In this document: positions 1-64,000 of the stretch, piece by piece
How the letters are laid out: each line of letters starts with the position of its first letter
How positions within the stretch are numbered: the stretch's first letter is position 1
Assembly (NCBI RefSeq): GCF_030936135.1
Contig: NC_082635.1
Location: 124,001 to 188,000, forward strand
Length of the DNA stretch: 64,000 nt
DNA from: Gavia stellata
Taxonomy: Eukaryota > Chordata > Aves > Gaviiformes > Gaviidae
Direction of reading: 5' to 3'
The notes under the pieces: generated by a model
Seen by the model: the letters and a program-made list of their open reading frames with translations, nothing else
The model's database searches: none
Told to the model about the DNA's origin: nothing
Translations under genes and position numbers: made by a program

Positions 1-13
1 CCCCCCCACTCAC

Positions 14-3000
14 CCCGAAATAGTTGCGGGGGACGTAGCCCTCGTGGCCGTAGAGGGACCCCCACCACCAGTCGAGCTCCTCCTGGGGCTGGCGGCGCAG
101 GACGGTGACGGGCTCGCCCTCGCGGAAGGACAGCTCGTCCCCGAACTCGGCGCTGTAGTCCCACAGCGCGTACACCACCCCGCTGTTCAGCACCCCCATG
201 CTCTGCTCCACCTCTGCGGGGACGGGGACGTCAGCACCCTGGGTGCCCCCAAACACCCCCACCTCCGTGGCACTGCACCCCCAGCACCCTCTTGCCCTGA
301 ACCCGCCCCCCCCCAGCACCCCGTAACCCACCCAGCACCCACATGGCACTGCACCCCTCACACCCCATCGCCCTGAGACCCCCCCAGCACCCCGTAACCC
401 CCCCAGCACCCACATGGCACTGCACCCTTCGCACCCCATCACCCTGAGACCCCCCCAGCACCCCGTAACCCACCCAGCACCGACATGGCACTGCACCCCT
501 CACACCCCATTGCCGAGACCCGCCCCAGCACCCCGTAACCCCCCCAGCACCCACATGGCACTGCACCCTTCTCACCCCATCGCCCTGAGACCCCCCCAGC
601 ACCCCGTAACGCACCCACATAGCACTGTACCCTTTGCACCCCATTGCCGAGACCCGCCCCAGCACCCTGTAACCCCCCCAGCACCCACATGGCACTGCAC
701 CCTTCGCACCCCATCGCCCTGAGACCCCCCCAGCACGCCGTAACCCACCCAGCACCCACATGGCACTGCACCCCTCACACCCCATTGCCGAGACCCACCC
801 CAGCACCCCGTAACCCCCCCAGCACCCACATGGCACTGCACCCTTCGCACCCCATCGCCCTGAGACCCCCCCAGCACCCCGAACCCCCCCCAGCACCGAC
901 ATGGCACTGCACCCTTCTCACCCCATCGCCCTGAGACCCCCCCAGCACCCCGTAACCCACCCAGCACCCACATGGCACTGCACCCTTCGCACCCCATCAC
1001 CCTGAGACCCCCCCAGCACCCCGTAACCCACCCAGCACCGACATGGCACTGCACCCCTCACACCCCATTGCCGAGACCCGCCCCAGCACCCCGTAACCCC
1101 CCCAGCACCCACATGGCACTGCACCCTTCTCACCCCATCGCCCTGAGACCCCCCCAGCACCCCGTAACGCACCCACATAGCACTGTACCCTTTGCACCCC
1201 ATTGCCGAGACCCGCCCCAGCACCCTGTAACCCCCCCAGCACCCACATGGCACTGCACCCCTCACACCCCATCGCCCTGAGACCCCCCCAGCACCCCGTA
1301 ACCCCCCCAGCACCCACATGGCACTGCACCCTTCGCACCCCATCACCCTGAGACCCCCCCAGCACCCCGTAACCCACCCAGCACCGACATGGCACTGCAC
1401 CCCTCACACCCCATTGCCGAGACCCGCCCCAGCACCCCGTAACCCCCCCAGCACCCACATGGCACTGCACCCTTCTCACCCCATCGCCCTGAGACCCCCC
1501 CAGCACCCCGTAACGCACCCACATAGCACTGTACCCTTTGCACCCCATTGCCGAGACCCGCCCCAGCACCCTGTAACCCCCCCAGCACCCACATGGCACT
1601 GCACCCTTCGCACCCCATCGCCCTGAGACCCCCCCAGCACCCCGTAACCCACCCAGCACCCACATGGCACTGCACCCTTCTCACCCCATCGCCCTGAGAC
1701 CCCCCCAGCACCCTGTAACCCCCCCAGCACCCCCATAGCACTGCACCCTGGCACCCAATTGCCCCCCAGCACCCCCCCAGCACCCCGTACCCCCCCAGCA
1801 CCCCCATAGCACTGCACTCCTGGCACCCCCCTGCCCTGAACCCATACCCGGTCCTGGTATCCCCTCCCAGTATCTGTACCCTTCCCAGTATGCCTTCCCA
1901 GTATCCATATCCCCCCCATATCTCCTCTCAGTACCCCCTCCCAGTGTCCATGCCACCCAGTACCCCCTCCCAGTATCCATACCACCCCAGTACCCCTTCC
2001 CAGTACTTGTACACCCCCAGTACTCTCTCACAGTACCCCTACTTGACCAGTACCTCCTCCCAGTACCCATACCCTCCCAGTATCCCCTCCCAGTACCCAC
2101 AGAACCCCAATACTCCCTCTCAGTATCCATATACCCCCAATAACCCCTCCCAGTACCCCCTCCCAGTACCCACATCCTCCTATACTCCCTCCCAGTACCC
2201 ATATTCCCCTGATACCTGCTCCCAGTACCTATATTCCTCCTCCCAGTACCTATATCCCTTCTCCCAGTACCCATAAAACCCCAGTACCTCCCTCCCAGTA
2301 CCCATAACCTGCCCAGTACCCCCTCCCAGGACCCATAGAAGCCCAGTACCACCATCCCAGTACCCATAACCTGCCCAGTACCCCCTCCCAGTACCCATAT
2401 TCCCCCAATACCCTCTCCCAGTACCTATATGCCTACTCCCAGTACCCATACAAGCCCAGTACCTCCCTCCCAGTACTCATAACCTGCCCAGTACCCCCTC
2501 CCAGTACCTATAAAACCCCAGTACCTCCCTCCCAGTACCCATAACCTGCCCAGTACCCCCTCCCAGGACCCATAGAAGCCCAGTACCACCATCCCAGTAC
2601 TCCTAACCTGCCCAGTACCCCCTCCCCGTACCCATACCCTGCCCAGTACCGTCTCCCAGTACCTATATCCCTCCTCCCAGTACCCATAGAACCCCAGTAC
2701 CCCCTCCCAGTACCCATATTCCCCCAATACCCTCTCCCAGTACCTATATGCCTACTCCCAGTACCCATACAAGCCCAGTACCTCCCTCCCAGTACTCATA
2801 ACCTGCCCAGTACCCCCTCCCAGTACCCACAGAACCCCAGTACCCCCATCCCAGTACCCATAACCTGCCCAGTACCCCCTCCCAGTACCCATATTCCCCC
2901 GATACCCTCTCCCAGTACCTATATACCCCCTCCAAGTACCCATAGAACCCCAGTACCTCCCTCCCCGTACCCATAACCTACGCAGTACCCTCTCCCAGTA

Positions 3001-6000
3001 CCGATATTCCCCCAATACCCTCTCCCAGTACCTATATCCCTCCTTCCAGTAACCACAGAAGCCCAGTACCCCCTTCCCAGTACCCATAACCTGCCCAGTA
3101 CCCATAGAACCCCAGTACCTCCCTCCCAGTACCCATAACCTGCCCAGTATCCCCTCCCAGTACCCTTATTCCCCCGAAACCCCCTCCCAGTACCCATATC
3201 CCTACTCCCAGTACCCACAGAACCCCAGTACCTCCCTCCCAGTACTCATAACCTGCCCAGTACCCCCTCCCAGTACCCACAGAACCCCAGTACCCCCATC
3301 CCAGTACCCATAACCTGCCCAGTACCCCCTCCCAGTACCCTTATTCCCCCGAAACCCTCTCCCAGTACCCGTATCCCTCCTCCCAGTACCATCCCACCCC
3401 AGTAACCCTACCTAGTACCCGTGCCCCACCCCATTACCCATCCACTCCCAGTTCTCCCAGTGCTCCCAGTGCCCCGGTACCGGTGAGGTAGTTGTAGCAG
3501 TCGGCGTAGCCCTCCCGGTACGGGTCGCACTTCTCCACGGCCAGGCTGCCGTCGCTGGTGGTGGTGGCGAAGATGGCGGCGCCGTGGCGCACCAGGGCCA
3601 CGCACACCCCCGTGTCGTTGCAGGAGGCGGCGCAGTGAAGCGGCGTCCTGGCACCGTGGGGATGGGGGGAATTTGGGGTACGGGGGCGGAGGGTGGGCAC
3701 CCCTAGGACCCCACCCACCCACCCCGGTGTCCCGGGGATGAGGGACCCCCCGTGCCCGTCCCCGTCCCACCCCATCCACGGTCACCGAGGGCTGTCGGGG
3801 GGTTATTGGGGTCCCCGCTCACTGGAGGCTGACGGGGATTATTGGGGTCCCCGTCCCCAGTGGTGCCGGGTTGGGGTCCCCGTCCCTGTCCCTGCTCAGC
3901 CGGGGTTGTTGGGGGGGTGACTGGGGTGCCTGTCCCCCTCTGTCCCCATCCCCGATCACCCCAGGCTCGGAGGGGGGTTCTTGGGGTCCCCATCCCTGTT
4001 CCCCGTGGCTGTGGGGGTCCTTGGGGTGCCCGTCCCCATCCCCTCTGGCTCTGGGGGTCTGGGGGTCCCAGATGTCCCCACTCCTCTGTGTCCCTGGGGT
4101 CCTCGGGCCCCACCCCACGTCCCACCAGCCGTGGCTGTGGGGTCCCCCGTCCCCTCAGCCCCATGTCAGTGGGTCCCCGTCCCACCAGCCGTGGCTGTGG
4201 GGTCCCCTGTCACCCCAGCCCCGTGTCAGTGGGTCCCCGTCCCACCAGCCGTGGCTGTGGGGTCCCCCGTCCCCCCAGCCCCATGTCAGTGGGTCCCTGT
4301 CCCACCAGCCGTGGCTGTGGGGTCCCCCGTCCCCTCAGGTCTGTGTCAGTGGGTCCCCGTCCCACCAGCCGTGGCTGTGGGGTCCCCCGTCCCCCCAGCC
4401 CCACGTAAGTGGGTCCCCCGTCCCACCAGCCGTGGCTGTGGGGTCCCCCATCCCCTCAGCCCCATGTCAGTGGGTCCCCGTCCCACCAGCCGTGGCTGTG
4501 GGGTCCCCCGTCCCCCCAGCCCCACGTAAGTGGGTCCCCGTCCCACCAGCCGTGGCTGTGGGGTCCCCCATCCCCTCAGCCCCATGTCAGTAGGTCCCCG
4601 TCCCACCAGCCGTGGCTGTGGGGTCCCCTGTCACCTCAGCCCCATGTCAGTGGGTCCCCGTCCCACCAGCCATGGCTGTGGGGTGCCCCGTCCCCCCAGC
4701 CCCATGTCAGTGGGTCCCCGTCCCACCAGCCGTGGCTGTGGGGTCCCCCGTCCCCCCAGCCCCATGTCAGTGGGTCCCCGTCCCCGTCCCACCAGCCGTG
4801 GCTGTGGGGTCCCCCGTCCCCCCAGCCCCATGTCAGTGGGTCCCCGTCCCACCAGCCATGGCTGTGGGGTGCCCCGTCCCCCCAGCCCCATGTCAGTGGG
4901 TCCCCGTCCCCGTCCCACCAGCCGTGGCTGTCGGGGGAGTTGACGTTGGCCCCGCTGGCGATGAGGAAGTCGACGATGCTGTAGTTGGCGCCGCAGATGG
5001 CGTTGTGCAGCGCCGTGATGCCCTCGTCATTGGGCTGGCTGGGGTCGTTCAGCTGGGGACACGCACGCCTGTCCCCACACTGCCACCCTCTGCCACCCCC
5101 ACTGCCACTCCCCAGCACCCCGCTGCCACCCCCAGCCCCTGCCACCCCTGAGCACCAGGCAAATAGCTCTCCCTGCCACCCTGTCCCCAACACCCTGTCC
5201 CCACTGTCCCCCAGCCCTCGCCACCCCACCCCTTGTCCCTGTCACTCTGTCCCCACTGTCCCCCAGCCCTCGCCACCCACCCCTTCTCCCTGCCACCCCC
5301 GTCCCCACTGTCCCCCAGCCCTCGCCACCCCACCCCTGTCCCTGCCACCCCGTCCCCACTGTCCCCCTGCCCTCGCCACCCCACCCCTGTCCCTGCCATC
5401 CTGTCCCCACTGTCCCCCAGCCCTCGCCACCCACCCCTTGTCCCTGTCACCCTGTCCCCACTGTCCCCCAGCCCTCGCCACCCACCCCTTCTCCCTGTCA
5501 CCCTGTCCCACTGTCCCCCAGCCCTCGCCACCCCACCCCTTCTCCCTGTCACCCTGTCCCCACTGTCCCCCAGCCTTCACCACCCACCCCTTGTCCCTGC
5601 CATCCTGTCCCCACTGTCCCCCTGCCTTCACCACCCACCCCTTCTCCCTGTCACCCTGTCCCACTGTCCCCCAGCCTTCACCACCCACCCCTTGTCCCTG
5701 TCACCCTGTCCCCACTGTCCCCCAGCCCTTGACACCCACCCCTTGTCCCTGCCACCCTGTCCCCACTGTCCCCCTGCCCTCGCCACCCACCCCTTGTCCC
5801 TGCCACCCTGTCCCACTGTCCCCCAGCCCTCGCCACCCACCCCTTCTCCCTGTCACCCTGTCCCCTGTCCCCTGTCCCCTGTCCCACCTCAGCCACCGCC
5901 TGCTGCACCACGTCCAGCTCCCCGGTCAGGGCCGCATCCAGCAGCAGCACCAGGGGGTTGAGGCGCACGCGGGCCCCGGGGCGCCTACGGGGTGAGGAGG

Positions 6001-9000
6001 GGTCCCGCAGGGCCGAGCGCCGTTCCTGCAGCAGCCGGGGGGTCAAGGGGAGGCCGGGGGACACCGTGGGGGCACCCGACGGTGGACGGCACCCAGGGGA
6101 CCCTGGGAACACTTGCCAGGGCACCCGGCGCAGTGCAGCACCCTGGTGACCTTGGGGACATCTGGGGCACCCGTTGTTGTATGGCACCTGGGGTACCTTG
6201 AAGACACCTCACGGGGCACCCAGTGCTCTATGGCACCCGGGGAACCTCGGGGACACCTCCTGGGGCACCCAATGCCATGTGGCACCTGGGGGACTTTGAG
6301 GACACTTTCTGGGACTCCCAGTACTACACAGCACCCATGCAATCCTGGGGACACCTCCCAGGGCACCCGGTGCTCTATGGCACCCAGGGGAGCTTGGGGA
6401 CACCTCCCAGGGCACCCAGCGCTCTATGGCACCCAGGGGACCTTGGGGACACCTCCCAGGGCACCCAACACTCTATGGCACCCAGGGGACCTTGGGGACA
6501 CCTCCCAGGGCACCCAGTGCCATGTGGCACCCAGGGGACCTTGGGGACACCTCCCGGCGCACCCAGTGCCATGTGGCACCCAGGGGACCTTGGGGACACC
6601 CCCCGGGGCACCCAGTGCTATGTGGCACCCGGGGGACCTTGGGGACACCTCCCGGGGCACCCAGTGCCATGTGGCACCCAGGGGACCTTGGGGACACCTC
6701 CCGGGGCACCCAGTGCCATGTGGCACCCAGGGGACCTTGGGGACACCTCCCAGGGCACCCAGCACTCTATGGCACCCAGGGGACCTTGGGGACACCTCCC
6801 AGGGCACCCAGCTCTCTTTGGCACCCAAGGGACTTTGGGGTCACCTCCCAGGGCACCCAGTGCCATGTGGCACCCAGGGAACTTTGAGGGCACCGCGTGG
6901 CACCTCGGGGGGTTCCAAGGGACACCAGGCACCGCATGGCACCCTGGGGGGCTCCAAGGGGCACCCGGCACCGCGTAGCACCTCGGGGACAGCAGCCACT
7001 TACCGGGGCGGGTGCGGGGCTGCTGGGGGACTGCGGCGGTGGGCTGTGGCGGGGTGGCCGAGCCTCGGGGGCCGCCGGAGTAGGGGGTGGCAGGTCGGGC
7101 GAGGCACCGGCGTCACCGGGGACCGGGGGCTCGTCGCGGCGGGGCGGGCGATGCAGGAGGCGGGTGATGAGCTGCTGGTACTGGCGGGTGCGGGTGGGTG
7201 GCAGCGCCGGCCCTGGGCACTGCTCCATGGAGCCACGGCGCTTGAGGGGCCGTGGCATCTCGGCCAGCACCCGCGCCACCTCCTCGAACTCGGGGACCCG
7301 CTGGGCCTCGGGGGGCAGGAGGGGCTGCAGCCGTGTGGGGCTGAGCGGCCTCTCCAGCCCCTCTGTCTCCCCACCCTGCAGCAGCCGCTCCAGCTCCGGC
7401 TCTCCCTCCGGCGGGACGGTCTCGGGGGGCACGGGGCGCCCGGATCCTGCCAGGGGGCTGGGGTCAGGGTGCTCCAGCGCCCGAGCACCATGACCCCCTG
7501 CTCCGGGCAGCCAGCACACCAGAGCCCCACGGACCCCCCGCCCCGGGTGGGTCAGCACGCCGGAGCCCCACGGACCCCCCGCCCCGGGTGGGTCATCACA
7601 CCTGAGCCCCACGGACCCCCCGCCCCGGGTGGGTCATCACACCGGAGCCCCACGGACCCCCCGCCCCGAGTGGGTCAGCACACCAGAGCCCCACGGACCC
7701 CCCGCCCCGGGTGGGTCAGCACGCCGGAGCCCCACGGACCCCCCACCCCGAGTGGGTCAGCACACCAGAGCCCCACGGACCCCCCGCCCCGGGTGGGTCA
7801 GCACGCCGGAGCCCCACGGACCCCCCACCCCGAGTGGGTCAGCACGCCGGAGCCCCACGGACCCCCCGCCCCGGGTGGGTCAGCACACTGGAGCCCCACG
7901 GACCCCCCGCCCCGGGTGGGTCATCACGCCGGAGCCCCACAGATGCCCCACCCCAAGTGGGTCAGCACACCTGAGCCCCACGGACCCCCCGCCCTGGGTG
8001 GGTCATCACGCCGGAGCCCCACGGACCCCCCACCCCGAGTGGGTCAGCACGCCGGAGCCCCACGGACCCCCCGCCCCGGGTGGGTCATCACACTGGAGCC
8101 CCACAGACCCCCCGCCCCGAGTGGGTCATCACGCCGGAGCCCCACGGACCCCCCGCCCCGGGTGGGTCATCACACCTGAGCCCCACGGACCCCCCGCCCC
8201 GGGTGGGTCATCACGCCGGAGCCCCACGGACCCCCCGCCCCGAGTGGGTCATCACGCCGGAGCCCCATGGACCCCCCACCCCGAGTGGGTCATCACGCCG
8301 GAGCCCCATGGACCCCCCCAATAATCCCTATGTCTCCCCACCCCACGGCCACCTCACCTTCGCCCCCGCTCAGCGCCGGGGGGGCCTGGGGCAGCGCCGG
8401 GAGCTGGGGCTGTTTTTGGGGTGCGCGGGGGACCAGCGGTAGCCCCCGGGGACCACCGACCCCCCTGCTCCCAAAAAGCGTTTTGCAGTTTGAAGATCAT
8501 GGAGAGGGGCAAAGGTTTGTGACGGGGGGGTCGCCCACCCTGGGGGGGCACGGGGATGCGGGAGACGGGCTGCTGGGAGAAATGCCACCCGCGGGGCAGG
8601 GTGCCGGGACCCGAACGGCGAAAGGGTCCCTCCGCCCGTCGCTCGCCCGCCAACGGGGACACTTTGTAGTTTCGGGGCAGCGTGGCGCTGTGCCCCCCAT
8701 AGGCGCCGTCCTGGGGGGTGAGAATAAAAAGGGGGGGGGGGGGGATCGTGAGAAACAAGGCGTCGAGGAGGGAGCCGAGCCCCCGTGCCCATCTACCCCG
8801 GCGTCAGGCGCCGCTGGAAGGACTCACCTTGCCCTGTCCGCCCGCCCCGTCCAGGCTCGACTCCCTCCAGGGTGCCAGCGCCAACCCCAGGGACGGCCGC
8901 AGCCCCGGCTGCCCCTCGCCGCTGCCTGGGCGGGGGGGGGACACGCCTCAGTGCCACGCCTCAGTGCCACGCCTCGGGCCCCAGCACGCCACGCCCGGCC

Positions 9001-12000
9001 TGGCAGCCTCTGACCCCCCCCCCTCAGCAGCCCCGGACCCCCCCCAGCACCCAAACCAACAGCCCCAGACCCCCACTGGTGCCCCCCCCGAGCCCTGGAC
9101 CCCCCCTCAGCACCCAAAACAACAGCCCCAGACTCCCCATTGTGCCCCCCCGAGCCCTGGACCCCCCCCAGCACCCAAACCAACAGCCCCAGACCCCCAC
9201 TGGTGCCCCCCCGAGCCCCGGACCCCCCCCAGCACCCAAACCATCAGCCCCAGACCCCCACTGGTGCCCCCCCGAGCCCCGGACCCCCCCCAGCACCCAA
9301 ACCAACAGCCCCAGACCCCCACTGGCGCCCCCGAAGCCCCGGACCCCCCCCAGCACCCAAACCAACAGCCCCAGACCCCCACCGGTGCCCCCCCGAGCCC
9401 TGGACCCCCCCCAGCACCCAAACCATCAGCCCCAGACCCCCCCTGGTGCCCCCCCGAGCCCCGGACCCCCCCCAGCACCCAAACCAACAGCCCCAGACCC
9501 CCACCAGTGCCCCCCCGAGCCCCGGACCCCCCCCAGCACCCAAACCAACAGCCCCAGACCCCCACCGGTGCCCCCCCGAGCCCTGGACCCCCCCCAGCAC
9601 CCAAACCATCAGCCCCAGACCCCCACATGCTGCCCCCCAGATCCCCGGACCACCCCTAGCACCCAAACCAACAGCCCCAGACCCCCACATGCTGCCCCCC
9701 AAGCCCTGGACCCCCCCCAGCACCCAAACCAACAGCCCCAGACCCCCACCGGTGCCCCCCCCGATCCCCGGACCCCCCCCAGCACCCAAACCATCAGCCC
9801 CAGACCCCCACATGCTGCCCCCCGAGCCCCGGACCCCCCCCAGCACCCAAACCAACAGCCCCAGACCCCCACCGGTGCCCCCCCGAGCCCTGGACCCCCC
9901 CCAGCACCCAAACCATCAGCCCCAGACCCCCCATTGTGCCCCCCGAGCCCCGGACCCCCCCCAGCACCCAAACCAACAGCCCCAGACCCCCACCGGTGCC
10001 CCCCCGAGCCCTGGACCCCCCCCAGCACCCAAACCATCAGCCCCAGACCCCCCATTGTGCCCCCCCGAGCCCTGGACCCCCCCCAGCACCCAAACCAACA
10101 GCCCCAGACCCCCACTAGTGCCCCCCCGAGCCCCGGACCCCCCCCAGCACCCAAACCATCAGCCCCAGACCCCCACCGGTGCCCCCCCGAGCCCCGGACC
10201 CCCCCCAGCACCCAAACCAACAGCCCCAGACCCCCACCGGTGCCCCCCGAGCCCCGGACCCCCCCCAGCACCCAAACCAACAGCCCCAGACCCCCACTGG
10301 CACCCCCCGAGCCCTGGACCCCCCCCAGCACCCAAACCAACAGCCCCAGACCCCCACCGGTGCCCCCCGAGCCCCAGACCCCCCCCAGCACCCAAACCAT
10401 CAGCCCCAGACCCCCACATGCTGCCCCCCCGAGCCCTGGACCCCCCCCAGCACCCAAACCATCAGCCCCAGACCCCCACCGGTGCCCCCCCGAGCCCTGG
10501 ACCCCCCCCAGCACCCAAACCATCAGCCCCAGACCCCCCATTGTGCCCCCCCGAGCCCTGGACCCCCCCCAGCACCCAAACCATCAGCCCCAGACCCCCC
10601 ATTGTGCCCCCCCGAGCCCTGGACCCCCCCCAGCACCCAAACCAACAGCCCCAGACCCCCCCTGGTGCCCCCCCGAGCCCTGGACCCCCCCCAGCACCCA
10701 AACCATCAGCCCCAGACCCCCACATGCTGCCCCCCAAGCCCTGGACCCCCCCCAGCACCCAAAACAACAGCCCCAGACCCCCACTGGTGCCCCCCCGAGC
10801 CCTGGACCCCCCCTCAGCACCCAAAACAACAGCCCCAAACCCCCACTGGTGCCCCCCCGAGCCCCGGACCCCCCCCAGCACCCAAACCATCAGCCCCAGA
10901 CCCCCACTGGTGCCCCCCCGATCCCCGGACCCCCCCCAGCACCCAAACCATCAGCCCCAGACCCCCCATTGTGCCCCCCCGAGCCCTGGACCCCCCCTCA
11001 GCACCCAAACCATCAGCCCCAGACCCCCACATGCTGCCCCCCAAGCCCTGGACCCCCCCCAGCACCCAAACCATCAGCCCCAGACCCCCCCTGGTGCCCC
11101 CCAAGCCCTGGACCCCCCCCAGCACCCAAACCATCAGCCCCAGACCCCCACTGGTGCCCCCCAAGCCCTGGCCCCCCAGCCCCCCGTGTGCCCCCCAAGC
11201 CCCCCCCCAGCTCACGGTCGTAGCCCCCCAAGCCGGGGGGTTTCTTCTGGGGGGACTAGGGACGGGGACTTGAGGGGACCCCCCCCTCGGCGTGACCCAG
11301 ACACCCCCCCACACCCAGGCCCTCAGCTGGGGCACCCCGGGGTGGGGCGGGAGCACCCGGTGACAGGGACGCCCTGGGATGGGGACAGGAGTGCCCTGGC
11401 ACGACTTGGGGACACCCCGAGACGGGGAACACCTCATGATGGGGTCCCCCTGGGACGGGGACACCCTGGGATGGGGAGGGGGGACAGGAACGCCCTGGCA
11501 CAGCTTGGGGACACCCCGAGACGGGGAACACCCCACGATGGTGTCCCCCTGGGATTGGGGACACCTTGGCTTGGGATGGGGACAGGAGCGCCCCGGGCAC
11601 AGCTTGGGGACACCCCGAGATGGGGGATACCCCATGATGGGGTCCCCCTGGGACAGGGACACCTGGGATGGGGACACCCTGGGATGGGGACCGGAGCGCC
11701 CTGGCACGACTTGGGGGACACCCCGAGATGGGGAACACCCCACGATGGGGTCCCCCTGGGATGGGGACACCCTGGGATGGGGACAGGAGCACAGCTTGGG
11801 GACACCCCAAGATGGGAGATACCCCACGATGGGGTCCCCCTGGGATGGGACACCCTGGGACGGGGGACACCCTGGGATGGGGACCGGAGCGCCCTGGCAC
11901 GACTTGGGGACACCCCGAGATGGGGAACACCCCATGATGGGGTCCCCCTGGGATGGGGACACCCTGGGATGGGGACAGGAGCACAGCTTGGGGACACCCT

Positions 12001-13828
12001 GAGATGAGGGGATACCCCACGATGGGGTCCCCATGGGATGGGGGACACACTGGGATGGGGACAGGAGCACAACTTGGGGACACCCTGGGATGGGGACAGG
12101 AGCACAGCTTGGGGACACCCCGAGATGGGGGATACCTCACGATGGGGTCCCCCTGGGACAGGGACACCCTGGGATGGGGACCGGAGCGCCCTGGCACGAC
12201 TTGGGGACACCCCCGAGATGGGGAACACCCCATGATGGGGTCCCCCTGGGATGGGGACACCCTGGGATGGGGACAGGAGCACAGCTTGGGGACACCCTGA
12301 GATGGGTGATACCTCATGATGGGGTCCCCCTGGGACGGGGACACACTGGGATGGGGACAGGGAGCACAGCTTGGGGACACCCCGACATGGGGGATGCCCC
12401 ATGATGGGGTCACCCCAGGACAGGGACAGCCCAGGGTGGGTTGGGGACACCCCAAGATAGATTGGGGACACCCAGCTGGCTCGGGGACACCCCAAAGACG
12501 GAGGGATACCCCATGATGGGGTCCCCCTGGGATGGGGACACCCTGGGGTGGGTTGGGGACACCCCAAGATAGATTGGGGGACACCCGGCTGGCTCGGGGA
12601 TACCCCATGATGGGGTCCCCCTGGGATGGGGTCCCCCTGGGATGGGGGACACCCTGGGGTGGGGTTGGGGACCCCCCAAGATAGATTGGGGACACCCGGC
12701 TGGCTCGGGGATACCCCATGATGGGGTCCCCCTGGGATGGGGACACCCTGGGGGTGGGTTGGGGGACACCCCAAGATAGATTGGGGACACCCGGCTGGCT
12801 CGGGGATACCCCATGATGGGGTCCCCCTGGGATGGGGACACCCTGGGGTGGGTTGGGGACACCCCAAGATAGATTGGGGACACCCGGCCAGTTTGGGGAC
12901 ACCCCGGGATGGAGCGGTCTCTCATGGCGAGACTTCCCGAAGAGAGACAGGAGCACCCCAGGACGGGGGACACCAGGACCCGCGCCCCCCGGGGGACTGT
13001 CCCCACCGCGCTCCCCTCGCCCGCGGTGTGGCCTTACCCTGCGCCCGGAAGGTGACGGTGGGGCTGCTGACGGAGGGGTACAGCCCGTGCATCTCGTAGG
13101 GTGGGGGGCGCGGGGGGGCCGGTGGGCGAGGGCGCGCCCGCTCGGGGAAGAACACGGACCCCTCGCCCCGACCGCGGGGACCCCCCCGAGCCCCAGGAAC
13201 TCGTAGGGGGCGATGGGGACGCGGGGAGGGGGGCTCGGGCCCCCCGGGCTGGGGAGCGTCAACCCCTCGTAGGGAACCGCCAAGACCTTGGGTCGGGGCG
13301 AGGGGGGCCCGATCCCTCCCCCGGGAGATAATGGGGGGTCCGGGGGGGAACCGGGGCGCCCCAACACGCGTCTCCGGACAGCTCAGGGGTCTCCGGTGCC
13401 AGGCTCCTCCGGCCGAGGGAGCGAGCGGGGTCCGGCTGGGGCTGTACGGCTCCTGGGGGCACACGGGTTGGATATGGGTGATGGTGGGGGGGGGGGGGGG
13501 AGCGCAAACACAATGGGGTGGCCCCCCCAAGTGTGTGTCCCCCCACTTCCAAACCCAACCTTTGGGGGGTCCGGGACCGTCGGTCCCAGAGGGATTCGAG
13601 TTGTCGGGAGAGTTCGTCCAACTTTGGCCACCGCCGTGTCCAGTTCCACTTGTTTCAGGTCCATGTGTTGCATGGCCAGCGCTGGGGGGGGGGGTTGCAA
13701 GGTGGGGGGGGGTCAGGCTGCACCCCAAAAGTGGTGTCGGGGACCCCCACCCACCCACCGCCCCCTACTCACACTGGAAGGTGAGATCCAACAGGTCCTG
13801 GGCGCCGCGCAGCCCGCTCGCTCGCCAT
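14..13828 (-). CDS. PPP1R13L: PPP1R13L (iASPP, RelA-associated p53 inhibitor), 3' end outside window
   Basis: iASPP binds p53-family proteins and RelA/p65 and restrains their transcriptional activity. Coding exons on the minus strand, in order: 13773-13828 (ATG at 13828, exon from 13839), 13560-13681, 13038-13452, 11216-11246, 8828-8925, 8358-8710, 7004-7446, 5888-6025, 4919-5052, 3481-3647, 14-213. Diagnostic peptides match human i[16 protein letters not shown] near the N-terminus, [69 protein letters not shown], ankyrin peptides [20 protein letters not shown] and [12 protein letters not shown], and the SH3 peptide [16 protein letters not shown]. Exon 14-213 ends at [10 protein letters not shown] with a GTGAGT donor, so the last exon lies before position 1. 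The exon for the human stretch around AWNESDLDVAYE was not found. Extra single bases near 8467, 13.63 kb and 13.81 kb break the frame and look technical. Identity is certain; exon edges in the proline-rich part are less so. Confidence 0.93.
225..1830. repeat. GC-rich minisatellite with ~346-bp higher-order period
   Basis: Tandem units of about 70 bp containing CACATGGCACTGCACCC and CCCCAGCACCCCGTAAC fill the last PPP1R13L intron in the window. A variant unit with GCACCCACATAGCACTGTAC recurs near 607, 1166 and 1512, the last two 346 bp apart, so blocks of about five units were duplicated. Open reading frames here are repeat artefacts. Confidence 0.95.
1850..3440. repeat. CCCAGTACC minisatellite abutting a splice donor
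   Basis: Short units built on CTCCCAGTACCC (minus strand GGGTACTGGGAG), roughly 18-35 bp with irregular higher-order blocks. The array fills the PPP1R13L intron up to the donor of exon 3481-3647, whose own sequence GTACCGGGGCACTGGGAG resembles the unit. Confidence 0.95.
4117..4932. repeat. 60-bp minisatellite that copies the PPP1R13L exon end and 5' splice site
   Basis: About 13 units of 60 bp (two of 66 bp). On the minus strand each contains ACAGCCACGGCTG followed by GTGGGACGGGGAC, the sequence at the end of exon 4919-5052 and the start of its intron. Some units carry CCATGG for CCACGG. The array lies directly downstream of the true donor, and the exon's frame runs on through about five units as a 20-residue repeat containing [14 protein letters not shown]. 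Confidence 0.95.
5200..5885. repeat. 51-bp C-rich minisatellite
   Basis: Units of about 51 bp with CCCCACTGTCCCCCAGCCC and TCGCCACCCACCCCTTGTCC. They fill the PPP1R13L intron between exons 5888-6025 and 4919-5052 and come within a few bases of the donor at 5887. Confidence 0.95.
6060..6990. repeat. 49-bp minisatellite
   Basis: Units of 49 bp containing GGCACCCAGGGGACCTTGG and CAGTGCCATGT, more diverged at 6060-6350 and 6850-6990. The intron between exons 7004-7446 and 5888-6025 is almost wholly array, starting within about 20 bp of the GTAAGT donor at 7003. Confidence 0.95.
7497..8330. repeat. 41-bp minisatellite
   Basis: About 20 tandem copies of a 41-bp unit with CCCCACGGACCCCCCGCCCC and GGGTGGGTCA, in the PPP1R13L intron between exons 8358-8710 and 7004-7446. 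The 688-residue and similar open frames through it are artefacts. Confidence 0.95.
9005..11180. repeat. ~60-bp C-rich minisatellite, about 36 copies
   Basis: Units of 60-61 bp with CCCAGCACCCAAACCAACAG and CCCCAGACCCCCACCGGTGC; CATCAG/CAACAG and TGCTG/GGTG variants alternate. The array separates the 31-bp exon 11216-11246 from exon 8828-8925. Plus-strand frames of 812 and 955 residues arise from it and are not genes. Confidence 0.95.
11370..12900. repeat. ~100-115-bp minisatellite
   Basis: Units carry GGGGTCCCCCTGGGATGGGG and GACACCCCGAGATGGGG; the right part (12400-12900) is a sub-family with CCCAAGATAGATTGGGGACA. It fills the intron where one expected PPP1R13L exon could not be found. Confidence 0.93.
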
Positions 13829-13984
13829 CCTGTCACCTCCTGGGTGTGGGGGGGGGGCGATGGGTGACCTTGGGTGGGAGATGGGGGGGGTGGGGGGGAA
13901 TGGGTGGGGACCCCCCCCACTCCACGTGGGCACCCCGCCCTGCGCCCCCAATCCCTTGGGAACGCGGGGAGCGGGGACGTGTCG

Positions 13985-14055
13985 CGACCCGTTCGCCTTT
14001 CGGGGATGATCATCATAATAATAATTAGCGGTAATTAATCCATCGAGAAAAACGG
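13985..14055. promoter_or_regulatory. AT-rich island with paired TAATTA homeodomain-type motifs
   Basis: In very GC-rich sequence upstream of the first PPP1R13L coding exon there is a short segment with GATGATCATCATAATAATAA, ATAATTAG and GTAATTAATCC. TAATTA is the classical homeodomain core. Function is inferred from motif and contrast only. Confidence 0.3.
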
Positions 14056-14485
14056 GGCCCCCACCCGCCGCCCCCCCCCCACCCCGGGGCCTTGGGTGGG
14101 GTGGGGTGCACCCCCCCACCCCCTCCGCTAGAAGTGGGGTGTCAGGAACACCCCCCCCTTTTCCATTGGGGTCACCCAACGTGGGAGGGGCAGCCCCACT
14201 TCCATCCTGCCCCCCACGGAGCGGGGACCCCCCCCCCCGGACCCACCCGCTGTGGGTGCCCCAGCGCCAGGTGGGTTTTGGGGTGTCGGGGGGGGCACCC
14301 TGTGTCCCCCACGCCTGGGGACAGCGGAGAGGGGTTTGGGGGACCCCCCACCCTGCACCCCGGCCCCACCCAAGCGGCCCCACCCGGGTCCTCGCCCCCG
14401 GGGAGACGGGGACAGGTCCCGGCTCGCCCCGGGTCGGGCGGCGAGACGGGAGCGGAGCTGGGAAAGAACGCAGGCGTCCGGGCAC

Positions 14486-15925
14486 CCAAGGGTGCTCCCC
14501 TCCCCGCCACCCAGCACACCTGAACCGGACCTAGCACCCGAGGGTGCTCCCCATCCTGAGCACCCCGAGCCAGACCCCAATGTTCAGGCACCCAAGGGTG
14601 CCCCCCAAAGCACCCAACACCCCGAATCTGACCCAGGCGTCTGAGCACCCAAGGGTGCTCCCCAACGCCCTCAGCACCCCAAATCAGACCCAGGCACCCA
14701 AGGGTGCTCCCCAACCCCCTCAGCACCCTAAATCCAACCCAGGCACCCAAGGGTGCTCCCCAACCCCCCCAGCACCCCAAATCAGACCCAGGCACCCAAG
14801 GGTGCTTCCCAACCCCCTCAGCACCCTAAATCAGACCCAGGCACCCAAGGGTGCTCCCCAAACCCCCCAGCACCCTAAATCCAACCCCGGCACCCAAGGG
14901 TGCTCCCCAAGCCCCCCAGCACCCCGAATCAGACCCAGGCACCCAAGGGTGCTCCCCAAGCCCCTCAGCACCCTAAATCCAACCCAGGCACCCAAGGGTG
15001 CTCCCCAACCCCCCCAGCACCCCGAATCAGACTCAGGCACCCAAGGGTGCTCCCCCAACCCCCCCAGTACCCCAAACTGGACCCAGGCATCTGGGTGCCC
15101 AAAGGTGCTCCCCCCCACACCCCCGAATTGGAGCCAGGCACCCAAGGGTGCTCTCCCCCCGCCGCACCCAGCACCCCAAAGCAGACCCCAGTGTCCCAGC
15201 ACCCAAAGGTGCTTCCCCCCCCAGCACCTCAAAACAAATCCCAGTGTCCCAGCACCCAAAGGTGCTCCCCCCCCAGCACCCCGAATCAGACCCGGGCACC
15301 CAAGGGTGCTCTACCCCCCCCCCCCTCCCAGCACCCCAAACTAGACCCAGGTGTCCCCGGCACCCAAAAGTGCTCCCCCCACAGCACCCCAAACCAGACC
15401 CCAGAGTCCCAGCACCCAAAGGTGCTCCCCCAACCCCCCCAGCACCCCGAATTGGAATCAGGCACCCAAGGGTGCTCCCCAGCACCCCAAATCAGACCCG
15501 GGCACCCAAGGGTGCTCTACGCCCCCCGCCGTACCCAGCACCCCAAACCAGACCCCAGTGTCCCGGCACCCAAGGGTGCTCCCCAACCCCCCCCAGCACC
15601 CCGAATCAGACCCAGGCACCCAAGGGTGCTCTACGCCCCTGCTAATACCCAGCACCGCAAACCAGACCCCAAGTGTCCCGCGGCACCCAAAGGGTGCTCC
15701 CCAACCCCCCCCAGCACCCTAAATTGCACCCAGGCACCCAAGGGTGCTCTACCCCCGCCCCTCCCCAGCACCCCAAACTGGACCCAGGTGTCCGGGCACC
15801 CAAAAGGTGCTCCCCCCACACACTCCGCACCCTTCACCGGACCCCAGCATCTGAGCACCCAAGGGTGCTGCCCCAGCACCCGCGCAATGGGCCCAGGCAC
15901 CCAAGGGTGCTCCCCAACCGCCCCC
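14486..15925. repeat. 49-bp minisatellite with a GCACCC-AA-GGGTGC dyad in each unit
   Basis: About 28 units of roughly 49 bp, each with the near-palindrome GCACCCAAGGGTGC followed by CCCCAACCCCCCCAGCACCC. The core CCCAAGGG resembles an EBF-type dyad. The array lies upstream of PPP1R13L, probably inside its 5' non-coding part. The 1078-residue plus-strand frame across it and its neighbours is an artefact. Confidence 0.95.
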
Positions 15926-16139
15926 CTCCCAGCACCCCCAAAGCAGCCCCACGGGTCCCACGCTGGGGGGGGGGGGGGTGTACCTGGTGGGGTGCAGCGG
16001 GGTGCGGGTCAGGGTGCCGGTGGGGGTGCGGGTCAGGGTGCTGCTGGCGCGCCGCGTCCCCGCGGCCTCTACGCCCAATTCCAGAGCGCTGGGTCACGCG
16101 GGGGAGGGGGGGGGCCCGCACCCTGCGCCCCAGGGTGCT

Positions 16140-17430
16140 GGGGGGGGGGGGGGGGCGGGTCCCACGGGGGGGGGGTCCCACGAGAGAAGGGGGCAGATCC
16201 CACGGGAGGGGCGGGTCCCGGAGGGGGGAAGATCCCACGAGGGGGGGGTCCCACGGGCGGGGTGTCCCGCGGGGGGGGTCCCACGGGAAGGGGGGAAGAT
16301 CCCACGGGGGGGGTCCCACGGGAATGGGGCGGATCCCACGGGGGGGGGTCCCACGGGAAGGGGGCGGATCCCACGGGGGGGGTCCCACGGGAATGGGGCA
16401 GATCCCGTAGGGGGGGTCCCACGGGAAGGGGGTGGATCCCACGGGGGGGTCCCACGGGAAAGGGGCAGATCCCACGGGGGGGGGTCCCACGGGGGGAGGT
16501 CCACGGGAAGGGGGCAGATCCCACGGGGGGGGTCCCACGGGGGGGTCCCACGGGGGGGTTCCCACGGGGAAAGGGGCGGATCCCACGGGGGGGTCCCACG
16601 AGAAAGGGGGGTGGATCCCACGGGGGGGTCCCACGGGAAGGGGGGTGGATCCCACGGGGGGGTCCCACGGGAATGGGGCGGATCCCACGGGGGGGTCCCA
16701 CGGGAATGGGGCGGATCCCACGGGAAGGGGGCAGATCCCGGGGGGGGGGGTCACACGGGGGGGGTGTCCCGCGGGGGGCTCCCACGGGAAAGGGGCGGAT
16801 CCCACGGGAAGGGGGCAGATCCCACGGGGGGGGTCCCACGGGAATGGGGCGGATCCCACGGGGGGGGTCCCACGGGAATGGGGCGGATCCCACGGGGGGG
16901 GGTCCCACGGGAAAGGGGCAGATCCCACGGGAAGGGGGCAGATCCCACGGGGGGGTCCCACGGGAAAGGGGCAGATCCCACGGGGGGGGGGTCCCACGGG
17001 GGGGTCCCACGGGAAGGGGGGCGGATCCCACGGTGAGGGTCCCCACGGGGGGGGTCCCACGGGAAAGGGGCGGATCCCCACGGGGGGGTCCCACGGGAAT
17101 GGGGCGGATCCCACGGGGGGGTCCCACGAGAAGGGGGTGGATCCCACGGGGGGGTCCCACGGGAAGGGGGGTGGATCCCACGGGGGGGGTCCCCACGGGA
17201 ATGGGGCGGATCCCACGGGGGGGGTCCCCACGGGAAAGGGGCGGATCCCACGGGGGGGGGTCCCCACAGGAATGGGGCGGATCCCACGGGGGGGGTCCCA
17301 CGGGGGGGGTCCCACTCGAGAAGGGGGTGGATCCCACGGGGGGAGGTCCCACGGGAAAGGGGGCGGATCCCGCGGGGGGGGGGGGGGGGGGGGGCGGATC
17401 CCGGAGGGGAGAGGATCCCACGGGGGGGGG
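16140..17430. repeat. ~33-bp G-rich minisatellite with TCCCACGGGA
   Basis: Roughly 35-38 short units with GGATCCCACGGGGGGG, TCCCACGGG and AAGGGGGCGGATC. Most units contain one TCCCACGGGA dyad and one GGATCC. G runs of 7-20 break the periodicity. Confidence 0.95.
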
Positions 17431-17449
17431 GCGTGTCACCGGGGGCGGG

Positions 17450-17850
17450 GCGTTAGGGAACGGGTCCCACGGCTGTAGCCTGGGCCCGCGCCCCGCCCCC
17501 CCCCGGTGCCCCCGATGCCCGCGTGCCCCCGGGCCCCCCCCGTGTGTCCCCCCCCTCGTGTCCCCCCCCCCCCGTGTTCCCCGCGGGGGTCGCGGGCGGT
17601 CCCCTGCACCTTTAAACGCCGCCGCCAGCCGCCAGCCTTCCGGCCACGCCCATTTAAGGGCGGGGCGAGGGGCGGGGGCGAGGGGCGTGGCCCGCGCTGT
17701 AGGTCCCACCTCCCCCTCGTTGGACCGCAACCAACTACCTCGCGGAGATGGGGGGAGAAGGGGGGGGGCGCCCCGCGCTGAGTGCTGGGTGGGGGTGGCC
17801 GGGGGCGGGGCCACGCGGCGCACGCGGCGGCATGGAGGGGTGAGCGGGGG
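17450..17850. promoter_or_regulatory. CpG island, candidate PPP1R13L promoter
   Basis: A non-repetitive CpG-rich stretch between two minisatellites. It has GC boxes (GGGCGGGGCGAGGGGCGGGG near 17660), a GGGCGTGGCC element on the minus strand, CCGGAAGG (ETS-type, minus strand) and two TTTAAA/TTTAAG elements near 17610 and 17652. It lies about 4 kb upstream of the first PPP1R13L coding exon, as expected for a 5' non-coding exon. Transcription direction is not shown by the sequence. Confidence 0.35.
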
Positions 17851-19062
17851 GGGGGGGGATTTGGGGGGGGATCTTGGGGGACGGGGGGGGAAATGGGGGG
17901 GCAAGAGGGAACATGGGGGGACATGGGGTCTGGGGGGGGGCATGGGGGGGCAAAGGGACAGGGGGGGACATGGGGTCTGGGGGGGGCTAGAGGGGATGGG
18001 GGGGCATGGTGGGGGCAAAGGGACAGGGGGGACATGGGGTCTGGGGGGGGCTAGAGGGGATGGGGGGGCAAGAGGGGACTGGGGGCACATGGGGGGGCAA
18101 AGGGATAGGGGGGACATGGGGTCTGGGGGGGGCTAGAGGGGGATGGGGGGGCAAGAGGGGACTGGGGGCACATGGGGGGGCAAAGGGATAGGGGGGACAT
18201 GGGGTCTGGGGGGGGGCTAGAGGGGACTGGGGGGGCATGGGGGGACAAAGGGATAGGGGGGACATGGGGTCTGGGGGGGCTAGAGGGGATGGGGGGGCAA
18301 GGGGATAGGGGGGACATGGGGTTTGGGGGGGCTAGAGGGGATGGGGGGGCAAGAGGGGACTGGGGGCACATGGGGGGGCAAAGGGATAGGGGGGACATGG
18401 GGTCTGGGGGGGGCTAGAGGGGACTGGGGGGGCATGGGGGGACAAAGGGATAGGGGGGGACATGGGGTCTGGGGGGCTAGAGGGGATGGGGGGGCAAGGG
18501 GGATAGGGGGGACATGGGGTCTGGGGGGGGGCTAGAGGGGATGGGGGGGGCATGGGGGGGCAAAGGGACAGGGGGGGACATGGGGGTCTGGGGGGGGCTA
18601 GAGGGGACTGGGGGGGCATGGGGGGACAAAGGGATAGGGGGGACATGGGGTCTGGGGGGGCTAGAGGGGGACTGGGGCGGCATGGGGGGGCAAAGGGACA
18701 GGGGGGACATGGGGTCTGGGGGGGGCTAGAGGGGATGGGGGGGCAAGAGGGGACTGGGGGCACATGGGGGGGCAAAGGGATAGGGGGGACATGGGGTCTG
18801 GGGGGGGCTAGAGGGGATGGGGGCAAGAGGGGACTGGGGGCACATGGGGGGGCAAAGGGATAGGGGGGACATGGGGTCTGGGGGGGGCTAGAGGGGACTG
18901 GGGGGGCATGGGGGGGACAAAGGGATAGGGGGGACATGGGGTCTGGGGGGGGGCTAGAGGGGATGGGGGGGGCAAGAGGGGACTGGGGGGGCAAAGGGAT
19001 AGGGGGGACATGGGGTCTGGTGGGGGCAAGAGGGACTGGGGGGGCAAAGGGACGGGGGACAT
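17835..19062. repeat. G-rich minisatellite running into the assembly gap
   Basis: Units carry GGGGGGACATGGGGTCTGGG, GGGGCTAGAGGGGA and GGGGGGCAAAGGGATAGG, with one strand almost free of C. Clusters of four or more G runs make it a strong G-quadruplex candidate. It stops at the 200-N gap. Confidence 0.95.
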
Positions 19063-19064
19063 GA

Positions 19065-19264
19065 NNNNNNNNNNNNNNNNNNNNNNNNNNNNNNNNNNNN
19101 NNNNNNNNNNNNNNNNNNNNNNNNNNNNNNNNNNNNNNNNNNNNNNNNNNNNNNNNNNNNNNNNNNNNNNNNNNNNNNNNNNNNNNNNNNNNNNNNNNNN
19201 NNNNNNNNNNNNNNNNNNNNNNNNNNNNNNNNNNNNNNNNNNNNNNNNNNNNNNNNNNNNNNNN
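19065..19264. other. Assembly gap (200 N)
   Basis: Exactly 200 N, a placeholder length rather than a measured gap. It separates the PPP1R13L block from the YIF1B-PPP1R14A block. Confidence 0.99.
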
Positions 19265-19995
19265 TCATGGCCATCCCGATGGCCCCTGTCACCGTGGCCC
19301 TGGGGACACCGCAGGGACCTCACGGCCCTGGGGACAGCACAGCCAGCTCCGTGGCTGTGACACGGTGGCCCAGGGGGACATCGGGGACACCCATGGCCAT
19401 CCCGGGTGGCTGTTGTCACCATGGCCCCTGGGGGACACCATGGGGACCCTCACGGCCCTGGGGACAGCACAGGCCAGCTCCCATGGCCGTGACACGGTGG
19501 CCCTGGGGACATCGGGGGACCCCATGCCCATCCCGGTGGCCCTGTCACTGTGGCCCTGGGGGACACCACAGGGACCTCACGGCCCTGGGGACAGCACTGT
19601 CAGCTCTTGTGGTCATGGCACGGTGGCCCTGGGGGACAGCACGGTTGTCACGGCCCTGGGGGACAGCAACAGCCCAGCTCCGTGGCGGTGACACGGTGGG
19701 CCCTGGGGGACACCGGGGGACCCCCCATGGCCATCCCGGTGGCCCTGTCACCGTGGCCCTGGGGACACCACAGGGACCTCATGGCCCTGGGGACAGCACG
19801 GTCAGCTCTGTGGCTGTGACACGGTGGCCCCTGGGGGACATCGGGGACCCCATGGCCAGGCCGGTGGCCCCTGTCACCGTGGCCCTGGGGACACCACGGG
19901 GGCCCCTCACGGCCCTGGGGGACAGCATGGGGCACTCACAGCCCTGGGGACAGCAGGGGCCATCTCCGTGGCGGTGACACGGTGGCCCTGGGGAC
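19265..19995. repeat. ~128-bp minisatellite upstream of YIF1B
   Basis: Five to six units of about 125-130 bp with GTGGCCCTGGGGACACC, GGGACCTCACGGCCCTGG and GTGGCTGTGACACGGTGGCC. It ends about 40 bp before the YIF1B promoter elements. Confidence 0.93.
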
Positions 19996-20029
19996 AGCGT
20001 GAGGGGGCCACCAGGCCCCGCCCCGGCCT

Positions 20030-20261
20030 ACTCCGTCGCCATAGCGACACCAGGCCGGGCACGCGCCGCCATCTTAAGTCCGGGCACGGGCGTCCCGGCT
20101 CCTCCCCCTCCTGTACCTCACTTCCGGTCACACCGCCAGCGTTCGGGCGGCGGCGCCGGCGCGCCAACGACTTCCGGCGGAGCGGCCAATCAGCGCGGCG
20201 GCGGGAGGGGACACGTGACGCGTCGGCTGGCGGAAGCGGAAGGAGGGACGCGGGCAGCGGG
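20030..20261 (+). promoter_or_regulatory. YIF1B: YIF1B CpG-island promoter
   Basis: TATA-less promoter just before the YIF1B start. Visible elements are a palindromic X-box-like GTCGCCATAGCGAC (20035-20048), a YY1-type GCCGCCATCTT (20065-20075), ETS sites ACTTCCGG (20120) and CTTCCGG (20171), a CCAAT box (20186-20190) and an E-box CACGTGAC (20212-20219). This is a typical housekeeping arrangement; binding is inferred from motifs. Confidence 0.7.
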
Positions 20262-21919
20262 ATGGAGCTGGACGGGGCGGGCGCGGCACCGTAAGGGCGG
20301 CGCGGGGGCGGGGGGGGCACGGCCGGGCCTGCTCCCGTTCGCCATCCCCCGGCCTCACCCCTCCTCTCCCCGCAGCCCCTAAACGCCGGGGTACCGGCGG
20401 CGGCTCCGCGTATGGCGGATCTCCCCCCACCCTCTCTTCGATGATACCAGCGCGGCGGGAGGCGGAGGGGCCCACCCCGGGCCGGGGCTACGGGGGCGCC
20501 GCCGCCCGCCTCCTCCTCCTCCTCCCCGTACCCCCCCTCCCGCTTCCTTCCTGAGCGAGCCGGTGTCCAGCCTGGCCGTGGCCTACGGCAGCAGCCTGGC
20601 CAGCCAGGGCCGCGACATCGTGGACCGCAACGTGAGTGGCACCGGCGGGGGGGGGGGGGGGAGCTGCGTGGCCGCTTACCGGGACCCCCTCACGGTTTTT
20701 TAAACGCCTCCCCGTTCCCGCGCAGCTCGACCGGTTCGTCCCGGTGGGGGAGGCTGAAGTATTACTTCGCCGTGGACACCGTCTACGTGGGCAGAAAACT
20801 CGGGCTCCTCGTTTTCCCCTTCATGCATCAGGTGAGGGGCGGGGGGGGGGGGGGAAGGTCTGGGGGGGGGGCCCCCGGTACCGGGGCGGGGTGTGGGGGG
20901 GGGGCATTACCGGTGCCCCTAACGGTGTGCGCCCCCCACACACTCAGGACTGGCAGGTGAGGGTACCAGCAGGACGCCCCGGTTGCCCCCCCGTTTTGAC
21001 GTCAACGCCCCCCGATCTCTACATCCCGGGGTATGTATGTCCCCCCCCCCCCCCCCGGGGACCCCACCGGGGACCCCCCCCGGGGGACCCCCCCGGGTGA
21101 CATGTGTCCCCCCCCCCCCCCCTTCAGTGATGGCCTTCATCACCTACGTCCTCGTCGCCGGCTTGGCACTGGGCACCCAAAACAGGTGAGGACGCTGTCC
21201 CCGAGGCCACCCCCTGTCCCTGTGGGCTGGGGGGGGGTCCCCAGCCTGAAAAAGGGGGGGGGTGCAGAGAGAAGCGGAGCCCCCCCCAGATTTGTGGGGG
21301 TGTCATTCCCCTGCCCCCCCAGATTCTCCCCCCGACAGCCTGGGCTTGCAGGCGAGCTCGGCGCTGGCCTGGCTGATCGTGGAGGTGCTGGCCGTCCTCT
21401 TCAGCCTCTACCTCGTCACCGTCAACACCGACCTCACCACCATCGACCTCCTCGCCTTCGCCGGCTACAAATACGTGGGGTGAGAGATTGGGGGGGGGGG
21501 TCAGGGAGGGGTTTTGGGGGGGCTGCACCCCAATAACCCCCCCCTCGGTGATGGCAGGATGATCATCGGCCTCATCTCCGGGCTCCTCTTCGGCCGGGAC
21601 CGGTTTACTACGTGGTGCTGAGCTGGTGCTGCCTCAGCATCTTTGTCTTCATGGTAAAAAGGGGGGTGCAGGGAAAAAAGATGGGGGGGGGGCTGTATTT
21701 TTTTTTTTTAGGGGGGGCTTCACACCCCTTTTTTTATTGTGTTTTCCCCCCCCCCCCCCAGATCAGGACGCTGCGGCTGAAGCTGCTGTCGGAGGCGGCG
21801 GCCGAGGGGGGTGCTGGTGCGGGGGGGCCAAAAACCAGCTGCGGATGTACCTGACCATGGCCATCGCCGCCGCTCAGCCCCTCTTCATGTACTGGCTCAC
21901 CTACCACCTCCTCAGGTGA
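20262..21919 (+). CDS. YIF1B: YIF1B, Yip1-interacting Golgi/ER membrane protein
   Basis: YIF1 proteins are multi-pass membrane proteins of the ER-Golgi intermediate compartment that act with YIPF5 and Rab GTPases in ER-to-Golgi traffic. Eight coding exons: 20262-20290, 20376-20631, 20726-20831, 20948-21030, 21128-21185, 21323-21479, 21558-21653, 21762-21919. Matching peptides are [74 protein letters not shown] and [20 protein letters not shown]. About five hydrophobic segments fill the C-terminal half. The summed length (943 nt) fits the usual ~310 residues, but the literal frame is broken by single extra bases in G/C runs in several exons and by one apparently missing T near 21603. The stop at 21917 follows HLLR. 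The YIF1B rather than YIF1A assignment rests on the SPINT2/PPP1R14A neighbours. Confidence 0.92.
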
Positions 21920-22034
21920 GGGGGGGAGCCCCCCCAAAACCCACTGGACCCCCCCCGACCCCCCCCCTTGAACCCCACTTTGCCCCCCCCTGACACCCTC
22001 TGCCCCGAACCCCACTTTTGCCCTCGGCTGCTTC

Positions 22035-22040
22035 AATAAA
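22035..22040 (+). terminator. YIF1B: YIF1B polyadenylation signal AATAAA
   Basis: Canonical AATAAA 115 bp after the YIF1B stop codon, with G/T-rich sequence following. It gives a very short 3' UTR. Confidence 0.85.
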
Positions 22041-22055
22041 CGCTGCCCAGGGAGC

Positions 22056-22795
22056 ACAGTGGGGGCGTGTGGTGTCCGTACCCCGGTTTTTGGGGGGGCA
22101 TTATCTATGTTTTTGGGGGTACAACCCCACTTTTGGGGGGGGTTAGATATCGGGGGGGACTTTGGATATCGGGGAGCCCCCCCCTCAGCATCATGGGTGT
22201 TGATTTTAGGGGTGCAGTGTCCCCTGGGCTGTGAGAACAAGCGGTTTTGGGGGTGTGGTGTACATACTGGGGTTTTTTGGGGGGTTACCCCAGTTTGGGG
22301 GGGGTTACCCCACTTTCGGGGGGGGGGGGTTGGATATGGGGGGGGCTTTGGATATTGGGGAGCCCCCCCTGTTGATTTTAGGGGTCCAGTGTCCCCTGGG
22401 CTGTGAGAACAAGCGGTTTTGGGGTGTGGTGTACGTACCCTGGGGTTTTTTTTGGGGGGGTTACCCCGGTTTTTGGGGGGGTGCACCCCACATTTTGGGG
22501 GGGGCTTTGGATATTGGGGACCCCCCCCCAGCATCATGGCTGTTGGTTTTAGGGGTGCAGCATTCCTTGGGGTGTAGGAACAAGCGGTTGTAGCATGTGC
22601 TGTCCATACCCTGGTTTTTTTTGGGGGGGGGGTCCCTGCTTTTGGGGGGGGTGCACCCCACTTTGGGGGGGACTTTGGCTATTGGGGAGCCCCCCACCTC
22701 AATGTCGTGAGGGGCCCCCCCCTTAAAATCATGGGTGTTGCTTTTAGGGGGGGCCGTGTCTCTTGGGGTACAGGAACAAGCCGTTATGGGGTGTC
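22056..22795. repeat. ~170-bp minisatellite between YIF1B and the IMUP-like gene
   Basis: Four diverged copies of a 170-200-bp unit with GCTGTGAGAACAAGCGGTTT, GTGTACATACCGGGGTTT, GGGTTACCCC and TTTGGATATTGGGGAGCCCC. It starts just after the YIF1B poly(A) signal. Confidence 0.9.
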
Positions 22796-22995
22796 CCCCC
22801 TCCCACCTAAAGCCACCAGGTTTTGGGGTCTCCTCCTTCCCCCCCCCCGAAGGGGGTGTCACCCCCCCCCCCCCCCCAGGATTTTGGGGTGCGGGGGGGC
22901 ACCCCTGAAGCTTTGTGTCGTCCCCACCCACCCCATGACACCCAGGGTGTGACACCCATGGACTTCGCTCCGGCGCCAGTGACGCCTTCGAGCTG

Positions 22996-23001
22996 TTTAT
23001 T
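22996..23001 (-). terminator. C19orf33: Polyadenylation signal of the IMUP-like gene
   Basis: AATAAA on the minus strand about 110 bp after the stop codon at 23112. Confidence 0.75.
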
Positions 23002-23111
23002 AGCGGGGGGGGGGGGGGGGGCAGGTGACACCCCATTGGGGGGGGGGGGGCGTTGTCACCCCCCTGTGTCCCCCCCTGTCCACCCCACCGTCACCCCCTG
23101 TCCCCCCCTCC

Positions 23112-24925
23112 TCAGTGACTTTTCTTCTCCTTCTTCTTCTCCTTGGGTTTCTTGGGGAGTTTGTCCTTTTTCTTGTGCTCGTGGTGCTGGGGGGGGGGTT
23201 CAGGGGGGGGTTAATGCCATGGGGGGGGGCACAGGGCTGTGTGTCCCCCCCCCGGGGTGCAGGGGACAGCCCGGGGGGGGTTTTGGGGTGCAGAGGGGGG
23301 GAGTGGGGGGGCTGTCCTTACCTTGCCCCTCATCGTCAGAGCTGGAACTGGAGGAGTCGGAGGAGTGGCCGTCCTGGGGAAGGTGGGGGGGGGGGGGAAG
23401 TTGGGGGGGGGGGGCCCCTGGGGTGTCCCCCCCCACCCAGCCAGGGGGTCCCTGGGGGGCTATGGGGGTCCCCAGGATGGGGGGGGGGGGGGTGTCCTGG
23501 TCCTGTGGGGGGGGGGTCCTAGGGCTGTAGGGGTGCTGGGGTCCCCCAGTTCATGGCGGGGGGGGTCCCCAGAGCAGGGGAGGTTCTGGTGCTATGGGGT
23601 GCCAGAGTTTGGGGTCCCAGAAGTGGGGGGGGGGTCCCCGGGCTATGGGGTGCCAGAGTTTGGGGTCCCAGCAGTGGGGGGGGTCCCAGAGTTTGGGGTT
23701 CAGGGGGTCCCAGGGGCTATGGTGGGTGCCAGAGTTTGGGGTCCCAGAAGTGGGGGGGGGTCCCAGAGTTTGGGGGTTCAGGGGTTCCCAGGGCTATGGG
23801 GTGCCAGAGTTTGGGGTCCCAGAAGTGGGGGTGGGTCCCAGAGTTTGGGGTTCAGGGTTCCCAGGGCTATGGGGTGCCAGAGTTTGGAGGTCCCAGAAGT
23901 GGGGGGGGTCCCAGAGTTTGGTGTTCAGGGGTTCCCAGGGCTATGGGGTGCCAGAGTTTGGGGTCCCAGAAGTGGGGGGGGTCCCAGAGTTTGGGGTTCA
24001 GGGGGGCACGGGGGGGTCCCTGGGCAGGGGGGTGGTCCCAGGGCTATGGGGGTGCCAAGAGTTTGGGGGTCCCAGAAGTCGGGGGGGGGTCCCAGGGCTA
24101 TGGGGGTGCCAGAGTTTGGGGTTCAGGGGGCACGGGGGGTCCCTGGGCAGGGGGGGGTCCCAGGGCTATGGGGGTGCCAGAGTTTGGTGGGTCCCAGAAG
24201 TCAGGGGGGGGTCCCCAGGGCTATGGGGGTGCCAGAGTTTGGGGTCCAGAAGTGGGGGGGGTCCCAGAGTTTGGGGGTTCAGGGGGGCACGGGGGGTCCC
24301 TGGGCAGGGGGGGGTCCCAGGGCTATGGGGTGCGAGAGTTGTGGGGTCCCAGAAGTCGGGAGGGGGGTCCCAGGGCTATGGGGTGCCAGAGTTTGGGGTT
24401 CAGGGGGCACGGGGGGTCCCTGGGCAGGGGGAGGGTCCCAGGGGCTATGGAGGTGCAGAGTTTGGGGGTCCCAGAAGGTCGGGGGGGGGTCCAGGGCTAT
24501 GGGGTCCCAGAGTTTGGGGTTCAGGGAGTCCCAGGGCTATGGGGTGCCAGAGTTTGTGGGTCCCAGAAGTGGGGGGGTCCCAGAGTTTTGGGGTTCAGGG
24601 GCAATTGGGGGTCCCTGGGCAGGGGGGGGTCCCAGAGTTTGGGGGTCCCAGGGCTATGGGGTGCCAGAGTTTGGGGTTCAGGGGGTGTGGGGGACCCAGG
24701 TGGGGGGGGGGGGCGGGTACTGGGGTTACCGGGGTGCTGGGGGGGTCCTGGGGCTTTGGGGGTCCCAGGGTTTGGGGGGGGGGGGGGGGGGGTGTCCTGG
24801 GGCTGTGGGGTGCAGGGTCCCGGTACCACAGCGGGGGCCCAGGTTTGGGGGGGGTCCCGGGGGGGTCCCCCACAGCCCCTCACCTTGTGCTTCTTGCCCG
24901 GCTCCTTGTGCTGCTCCTTGTCCAT
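23112..24925 (-). CDS. C19orf33: IMUP/C19orf33-like small Ser- and Lys-rich protein
   Basis: Three small exons: 24884-24925 (MDKEQHKEPGKKHK), 23322-23373 (DGHSSDSSSSSSDDEG) and 23112-23186 (HHEHKKKDKLPKKPKEKK, ending KSH and TGA at 23112). The Ser/Asp run followed by a Lys-rich tail is the architecture of human IMUP (immortalization-upregulated protein, nuclear). It lies between YIF1B and SPINT2 in the human order and orientation. The product would be about 55 residues, roughly half the human length. The middle exon is 52 nt; 51 keeps frame, so the GGGG at its end probably has one extra G. A TATA-like CATAAAAG near 24989-24998 and an AATAAA at 22996 frame the gene. Function is unknown; the low-complexity match makes orthology depend heavily on synteny. 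Confidence 0.72.
23500..24770. repeat. ~74-bp G-rich minisatellite in the IMUP-like gene's first intron
   Basis: Units of about 74 bp with TGCCAGAGTTTGGGGTCCC, AGAAGTGGGGG and CCCAGGGCTATGGGG, plus a variant block with GGGGCACGGGGGGTCCCTGG. It occupies nearly the whole intron between 24884 and 23373; the 590-622-residue plus-strand frames are artefacts. Confidence 0.95.
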
Positions 24926-24984
24926 GGTGGGGTGTGTGGGGGGGAGCTGCCAGCGGCTTGCGGTGCCACCCCCGGTCCCCCCCC

Positions 24985-25002
24985 CCGGCTTTTATGGGTG
25001 CA
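24985..25002 (-). promoter_or_regulatory. C19orf33: TATA-box promoter of the IMUP-like gene
   Basis: Minus-strand CCCATAAAAGCC lies about 65 bp upstream of the ATG at 24925, placing a start site near 24965. Confidence 0.6.
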
Positions 25003-25563
25003 CTGGGTGGGGTGGGGGGGGGGAACCTTTGCCCTGGGCGGTTGCCTCTCGGGAGGGTGGGCGGGGAACCCAAAATATTTGTTGGGGGGGTGTGTTTGCA
25101 TGGGTAAGGGGGCAAGGTTCCGGGGACACACCCCCCCATAACCAGGGACAGTTCTGTCCCTTATCCCCCCCCTCCCAACACCCCAATTTCCCCCAACAGG
25201 TTGAGGGGGGGGGGAATAGGGGGAACCCCGAGGTCCCCCCCCCAGCCCACAGGGCGTGTCCCGGATCCAGCCCCCGCCGGCGCCAGGGTTTTTTCCTCAC
25301 TGAGGTGGCGGATTTGGGGTGCTGAGGGTGGGGGGGGCCACATAAAAGGGGGTGCAAGTGCCCCCCCTGGGACCTGGACACCCAGTTTTTGCCCCCCACC
25401 CCACCCCCAAAGGGCCTCATCCAGGCTTGGGTGGTCCCAGACCCATCAAAAGAGCTCCCCCGCCCTCAAGTTTGAGCCCCCTCAGCCCCCCCTGGCACTT
25501 TTGGGGTGCCCCCCCCCCCCCAAGAAGCCCAAGCCCCCCCCCGGAGGGTGGTTCACATCTCCC

Positions 25564-25569
25564 TTTATT
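25564..25569 (-). terminator. SPINT2: SPINT2 polyadenylation signal
   Basis: AATAAA on the minus strand about 550 bp beyond the SPINT2 stop at 26120; 25570-26119 is the 3' UTR. Confidence 0.65.
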
Positions 25570-26119
25570 CAGAAAAAAAAAATCCCTCTAACGTATAAAA
25601 AAAACCCGACCCCCAAAATTAATAATTAAACCCTAAATCTGGTTGATTCGACACAACAATCACAAACAACCCCCCCCCACGTGCCCCCCCCCCCCCCCAA
25701 AAGCAAGGGGATGGGGTCCCCTGAAAAGCACTGGGATCCCCCCACCCCCAAAATCAACGGGATGCCCCCCAAAAATCACTGGAAGAGGGTCCCGTCCCCC
25801 TCGGGTCCAGCCGGCCCCGCTGAATCCGGGTGGGAAGAGCTGGGAAAGGGGGAGAAACACACACCCCCCACGTGGGAGGGGGGCTGTTTGGGGGGGGGGG
25901 GAACCCCCCCCACCTCCCACTAGTGATTCCCCCCCACCCCCCTCTTTTTTTTCTACAAAAGAATTTTAAAAAAAACCCCATTAAACTCCCCCCAAAAAAG
26001 AGAAAAATAATTATCAAGAAGCAGCGAGGTGCCCAAAATGCACCAGAGAAGTCATTTTGAGGGGGGGTCTCCTGCCTTCAGGAGGGGGTCCCACAAAAAG
26101 GGGGTGCCCCCCCCCCACC

Positions 26120-29100
26120 TCAGAGGGTGTAGGCGTTGCTCATCAGATATTCCTTGTCGTCCCCAGGGACCTCCATCCCGTTCCCGGCAGCTCCGGTTTT
26201 CTCTCGGCACGTCTTGAGGGTGACGTCAGTCACGTAACCCAACAAAATGGCTGCCAGGATGGCCAGGAGCACCCCCAGTGCCAGCGCTGGGGGGGGGACA
26301 CCCCCAAAAACAAAAAGAGAGGTGACGTTAGGGTGTCACCCACCTCCCCAAGGAGAGGGGGAGCGGAGCCCCGCCGGCGCTTACCTTTGGTAGAGAAGAA
26401 ATCGCCGCGGAAATCGGCGCCGGGTGCCAACCAGTATCTTCTGTGGGGGGGGAAACTGGGGGTGAGATGGGGGAGTGGGGGACACACGGGGATGTCCCCA
26501 AGGTCCCCGGGGGACGGTCCCCTGTCCCTCACCTGGCTTGGGGCCGCAGCGGCTCAGGCATTCCTCTTCCCTCTGGTAGTTGTTCTTATTTCCCCGGCAG
26601 CCGCCGTAGATGAATTGCCGGCAGGTTCGGTTTGCCGGGCTGTAGTACCAGCGTAGGAAGGAGGCGCGGCACGGGCCGGTCACCCGGGGGACAGCGCAGT
26701 ACTCTGGGGGGGGGATTTAGGGGGGGGGACGTTGGGTGTAGATCCCCCCCAAAATTCTCCGGGCGTTGCCCAAGGAAAGGCGGGGTGGGGGGGAAAGGGA
26801 TTCGGCAGCGCCGAGCGGCGCGGGGAGGTTTTACCGTCGTAGGTGGAGTCGGCGTCGGTCTGCTTGGTGCGATGCTCGGGTTTCTTCGGAGCTGGGGAAA
26901 AGGATAAAAGAGAACCCAAAATGATCCGATTTGGTGGGTTATTTTGGGGTGTTTGGTGCTAAAACAATAAAAAAAATCCCCAAAATAACCCGATTTGGTG
27001 GTTATTTGGGGGGTGTTTGACGCCAAAACAATAAAATAAACCCGATTTGGTGGGTTGTCTGGGGGTGTTTGACACCAAAACAATGAAAAAAAAACCCCCA
27101 AATTACCCCCAAATAACCCAATTTTGTGCATTATTTGACACCAAAACATTAAAGAAAAAAAAAATTATCCACCAAATCGGGTTATTTTGGGGTGTTTGAT
27201 GCCAAAATAATGAAAAAACCACCAAAATAGCCCAATTTGGTGGATTATTTGCAAGTGTTTGACACAAAAATGACCCAATTTGGTGGGTTATTTTGGGGTT
27301 TTTGGCACCAAAACAATAAAAAAACCAAAATGACCCGGATTTGGTGGGTTATTTTGGGGTGTTTTGGTACCAAAACAATAAAACAAAACCCAAAAATGAC
27401 ACGATTTGGTGGGCTTTTTTGGGGTGTTTGAACACCAAAATGACCCAATTTGTTGGGGTATTTTGGGGTGTTTGATGCCAAAACAATGAAAAAAACCCCA
27501 AAATAGCCCAATTTGGTGGATTATTTGGGAGTGTTTGACACAAAAATGACTCAATTTGGTGGGGTTATTTTGGGGGTTTTGGCACCAAAACAAGAAAAAA
27601 ACCAAAATGACCCAATTTGATGGGTTATTTGGGGGTGTTTGACACCAAAACAATTTAAAAAAACCCCAACAAATGACCCAATTTGTTGGGTTATTGGGGG
27701 GTTTTGACACCAAAACAATAAAAATTACCCGATCTGGTGGGTTATTTTGGGGTGTTTTGGCACCGAAACTATAAAAAAAAACCCAAATGACACGATTTGG
27801 TGGGCTTTTTGGGGTGTTTGACACCAAAATGACCCAATTTGGTGGGGTTATTTTGGGGTTTTGGCACCAAAACAATAAAAAATTACCTGATCTGGTGGGT
27901 TATTTTGGGGTTTTGGCACCAAAACAATAAAAAAATTACCCGATCTGGTGGGTTATTTTGGGGTTTTGGCACCAAAAACAATAAAAAATTACCCGATCTG
28001 GTGGGTTATTTTGGGGTGTTTTTGGCACCAAAAATAAAAAAAAAAAAAAGACACAATTTGGTGGGTTATTTTGCGGTGTTTGACGCCAAAATGACACAAT
28101 TTGATGGGTTATTTTGGGGTGTTTGATGCCAAAACAATGAAAAAAAACCAAATAACCCACCAAAATTGGGTTATTTCAGGGTGTTTGACATCAAAAACAA
28201 TTTAAAAAAATCTCAAAACAACCCTATTTGGTGGCACGGGACGATCCGGGGATGGGCTCAGTCCCTCCGCCATGACCTTACCCCCCGCCAGGCCGCAGCT
28301 CTCCCGACATTCCCGCTCCGTCGGGAAGTTGTTGGCGTTCCCCGTCGCAGCCCGCCGAAGACGAAGCTCTGGCAGGAGCCGCTGGTGACGTTGAACCCAC
28401 CACCGCGGCATCGAGGCCCCGGCACCGGCCCACCGCCTTCGGCAGCGAGCAGAGCTCTGCCGGGAGGAAAATGAAGAGAGAGACGTTAACCGCCACCACC
28501 GAACCCCGCTTTCCCCCAAATTTGGGGGGGGCAGACGCAACCCGCCCCGGTTGGGAAGGGCTTTATCGGCTAAAAAAGGGGGGTTATCGGCTAAAAAAGG
28601 GGGGTTATCGGCTAAAAAAAGGGGGGTTATCGGCTAAAAAAGGGGGGTTATCGGCTCGGCAGCCCAGCTCCGCGCCGATTCCCGGCACGAGGCAGAGCCC
28701 GGGAGGTGAATTGTCCCCCCCAAAAAACATCCAGCAGCCCCCCCCACCGCCTGTGCTGCTTTCTGGATATCTTTATTATCTGCTGGTTTAATAAATAATA
28801 AACCAAATAATAGTAATAAACCGTCATGACTAAGCCGAATAATAAGAATAAGCCAAATAATAAGAATAAGCCGAATAATAAGAATAAGCCGAATAATAAG
28901 AATAAGCCGAATAATAAGAATAAGCCGAATAATAAGAATAAGCCGAATAATAAGAATAAGCCGAATAATAAGAATAAGCCGAATAATAAGAATAAGCCGA
29001 ATAATAAGAATAGCGAATAATAAGAATAAGCCGAATAATAAGAATAAGCCGAATAAAAAATAAGCGAAAGAAGCCGAATAATAAGAATAAGCCGAATAAT

Positions 29101-32100
29101 AAGAATAAGCCGAATAATAAGAATAAGCCGAATAATAAGAATAAGCCGAATAATAAGAATAAGCCGAATAATAAGAATAAGCCGAATAAATAAGCGAATA
29201 ATAGAATAAGCCGAATAATAAGAATAAGCCGAATAATAAGAATAAGCCGAATAATAAGAATAAGCCGAATAATAAGAATAAGCCGAATAATAAGAATAAG
29301 CCGAATAATAAGAATAAGCCGAATAATAAGAATAAGCCGAATAATAAGAATAAGCCGAATAATAAGAATAAGCCGAATAATAAGAATAAGCCGAATAATA
29401 AGAATAAGCCGAATAATAAGAATAAGCCGAATAATAAGAATAAGCCGAATAATAAGAATAAGGCCGAATAATAAGAATAGCCGAATAATAAGAATAAGCC
29501 GAATAATAAGAATAAGCCGAATAATAAGAATAAGCCGAATAATAAGAATAAGCCGAATAATAAGAATAAGCCGAATAATAAGAATAAGCCGAATAATAAG
29601 AATAAGCCGAATAATAAGAATAAGCCGAATAATAAGAATAAGCCGAATAATAAGAATAAGCCGAATAATAAGAATAAGCCGAATAATAAGAATAAGCCGA
29701 ATAATAAGAATAAGCCGAATAATAAGAATAAGCCGAATAATAAGAATAAGCCGAATAATAAGAATAAGCCGAATAATAAGAATAAGCCGATAATAAGAAT
29801 AAGCGAATAATAAGAATAAGCCGAATAATAAGAATAAGCCGAATAATAAGAATAAGCCGAATAATAAGAATAAGCCGACACTAATAAACTGAATTATAAG
29901 AATAAACTGACACTAATAACCCAAATAATAAGAACAAACCAAATAATAATAATAAACCAGCACTAATAAAACAAATAATAAGAATAATAAACTGAATAAT
30001 AAGAATAAACCAACACTAATAAACCAAATAAGAACAAACCAAATAAGAATAAACTGAATAAGAATAAGCCGACACTAATAAACCAAATAATAAGAATAAA
30101 CCCAATAATACTAAATAATAATAATAAACCAAACAATAAGAATAATCTGACACTAATGAACCGAATAATAAGAATAAACTGACACTAATAAACCAAATGA
30201 TAAGAATAAACCAAGTAAGAATAAACTGACATTAATAAACCAAATAAGAATAAACTGAATAACAATAATAATAAACTGGCACTAATAAACTGAAGAATAA
30301 GAAACCGAATAATAAGAATAAACCGACACTAATAAACCGAGTAAGAACAAACCAAATAAGAATAAGCTGACACTAATAAACCAAATAAGAATAAACCTAA
30401 TAATAATAATAATAAACCAAATCATAAGAATAAACCGACATTAATGAACTGAATAAGAATAAACCGAATAATAAGAGTAAACCTAATAGTAATAAACCTA
30501 ATAATAATAAAACCAAAAGAGCCAGAAACTTCCAGTTTTAGACAAAACCGAGCCTAAATCCCCGAATTTGGGCTTTACCGACATCCCCCGTCACAAAAAC
30601 CGACTTCCCGGCGGGCCGGGAGATGGGGGGGGGACCCTCCCCAAACGGGATCACGGGGGTGGGGGTACGGCCCCTGAGAGCCACAGGGAGGTTTGGGGGG
30701 GGCTCTACCTGCTGCCCCCCCCCCCCAAATTAATACCCCTTCCCGGGGTCCTGGTGAGCTTTTGGGGCGGGGGGAAGAGCCGGCGGCACGCGGATTTACC
30801 GGGCCGGCGGCCACGGACGCTTTGGGTGCCGCAAAATTATCCGGCCGGGACCCCGATTTCCAGCTGAAAGTGATGAAATACATAAAAAAAAAAAACCCAA
30901 AGCGCCACATTTTTGGCTTGGGAAGAGAAAATCCCGGCGGGATCGGACTCCAGCAGCCCGAGGGGGGGGCCCTAAATTTCTTCCTCGTTAAGCCGCCGAG
31001 GTAACGAACTGGGTTTTAAAAGTGCAAGTTATTTCCTGTTTACGGAGATTTGAGGGCAGCGACCGAGCGAACTCGCTCCCTCCAGGGCTCCCGGCCGCTC
31101 TCCGGGCTCGGTTGGGATAACCGGGATCCGGATATTTTTTGCTGGGATAAAGAGCCGCTGCTTCATCCCCAGGGAACGGGCCGAATCCTGTGACCGCAGG
31201 GGGGGCTGAATTTGCCCTCCCCTATGTTTTGGGGTGCTTTGAACCCCCCCCCAATAAAACCACCCCAAAACCGGCGTCGCGGAGGGCTGGATTTCCTGTC
31301 GACGAGGAGGAAGTTTGGAGGTTTGGGTTTAAAAATGACAAAAAAAGGGAACAGAGGCTCTTGCTGGAGAAGCGGCGGCGGTGCCGCTCCCCACCGGGAC
31401 CAGAGACCCCCCGCAAAGGAATGACCCCACCCCCCCACCCCCGAGTCCCCCCCCAGGGACCTGGGGTCACTCCCTAAGGCCGTGACTCCGCTCAGACCTT
31501 TCCCTAAGGTCATGGCCCCCCCTCAGCCCCCCAAAAGGCCACGACCCCACACAACCTCCCCCCCAGACCGGTTCTGAGACCCTCCCTGACGCTGTGACCC
31601 CAAGGGACCCCCCCCCCAGGCACCCAGGGTCACCCCAAGCCCACGACCCCCCTCAGACTCTCCTTAGGCCTTCCCCCCTAAAGGTCACAACCCTTAGAGA
31701 GGCCCCCCCAAACCCACAGCCTGCTCTCCAGGAGCCTTCAGAGCCCCCCCAGAGGCTGTGACCCCCCTCAAACCCTCCCAGAGACACCCCCCAGGAAGGT
31801 CAGGCCCTTAGAGAGGCCCCCAGAGCCCCCCCAGACCCACAGCCTGCTCTCCAGGAGCCTTCAGAGCCCCCCCAAAGGCTGTGACCCCCCTCAAACCATC
31901 CCAGAGACACCCCCCACGAAGCTCAGGCCCTTAGAGAGGCCCCCAGAGCCCCCCCAAACCCACAGCCTGCTCTCCAGGAGCCTTCAGAGCCCCCCCAGAG
32001 GCTGTGACCCCCCTCAAACCCTCCCAGAGACACCCCCCAGGAAGGTCAGGCCCTTAGAGAGGCCCCCAGAGCCCCCCCAAACCCACAGCCTGCTCTCCAG

Positions 32101-32974
32101 GAGCCTTCAGAGCCCCCCCCAGAGGCTGTGACCCCCCTCAAACCATCCCAGAGACACCCCCCACGAAGCTCAGGCCCTTAGAGAGGCCCCCAGAGCCCCC
32201 CCAAACCCACAGCCTGCTCTCCAGGAGCCTTCAGAGCCCCCCCCAGAGGCTGTGACCCCCCTCAAACCCTCCCAGAGACACCCCCCACGAAAGTCAGGCC
32301 CTTAGAGAGGCCCCCAGAGCCCCCCCAAACCCACAGCCCGCCCCCCAGAAGCCCTCAGAAGGCTTCAGAGCCTCCCCCTCAAGGTGAGGACCCCCCCTCA
32401 AACTCTCCCAGGGACCCCCCCGAAGGTCAGGACCCCCTCAGAGCCCTAACAGAGGCCCCCCGAGCCCCCCCAAACCCACAGCCTGCTCTCCAGGAGCCTT
32501 CAGAGCCCCCCCAGAGGCTGTGACCCCCCTCAAACTCTCCCAGGGACCCCCCCCAAAGGTCAGGACCCCCTCAGAGCCCTTACAGACGCCCCAGAGCCCC
32601 CCCAAACCCACAGCCCGCACCCCAAGCGCCTTCAGAGCCCCCCTTCCAGGCGGGGATCACCCTTAAACGCTCCCAGGGACTCCCCCGAAGGTCAGGACCC
32701 CCTCAGGGCCCTCAAAGGCCGCGACCCCCCAGAGCCCCCCCTCAGAATCCACCGCCCGGGCCGCCGCCCCCCCCCCCAACAGGCCCTCAGGAGGCCGCGG
32801 CCTCCCCTTAAGAGGCCCCCAAAGGCCGCCGCCCCCCCCTTAAGCCCCCCCCGGGGCCTGGAGGCGGCCGTTACCGAGCAGGGGGGGGCCGTTGGGGCCG
32901 GGCCGGGCGTCGATGGCGGCGGCCGCGGGCAGGAGCAGCAACAGCAGCAGCGGGAGGAACCGCCCAGGCGCCAT
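26120..32974 (-). CDS. SPINT2: SPINT2 (HAI-2), membrane-anchored double Kunitz serine-protease inhibitor
   Basis: HAI-2 inhibits trypsin-like membrane and growth-factor-activating proteases such as matriptase, prostasin and HGF activator. Exons: 32875-32974 (signal peptide MAPGRFLP, Leu run, PAAAA), 28282-28456 (Kunitz 1), 26835-26891 (linker), 26533-26703 (Kunitz 2), 26385-26440 (linker), 26120-26286 (membrane segment [16 protein letters not shown], then tail [14 protein letters not shown]). Both Kunitz domains have Arg at P1: GRCRAS in domain 1 and GPCRAS in domain 2, with FVFGGCDGNANNF and [13 protein letters not shown]. Kunitz exon 2 is 171 nt; Kunitz exon 1 is 175 nt because of four extra G's, each in a short G run. 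The 56-nt linker exon is one base short of the expected 57. Corrected length is 240 residues (human 252). Order and orientation match human 19q13.2. Confidence 0.94.
26900..28240. repeat. ~60-bp T/A-rich minisatellite in a SPINT2 intron
   Basis: About 20 variable units with TTTGGTGGGTTATTTTGGGG, TTTGACACCAAAACAATAAA and CCCAAAATGACCC. Most units contain an inverted repeat such as TTTTGG-CA-CCAAAA or its GA/TA variants. It lies between the Kunitz 1 exon and the linker exon. Confidence 0.95.
28561..28655. repeat. ~21-bp tandem repeat, five copies
   Basis: Five copies of GGTTATCGGCTAAAAAAGGG in the first SPINT2 intron, just upstream of the Kunitz 1 exon. Confidence 0.9.
28826..29878. repeat. 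18-bp AT-rich satellite-like array
   Basis: Nearly perfect copies of the 18-mer AAGCCGAATAATAAGAAT, about 57 units, in SPINT2 intron 1. Because 18 is a multiple of three and the unit lacks stops in some frames, it yields a 415-residue Leu/Phe-rich minus-strand frame that is not a gene. Confidence 0.98.
29879..30520. repeat. Degenerate extension of the 18-bp array
   Basis: A/T-rich, C-poor sequence with AATAAACCAAATAATAAGAA, GACACTAATAAACC and similar words. It appears to be an older, mutated margin of the 18-bp array. Confidence 0.8.
30521..31490. other. Non-repetitive part of SPINT2 intron 1
   Basis: No exon, RNA gene or mobile element is recognised. The sequence is unique and moderately GC-rich, with short open frames lacking recognisable similarity. 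Confidence 0.5.
31500..32700. repeat. ~123-bp minisatellite in SPINT2 intron 1
   Basis: About eight units of roughly 123 bp with CACAGCCTGCTCTCCAGG, GAGCCTTCAGAGCCCCCC, AGAGGCTGTGACCCCCCTC and CTTAGAGAGGCCCCC. Sequence is best conserved in 31720-32340. Confidence 0.93.
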
Positions 32975-32989
32975 GGCCGCCGCCGCCGC

Positions 32990-33090
32990 CGCTGCGTCAC
33001 ACAGGTGCGCCCCGCCCGCCTACGTCACACAGGTGCGTCCCCCCCAGCCGCCAAGCTCCGCCCCTCCTGTCCCGAGGCACACAGGTGCGT
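32990..33090 (-). promoter_or_regulatory. SPINT2: SPINT2 promoter with three CACACAGGTGCG elements
   Basis: Just upstream of the SPINT2 ATG the plus strand reads CGTCACACAGGTGCG twice, plus GCACACAGGTGCGTCC. These hold three CAGGTG E2-boxes (33002, 33030, 33082), two joined to CGTCA half-CRE motifs. CAGGTG is the Snail/ZEB-type E2-box seen in epithelial promoters. Occupancy is not shown. Confidence 0.5.
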
Positions 33091-33094
33091 CCTG

Positions 33095-33720
33095 ACCCGG
33101 CTCCAAGCTCCGCCCCGTCTCCAAGCCCCGCCCCGCCTCCCAGCCCCGCCCCGCCTCCCAGCCCCGCCCCGCCTCCCAGCCCCGCCCCGGCTCCAAGCCC
33201 CGCCCCGCCTCCCAGCCCCGCCCCGTCTCCAGGCGCCGCCTCGGCTCCAAGCCCCGCCCGCCTCCCAGCCCCGCCCCGTCTCCAGGCTCCGCCCCGTCTC
33301 ACAGCCCCGCCCTGTCCCCAAGCTCCGCCTCGCTCCAGGCCCCGCCCCGTCTCCAAGCCCCGCCCCATCTCCAAGCCCCGCCCCATCTCCAAGCCCCGCC
33401 CCGTCTCCAAGCCCCGCCCCATCTCCCAGCCCCGCCCCGTCTCCCAGCCCCGCCCCGTCTCCAAGCCCCGCCCCCGTCTCCAGGCTCCGCCCCACCTCCC
33501 AGCCCCGCCCCATCTCCCAGTCCCGCCCCGTCTCCAAGCCCCGCCCCATCTCCAAGCCCCGCCCCGTCTCCAAGCTCCGCCCCGGCTCCCAGCCCCGCCC
33601 CCGTCTCCAGGCTCCGCCCCACCTCCCAGCTCCGCCCCGTCTCTCAGCCCCGCCCCGGCTCCAAGCTCCGCCCTCCGCGCGCAAGCCCCGCCCTCCCGGG
33701 CGCTGCCGCCAAGCCCCGCC
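33095..33720. repeat. 17-18-bp GC-box minisatellite in the SPINT2-PPP1R14A interval
   Basis: About 35 copies of CCCCGCCCCGTCTCCAAG and close variants. Each unit has the GC-box core CCGCCCC, so the array is a dense series of potential Sp1/KLF sites directly upstream of SPINT2. Confidence 0.95.
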
Positions 33721-33784
33721 CCCTCGTTTGCATGCGGCGCGGGAAAGCGCTGCACCTCGCCCCTGGGTGGAGCCGGCGCTATAG

Positions 33785-35092
33785 GGGCTATAGGGTTAGG
33801 GGGGCTGTGGGTGCTATAGGGCTATGTGGGTCATGGGAGAGGTGGGTGCTATAGGGCGCTATAGGGGGCTATAGGGTTAGGGAAGCTCTGGGGGCTATAG
33901 GGGGCTATAGGGCGCTATAGGGTTAGGAGAGCTGTGAACGCTATAGGGCGCTATAGGATCTATACAGTTCATGTGAGCTGTGGGTGCTATAGGGGCTGTG
34001 CGGTTCATGGGAGCTGTGGGTGTTATGGGGCGCTATAGGGGCCTATAGGGTTAGGGGACCTGTGGGTGCTATAGGGTGCTGTAGGGGGCTATAGGGGCTA
34101 TAGGGTCAGGGGAGCTGTGAGGGCTGTAGGGGGCTATAGGGTCAGGGGAGCTGCGGGTGCTATAGGGGGCTATAGGGGCTATAGGGTCTATAGGGTCAGG
34201 GGAGCTGTGGGTGCTATAGGGGGCTATAGGGGCTATAGGGTCTATAGGGTCAGGGGAGCTGTGGGTGCTATAGGGGCTATAGGGTTACAGGAGCTGTGGG
34301 TGCTATAGGGGGCTATAGGGGCTATAGGGTCTATAGGGTCAGGGGAGCTGTGGGTGCTATAGGGTGCTATAGGGGCTATAGGGTCTATAGGGTCAGGGGA
34401 GCTGTGGGTGCTATAGGGGGCTATAGGGGCTATAGGGTCTATAGGGTCAGGGGAGCTGTGGGTGCTATAGGGGGCTATAGGGGCTATAGGGTCTATAGGG
34501 TCAGGGGAGCTGTGGGTGCTATAGGGGGCTATAGGGGCTATAGGGTCTATAGGGTCAGGGGAGCTGTGGGTGCTATAGAGGGCTATAGGGGCTATAGGGT
34601 CTATAGGGTCAGGGGAGCTGTGGGTGCTATAGGGGGCTATAGGGGCTATAGGGTCTATAGGGTCAGGGGAGCTGTGGGTGCTATAGAGGGCTATAGGGTT
34701 ACAGGAGCTGTGGTGCTATAGGGGGCTATAGGGGCTATAGGGTCTATAGGGTCAGGGGAGCTGTGGGTGCTATAGGGGCTATAGGGTTACAGGAGCTGTG
34801 GGTGCTATAGGGTGCTATAGGGGCTATAGGGTCTATAGGGTCAGGGGAGCTGTGGGTGCTATAGGGGGCTATAGGGGCTATAGGGTCTATAGGGTCAGGG
34901 GAGCTGTGGGTGCTATAGAGGGCTATAGGGTCAGGGGAGCTGTGGGTGCTATAGGAGGCTATAGGGTCTATAGGGTCTATAGGGTCAGGGGAGCTGTGGG
35001 TGCTATAGGGGGCTATAGGGGCTATAGGGTCTATAGGGTCAGGGAGCTGTGGGTGCTATAGGGGCTATAGGGTCTACAGGATCAGAGGAGCT
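33785..35092. repeat. 54-bp CTATAGGG minisatellite in the SPINT2-PPP1R14A interval
   Basis: About 15 regular units of 54 bp (GGGGCTATAGGGGCTATAG, GGTCTATAGGGTCAGGGG, AGCTGTGGGTGCTATA) with a degenerate left part holding scattered TTAGGG. It ends about 160 bp before the PPP1R14A ATG. Confidence 0.97.
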
Positions 35093-35250
35093 GCGGGCGC
35101 TGTAGCCCCCCCGGGGGGGGGGGGGGGCGGGGGGGGAGCTCCCCCGGTACACCGCGCCCCTCCCCCCTCCCCGGCCCCTCCCCCCGCCCCCCGGCCCCTC
35201 CCCCCGCCCCCTATAGCCGTCGCCTCTCCCCCTCCGCCGCGTCCCGAGCG

Positions 35251-38015
<2,765 letters not shown>

Positions 38016-38153
38016 CCCCCCCCCCCCCACTCGTGACCGTGGGGTGTGTGTGGGGGGGTGGGACACCCACTTTGGGGTCCGTCCCCCCCCAGCACCCGCT
38101 GTACAGTATTTAACCCCCCCCATGTAAATCCTTCAGACCCCCCCACCCCACGG

Positions 38154-38159
38154 AATAAA
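38154..38159 (+). terminator. PPP1R14A: PPP1R14A polyadenylation signal
   Basis: AATAAA 139 bp after the stop codon at 38013-38015, in a short 3' UTR. Confidence 0.9.
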
Positions 38160-38289
38160 ACCTCACTGCGCCACATGGGTGGGGGTGGCGTGTGGAGGGG
38201 ACCCCCCCCGCAAAAAAATTTGGGGGACCCCCCCCCCAAAAAAACCAGCCAGCCTCTGCCCCCCCCCCCGGAATTACCCGTCCCCCTCC

Positions 38290-38480
38290 ACCAGCTCCAT
38301 ATTTAGGCACGAGCTGAGCCCGGCTCCGGCCCCGGGGGGGGGACACGGGTGGGGGGGGGACACACGCACACGCCCCCCCCTTATTTGTGTCACTGCGGTG
38401 ATGAGCTGCCCCGTTCTCAGCCCTCCCCCCCCCGCTGTTTATAGAAGAATCCAGATGTTGGAAACATCTGGCCAGGAAGT
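38290..38480. promoter_or_regulatory. Unique segment with CArG-like element and perfect inverted repeat
   Basis: Downstream of PPP1R14A, non-repetitive sequence holds CCATATTTAGG (38297-38307, one base longer than a CArG box) and a 9-bp inverted repeat, CCAGATGTT and AACATCTGG, around GGA (38451-38471). It is possible regulatory DNA, by motif only. Confidence 0.3.
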
Positions 38481-38929
38481 GCCCCCCCCGCAGGCTCTGT
38501 TCCCGGGGGGGGCCCCTGCGTGGGTCCTGACCCCCCCCAAAAGTGGGGTGCTGCCCCCCCCCAACCGCCACTCTTGGGACCCCCCCCCAAATCACTGTTA
38601 CTGCGTGGGGATGGGCCAAAATGGGGGGGGGGGGAACTGGGAGTACTGGGGGGGGGGGGTGGGGGTATGGGGGGGGCACCCCAAAAGATGCTGGGGGTCT
38701 GCAGACCTGGGGGGGGCATGTTGGGGTGCTGCCCGCCCCCCCCCCAGCCAGGGACCCCCAAAAATGGGCCGGGCCCCCCCCCAAGTTGAACACAACCCCT
38801 GGGGGGGGCGCGGCTCCCTGGGGATATGGGCCCCCCAACAAAAAGAGCAGTGGGGGGGGGGAATTGGGGGTCGGGGGGGTTCCCTGGGGGGGGGGACACC
38901 CCAAAAACCCCACATGTCCCCCTGGGAAC

Positions 38930-40570
38930 CCCAAAGGCTCCTACAGCTGCACCCCCAAACCCCACACGTGCCCCCCCCCCAACTCCCCAGAAGCACCCCC
39001 AAACCCCACCCCTGCACCCCCCAAACCCCACACATGCCTCCCGAGCCCCCCAGACATGCACCCCCAAAACCCCACAGACACCCAAAACCCCACAGACACC
39101 CCAAAACCCCATTCACCCCCAAACCCCAGACGCACCCCTGAAACCCCAGATTCACCCCCAAATTTCCCCTCACCCCCAAAGCCCCCAGATCACCCCAACC
39201 CCCCCAGATGCACCCCAAACCCCCCAACTGCACCCCCAAAGCCCCCTAGATCATCCCAACCCCCCCAGAAGCACCCCCAACCCCCCCCGATCACCCCAAA
39301 CCCCCTACTTGCACCCCAAAACCCCCCAGAGGCACCCCAAAACCCCCCAGAGGCACCCCCAAAACCCCCCAGATGCACCCCAAACCCCCCAACTGCACCC
39401 CCAACCCCCCCAATCACCCCAACCCCCCCACTTGCACCCCCAAACCCCCCTAGATCACCCCAACCCCCCCCAGAAGCACCCCCCAAAACACCCAGATGCA
39501 CACCAAACCCAACTGCACCCCCAAATCCCCCCAGATCACCCCAAACCCCCCCATAGGCACCCCAAACTCCCCACTTGCACCCCCAAAACCCCTAGATCAC
39601 CCCCCCAGAAGCACCCCCAAAACCCCCAGATGCACCCCAAACCCCCAACTGCACCCCCAAATCCCCCCAGATCACCCCAAACCCCCCCAGAGGCACCCAA
39701 ACTCCCGACTTGCACCCCCAAACCCCCCTAGATCACCCCAACCCCTCCAGAAGCACCCCCAAAACCCCCCAGATGCACTCCAAACCCCCCAACTGCACCC
39801 CAACCCCCCCCAGATCACCCCAACCCCCCCCACAGGCACCCCAAACCCCCCACTTGCACCCCAAACCCCCCAGATCACCCAACCCCCCCCGAAGCACCCC
39901 CAAAACCCCCCAGATGCACCCCAAACCCCCAATTGCACCCCCAAATCCCCCCAGATCACCCCAAACCCTCCAGAGGCACCCCAAACCCCCCACTTGCACC
40001 CCCCAAACCCCCCTAGATCACCCCAACCCCCCCCAACTGCACCCCCAAAACACCCCAGATGCACACTAAACCCCCCAGATGCACCCCAAACCCCTCACCT
40101 GCACCCCAACCCCCCCAGATCACCCCAAACCCCCCACTTGCACCCCCAAACCCCCTAGATCACCCCAAACCCCCCAAACCCCACCACCTGCACCCCCAAA
40201 GCCCCCCAGACACAACCCAAACATCCCCAGACGCACCCCAAACCCCTCACCTGCACCCCCAAACCCTCCCAGAGGCACCCCAAACCCCCACTTGCACCCC
40301 AACCCCCTCAGATCACCCCAAACCCCCCACTTGCACCCCCAACCCCCCCCAGACCCCCCACCTGCACCCCCAACCCCCCCCAGATCACCCCAAACCCCCC
40401 ACTTGCACCCCCAAATCCCCCCAGAGGCACCCCAAATCCCCCCAGAGGCACCCAAAGCCCCCCAGAGGTACCCCAAACCCCCACCTGTACCCCCAAACCC
40501 CCCCAGAGGCACCCCAAACCCTCCAGAGGCACCCCAAAGCCCCCCCAGTCGCACCCCAAACCCCGGGACG
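38930..40570. repeat. C-rich CACCCCAAACCCCCCAG array
   Basis: Basic unit of 17-18 bp (GCACCCCCAAACCCCCCAGA) with alternations AGATCACCCC, AGAGGCACCCC and CACTTGCACCCC giving blocks of about 130-150 bp. It fills the space between the convergent PPP1R14A and ZC3H4. Confidence 0.95.
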
Positions 40571-40752
40571 CTGAGGCTCAACCATGGGCTCCTCAACCCA
40601 ATTCAGAAGCTTCCCCCCCCCCCCAAAAAAAAACAACCAAAAAGGGGGGTGAAAAGGGAAAACCCCAAACCACCCACCCCGAGAGAGAAATTTTGGGGCC
40701 AAATCCGCGTATTTCCATCGACGGCCTCGACTCTGAACCAATTATTTACACA

Positions 40753-42282
40753 TTTATTACAATCGCTCTCCTTCGAAACCTCCGGCAGGTGGAAAAAAAA
40801 ATCAACCCCCGCCCGGCTTCGAACGCTGGTTTTGGTTTTTTGTGTGTGTGTTTTTTTTTTTTAAATCCCTATAAAATAAAATAATAATAAATCATTTTAC
40901 AAAAAGTCCAGGTTCTTTCCCCGTTCAAAGCAACGCCCCCCCCCTGCCGCTCGAAACACGCCGAGGGGGGGAATATTTCCCGGGGCGACAGGTTGAGAAA
41001 CCCCCTCCTCGTAAAATTGAATAAAAAAAGGGGCAAAAAAGAACCATTTTGGGGGTTATTTTTTTTTTTCGTACGCTGCCGGCGGTTACCTCGAATGCCG
41101 GCTGCTCGGAAGCGTATTTTTTTCCCCCAAAATCGCGGCGGTGGGTTTTCCACGTGGGGTGGGGGGGGGTGGGTTTGGTTTTGGCTTTTTTTTCTCTCCT
41201 CCGGTTGCATCGACGGCGGTTTTCCAGCCGGGAATGGTTTCGTCTCCCTTTTCCGATCCTTTTCCCATCCCGTCCCGCGCTGGGAAGGCCGATTCTCTCT
41301 CCATGACGGCGAAAAACAAAAGGCGCCGAGAATTTCCGAGCGCAGACCGCCTTTTTTTTTTTTTTTTGGAAAAATTCCCCTTTTTGGGTTGCAAAATACG
41401 AGCGAAATCCGATTTGAGATTAATAATTTAATTTCAATAATACAAACTTTTTTTTTCTTCTTTTTTTTGTCTTCTTTTTCTTTTCTTCCTTTTTTTTTTC
41501 TTCTTTTTTTTCTTCTTCTTTTTTTCTTCTTTTTTTTTGGGGGTAGATTGCAGAATTTTGGGGGCTGTAAATATTTCCACACCTTCTAGGGGATTCGAAA
41601 CCCCGGTTATCTCGAAAATCTCCAAGAAACGGCTTAAAAATATTTACTTCCGATAAAAAAAAAAAGCAAAAGAAACCAGAAGCGCCTGCTCCCCACAATC
41701 CCAAAAGCAATTTCACCGGGGGGTGGGTTTTTTTGGGGGGGTCGGTGTTTTTTTTCCCGGTTATTCCCATTCGCCACAGGAATTGCAGGAAAAAAAGACT
41801 CTAAGAGGAAGATTTTTAGTTAATTCCGGTGTAAAAATGACCCCCGCGACCCATCGGCGCGGCTTTTTCAAGCAAGAAATTCAGAATCGCGGTAATTTTT
41901 CCTCCCCGAGCCGGAGAAATCGGGTTCGAAACGCGGAAATTTAAGTTATTTCTTTTTCTCCCCCCCTCCCCGGATGATTTATTGGGGGGCAAAGAAGCGG
42001 TAAAATCAGGAAAACGCCGGTTCTTATCGCAGAGGGAGAACTTTGATTCTTCTTTTAAAACGGCGCTTTGGGAAAATTTCTTTAGTTACGGCAGAAACCG
42101 GGATCGATAGACATGTGATATGGCTAAAGTGAGCGCTAAGGGAATGAAACCAAACCAAAATAGATCCCCCCCCCCCAAAAAAAACCTAAAATAAATCAAA
42201 TTACCAACACTGTGCGCTGTTAATTGGATGGCGCGGAGCGGAGTTGGGGTTCGGGGGGGTTCGGGGGGGGTGTTTTTTAATA
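40753..42282 (-). other. ZC3H4: ZC3H4 3' UTR with polyadenylation signal
   Basis: From the stop at 42283 the transcript runs through AT-richer unique sequence to AATAAA at 40753-40758 (minus strand). It includes a long purine tract in the mRNA sense (plus-strand T/C run 41440-41545) and several A-rich patches. Confidence 0.75.
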
Positions 42283-45200
42283 CTACTGGCAAAAAGGGGA
42301 AGCCGTGGGATCGAAACCCTTAAAGACATCTTTAAGGGAAGCGGCGTCTTGCTGCTCGCCGTCCTGCGCCGGGCTGTTCCCGGCGAAAGGGCTTCCCGAT
42401 CCCGATTTGGCGCTTGGTTTGACCATGCCGTAAACGGGAGGGACCGGGAGGTTGTGTACCCCGGGCTGGGGGGCCGTTTCCTGGGGAGGGGGGACGGCGG
42501 CGACGGCTTTGGGACGAGGCCGGTTATAGCTGTTGTACCTGTCCGTAGCGGATTCGGCGCTCGCTTTCTCCGATTCGGGTTGATCTAACGCCGATCGCCG
42601 GACGAAAAGGGGTTCCTTGGTTTTGCCGGTGGTTTTGCCAGAATCCGAGGATTTGGAGGAGGAGTTGCCTTCGTTAGGAGACTCGGAGGCTTTGCTGCCC
42701 GAGCTCGGAGTCCTGGGATCGTACAGGCTGATGGCGCTCAGCACGCTGCTTTGCCCGCTGCCTTTGCTCAGCCCGCCGGCCGTCAGCAGCCGAGGGTCGT
42801 AGGGAGCGATAGCCGGGGCGGCATCGCCGGCGGACGCAGGGTCTGCGGTTTTAGGGACTCTAGAAACCCCCGTTTCCGCGGATTTTTGTAACCTGGGATC
42901 GGCGGGGGCTTTCCGCATCCGAGGGTCGCTGGGTTTGTCGCTCTGGCTGGAAGACGGGCTGCCGGCGGCATTCACAGTCTTTAATATCCTCGACAGGAGC
43001 TCGAAATCGGGGAGACCGGTGCCGGAAGAGGAACTGGCGTCCCCCGGCGCGGTTCCTCCCCTCTGCCTGGGATCGGAAAGACCCGTTTGGGATCTGTTAA
43101 GACGTGGATCGAGGGTAGGCATGGATTGAAGGGCAGCCGGGACGGGAATAAACTCTTGCTTTGGGATGGGTAACGGAATCAGATCCTCCGGGCTCCACAG
43201 GATCATCCGGGCGAAGTTGGGTTTGTTGAGGACGACGTCCTTCTTGATGTGACTGAACTGCTGCAGCTGGGAGCGGGGATCCCGCAGGGAATGGCCCAGG
43301 AGAGGATCCAGCGGGATGTTGACGGGTTTATCCCGTAAAGCCCTTTCCCCTTCCTCCTCCTCGGGGAGCAGGGGGGGTTTCTGACCGCCGCCGATGCCGG
43401 AATGAGGAGCTTCGGGTTTGGGGGCGGAGGAGGGAATGTGTCGCGCGAGCCTGGGGTCGGTGGGTCCCGAATCCCCTGGGAGAGACGGGACGGAAAGGTC
43501 CGCGTTTCGGGAAAGCCTGGGATCTCGTAAACGCGGATCGGCGGGACGACCGCTCCCTCCTGCTTGGGTTTTTTGCAGGCGAGGGTCGCTCACACCGGAG
43601 GGCGGCCCGATTTCTCCGTGGGAGGGTTGGGCGTGAGGTCTGCCGGAGCTTTGTTGCCTTAGGGTTTTCAATATGGAGGTGACGCTACTTCCACCGTCGT
43701 CTTCATCACTGGAATACCAGTTACCGGTGTCGCCTGGGGGGAAAAAAAAAGAGAAAGCAGCTGATAAAAGGCAATTAAAGCACGGTCGAGCCGTGACGCC
43801 GATGAGGAGGTCCCCAAAACGCGTCCCCTCTCCCCTCTCGACTCAACGCCGCTCGAATTCCCAACCGTCCCTGGGTTTTGCTGGACGGGGGGGCCAGGTG
43901 TGACAGCCTCCGCCTCCCCGGTCTCCTTTTCACACCCCAAATCACCAGAGAGCCGTACGCATCCCTCTCTTCCTCTTCCTCCCATGTGCAGCAGACGCAA
44001 TTTCACCGCGATTTAAGCCAGCGACCCTATCTCCTTCACCTTCTGCCTAGCTGTTCCCATTTCTCCGGCAGACCCGCTCCTCTTCCCTCACCAGCGACGC
44101 GCTCTTTCGACGCTGGGGATTTTCTCCGAGGGGCTCGGCACCCCTCGTTCCCTAAAGAATTCCTCCCCGATACCCCCGTTTCTCCGACGGCCCCCTCTTT
44201 TTTGGAGGTGGTGCCTCTGGGTGGGTAGAAACCGACGGAAATCCAAGTTATCCCCCCCCCGACGCCTGCGGCTTTGAAGGGAAAACGTGTTTTGCCACTT
44301 GCCTTCCTCATTTTCGCGTTCCTGCTTATTGCTCTCGGCTAGTCTCCGAGCTCTCTCCTCTTCCTCTTGCTGCTTCTGCTGGATTCTCAAGTAAAGCGCT
44401 CTTTGCGCCGACGGCATGAAATCGGGAATGCTGCCCGGCGGTTTCGGTAAGCCGGGTGGGCCTCCTTCGCACAAAGCATCGTGATCCAAGGACGGATCAG
44501 GGAACATGTGCTCTCCCGGCGGCCCTTCCATGTCCTCGTAACCACCGTAGTCTTCTGCCGAGGAAAGATCATCACGGGTTAAAAGAAAATCTCAAAGCTG
44601 CGAAAAACCACCCAATTTTTGCCCCTCTCGGCCTTCCGCTGTGCACGGGCATCCCGGGAACAACCCATCTCCGAGCTGGCACGTCCGGCGAAGCACCTAA
44701 AGAGCCAATTCCGGCAGATCCTCGGGACGTACCTGGGTCTCCCATCATGCTGTGATCCATCTCCATCCCTTCTTGCTGCTGGTAGAAATTGTCATAGAAA
44801 CCTTGTGCCGGCGGGCCGGGCGGCATCATGCCGGAATGGGGGGAATCATCCGGTCCGTAGGGCATCATGGGGGGTCCGGGACCCATGGGAGGGCCGGGAT
44901 TCATTCCCGGACCCATCGGCATGTCTGGATGCATGTCCGGGTGCATATCTGGGTGCATGTCAGGGTGCATGTCTGGGTGCATGTCCGGGTGCATGTCCGG
45001 GTGCATATCGGGGTGCATGTCGGGGTGCATGGGTCCAGGCATTGGTCCTGGGGGTCCCCCTGGCCCGGGGAACCTGGGGGGAGGCGGGCCTGGGTGCCTG
45101 GAAGGGAAAATAAAAGAAAATCTGCTTTAACACGCTTGCGGAGGGACGGACCCAGGGCTCTCCGAGCAGCAGCACCTGCGCCGGACCCAAAACGGGAGAG

Positions 45201-48200
45201 AAACCTCTTTTCTACGCGCGCGCGCCCACCGTCAGCGGCTGCGTCAGGGCAGAGCTCCTCGTTCGACACAAAAATCTGCCGTCCCCGTCCCTCTCCCCGC
45301 TACCTGGAGACGGTGACACCCACCTCACGCCCAGCTTCTCCGCCAGCTGCCCGGTCGGCCGCACGACGATCTCAAAGAGCGAGGGGATCTTCTTGTACAT
45401 GTCCTGTTGTTGCTGCAGCTGCTGCGGCGACAGAGGCTCGTGCATCGGCGGCGGCATCTGCGGCCCCGGCGGTGGAAGCGGTGGCGGCGGAGGGGGAGGA
45501 GGGCCTCCGGGCATCGGTCTCCCGTTGGGAGACGTTGGAGCCGGTGGTCCGGGAGGGCGAGGAGGTGTGGGCAGCAAGCCGACCCCGGGGGGTGGTTTGG
45601 GGAGAGGATTGATGCCCTGTTTCTTTAGTTCTTCGACTTCTTTCTCATCCTCCGCGCCCGCTTCTGCATCATCCGCCAGCATCTGAGAAGATAAAGGAGT
45701 AAGAACAGATCCGCGGAGCTGGCCGGTCGATCTGACACGCTCCAGAAAAACCTCTCCCTCCCTTTCCACCTGCAGGATCAACTTCCACGGAAGAAAAACG
45801 GAGGGTGAACCTGCGTTAACGCCGCCCCGTACCTTGTCCAGAAGCTCCCGCGTCTCCTCTGTGAGCGGATCATGGGAAAACATGCAGTCATCCCCGTTGA
45901 TACAGTTGCCCGTGGTGTGGAACAGCTTGCAAGGGAAGTCCCGTATCATTTTATTAAGGAGAATAAACCCCAACAGGGAGTTATTCCTACAGCCAGAGAG
46001 GCTACAGATGCTGCTCGCTTTGAAACGCGGCTCTCAACGCGGAGGATTTTTGCGGTCGCGACACTGATACGAAACTACCGTTGCCAGAAACACCCCGCTT
46101 TCCTTTCCGCCCCGTTTTCCTGCAGGCGCAGCGGCCACAAACCTCATTTCTTCAACAGGAAAGGTGAGGCTAAGAGGGAACCGGGAGGGCTGTCTGCGGC
46201 CCCGGCTGTCAGCGGAGGATGTGTTACTCAGGAATGGTCTTTTTTTTCCCCCCTCGACACCCCACGTGCATCGACTGCAGGGTAAACGAGACTGATTTGA
46301 GGCTAGCTTAACGGAACTGTAAAACCCAAAAGGATATCATGCATGTAAGGGCAGTTTTCAGCCCTGGCGCAGTAGCCGGTGATGTAGAACTTGCACAGTT
46401 CCCGTTTCTTTGGTAGTTCGATGTCATGACTGAAGTTGCAGTGGTCGCCCTGTTCGGAAACAACACGACAGCGCGTTAGCAGGTGGAAGCGCCGACACGT
46501 TTGCCAGCAGCCCAGAACACAGCTAGGAGGGACAGGGAGATAGGTACAATTATGGAACGCTCTTTATAGGCACGAATCTCTCCCTGAAATCGGTTAAAAC
46601 CTGGACCTGAGGCTTCAGTGACGGTTCCGTGCGCGTATAAAGAGATCTATGGAAATACTCTTGAATTATTCCCTTACCCAGGTACATCTGCCTTCCACAA
46701 AGTATTTGCAGATCACTTTCCCTTTCTTATCCGACTGCTGGTGGGGTTTGTCGTGGTCGTTCCGCCGGTAATTTCCACCACCTCCTCCATCCTATCGGAA
46801 GCACGCAATATTAGTTGGCAAAGAATTTGAAATACAAAGCAACAGATCACTCGAGAGAAACTAAAACTTCCTGAGCAGCCATCTCCGAGAGGGAAAACCA
46901 CCGAGGTTTGGGATGAAAAAGGGAGGTGAAGACGAGCGCGTTGAGCCCAGCAGGCTCCTGAGTACGGCTTGAGGGACCTGTCAGTGGATCGGAATCCAGA
47001 ACATCCGTCCCCTTCAGAGACGGGACAACTTTTGTGCATCTTGGGGAAGATCTGTTTGGTTTTTTCGCTCCTGCGAAGACTTTCTTTGAAGCCTGACTCG
47101 ATTTACAGAGGGGGATGGGGGAAAGAGCGGGTATCCAGCACTGCAGAGGGCCATTAGAAAACAAAAGAGCTACTTACTCCCATGTCCTCATCGTAGTAAT
47201 CGTCGTCTTCGTTCATTCCACCACCTTTCATCCCACTTCTGTTTCCACCTCTGCCCCGTCCTCTGCCCATTCCTTTATTTCCTCTTCCTCTGGGGCCACG
47301 ACCACGTCCTCGATTTAAACCTGAAATACATCCCCCCCTCGTTTCTAATTTCTCTGCTTCCAAAAAATGTGTGAGAAAGCAGAAAGCAGGGACCGTCCGG
47401 GCACAACTTGTCAACCCACTCACCCCGTCCACGATTCTCCTTACTCCTGCGGTACTGATTCAGCTCTTTAAAGTAGTCATCGTACTCGTCATCGCCCATG
47501 GGCTCCTCGTTATCGCAGTACTGCAAACGAGAAAGATCGCGGCCTTTAGCGAGGGGGGATGAAGGGCAGACCATTCCCCCTCAAACGCAGGCGGCCCGAT
47601 CATGAAAAAGAATATTCTCTCGCCTCCGTGGTTCCCCGGGAGCAGGTCAGAGACTCGGCACTTACTTCCATCTCTTCGTCATACATTTCCTCGTCTTCCT
47701 CGGGGTGGTCGCCTCTGCCTCGCCCTCGGTTCCCTCGGCCCATGCCTCGGCCTCCTCTCATTCCCCCTCTGCCACCTCGCCCTCGGTACCCTCGGCCTCG
47801 GCCACGGCCGCCTGGCGAAGCAAAGGGATGGCGTCAGCTTTGTGCTGTGTTTCACCCCTCAGGTAAGTTGAAACAGCACAACAATACGCCAGACAAGGGA
47901 AAATAAATAATAACCTTTCAGTACGGGATTACCAGCATCTTAAAAACGTGTTTCTAAGTCAATCAGTTTTTAAGGTGCTCAAAGAATGGATTTTTCAGAA
48001 GCCAAATGAAAAAAAACCAACACCCTGTGACCACGTCAGCCGCTGCACTGGTAACGCAAATCTGTGTACTCCAGAAGTGATGATATCAGACTTGTTACGC
48101 TTTCCATCGACTTAATTTTCCTTTCAAATAAAGGTTTTGCTTTATTTTATCCATTTTCAACCACTTCCGTGCTTTTAAAACCCTCTAGGCTAGCAAGAAT

Positions 48201-51200
48201 AATGCTTATTTAAAACAAATCACCCACAGGGATCTGAACTTTCCCCTCGGAGTGGAAAACACGAAAACCCACTTTTCTCTGTCACAAACGAACACCGATG
48301 AGTGATTTAGGCCATTGCGGCTGGCTCTCCGCAGGCAAGGCTTTACGCAGGCAGGGCAGTTCACCTTCATGAAGCTTCCTACGTGCGTCGGGCCTTATTT
48401 GGCCACAGATCAGCTAAACGAGCTGCAGGTAACGAATGTCAGAGATAGGGCGAAAAAAGGAACATTTAAGACGTACCTCGCCCCCGGTGAGAGCCTTCCT
48501 TCGCTCTCCGGTATTGATTTAGCTCTTTCGCAAAGTCATCGTAATCTTCCTTCCCTATATCTTCATCGTCTTCCCCCTCGTACTGACCGTACTCCTCATT
48601 CTCGTAGTCCTCGTACATGCCGTAATTCTTGCTCTCCATTTTAGAGTAGCTCTTCTTTGGCATGGGAGCGCTGTGAGAGGACGGATACTGCTGGTGGGAC
48701 TTTGGGAAAGGCGGAGAGGTTAGCGATGAAGGAATGGAATGTATCAAGCCTAATATCGTGACTTAATTTTTAAAAATCATTAAAAAAAACCCCCCTAAAT
48801 AACAGCTAGGTGAAAAATAAACAGGCTAAAGGACCAGAGCCGAAGCGCGTGGCCCGTAGATGGAGCTAGATGGGCACCTGCGCTCAAACCCTGCAGCGGC
48901 TCTGAACGGGAGAGCAGCTTCCCCTTCCCTGTCCGCTGGTGGGTACTTACGGAAGAGTAGGGAGGGCTGTATTCCCTGTATTTTCTGTGTCCCTTTTCAC
49001 CAGGACTGAAGTCCGAGTCCTCGCTGTACTCAGAGAAGTCATCACTGGAAGAAGCGTGGCGCTGCAAGGCACGGAAAACAGGCGGTGCAATTTTATTACA
49101 GGCCAGCTCTGACTCCGGCACTGCAGCCAGGCCTCCGGCCTTTCTATACAACACAGCTAAGTCTCCCTTTGTCGTCTTTTTTTTTTAAGGAAACTCAAAT
49201 TTTGCTTAACAAAATCTTCACAGGGTTCACCGAATTACAAACTGGAAGCCTGTTAGCAGGTTATCTAATGAAGAGAAACACGCTATGCCTTCTGCGCTCC
49301 AGAAATTCTTGGAACTTCATTAACAAACATCCTTGATTTTGCAAATCCAGCAGTCTGCAATCCCCTTTGAGGTAAATACCTAACCCCAAAGTAATTCCCT
49401 AACTCAAAAGTAATTACCAAAGTAATTCCCTAACTCAAAAACCGTTTTCTTTCCGCTCTGCGTCCCCAGACGGACAGGAGAGTGCTGCAGCATTTTTATC
49501 CTACCTGCAGACCTCGGTGTCCCGCGGCCGTGCTTGCTAGTCGTCAGAGGAGGAAGGCATTAAGGAGCTGAACCCCAAGAAACCCTGCGAGCGCTCCCAC
49601 CTCGCAATTATCGTTAGGCGAAGAGCCTCAAACTACCCGTAATAACAGTAGAGGAGGAATTCCCCGGAGATGGCAGAGGAAGGCAGACCGGAGCTGGGAT
49701 CCCGGAGGACCCGGGAGGCAAAAGCAGCGCGCAGCTCACCTTGTGTTTGGATTTCCTTTTCTTCTTGGATCTCCTCTTCTCTTTCTCTCTCTCTTTCCGA
49801 CGCTTGCGTTTCATCCGTCGATGGGCTTTCTCATCATCTGAATCGCTGTGATGCTTCTCCCCTTTCTCCTTCCGACTCCTCTCTTGAGATTCGGAGGGAT
49901 CTTGCGCCTCCTCCCCTCCGTCATCCTCCAGCTCCCCTTCTTCCAGCTCTCCATCCTCCCTGTAAAGCAGACAGGCATGTTTAATTCCCCTTATTAAAAA
50001 AAAAAAAAGAAAATAAAACCTGCTAACGCCGCTCACCAGCCAGCCAGGCACTTGGCTCCCAAAGCGCTCACGAATTCCTAGTTGCCGTGGTTTTAAATAT
50101 CTGACCGCAAATACCGACTCTGTTCACCTCTGCCACCGAAATCTGCTCAAGCTCTCGCTCAGTCTGGAGTTAAACACGGCGACGAAGCATCTCGCAAACA
50201 ACAAACCGAAGCCACAACGTGACGGCGCTCAACTTTCGTATGAACTCAGTGCAAATGAACTCCAGGAATGGAATGGAAACTGTTGCTTTAATAAAACAGT
50301 CGCTCCACTCCAAGAACTGAACTCGGTGTTTTAATAAAACAATCGGTCCGCTAGAAGACAAGACTGAGTAAATATCACATTGGTTTGCCAAATCTAGAGA
50401 CGTGTGCCCAGTTATTTCCACTTTCTCGTGCTACCATTCATCCACAATTGTGGTTAGCGGAGGTGATAAAGCAAATCGGAAACTTCCTCCAGAGGATTCC
50501 ACAAGCCCCACTCAATTAAATTCAATTAAAAATTACTCAGATAGGGGTTACGAGAAACTTTCTGCAACCTCGTAAGGGATTAAATGTGTAACACGGCAGG
50601 AGTTCAACCAGCTCCCTGGCGTTTTCCCTCTCTCCCAACAAGGTCCCGAATTTGGTGCTGCGTGATTTTAAAACAAGAGTGGGGTCTCCTCCTCCCTTTC
50701 CACTTAAGGTAAGCTATAATTAAAAACATGAACACCGGCTTGTTTATATATACGTCACCGACCTTCACAAACAACAGTTTAGGAGCGCATAGGAGGTGGA
50801 TCTTTGACACGCATCCCTCTGGTTGGGGTTTTTTTGGGGGGCTATGGAAAGACTGACTTCTTTGGCTGCTATAAAGTCTCCTCTTCAGCACTACAATGGG
50901 AACGGCAGCCACGGCGGCGTGCCGTGCCGTGCCCTGCCATGCCCGTGCCGCGCCGCCGTGAAGGCAGCTCGGCTGGAAGAAGGAGCTGCCACCGCTCGGT
51001 GGCTCTCAGGGAAGTGTGGAAGCTGAAATGGGGTTTACGAACGGCATTCGGAAAAAGCTGGGCTGTGTGAACGAGCCGACCTGTTGATAACCTCGGGTTA
51101 CGTGAAAAAAATCCCCAAGAAAAACTGAATTCTTTCCCCAAACACATTAAAAAACCTACAAAAATCAGCATTAACAATCCCCGGGAAGCATCCTGGGGAG

Positions 51201-52722
51201 GTTTCGGCATCGTGGAGAGCAAACACCGGGATCCAACCGCCCGGTCCGACTCCGATGCAAAGCTCTCCCCTTGTTTTTGTTTGCGCTTGCAGCATTTTAA
51301 TAACAGAGTAGCTCCAGAATCAAGCTCGCTTAAGAATTACTCATGAAGCTCTTAAACCTGACGTGTAATTCCGAAGTGTACACAGAAGTTTTAAAGGCGA
51401 GCATCAGTGGAAATGACTGCTGTCGCAGGAACGCAGCGTCCTTCAGGTGTTTGCATTCAGCGAGAGCGGTCTTGGAACAAGACCCGAGAAACTCACGCTC
51501 CGCAGAAAAGCCGAGCGGAAGTAAAAACAGAAGCAAAACAAGCTTACGGAAAGGAATTTAAATACCCGCGTATTTGAACACTTAAGAGTCCTGCCAAAGC
51601 CTCTCTCCTTTCCCTAGAGGGACAGGTTCATCAATAAATGGATTTCAAACTAGAAACGCCACCAAGGTTTCTGGATCCAGTTTCCAGCGACCTACTAGCA
51701 GAGGACTAGCGAGCACAGCAAAGCGAAACACCGACGCAGCTCACCCCGGGCACGGGACAGGCTGGTAGGAAGCGATGAGATGCTATAAAGCCCACTGCGG
51801 CCCGATAAATGCCCTCACACCATATGGCAAAAAAACGGCTATTCCCTTCGGCATCGCGCCGTTGAAATCGGCGTCATTTAGCCTCTCCCAGGAGCCCTCG
51901 CCGGCTGGGGATCGCGATCGCTCCCTGCCTTCCTCACTGCCTTCAGAGACGAACAAACGCATCTCGCTAACACCTTAATTGCAATTTTCAGGAGGGATAA
52001 TTACCCTTGGTTTTCACAGTACACGCGTTTTTACCCTGCCTTGAGTTGCTCTGGTCCTGTATCGAGGTTTAGAGGAGACTACAACCCTGTCCCGACCGAC
52101 AATCGCGTTATTAAATTCGCCGTGGTTACAGAAACGACGACCGAAGAGGCTCCTGAGAACAACGCTTACAAATTTTGCGGCCGCTGCAAGGATTATTTGA
52201 AAAGCACCAAAAGACGGGACGAGGGCGGACCGTCAAAATGATCGCTGAGCTGTTTCGCAGGTGAATATTAATTATTTAATCAACACACGTGTCTCCTAAA
52301 GAAGGAAAGTCTGAGAAATTGTGTTTATACAGATGCTCAGATGCCAAACTACATTTTAAGACAGGCAATATCCTCTCCTGCCGGTTTTTAACCCCAGTTC
52401 TGCCAGATTTGAGTAGGTTTGGGCCAGAAACGATACACCAACCTCTCAGAGGGACGGTGGGGCTTATTTAACCCTGGGAAAGCGCTCTGAAAAGGTTTAC
52501 ACAAGTACTATCGAAGCATTGAATTCGCCTCATGGTTTTAAACACAGCGAAACGGAGTCATTTGAAATACGGCAACCGGCGAGTAAGGATGTTTGAAAGC
52601 AACCAAACGATTTCTAAGGCTGGATGGAAAAAAAAAAAAAATTAAAGCAATTAAAGCGACGTGCATTTTCGGGGGACGGCTCACCGTGGAGAGTCGCTGC
52701 GGGTACGCGGTGAAGAAGCCAT
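42283..52722 (-). CDS. ZC3H4: ZC3H4, CCCH zinc-finger regulator of non-coding transcription
   Basis: ZC3H4 is a nuclear CCCH protein that with WDR82 promotes early termination of extragenic transcription. Exons: 52685-52722 ([12 protein letters not shown]), 49740-49959, 48951-49061, 48477-48699, 47666-47811, 47424-47520, 47178-47320, 46678-46791, 46338-46449, 45833-45942, 45324-45682, 44733-45073, 44303-44554, 42283-43733. All phases agree, giving 3717 nt, 1238 residues plus stop (human 1303). Order: acidic [13 protein letters not shown], basic [20 protein letters not shown] repeats, three CCCH fingers ([53 protein letters not shown]), proline-rich part, nine MHPD repeats, and a long exon with many DPRL motifs ending [15 protein letters not shown]. 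One intron is AT-AC (45943-46337) and one GC-AG (43734-44302). The first coding exon is inferred from phase and splice sites; a second candidate lies at 58.3 kb. Confidence 0.96.
43734..44302 (-). other. ZC3H4: GC-AG intron of ZC3H4
   Basis: The donor is AAG followed by GCAAGT, the usual context of functional GC donors; the acceptor is a C-rich tract then CAG. The join gives [16 protein letters not shown], the conserved peptide. The nearest GT (in AAGTGG) would shift frame. Confidence 0.85.
44935..45033 (-). repeat. ZC3H4: Coding 12-bp repeat, MHPD x 9, in ZC3H4
   Basis: Nine tandem 12-bp units encode Met-His-Pro-Asp within exon 44733-45073. Synonymous differences between units (GAC/GAT; third-base changes in Pro) indicate selection on the peptide rather than a very recent expansion. 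Confidence 0.93.
45943..46337 (-). other. ZC3H4: U12-type AT-AC intron of ZC3H4
   Basis: The 395-bp intron starts ATATCCTTTT and ends GATAC, with branch-like CTCCTTAAT about a dozen bases before the end: the U12 signature. Splicing here joins PYMHG to [11 protein letters not shown] exactly as in the family; no GT-AG pair preserves this join. Confidence 0.9.
49960..52684. other. ZC3H4 intron, moderate GC, no recognised elements
   Basis: About 2.7 kb of mixed-composition unique DNA between the first two coding exons. I see no minisatellite, RNA gene or mobile element. A 66-codon plus-strand frame at 52041-52241 has no recognised similarity. Confidence 0.6.
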
Positions 52723-55700
52723 GTCTGTTAAGCAACTATTGGTATTGCAGAAAACACTGACTGGGGGAAAATTCTTCCCCGAATCCGCGCTCATCTCAGG
52801 CTTTCCTATCGCTCCTGCCCGCCTGATCTATAGGGGACGGTCCCCCGGCGCAGCACACATCCTCGCCGAAGGACTCACGCCGGTTGCCGCGGCGGCGTTT
52901 GTGACCTCAGCGCCACGGCAATGACGGAACACGGCGGTGACGGCGCCTGGAAAAAAAACAAAAGTCCTTTCCAATCGTTATCCTGCCATACCGACAGTGT
53001 GGGCGCTTTGCTATGGGGAAAATAGTAGCCACGACTGCGTTATGAGAAAATTAAGTGGTTTTTTGCTATTCTGGCCACTGAAGAGCAGCGCAGGAATTAA
53101 AATCTTATCTTAAAATAAATAATGCCACTTTATACAGCTGAGGCTTTGTTAGAGTGGGAAATGAGCGTAACGAAGTGACAAATGAGCGGCCTAGACGGCG
53201 GATTTACTGTCAGTTATAGCTGATATACCCTCCTAACCCCGTTAAAGACATTATTGCTCCTTGCTCGTTACACCTGAAAGAAACCCTGTCGAAAATAAGC
53301 CTCTCAGCTCCCATCCTCAGTAAAAGAGAAGTGTTTTTTTACTATTTTTAAGAAAAGAAAGAGCTTGGTGGGCTCTCACCTGCTCTATATACGTAGGTGC
53401 GACAGACGCGTACCTCAGAGTAACTTCTATACAATACCCCTATAAAAAAACCCCCCGATTTAATAGCCGACCTGCTGGAAGAAACCTTCCTTTATACAGC
53501 GGCTTTTTGCACAAGAGGTGCAGCTGACCGTGAAATCGGCCGCCCGGTGCGTGATCCGGTTTTGCCGGAGCAGATCCACGGATGCCGAGAGCGGGGAGGG
53601 TGTTCGTGTACAAAGGTAGATCTCAGTTGAAGTTCGAGGAATGCAAAGCACGAGTTGGGGGGGGGGGGGGGGATAAAAGTGCTTATTTTTCCGAGCGATG
53701 CAGGGGGAAGGGTTTGAAAATAAAGCCCAAATGCTCTGGAAGTCACCGGATTGCAAATCCGCGCGATTTAATCTCACGATAAGCGAATGTTCGCTTTTAA
53801 TTTTCCGTGATTTTAAGTAAAACGCTGAACGGGGACTTAAGCTGCGCACACGCGTGCGTTATCTTTAGGATAAACGCCTTCTGCCTCAAGCTGAGCAACC
53901 AAGAGAGTTTAAAGTTGATTTTTAACAATCTGATGTATATGACAGCGTACTCGGGGGGGGGGGGGGGTGGTGATCAGATGGCAAATTAAAATCGTAAGCT
54001 CAATAAAACCAAATAAAACCTGAAAATTAACCCTAAACCAACTAGCTGAGCTCGAGGGGGAGTGTTTTTTTTGGTGAAAGCGGATCGTCCCGGCTGAAAG
54101 CAACTCTCCGCAACCTATTTCAGAGCAGGACTTAAAACCAGACCCCTCCGCCTGTACAACAGGGCAGGGATATCGCGCTGCTTTGAAGTGGAATTTAGCT
54201 CTTTTTAGGACAGACATGCAGTTTTTGCTCATTCTCTGCATTTTAAGGTCTCCTAGTGAAAACACAAGGCCAGGCTTTTCAGAGCGAGCGCTACATCCAG
54301 CTAAAGGTTGTTAATCACACATTTAACGCTTCAGCAGAAGTTTACTGCCTCGTCAAGAACTCGCTCGGAGGAAACGTACCCTACCCCAGCATCACACCTG
54401 CACGCTCTGCGCCGGAGAAAATTATTCAGCGAGATCGCTATTCTTTCACCAAAACACTGATTATTCTAGAAAAATCCCAAAGGAACTAAGGTCTCCTCCG
54501 GCCCGTCAGCACGGCCGCCTTCCATTTTATTCCAAGTGGAAACCAGGGGAAATACATCAATCAAGAAATAAAAGAAGCACCGCTTTGAAGGCAGCGGGGC
54601 CACGCTGCCTCATTCAAACTGCACGGACTGGGGCAGAAGTCATTAAAATTTATCAGCTTTTTCTATCTTTGACTATATAGTTGGGTTTGGGGTTGGATTT
54701 TTTTCATTATGGTAACAAGTATGTTGTATCAATTTGTAAGAGGCTTGGAGAGAGATCCCTTTAGCCCACTCCTGGCTGTAATCAGGGCAAATCCTCCTTC
54801 CGACATCCCTAAAATCCATGGTTTTAAGCGACGTTTATACTACGGGAAACTTTCAAGCGCTATTTGGTCACAACTCAAGATTTCTCGGGGCATGTGCTCG
54901 ACTCAGCTGCTAATCCTGAACTCTCTGCTCGCAGGTTAGCTCCTTCCCGCTCCTCCTATCCGAATCCTTCAGTGAAATCCTAACGCTGAGCGCTGACGTC
55001 CTCGCTGCCACAGCACGGCTGATGCCACAGCAACGGGATACGTCCCAGGCCCTGAAAAAAAAAACAGACGCTGGGGTCTGGGATTTGCTTTAGCCCTTCC
55101 TTTAACCCGGTATAACAAAGCCTCGCTCGACCCAAGGAGCCTCAGCCGAACAATTACACCCTTAGAAAAAAAAAAACCCAACAACATCCCTGCAAAAAAA
55201 AAAAATCTCCTGGCGGGTGCTTCGCTTTGCTATCAGAAGTTGCTCCGATTTTCCAGGGAGCTACTCGTGGTACCGGTGTTAAATGCCCGCCTGCGTGTTT
55301 GCACGATTAAAAAAGGTAATCTCTAGCAAATCGGGAGCACTAGAAGGAGGTTAAGGCCAATTAAAAATGGGTCAGGGGAAGCAAGGCACAAGGAAAAGCC
55401 CCAAACAAGAAGTTTGCCTCCTACTGCTAATATTTAACTATATATATAAAAAAAAGTACTCCTCGCTTTATGGAACCAGTCAACAACAACTGTAAACTTG
55501 GCAGTACAATCCCTGAAAACTCCTGACATTCGAACAATTCCTCGTTCTTCCGTCCCTCAAAAGGGAGAGAATTAACCTAAAGTTTTCCGGCAGCCTATTT
55601 TCTTTCTTTTCTACCACATCTGTTCTTTCCAACTCATCTTGGTATGGATAAAAAAATCGCTTATGCCGTTAGCAGCGGACAATTAAAAAAAACAGTCTGG

Positions 55701-58320
55701 ATTTTTCCGGGATCAAGAGTGGAAGTATAAAGCTTAACATGTACGTACATTTAGTAAAATAACAGAACAAAGATACTAACTGAATATATTAGGGGGGCAA
55801 AATCGATGCTGTGAGGTCCCACTCTCTCTGAACTAAAAACATTTTGGTCAGACCAGTAACATTTTCAGGCTCTGATAGTGGACCTTTGATCGAAGGGGGT
55901 AAAAAAAATATCCCAGCTTTATGACTGCGTGGTAAATTAACCTGCAGAAGGTGCAGGGACCATAAGGGTCCCTTTATAAACATTTAAAAACAGCGACAAA
56001 AAGGCATAAAAGACATCACTGGATATTGTTTTATGTGAAAACCCCTTTCTGGAATGCAATTAAACCTGTAACGAGAAGCCCTCTAATTTGCTATAACAAG
56101 TGCTTGCATTATTTTACAGTTTAAGCAGATGTATACAGCTTTTTCTTTTTTTTCCTTTCTTTTAGGGAATCAAGACTTAAAAGACTTAAGAGGGAAACAA
56201 ACCACCACGATTTCACACAACTGTATCGGTGTGCTTAGAGGAAACACTGGGGTTTTTTCCACCTGAGAACAATGTAAGCTGGATGACAAGGGGCAAAAGT
56301 GTGTGGTTTTGGGTCTCCAGGAAAAACTAATCCCAGAAATTAAATTAATTGGACGGGGAGGGGAGAAATACCCAACGCTGTGCATGGTGTTCTTACTTCA
56401 AACTTGAATGGTGTGAAGTAGCCGTGAGGAACAAACTTGAGCTTTTCGTTAACGCACCTGATGGACAAAGGAAAAGAAAAGGGAGAAGGAAAATCGAGGA
56501 CGCTAACGAGATTTGTTACGAACTGGGTGCTTGCACTGTACGTCGCTACTTCGATTTTCTAATCATCCGACATGAGGCTGTACATGGGGATGGGGGGAAA
56601 AATGTGTGATGACATTTGGGAAACGGTGCTTTCTTTGCCACCTTTTTTTTGTCTTTTTGACACACTTTGGAGTTGTTTAACAAAACTTTTTAACATCTTT
56701 TTTCTGCTTTACGGGCAGACCCGCACCCAGGGGCAGCCGCTTTACAGTCAACGTAATGGAATGAGGATGGAGTTTGCGCACAAAGCAATGGATCCACATC
56801 CTACGTCTAGATGGCATCAAGGGTCAGAGTGGTATGAGTTTTACCGAGGCATCTCAGTGCTACTTCACCCTGGAAACGTCACAACAGACATATTTGGGAG
56901 TAAATTGTGTGCTTTTGTGACTTTTTTTTTTCTTTTGTCTTTTAAACATTCACATCGGCGGGGTGCACAACGCTATGGGTCATTACAAAGGGGGAGAATT
57001 CTGCTTGGTTTGTACACAGACGGTTATCAACTCACTGCTTACACGAAACGTACCCTGCAGACGATCTCAGGACTTATTTGGTGGCGGGGAGAGATGGGGA
57101 AGGGGGGGGCGCAGAAAGGCAGGAAAAGGTAGAATTTAATTATTCAATAAAAGAGCTTACTTACCAACCCAACCCTGCATCACATGGAAAACAAACCTCC
57201 TCAGAGACAAAGGCATGCTAATGCGTAAAAGCAGCTCTCTGCACTGCACACCTGCCCTCCAGGGGAGTGGGAAGGCAGCAAACCTCCCTTTTTTTTTTAT
57301 ATATATGTATTTTTTTTTCCAGACATACATGCTTAAGCTGTTTATTTTTGCCAATACTTTCTGCCTATATGGTTTCAACTAAGGGGAAAAAAAAAAAAGC
57401 GCTAATAAAGGAAACAGCTAAAGTTATGGTGGGGAGGGGGAAGAAGGTGCTTACATACAGAAAGAGGGGGGTTTCCTGAGAGATATAGATATATTTTTTA
57501 AACTTTTTAATACCTGGGAGCACTAGAGGTGAGCCTTTCTCTATCAAGAAGGGGGGCTGATGGAGGCTACTGCACCCCAACACGCCCCCCCCCCGTACCC
57601 CCAACCCTCGGTACCTTCCTGCCGCCGCCTGCGCTCTCTGTTTGAGCCAAGGAATATTTTTAAGAAGCGGCAGGAAGACAAAGGGGACCTTAATGAGGCC
57701 AGCGCTGCCCAGGAGAAATAACGTCATTAAAAGACCTCATTAAGGACCCCCCCCCTCCAAAAAAAAAAAAAAAGGAAAAAAGCAGCTAGGAGCCCCCCCC
57801 AAGCAGCTAGGAGCCCCCCACCCCTCTCCCTGGCCTCCTCCAGACCCTCGCTCCTCTCATAACCCCCCCAACATCCCCCCCGTGGTACCCCAGGCCCTGC
57901 GCTGCCCCTCAGGGCCTGGCCCTACCCAGGCCGCGGCCCCCCTCCTCCTCCTCCTCCTCCTCCTCCTCCTCCTCCTCCCTCAGCCTCCTGCTCTACCCAG
58001 GACACACCCCCCCCCTCCCCAAATATCCCCCGCTGTCCCTGCCTCTGCCCCGGCTTCCTCCTCCTCCTCACAGCACCCCCCCTCCGGGCCCCGCTTACCC
58101 CCCCTCCCCACAGCCGGGCCTACCCCCCCCCGCCCGCCTCAGGCCTGCGCCCTGGCTCCCCCGCTCACCTCAGGCCTCGTCCCCCGGCCCCCCCCCCCCC
58201 CCCCCGGCCCCCCCCACCCACCACCGGTCGCCCCGCGTCCCCCACCCCCCCCCCAAACCTGGTCCGGCGAGCCGGACAGACAGACACAGACAGACAGAGA
58301 GGCTCTCGGGAGAGGCGGTT
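52723..58320. other. ZC3H4 5' intron, AT-richer unique DNA
   Basis: 5.6 kb between the internal first coding exon and the CpG-island exon. Homopolymers and small AT runs occur, plus a (CTC)n tract at 57940-57979. A 186-codon plus-strand frame (56572-57132) shows no recognisable domain. No element family was recognised. Confidence 0.5.
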
Positions 58321-58329
58321 ACTGGACCT

Positions 58330-58487
58330 TTCGTCCGGGCCGTGGTGGTGTTGGAGCGGCGGCGGCGGCCGGGGGAGGCTGCAGCTGCCGCTGTCGTGGT
58401 GGTGGCAGGACGGAGAAGGGGGGGTGGAGTGCGGGCTGGGGGGGGAAGCGGCGGCGGCGGGGGGGACACTCGGCTCTCCACGGCCAT
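58330..58487 (-). other. ZC3H4: Candidate upstream first exon of ZC3H4 (CpG island)
   Basis: A minus-strand ATG at 58487 opens [17 protein letters not shown], similar in composition to the proline-rich human N-terminus. A different frame in the same exon reads LQHHHGPDE and would join the second exon as [11 protein letters not shown], close to human [11 protein letters not shown]. The two frames differ by one C in the run at 58437-58444. The donor is ambiguous (GTCCAG or GTAACC), so the exon is likely but its exact frame is not settled. Confidence 0.5.
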
Positions 58488-58489
58488 GG

Positions 58490-59138
58490 GCAAGAGGGGC
58501 GGGGGGGCGAACAGGGGGGGCACAGTCACTGTACAGCGCGGGGGTCGGCTCGGCACGGCCCGGCCCGGCTTATCCGCCCGCCCGCCCCGCGCTCCACGGG
58601 CAGGCACACAAAATGGCGCCCGCCGGCACGCAGCCGCGCCGAGGCAGCGCCCCGCACGGAGGCCGGAAAAAGCCGAGCTGCGCCGGAAAAAACCGAGCGG
58701 TGACGGAAAGACACGAGCGCCCCCTTCCTCCCTCAGCGACAGGCGACGGAGCTTGCCGAAGGTGAACGGGAGATGGCGGGAACGCCCGAAAAGTGCCGAG
58801 GAGGTGAGGCGCGGACGAGTCCACCTGAGCGGGAGGGGAGGGGGGGGGAGAGCTGCGCAACTGAGCGCTCACGGGGCGGTCCCCAGGCCGAGCGACGCGG
58901 CCGCACGGCCCTGCGCGGGGACGAAACGGCGGAAGAAGCCGCTCCAGGTGGTTGTCCCGTGGGGGAGCGGGTGTGGGGCTGTGGGGGCCCTCCGTGCCGG
59001 GGGGGTGGTTTTCTCCACACACACCCCCCCCGACTCCCGCCGGTGGACGTGGAGCGGTGCCGGGTGCTGCGCGGCGTTCGCGCGGGCCGCCAGGGGGCGC
59101 TGCCCCGGCCGTGAGGCGGCGGCGGCGGCGGCGGCGGG
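58490..59138. promoter_or_regulatory. Bidirectional CpG-island promoter, ZC3H4 (-) / SAE1 (+)
   Basis: About 0.65 kb of CpG-dense unique DNA between head-to-head genes. Visible motifs are an AAAATGGCGCC YY1-type element (58611), an E2F-type TGGCGGGAA (58774-58782) and GC-rich boxes; no TATA. A (GGC)n tract lies at 59115-59136, directly before the SAE1 ATG. Confidence 0.75.
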
Positions 59139-62100
59139 ATGGTGGAGAAGGAGGAGGGCGGCCCCGGCGGCATCAGCGAGGAGGAGGCGGCACAGTATGA
59201 TCGGCAGATCCGGCTGTGGGGGCTCGAGGCCCAGAAGCGGTCAGTGGGGCTGAGGCCTACGGGGGAAGCCGGAGGGGGGCCCTGTGGGGGGCCGTAGAGG
59301 GGCTGGGGGGGGCTTGGGGGGGCCCTGCGGCCCGTGAGGGGCCTTGTCGGAGCTTGTGGGGGCCCGACAGGGCCTTGGAGGGGCCCTGCAATGTGAGGAG
59401 GGCCCTGGAGGGGCTTCTGGAGGGGCTCTGTAGGGGCCTGGGTGGGATTATCGGGGCCCCACAGCCTGTGAAGGACCATGTAGGAGCTTGTGGGGGCCCT
59501 ATAGAGCTGAGGAGGGCTTTGGAGAGCTTCTGGGGGCCTTGGAGGGGCTTGTGGGGGGCCCTAGAGGGGCGGGGGTGGGCTTCTGGGGGCTCTATGGCCT
59601 GTGAGAGACCCTATAGGAGCTTGTGGGGGGCCTGGAGGGGCCCTGCAATATGAAGGGGGCCTTGGAGGAGCTTGTGGGGGTCCCTGTAGGGGTCTGGAGG
59701 GGCCCTGCAATTTGAGAGAGGCATTGAAAGGGCTTCTAGGGGGTCCTAGGGGGGTCCTATAGGGGCCTGGAGGGGCTTGTGGGAGCCCTACAGCCTGTGA
59801 GGGAGCTTGTATGAGCTTCATGGGGGGCCTGGAGGGGCCCTGCAATGTGAGAAGGGCCTTATGAGGGTGTATAGGAGCTTGTGGTGGGGCCTATAGGGGC
59901 CTGGAGTGGCCCTGCAATGTGAGGGGGCCCTATAGAAGCTTGGCAGTAGGGCTGGAGGGGCCCTGCAAATGTGAGGGGGCCCTATAGAAGCTTGGTGGTG
60001 GGGGCTGGAGGGGCCCTGCGATGTGAAAGGGGTGTTGGAGGGGCTTATGGGGGCCCTGCAATGTGAAGGGGGCCCTATAGGTGCCTGGGCAGGGGCCCTG
60101 CAATGTGAGGGAGTCTTTTAGGGGCTTATGGGGGCCTTGGAGGAGTTTGCAGGGGGCCCTATAGGGGCCTGGAGTGGCCCTGCAACGTGAGGGGGGCCTT
60201 GGAGGAGCTTGTGGGGGCCCTATAGGAGCTTGTGGACGGCCCTGTAGGAACTTGGGGGGGCCTGTGGGGGCCCTACATCGTGTGGGAGGGCCGTGTAGGG
60301 GCTTCTGTGGCAACTGTAGCTGCTGCGGGGGGCTCTCGGGAGCTTTGTAGGGGCTTCAGAGAGGGGTCGGCAGTGGGTATGTAAGCATATAGGGGCTTGT
60401 GGGGGTCTGTGGGGTCTCTGCTGACCCCACGCAAAACTTAGGCTTAGCCAAACTCACTGTAGTGCACGTTTGGGTGAAATTTGTGCCTCCTGGAGTGGAA
60501 GCTGGGGGGTGAGAGGCGGGAGGTAAACGGCTTCCGACTCATTCCCAGCTGGAACTGCAAAGCATCTGCTCCCACACGCCAATTCCTGGGTCTTTCCCTG
60601 CTAGAAACCCTCTTGCTCAGCCCCTATTTTCTCTAGAAGGGCTTTTTTTTTTTCGTCTTTCAAGTAATTTTTTGTGGTTCTTTTCTGCAGCCCATCCAGA
60701 TTTCTGCCCGCTTCCAATTTCTTAGGTGTTCCCCGGGAAGCGGCGATGGGGTTTGTTCGGGAGAAGGTGGAACAACCCCCAAATATGGACATGAACATAA
60801 CGATGTTGCTGGACGCAGATAAAATCGAGCGTGAAAATAGGCCAAAAAAGCAGGATTCTCTCTGTTTAACAGCCCGGATTGTCGCTCGGTGCTGAGTAAA
60901 CTTGATCTTGTTGGAAAACGGATACAAACTAATTAATAACAGACTTCCAACGGGAGGGGAAAAAATATATCTAAATGATAAAAGGCGAGGAAAACACATC
61001 GGTCAGTTATTCGGAAACCTTAAAACTTGCACGCACAGTTTTGTGCTGGAATAAATATACGCAAAAATGTACTCATTTCCTATTAATTATTATTTATCCA
61101 CACCCCGGTGCAGCTCCGGCCCTCAGCCCCTTTTTTTGGGGGGGCTATTAGGAGCCCCGAAGTGTGCGTTGTAATGAACCTGCACCACCCCCCCGACCCC
61201 ATTTGCTGAAAAGCAGCGCAAGACTTCGGTGTTATCCTCTCTTCCAAAGCTGCAAACGCTCTTTTTTTCTGTGAATTTTGCTGAATTACCCACTCCTGAC
61301 AGCTTGTGTGTGTCTCCCTCTGCTTCCAAATCACGTTAAACCTGCTTTTTCCCCAGGCAGGGATGCCGAGGAGCGCGGCTTTCCTATCTGGCCGTATTTA
61401 TCCACCGTGTTTTCCCTCCGAGCGCCGATGATTCCCCTTCGCCCCAACCCCTCGGGGGGATGCTCCAACCGAGCCGTTAACGTTGACTGAGTCTTTCTGC
61501 CGCAGGTTACGAGCTTCCCGGGTGCTGCTGGTGGGGATGAAGGGTCTCGGAGCAGAAGTGGCGAAGAATCTCATCTTGGCGGGAGTCAAAGGCTTGACCA
61601 TGCTGGACCATCAGCAGGTGAGGAGCTTGCAGCTTTGGTTAGCAAAGCTCCCAGACCACCCCCCCAGTGCGGTGCGGTGCTGGAGGACTCGCTCGCTGCT
61701 TTTCGGGATAAATATTCTGCCTGGGGTGGAATTACTCCATTTTGGGGCACGTTGAGTTTGCGTTTCCAGTCGTTGACGTGGCAGCTAAATGCCAGGGCTG
61801 AGCTCCGCCACCCGCTCTCGAGCTGGGGGCTGAACCGCAGCCTCCCCTGTCCCTTTCCGGACGTCCTGGGGTGCTGCACCCCGCTCTGACAAGCCAGCTT
61901 ATTTCTGGGGATGCTTGGCTTTGGCGTTAGCAGCTCTCCACCCAGCCCTCTCCCGTCTATCTCCATCGGGACAGCCCCTTCCTGTGTTTATCTGGGGCTG
62001 GCAGGCGTGCGTGAAGCAGATGTGGGGCTCAAAGCTCCTGCCAAGAGTCTCGTGGACCCCGGAATCCCTAAACAGAATCTGCGGTGAGTTTTAATTCCCG

Positions 62101-63984
62101 ATCCGGAGCTTTGTGCCCTGCGGCAAACGTCACCAGCGCCGGCTGAACATGTTGCTCAGGCGAACGTGGCCTCTGGGTCACGGCGCAGCGTCTCCTCAGG
62201 CGCAAGAGGGAGCTGCGAGCTCGGGAGCGGGGAGAAGCGAGCTACGACGCTGCGGGGGATTGAAGAATAGCGCAAAATAACCAAGAGATTTTTTTCCTAT
62301 TTTTTTTTCCCTCTGGTTATCTCACAATGAGTTTTCCTGCGGCTGGGATGGCACCGCTTAGCTGTTCCCTTCCAGTTCCCGCTTGCGCAGCACCCGCTGT
62401 AATTCTCCGCGGGGGGCTTTTCCCACCCTTCCCGAGTCCGCAGGAAGACTCATCTCTCCGTTTTTCTCCCGTTTCAGGTTTCCCAAGAGGACACGCGAGC
62501 TCAGTTCCTCATCCCCGTGGGTTCCTTGGGCCGCAACAGAGCCGAAGCCTCGCTGGAGCGGGCGCAGAACCTCAATCCCATGGTGGACGTGAAAGCTGAC
62601 TCCGAGAGCGTGGAAAGCAAACCCGAAGAGTTCTTCACCCAGTTCGACGCAGTACGTGCGGCGGGGGGAGAGAAAGGTCGGAGGAGAAAGGGGCTTGCTG
62701 ACTTCTTATTAAGTCTCCTCGCTAATTACTCTTATTCTGATTGCGTTAGCGCTGAGAGTGTCTATCCTTGAGCCGCGGGCAGCTGCCTGCCTGTTGTCGG
62801 CGCGAGTTTTCCCCGCCGCGGTTACAGGTTGAGCTGCCTGACTCTTCAGAAATGGCATCTGTTCCCCTTCTGGTCTCCTCCGTGGGTCGCAACAGGCGGC
62901 GGCTGCCTGCTGCCTGCTTTTTTCGGGTGTGATGGGGCTGGTAGTTGTAGGTACCGCAGCCGATGGCGGCTTCCCAATCCGGCCTTCTTGCCGGATGGTG
63001 AAAAATCCGGCGGCGGCTCTGAAAGCAAGGGGAGGAGGAACGCATCCAGGTCTTGTAGCTCCCGCGGATCGGCTGCCTGCCTCTGCCTGACTGCAGGGCG
63101 GCAGGCGCTGCCGAGGGGATCGTAAAGCGCTGATTACAATAACGCGGCCCTGCGGGGAGCTACCCCGGGGTACATATCCTGCTCCGCTCCCAGGCCCTGA
63201 GCTTTAGAAATAACCGTATTTAGCGTCGTTCCCCCAATTCCCACCAAAATTCTCCGGAAACGGGATGCTGTATCCCTTAACCTCCTAATTATGCCCGGAG
63301 CGGAGGCTGCTGGAATTAGCCCCTGTGAACGGGAGGGGAAAATTGATAATTACTCCCAGCGTTGTGCCCCGCTGTGAATGAAACGGCAACTCTTCCCCGC
63401 CGCCCCAGGAAAGGGGGGGAGATGTTACACCCCCCAATAACCCCGTGAGGAGGGAAGGAGGGGGGTAAACGTTCAAATTTCTGCCTGCAGGTCTGCCTAA
63501 CCTGCTGCTCCCGGGATGTTATGGTGAAGATCGACCAGATTTGCCACAAAAACAGCGTCAAGTTCTTCACCGGCGACGTTTTCGGCTACCACGGCTATAT
63601 GTTTGCCGACCTGGGGGAACACGAATTCGTGGAGTGAGTCGGGGAGGGCTGCGGTCTCGGGGAGCGGGTGGCGAGAGGAGAACCGGCCCCACAAGAAGGG
63701 TATCGGTGTTTCGGCTGCCTTCACCCCCTCGGAGAGGCTGCCTGTTTTTGGGACCCGGGAGATTTGAAGTCTTTTAAAAAGACTTTTTGCCGCTGAGCAG
63801 CGCGAGTGGGGATGGCGGTTTCTCAAAGCGAGCTCAGTTGGTGGTTTTTTGGGTTGTTTTTTTTCCCCCCCCCCGCCTCCGTAGAGAGAAAACCAAGGTC
63901 GCCAAAGTCAGCCCGGGTGTGGAAGATGGGCCGGACACCAAAAAAGCCAAACTCGACTCGTCGGAGACCACCATGGTGAAAAAG
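59139..63984 (+). CDS. SAE1: SAE1, SUMO-activating enzyme subunit 1 (5' part)
   Basis: SAE1 pairs with UBA2 to form the nuclear E1 that adenylates SUMO and passes it to UBC9. Five coding exons lie in the window: 59139-59239, 61506-61617, 62478-62651, 63491-63633, 63885-63984, together 630 nt (210 codons) in one unbroken frame. The start is [20 protein letters not shown]. Next come [19 protein letters not shown], the nucleotide-binding Gly-rich segment [74 protein letters not shown] and the linker peptide SSETTMVKK, all close to human SAE1. A GTGAGT donor at 63985 shows the gene continues beyond the window. Head-to-head pairing with ZC3H4 matches human 19q13.32. Confidence 0.97.
59250..60375. 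repeat. ~55-65-bp minisatellite in SAE1 intron 1
   Basis: Irregular units with GGAGGGGCCCTGCAATGTGA, GGGGGCCCTATAGGGGCCT and GGGGCTTGTGGGGG, beginning about 10 bp after the exon 1 donor. It is the only large array in the right third of the window. Confidence 0.92.
60376..61505. other. Unique part of SAE1 intron 1
   Basis: About 1.1 kb of mixed-composition DNA with no recognised exon, repeat family or RNA gene. Confidence 0.5.
61618..62477. other. SAE1 intron 2
   Basis: 860 bp of unique intronic sequence with no recognised feature; the acceptor is a T/C-rich tract ending GTTTCAG. Confidence 0.5.
62652..63490. other. SAE1 intron 3
   Basis: 840 bp of unique intronic sequence. A CTGCCTGC-type motif recurs near 62780, 62840, 62900 and 63075, but no organised array or exon is seen. 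Confidence 0.45.
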
Positions 63985-64000
63985 GTGAGTGGGATGGGGG

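Follow-up and report, generated by a model that had tools for sequence, protein, structure and literature searches.

A tandem array of exon-boundary copies with fourteen identical splice donors at an ankyrin exon of iASPP in Gavia stellata: a probable case of exon stuttering

In chicken dot chromosomes, an intron can hold imperfect tandem copies of the edge of the adjacent exon and its splice donor or acceptor, an arrangement named exon stuttering (Hron et al. 2026, Genome Biol Evol, PMC12954441). In the accessible text of that paper, 190 of the 236 published introns lie on dot chromosomes, 183 of 192 exon-stuttering introns display strong length variation, and the phenomenon "creates potential alternatively spliced transcripts". 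The screen described there used as cut-off an exon match of at least 20 nt and at least 42.1 bits, which acts as a noise filter and not as a definition. A second system is the human gene IFI6 (6-16, G1P3), whose minisatellite gives rise to several splice donors (Turri, Cuin and Porter 1995, as cited in PMC4526556); splicing reportedly makes use of two downstream units, resulting in three mRNA species (PMC4526556, accessible part). Our literature search found the term "exon stuttering" and its variants in PMC12954441 alone, and found no paper joining PPP1R13L, chicken and "missing genes". PPP1R13L is not named in the main text of PMC12954441, the gene list of which is placed in the supplement.

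We investigated an array of about 60-bp units in a stretch of 64,000 nt of the Gavia stellata genome (NC_082635.1, positions 124,001 to 188,000), hereafter the window, to which all positions refer. The host gene of the array is iASPP (PPP1R13L), which is encoded on the minus strand and whose product regulates the tumour suppressor p53. The ankyrin exon and the donor adjoining it at 4918 are located where the initial annotation had placed them (Table 1). This exon starts in phase 0 and terminates two bases into a Trp codon (TG/G; here and below the slash marks the splice site), and its junction with the next exon yields the conserved SHGWTPLH. Residues 1-99 of the 100-residue joined peptide match the PDB chains 2vge, 6dcx, 6rz3 and 9gfo (E 1.3e-57 to 1.8e-57), all chains of RelA-associated inhibitor (iASPP) that we take to be human; a lower E was obtained only with the ankyrin-1/2 chain 4rlv, which is scored across several repeats. 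The residues at the exon end, NSPDSHGW, are identical in the aligned iASPP chains (three of the four). Overall, the joined exons 7446..7004, 6025..5888, 5052..4919, 3647..3481 and 213..14 form one open frame, with the ankyrin and SH3 domains encoded from 6025 onward (Pfam). Adding two further upstream exons to the join introduces one stop, because the phases of 8710..8358 and 7446..7004 disagree; this mismatch may be due to an exon border, an indel or a sequence error. An apparent frameshift is also present near 13620 in an N-terminal iASPP coding exon (13679-13586), for which tblastn gives two overlapping pieces in different frames; it may be a sequence error or a polymorphism.

The end of the ankyrin exon and the start of its intron constitute the 26-mer ACAGCCACGGCTG/GTGGGACGGGGAC. 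Searching the 64-kb window with up to 6 mismatches, we detected 14 copies on the minus strand, one exonic and 13 intronic, and none on the plus strand. About 13 recurrences in the adjoining intron had been reported from the letters of the DNA; the 13 found here all lie within three mismatches (eight exact, three with one mismatch, one with two and one with three). Likewise, each unit does carry a copy of the 5′ splice site, since the 9-mer CTG/GTGGGA is intact and common to all 14 donors. In every copy the splice site is inside the copied part and abuts the exon border; the exon tail itself varies in two of the 13 units, where CAT replaces CAC.

Table 1. Features of the iASPP array and its surroundings (positions in the window)
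Feature	Position	Strand	Evidence or remark
Ankyrin exon of iASPP/PPP1R13L	4919..5052	-	134 nt; translation, splice signals, PDB match
Exon tail ACAGCCACGGCTG (13 nt)	4919..4931	-	exonic part inside array units
True 5′ splice site CTG/GTGGGA	4917..4918	-	in-frame join to 3647..3481
60-bp tandem array, 13 intronic donor copies	4118..4918	-	26-mer search, repeat extent
Decoy donors, first intron bases	4852, 4792, 4726, 4666, 4606, 4546, 4486, 4426, 4365, 4305, 4245, 4185, 4125	-	
In-frame readable stretch to decoys 4852, 4792, 4726, 4666	4667..4918	-	+22, +42, +64, +84 residues
First in-frame TGA	4636..4638	-	included by nine more distal decoys
Decayed exon-end copy	3984..4017	-	14/15 exon nt; 5-nt gap removes GT, then donor-side intron sequence; score 35
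Decayed copy, 22 exon nt + about 21 intron nt, GT lost	3874..3918	-	score 46, compared with at most 32 in 300 shuffles
Split decayed copy	3752..3804	-	exon AAC-CCCCCGACAGCC (15/16) 3804-3790; donor-side GGTGGGACGGGGACGGG from 3771
Next exon	3481..3647	-	starts G/ACGCCG (TPLHCAAS...); supplies third Trp codon base

Starting from the true donor, successive donors are spaced by 66, 60, 66, 60, 60, 60, 60, 60, 61, 60, 60, 60 and 60 bp. The units had been described as 60 or 66 bp and always multiples of three, which holds for 12 of the 13 spacings; the exception is the unit of 61 bp (4426 to 4365), which therefore breaks the frame. It differs by a single additional G within a G run, which may be a sequencing error. 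The homology of the array starts within the exon and stops 8 nt past the last donor copy (4125), where unrelated intron follows. Leaving out the extra 6 bp and 1 bp, pairwise identity among the 12 full intronic units averages 93.7% (86.7-100%). Substitutions relative to the consensus are found in 10 of them, and the same variants reappear at distances of whole units (e.g., 4546 and 4426; 4852 and 4666), as expected from repeat turnover. These differences between the units, together with the clean flanks, speak against a copy number inflated by an assembly artefact, for which one could point to the 200-N gap inside the window and to small indels that the gene may have in other places; raw nanopore reads are also reported to confirm such a structure in chicken PHF8 introns (PMC12954441, accessible text). 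We consider this artefact very unlikely.

The origin of the array was evaluated against shuffled sequences. The junction, taken as 20 nt of exon plus 20 nt of intron, matches the rest of its own intron with a score of 69, compared with a maximum of 38 in 200 dinucleotide shuffles (0/200), and the exon-intron match is unbroken across the splice site over 26 nt. On the other hand, the 13-nt exon tail alone, searched by blastn-short with the settings of the published screen, gives 26.3 bits in 11 of the 13 copies and 18.3 in the other two, which does not exceed the best matches in 20 shuffled intron sets (22.3-32.2); the highest real exon-only match (28.2) pairs an unrelated exon of the gene with another intron. 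The claim of origin is therefore based on the continuity across the splice site and on the repetition, rather than on the exon bases by themselves.

The interval from the array to the acceptor (4117-3648) contains three decayed copies of the exon end, matching 15 to 22 exon nt. In the split copy, the exon piece scores 25 and the donor-side piece 35. Using only exon sequence as query in this region, the best single match (25) is reached by 1 of 300 shuffles, a result that we count against the reading, while the top three matches sum to 74, above the maximum of the shuffles (62; 0/300). Furthermore, in 4117-3648 the junction of the ankyrin exon itself scores 46, compared with 16 to 32 for five junctions from elsewhere in the gene; the SH3-labelled junction, which was placed 9 nt off its donor, was left out of these controls. 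Because the residues at the exon end are identical in the iASPP chains and the three decayed copies match the exon, the exon end is the source, and copying proceeded from exon to intron. The presence of the older copies would therefore mean that the boundary was copied in at least two episodes or in one long continuing episode. The extra GACGGG of both 66-bp units is present in the older copies too, so the 66-bp form may be older than the 60-bp one.

The junction score, the conserved exon end and the decayed copies all agree with what the initial annotation had suggested, namely that the array arose by tandem duplication of the exon-intron boundary. Alternatively, the 13 exon-like bases could be a coincidence of G/C-rich sequence, and the exon tail alone does lie inside the shuffled range. 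Such a coincidence would also have to account for the unbroken 26-nt match, for a junction score reached by none of the 200 shuffles and for the sum of the three downstream copies reached by none of 300; we regard it as extremely improbable.

Does the same hold for the other introns of the gene? Of the six introns placed by splice signals, five consist of 72-94% tandem repeat and one, of 117 bp, lacks any; the phase mismatch described above concerns one of the six (Ib). The ends of the exons were compared with the introns following the same scheme in seven of eight introns (the 117-bp one being too short), with six queries each, i.e., 42 tests reported as raw shuffle counts. For the last 40 exon nt, the score is reached by 0 of 200 shuffles in the array intron (Ie), and by 152, 9, 135, 19, 122 and 2 in Ib, Ic, Id, If, Iu1 and Iu2, respectively. 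For the 20+20 junction, the counts are 0 in Ie, 1 in Iu2, 27 in Ib, 28 in If, 36 in Id, 108 in Ic and 126 in Iu1, whose donor is likely, though unproven. On the acceptor side, every exon-start query is reached by at least 15 of 200 shuffles in the seven introns. A general rule by which iASPP arrays start from exon ends was thus rejected, as the signal is clear in Ie alone among the seven. In Ic and Id (7003-6026 and 5887-5053), the array family already includes the first 40 bases of the intron (0/200 and 1/200 shuffles) with no clear exon part, which amounts to intronic stuttering near the donor. In Iu2 (11181-8926), the assumed first 40 intron nt match the intron's own array (0/200 shuffles; junction 1/200), which is suggestive of what may be a second exon stutter; this intron was left out of the conclusions because no GT donor can be placed at the assumed start.

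The first 26 kb of the window have a GC content of 61-77% per 2-kb bin, compatible with an avian dot chromosome, where the locus would then be located; the CR1 end motif was absent in a search of the window. The 200-N scaffold gap spans 19065-19264, so the join of the GC-rich part to the following sequence is unproven. Further along, 58 copies of the 18-bp A/T-rich unit TAAGCCGAATAATAAGAA (95% match) form a low-GC island between GC-rich parts (28831-29878). On the minus strand, the frame at 45215-46033 encodes a KIAA1064-like CCCH zinc finger (PF22623, E 1.7e-26), presumably ZC3H4-like; the 14-kb stretch around it (45032-59282) has no TRF arrays of score 100 or more, unlike iASPP.

The consequences of decoy use were predicted from the reading frame. 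The exon frame had been thought to remain open for about five units: it runs through four whole units and meets a TGA within the fifth. Consequently, the expectation that any of the nearest decoys could splice in frame applies to four of the 13, which are predicted to be stop-free, while the other nine would include the TGA; in five of these nine, the 61-bp unit additionally shifts the frame. An open frame is not surprising here, since a given frame is open in 71% of 5000 shuffled units. As TGA occurs in 5 of the 12 intronic units as well, coding selection on the array was rejected.

Donors were scored by a simple matrix of human base frequencies. CTG/GTGGGA scores 1.94, and the six other placed donors of the gene 7.95, 6.72, 6.35, 4.92, 3.14 and -1.69; the true donor is therefore weak, though not the weakest of the gene. 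Two other GT sites in the array intron score slightly above it (2.38 and 2.00). The lowest value belongs to the donor of the following intron (3480-3479, CCG/GTACCG), which is unusually weak; its flanking exons still join in frame. We also considered a hairpin formed by CCCAC and GTGGG that would be confined to the array and hide the decoys. This selector was rejected by the accessibilities calculated with ViennaRNA: at none of three window sizes does the true donor exceed the decoys, and at all three the most distal donor (4125) has the highest value predicted for the 9-mer. Given 14 donors equal in sequence and a structure that does not single out the true one, the winner is not predictable from sequence.

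Because the true donor is weaker than five of the six others, the decoys might compete with it and produce mostly stop-containing messages, in which case longer alleles would lower iASPP output and the array would represent a load or a damper. The stop added by nine of the 13 decoys and the accessibility of the distal donor are in line with this possibility. However, G runs play a role in strengthening splice donors, and the GGG runs of the array (about 5 per 60 nt) may equally strengthen the true donor; moreover, the coding frame is intact over five exons. We consider this explanation unlikely.

As to the protein, the insert would fall where an ankyrin repeat starts, separating position 2 of the Pfam Ank profile from position 3, and the final insert residues "HG" recreate the repeat start. 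With the +22 insert, the score of Ank (PF00023) is 54.5 bits compared with 55.0 without it, and that of Ank_2 passes from 56.6 to 56.1, whereas the two-repeat models drop from 45.6 to 34.8 (Ank_4) and from 45.1 to 37.1 bits (Ank_5). By these models, the insert is predicted to keep single repeats and not the spacing between neighbours. The insert itself has no Pfam match at E <=0.1. In the p53-iASPP structure, the ankyrin stack engages through its flat face (PMC6717262, accessible part), and the insert could therefore matter for p53; the ankyrin repeats do not contribute in the iASPP crystal with a p63 linker peptide (PMC11704248, accessible part).

These data bear on the possibility that the array is a used module, with appreciable use of decoys placing 22 to 84 Trp/Gly/Asp-rich residues, variable between alleles, between two ankyrin repeats. 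The four stop-free decoys, the recreated repeat start and the nearly unchanged Ank and Ank_2 scores are compatible with it, as are the 14 identical donor 9-mers and the fewer variable columns of the 26-mer in the 12 intronic units (2/26 vs 12/34 elsewhere; Fisher p 0.015, split chosen post hoc). The latter difference was not accepted as selection on the donor, since the split is post hoc, the units lack independence and an invariant run as long as the longest one is not unusual (permutation P 0.40). Against a used module stand the fall of Ank_4 and Ank_5, the openness expected by chance with TGA in some units, the 61-bp unit, the stops from the nine distal decoys and an insert resembling no Pfam family at the above threshold. 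Appreciable decoy use thus appears quite improbable, and a functional protein insert possible but unlikely. Equally improbable, taken jointly, is a broader proposal in which the donors of the first four units would be used in some tissues to give allele-length-dependent iASPP isoforms, with a Trp-rich insert of 22, 42, 64 or 84 residues where two repeats of the p53-binding ankyrin stack meet, the minisatellite would be a heritable, splice-selectable tuner of a p53 regulator, and short-exon-tail stutters as a class, which exon-only screens miss, would rank among the main natural sources of bird exons with several donors.

Exon stuttering at the iASPP ankyrin exon, followed by expansion, homogenisation and partial decay, is in our opinion the probable explanation of the array, and we hold it with good confidence. 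At least the last 13 exon bases, together with about 47 bases of the adjoining intron, would have been duplicated in tandem. Repeat turnover, by slippage, unequal exchange or conversion, would have expanded and homogenised the copies and led to their partial decay. The exonic copy would stay fixed because conserved ankyrin residues are encoded there, and the intronic copies would carry the identical weak donor along. Most iASPP messages most likely still derive from the donor at the exon end. Use of decoys would be at most a minor by-product giving the in-frame +22, +42, +64 and +84 isoforms, which we would guess at a few percent or less, and the nine distal decoys would lead to stop-containing messages that are probably degraded. 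We count in favour of exon stuttering that all five longer placed introns of the gene are made largely of tandem repeat. We count against it that the exon part remains below the published 20 nt and 42.1 bits and inside the shuffled range, that the search for the CR1 end motif was negative, and that sequence and predicted structure do not predict dominance of the true donor among 14 equal ones.

A donor repeated identically 14 times at a widely studied gene represents a natural experiment on the choice among equal splice sites, and the decayed layer illustrates that a single exon boundary can leave copies of different ages. Furthermore, stutters with exon tails shorter than 20 nt can carry complete splice sites and would be missed by the published screen; therefore, the published counts of exon-stuttering introns are likely too low. 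Indeed, with 13 nt and 26.3 bits (blastn-short), the iASPP array itself misses the operational cut-off given in the accessible text of PMC12954441.

As in the chicken cases described there, a lateral part of the exon and the splice site are found in imperfect intronic tandem, and the other introns of the gene are also rich in local repeats. The exon itself is unaltered in both; in iASPP, the exons from 7446 on join open and match the iASPP chains. Unlike the chicken cases, as far as the same text describes them, the exon part of the young iASPP array measures 13 nt instead of 20-187 nt, a second, decayed layer of exon ends is present and the in-frame consequence has been worked out. The introns of GC-rich avian genes are likewise made of G/C-rich tandem repeats (Beauclair et al. 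2019, PMC6792250), although exon-end copies, present in iASPP, are not described in the accessible part of that paper. Similarly to IFI6, the boundary repeat units of iASPP each offer a donor, intact in all 14; in IFI6, however, donor use is reported in mRNA (PMC4526556, accessible part), whereas the iASPP decoys are candidate donors predicted from the DNA. The initial annotation had held that a splice-selectable insert of variable length would be novel. The arrangement is in fact already known, having been described for chicken dot chromosomes (PMC12954441) with a human precedent in IFI6 (PMC4526556), both as given in the accessible texts; what is new is the iASPP case, with an exon piece of 13 nt below the reach of the screen and a layered history.
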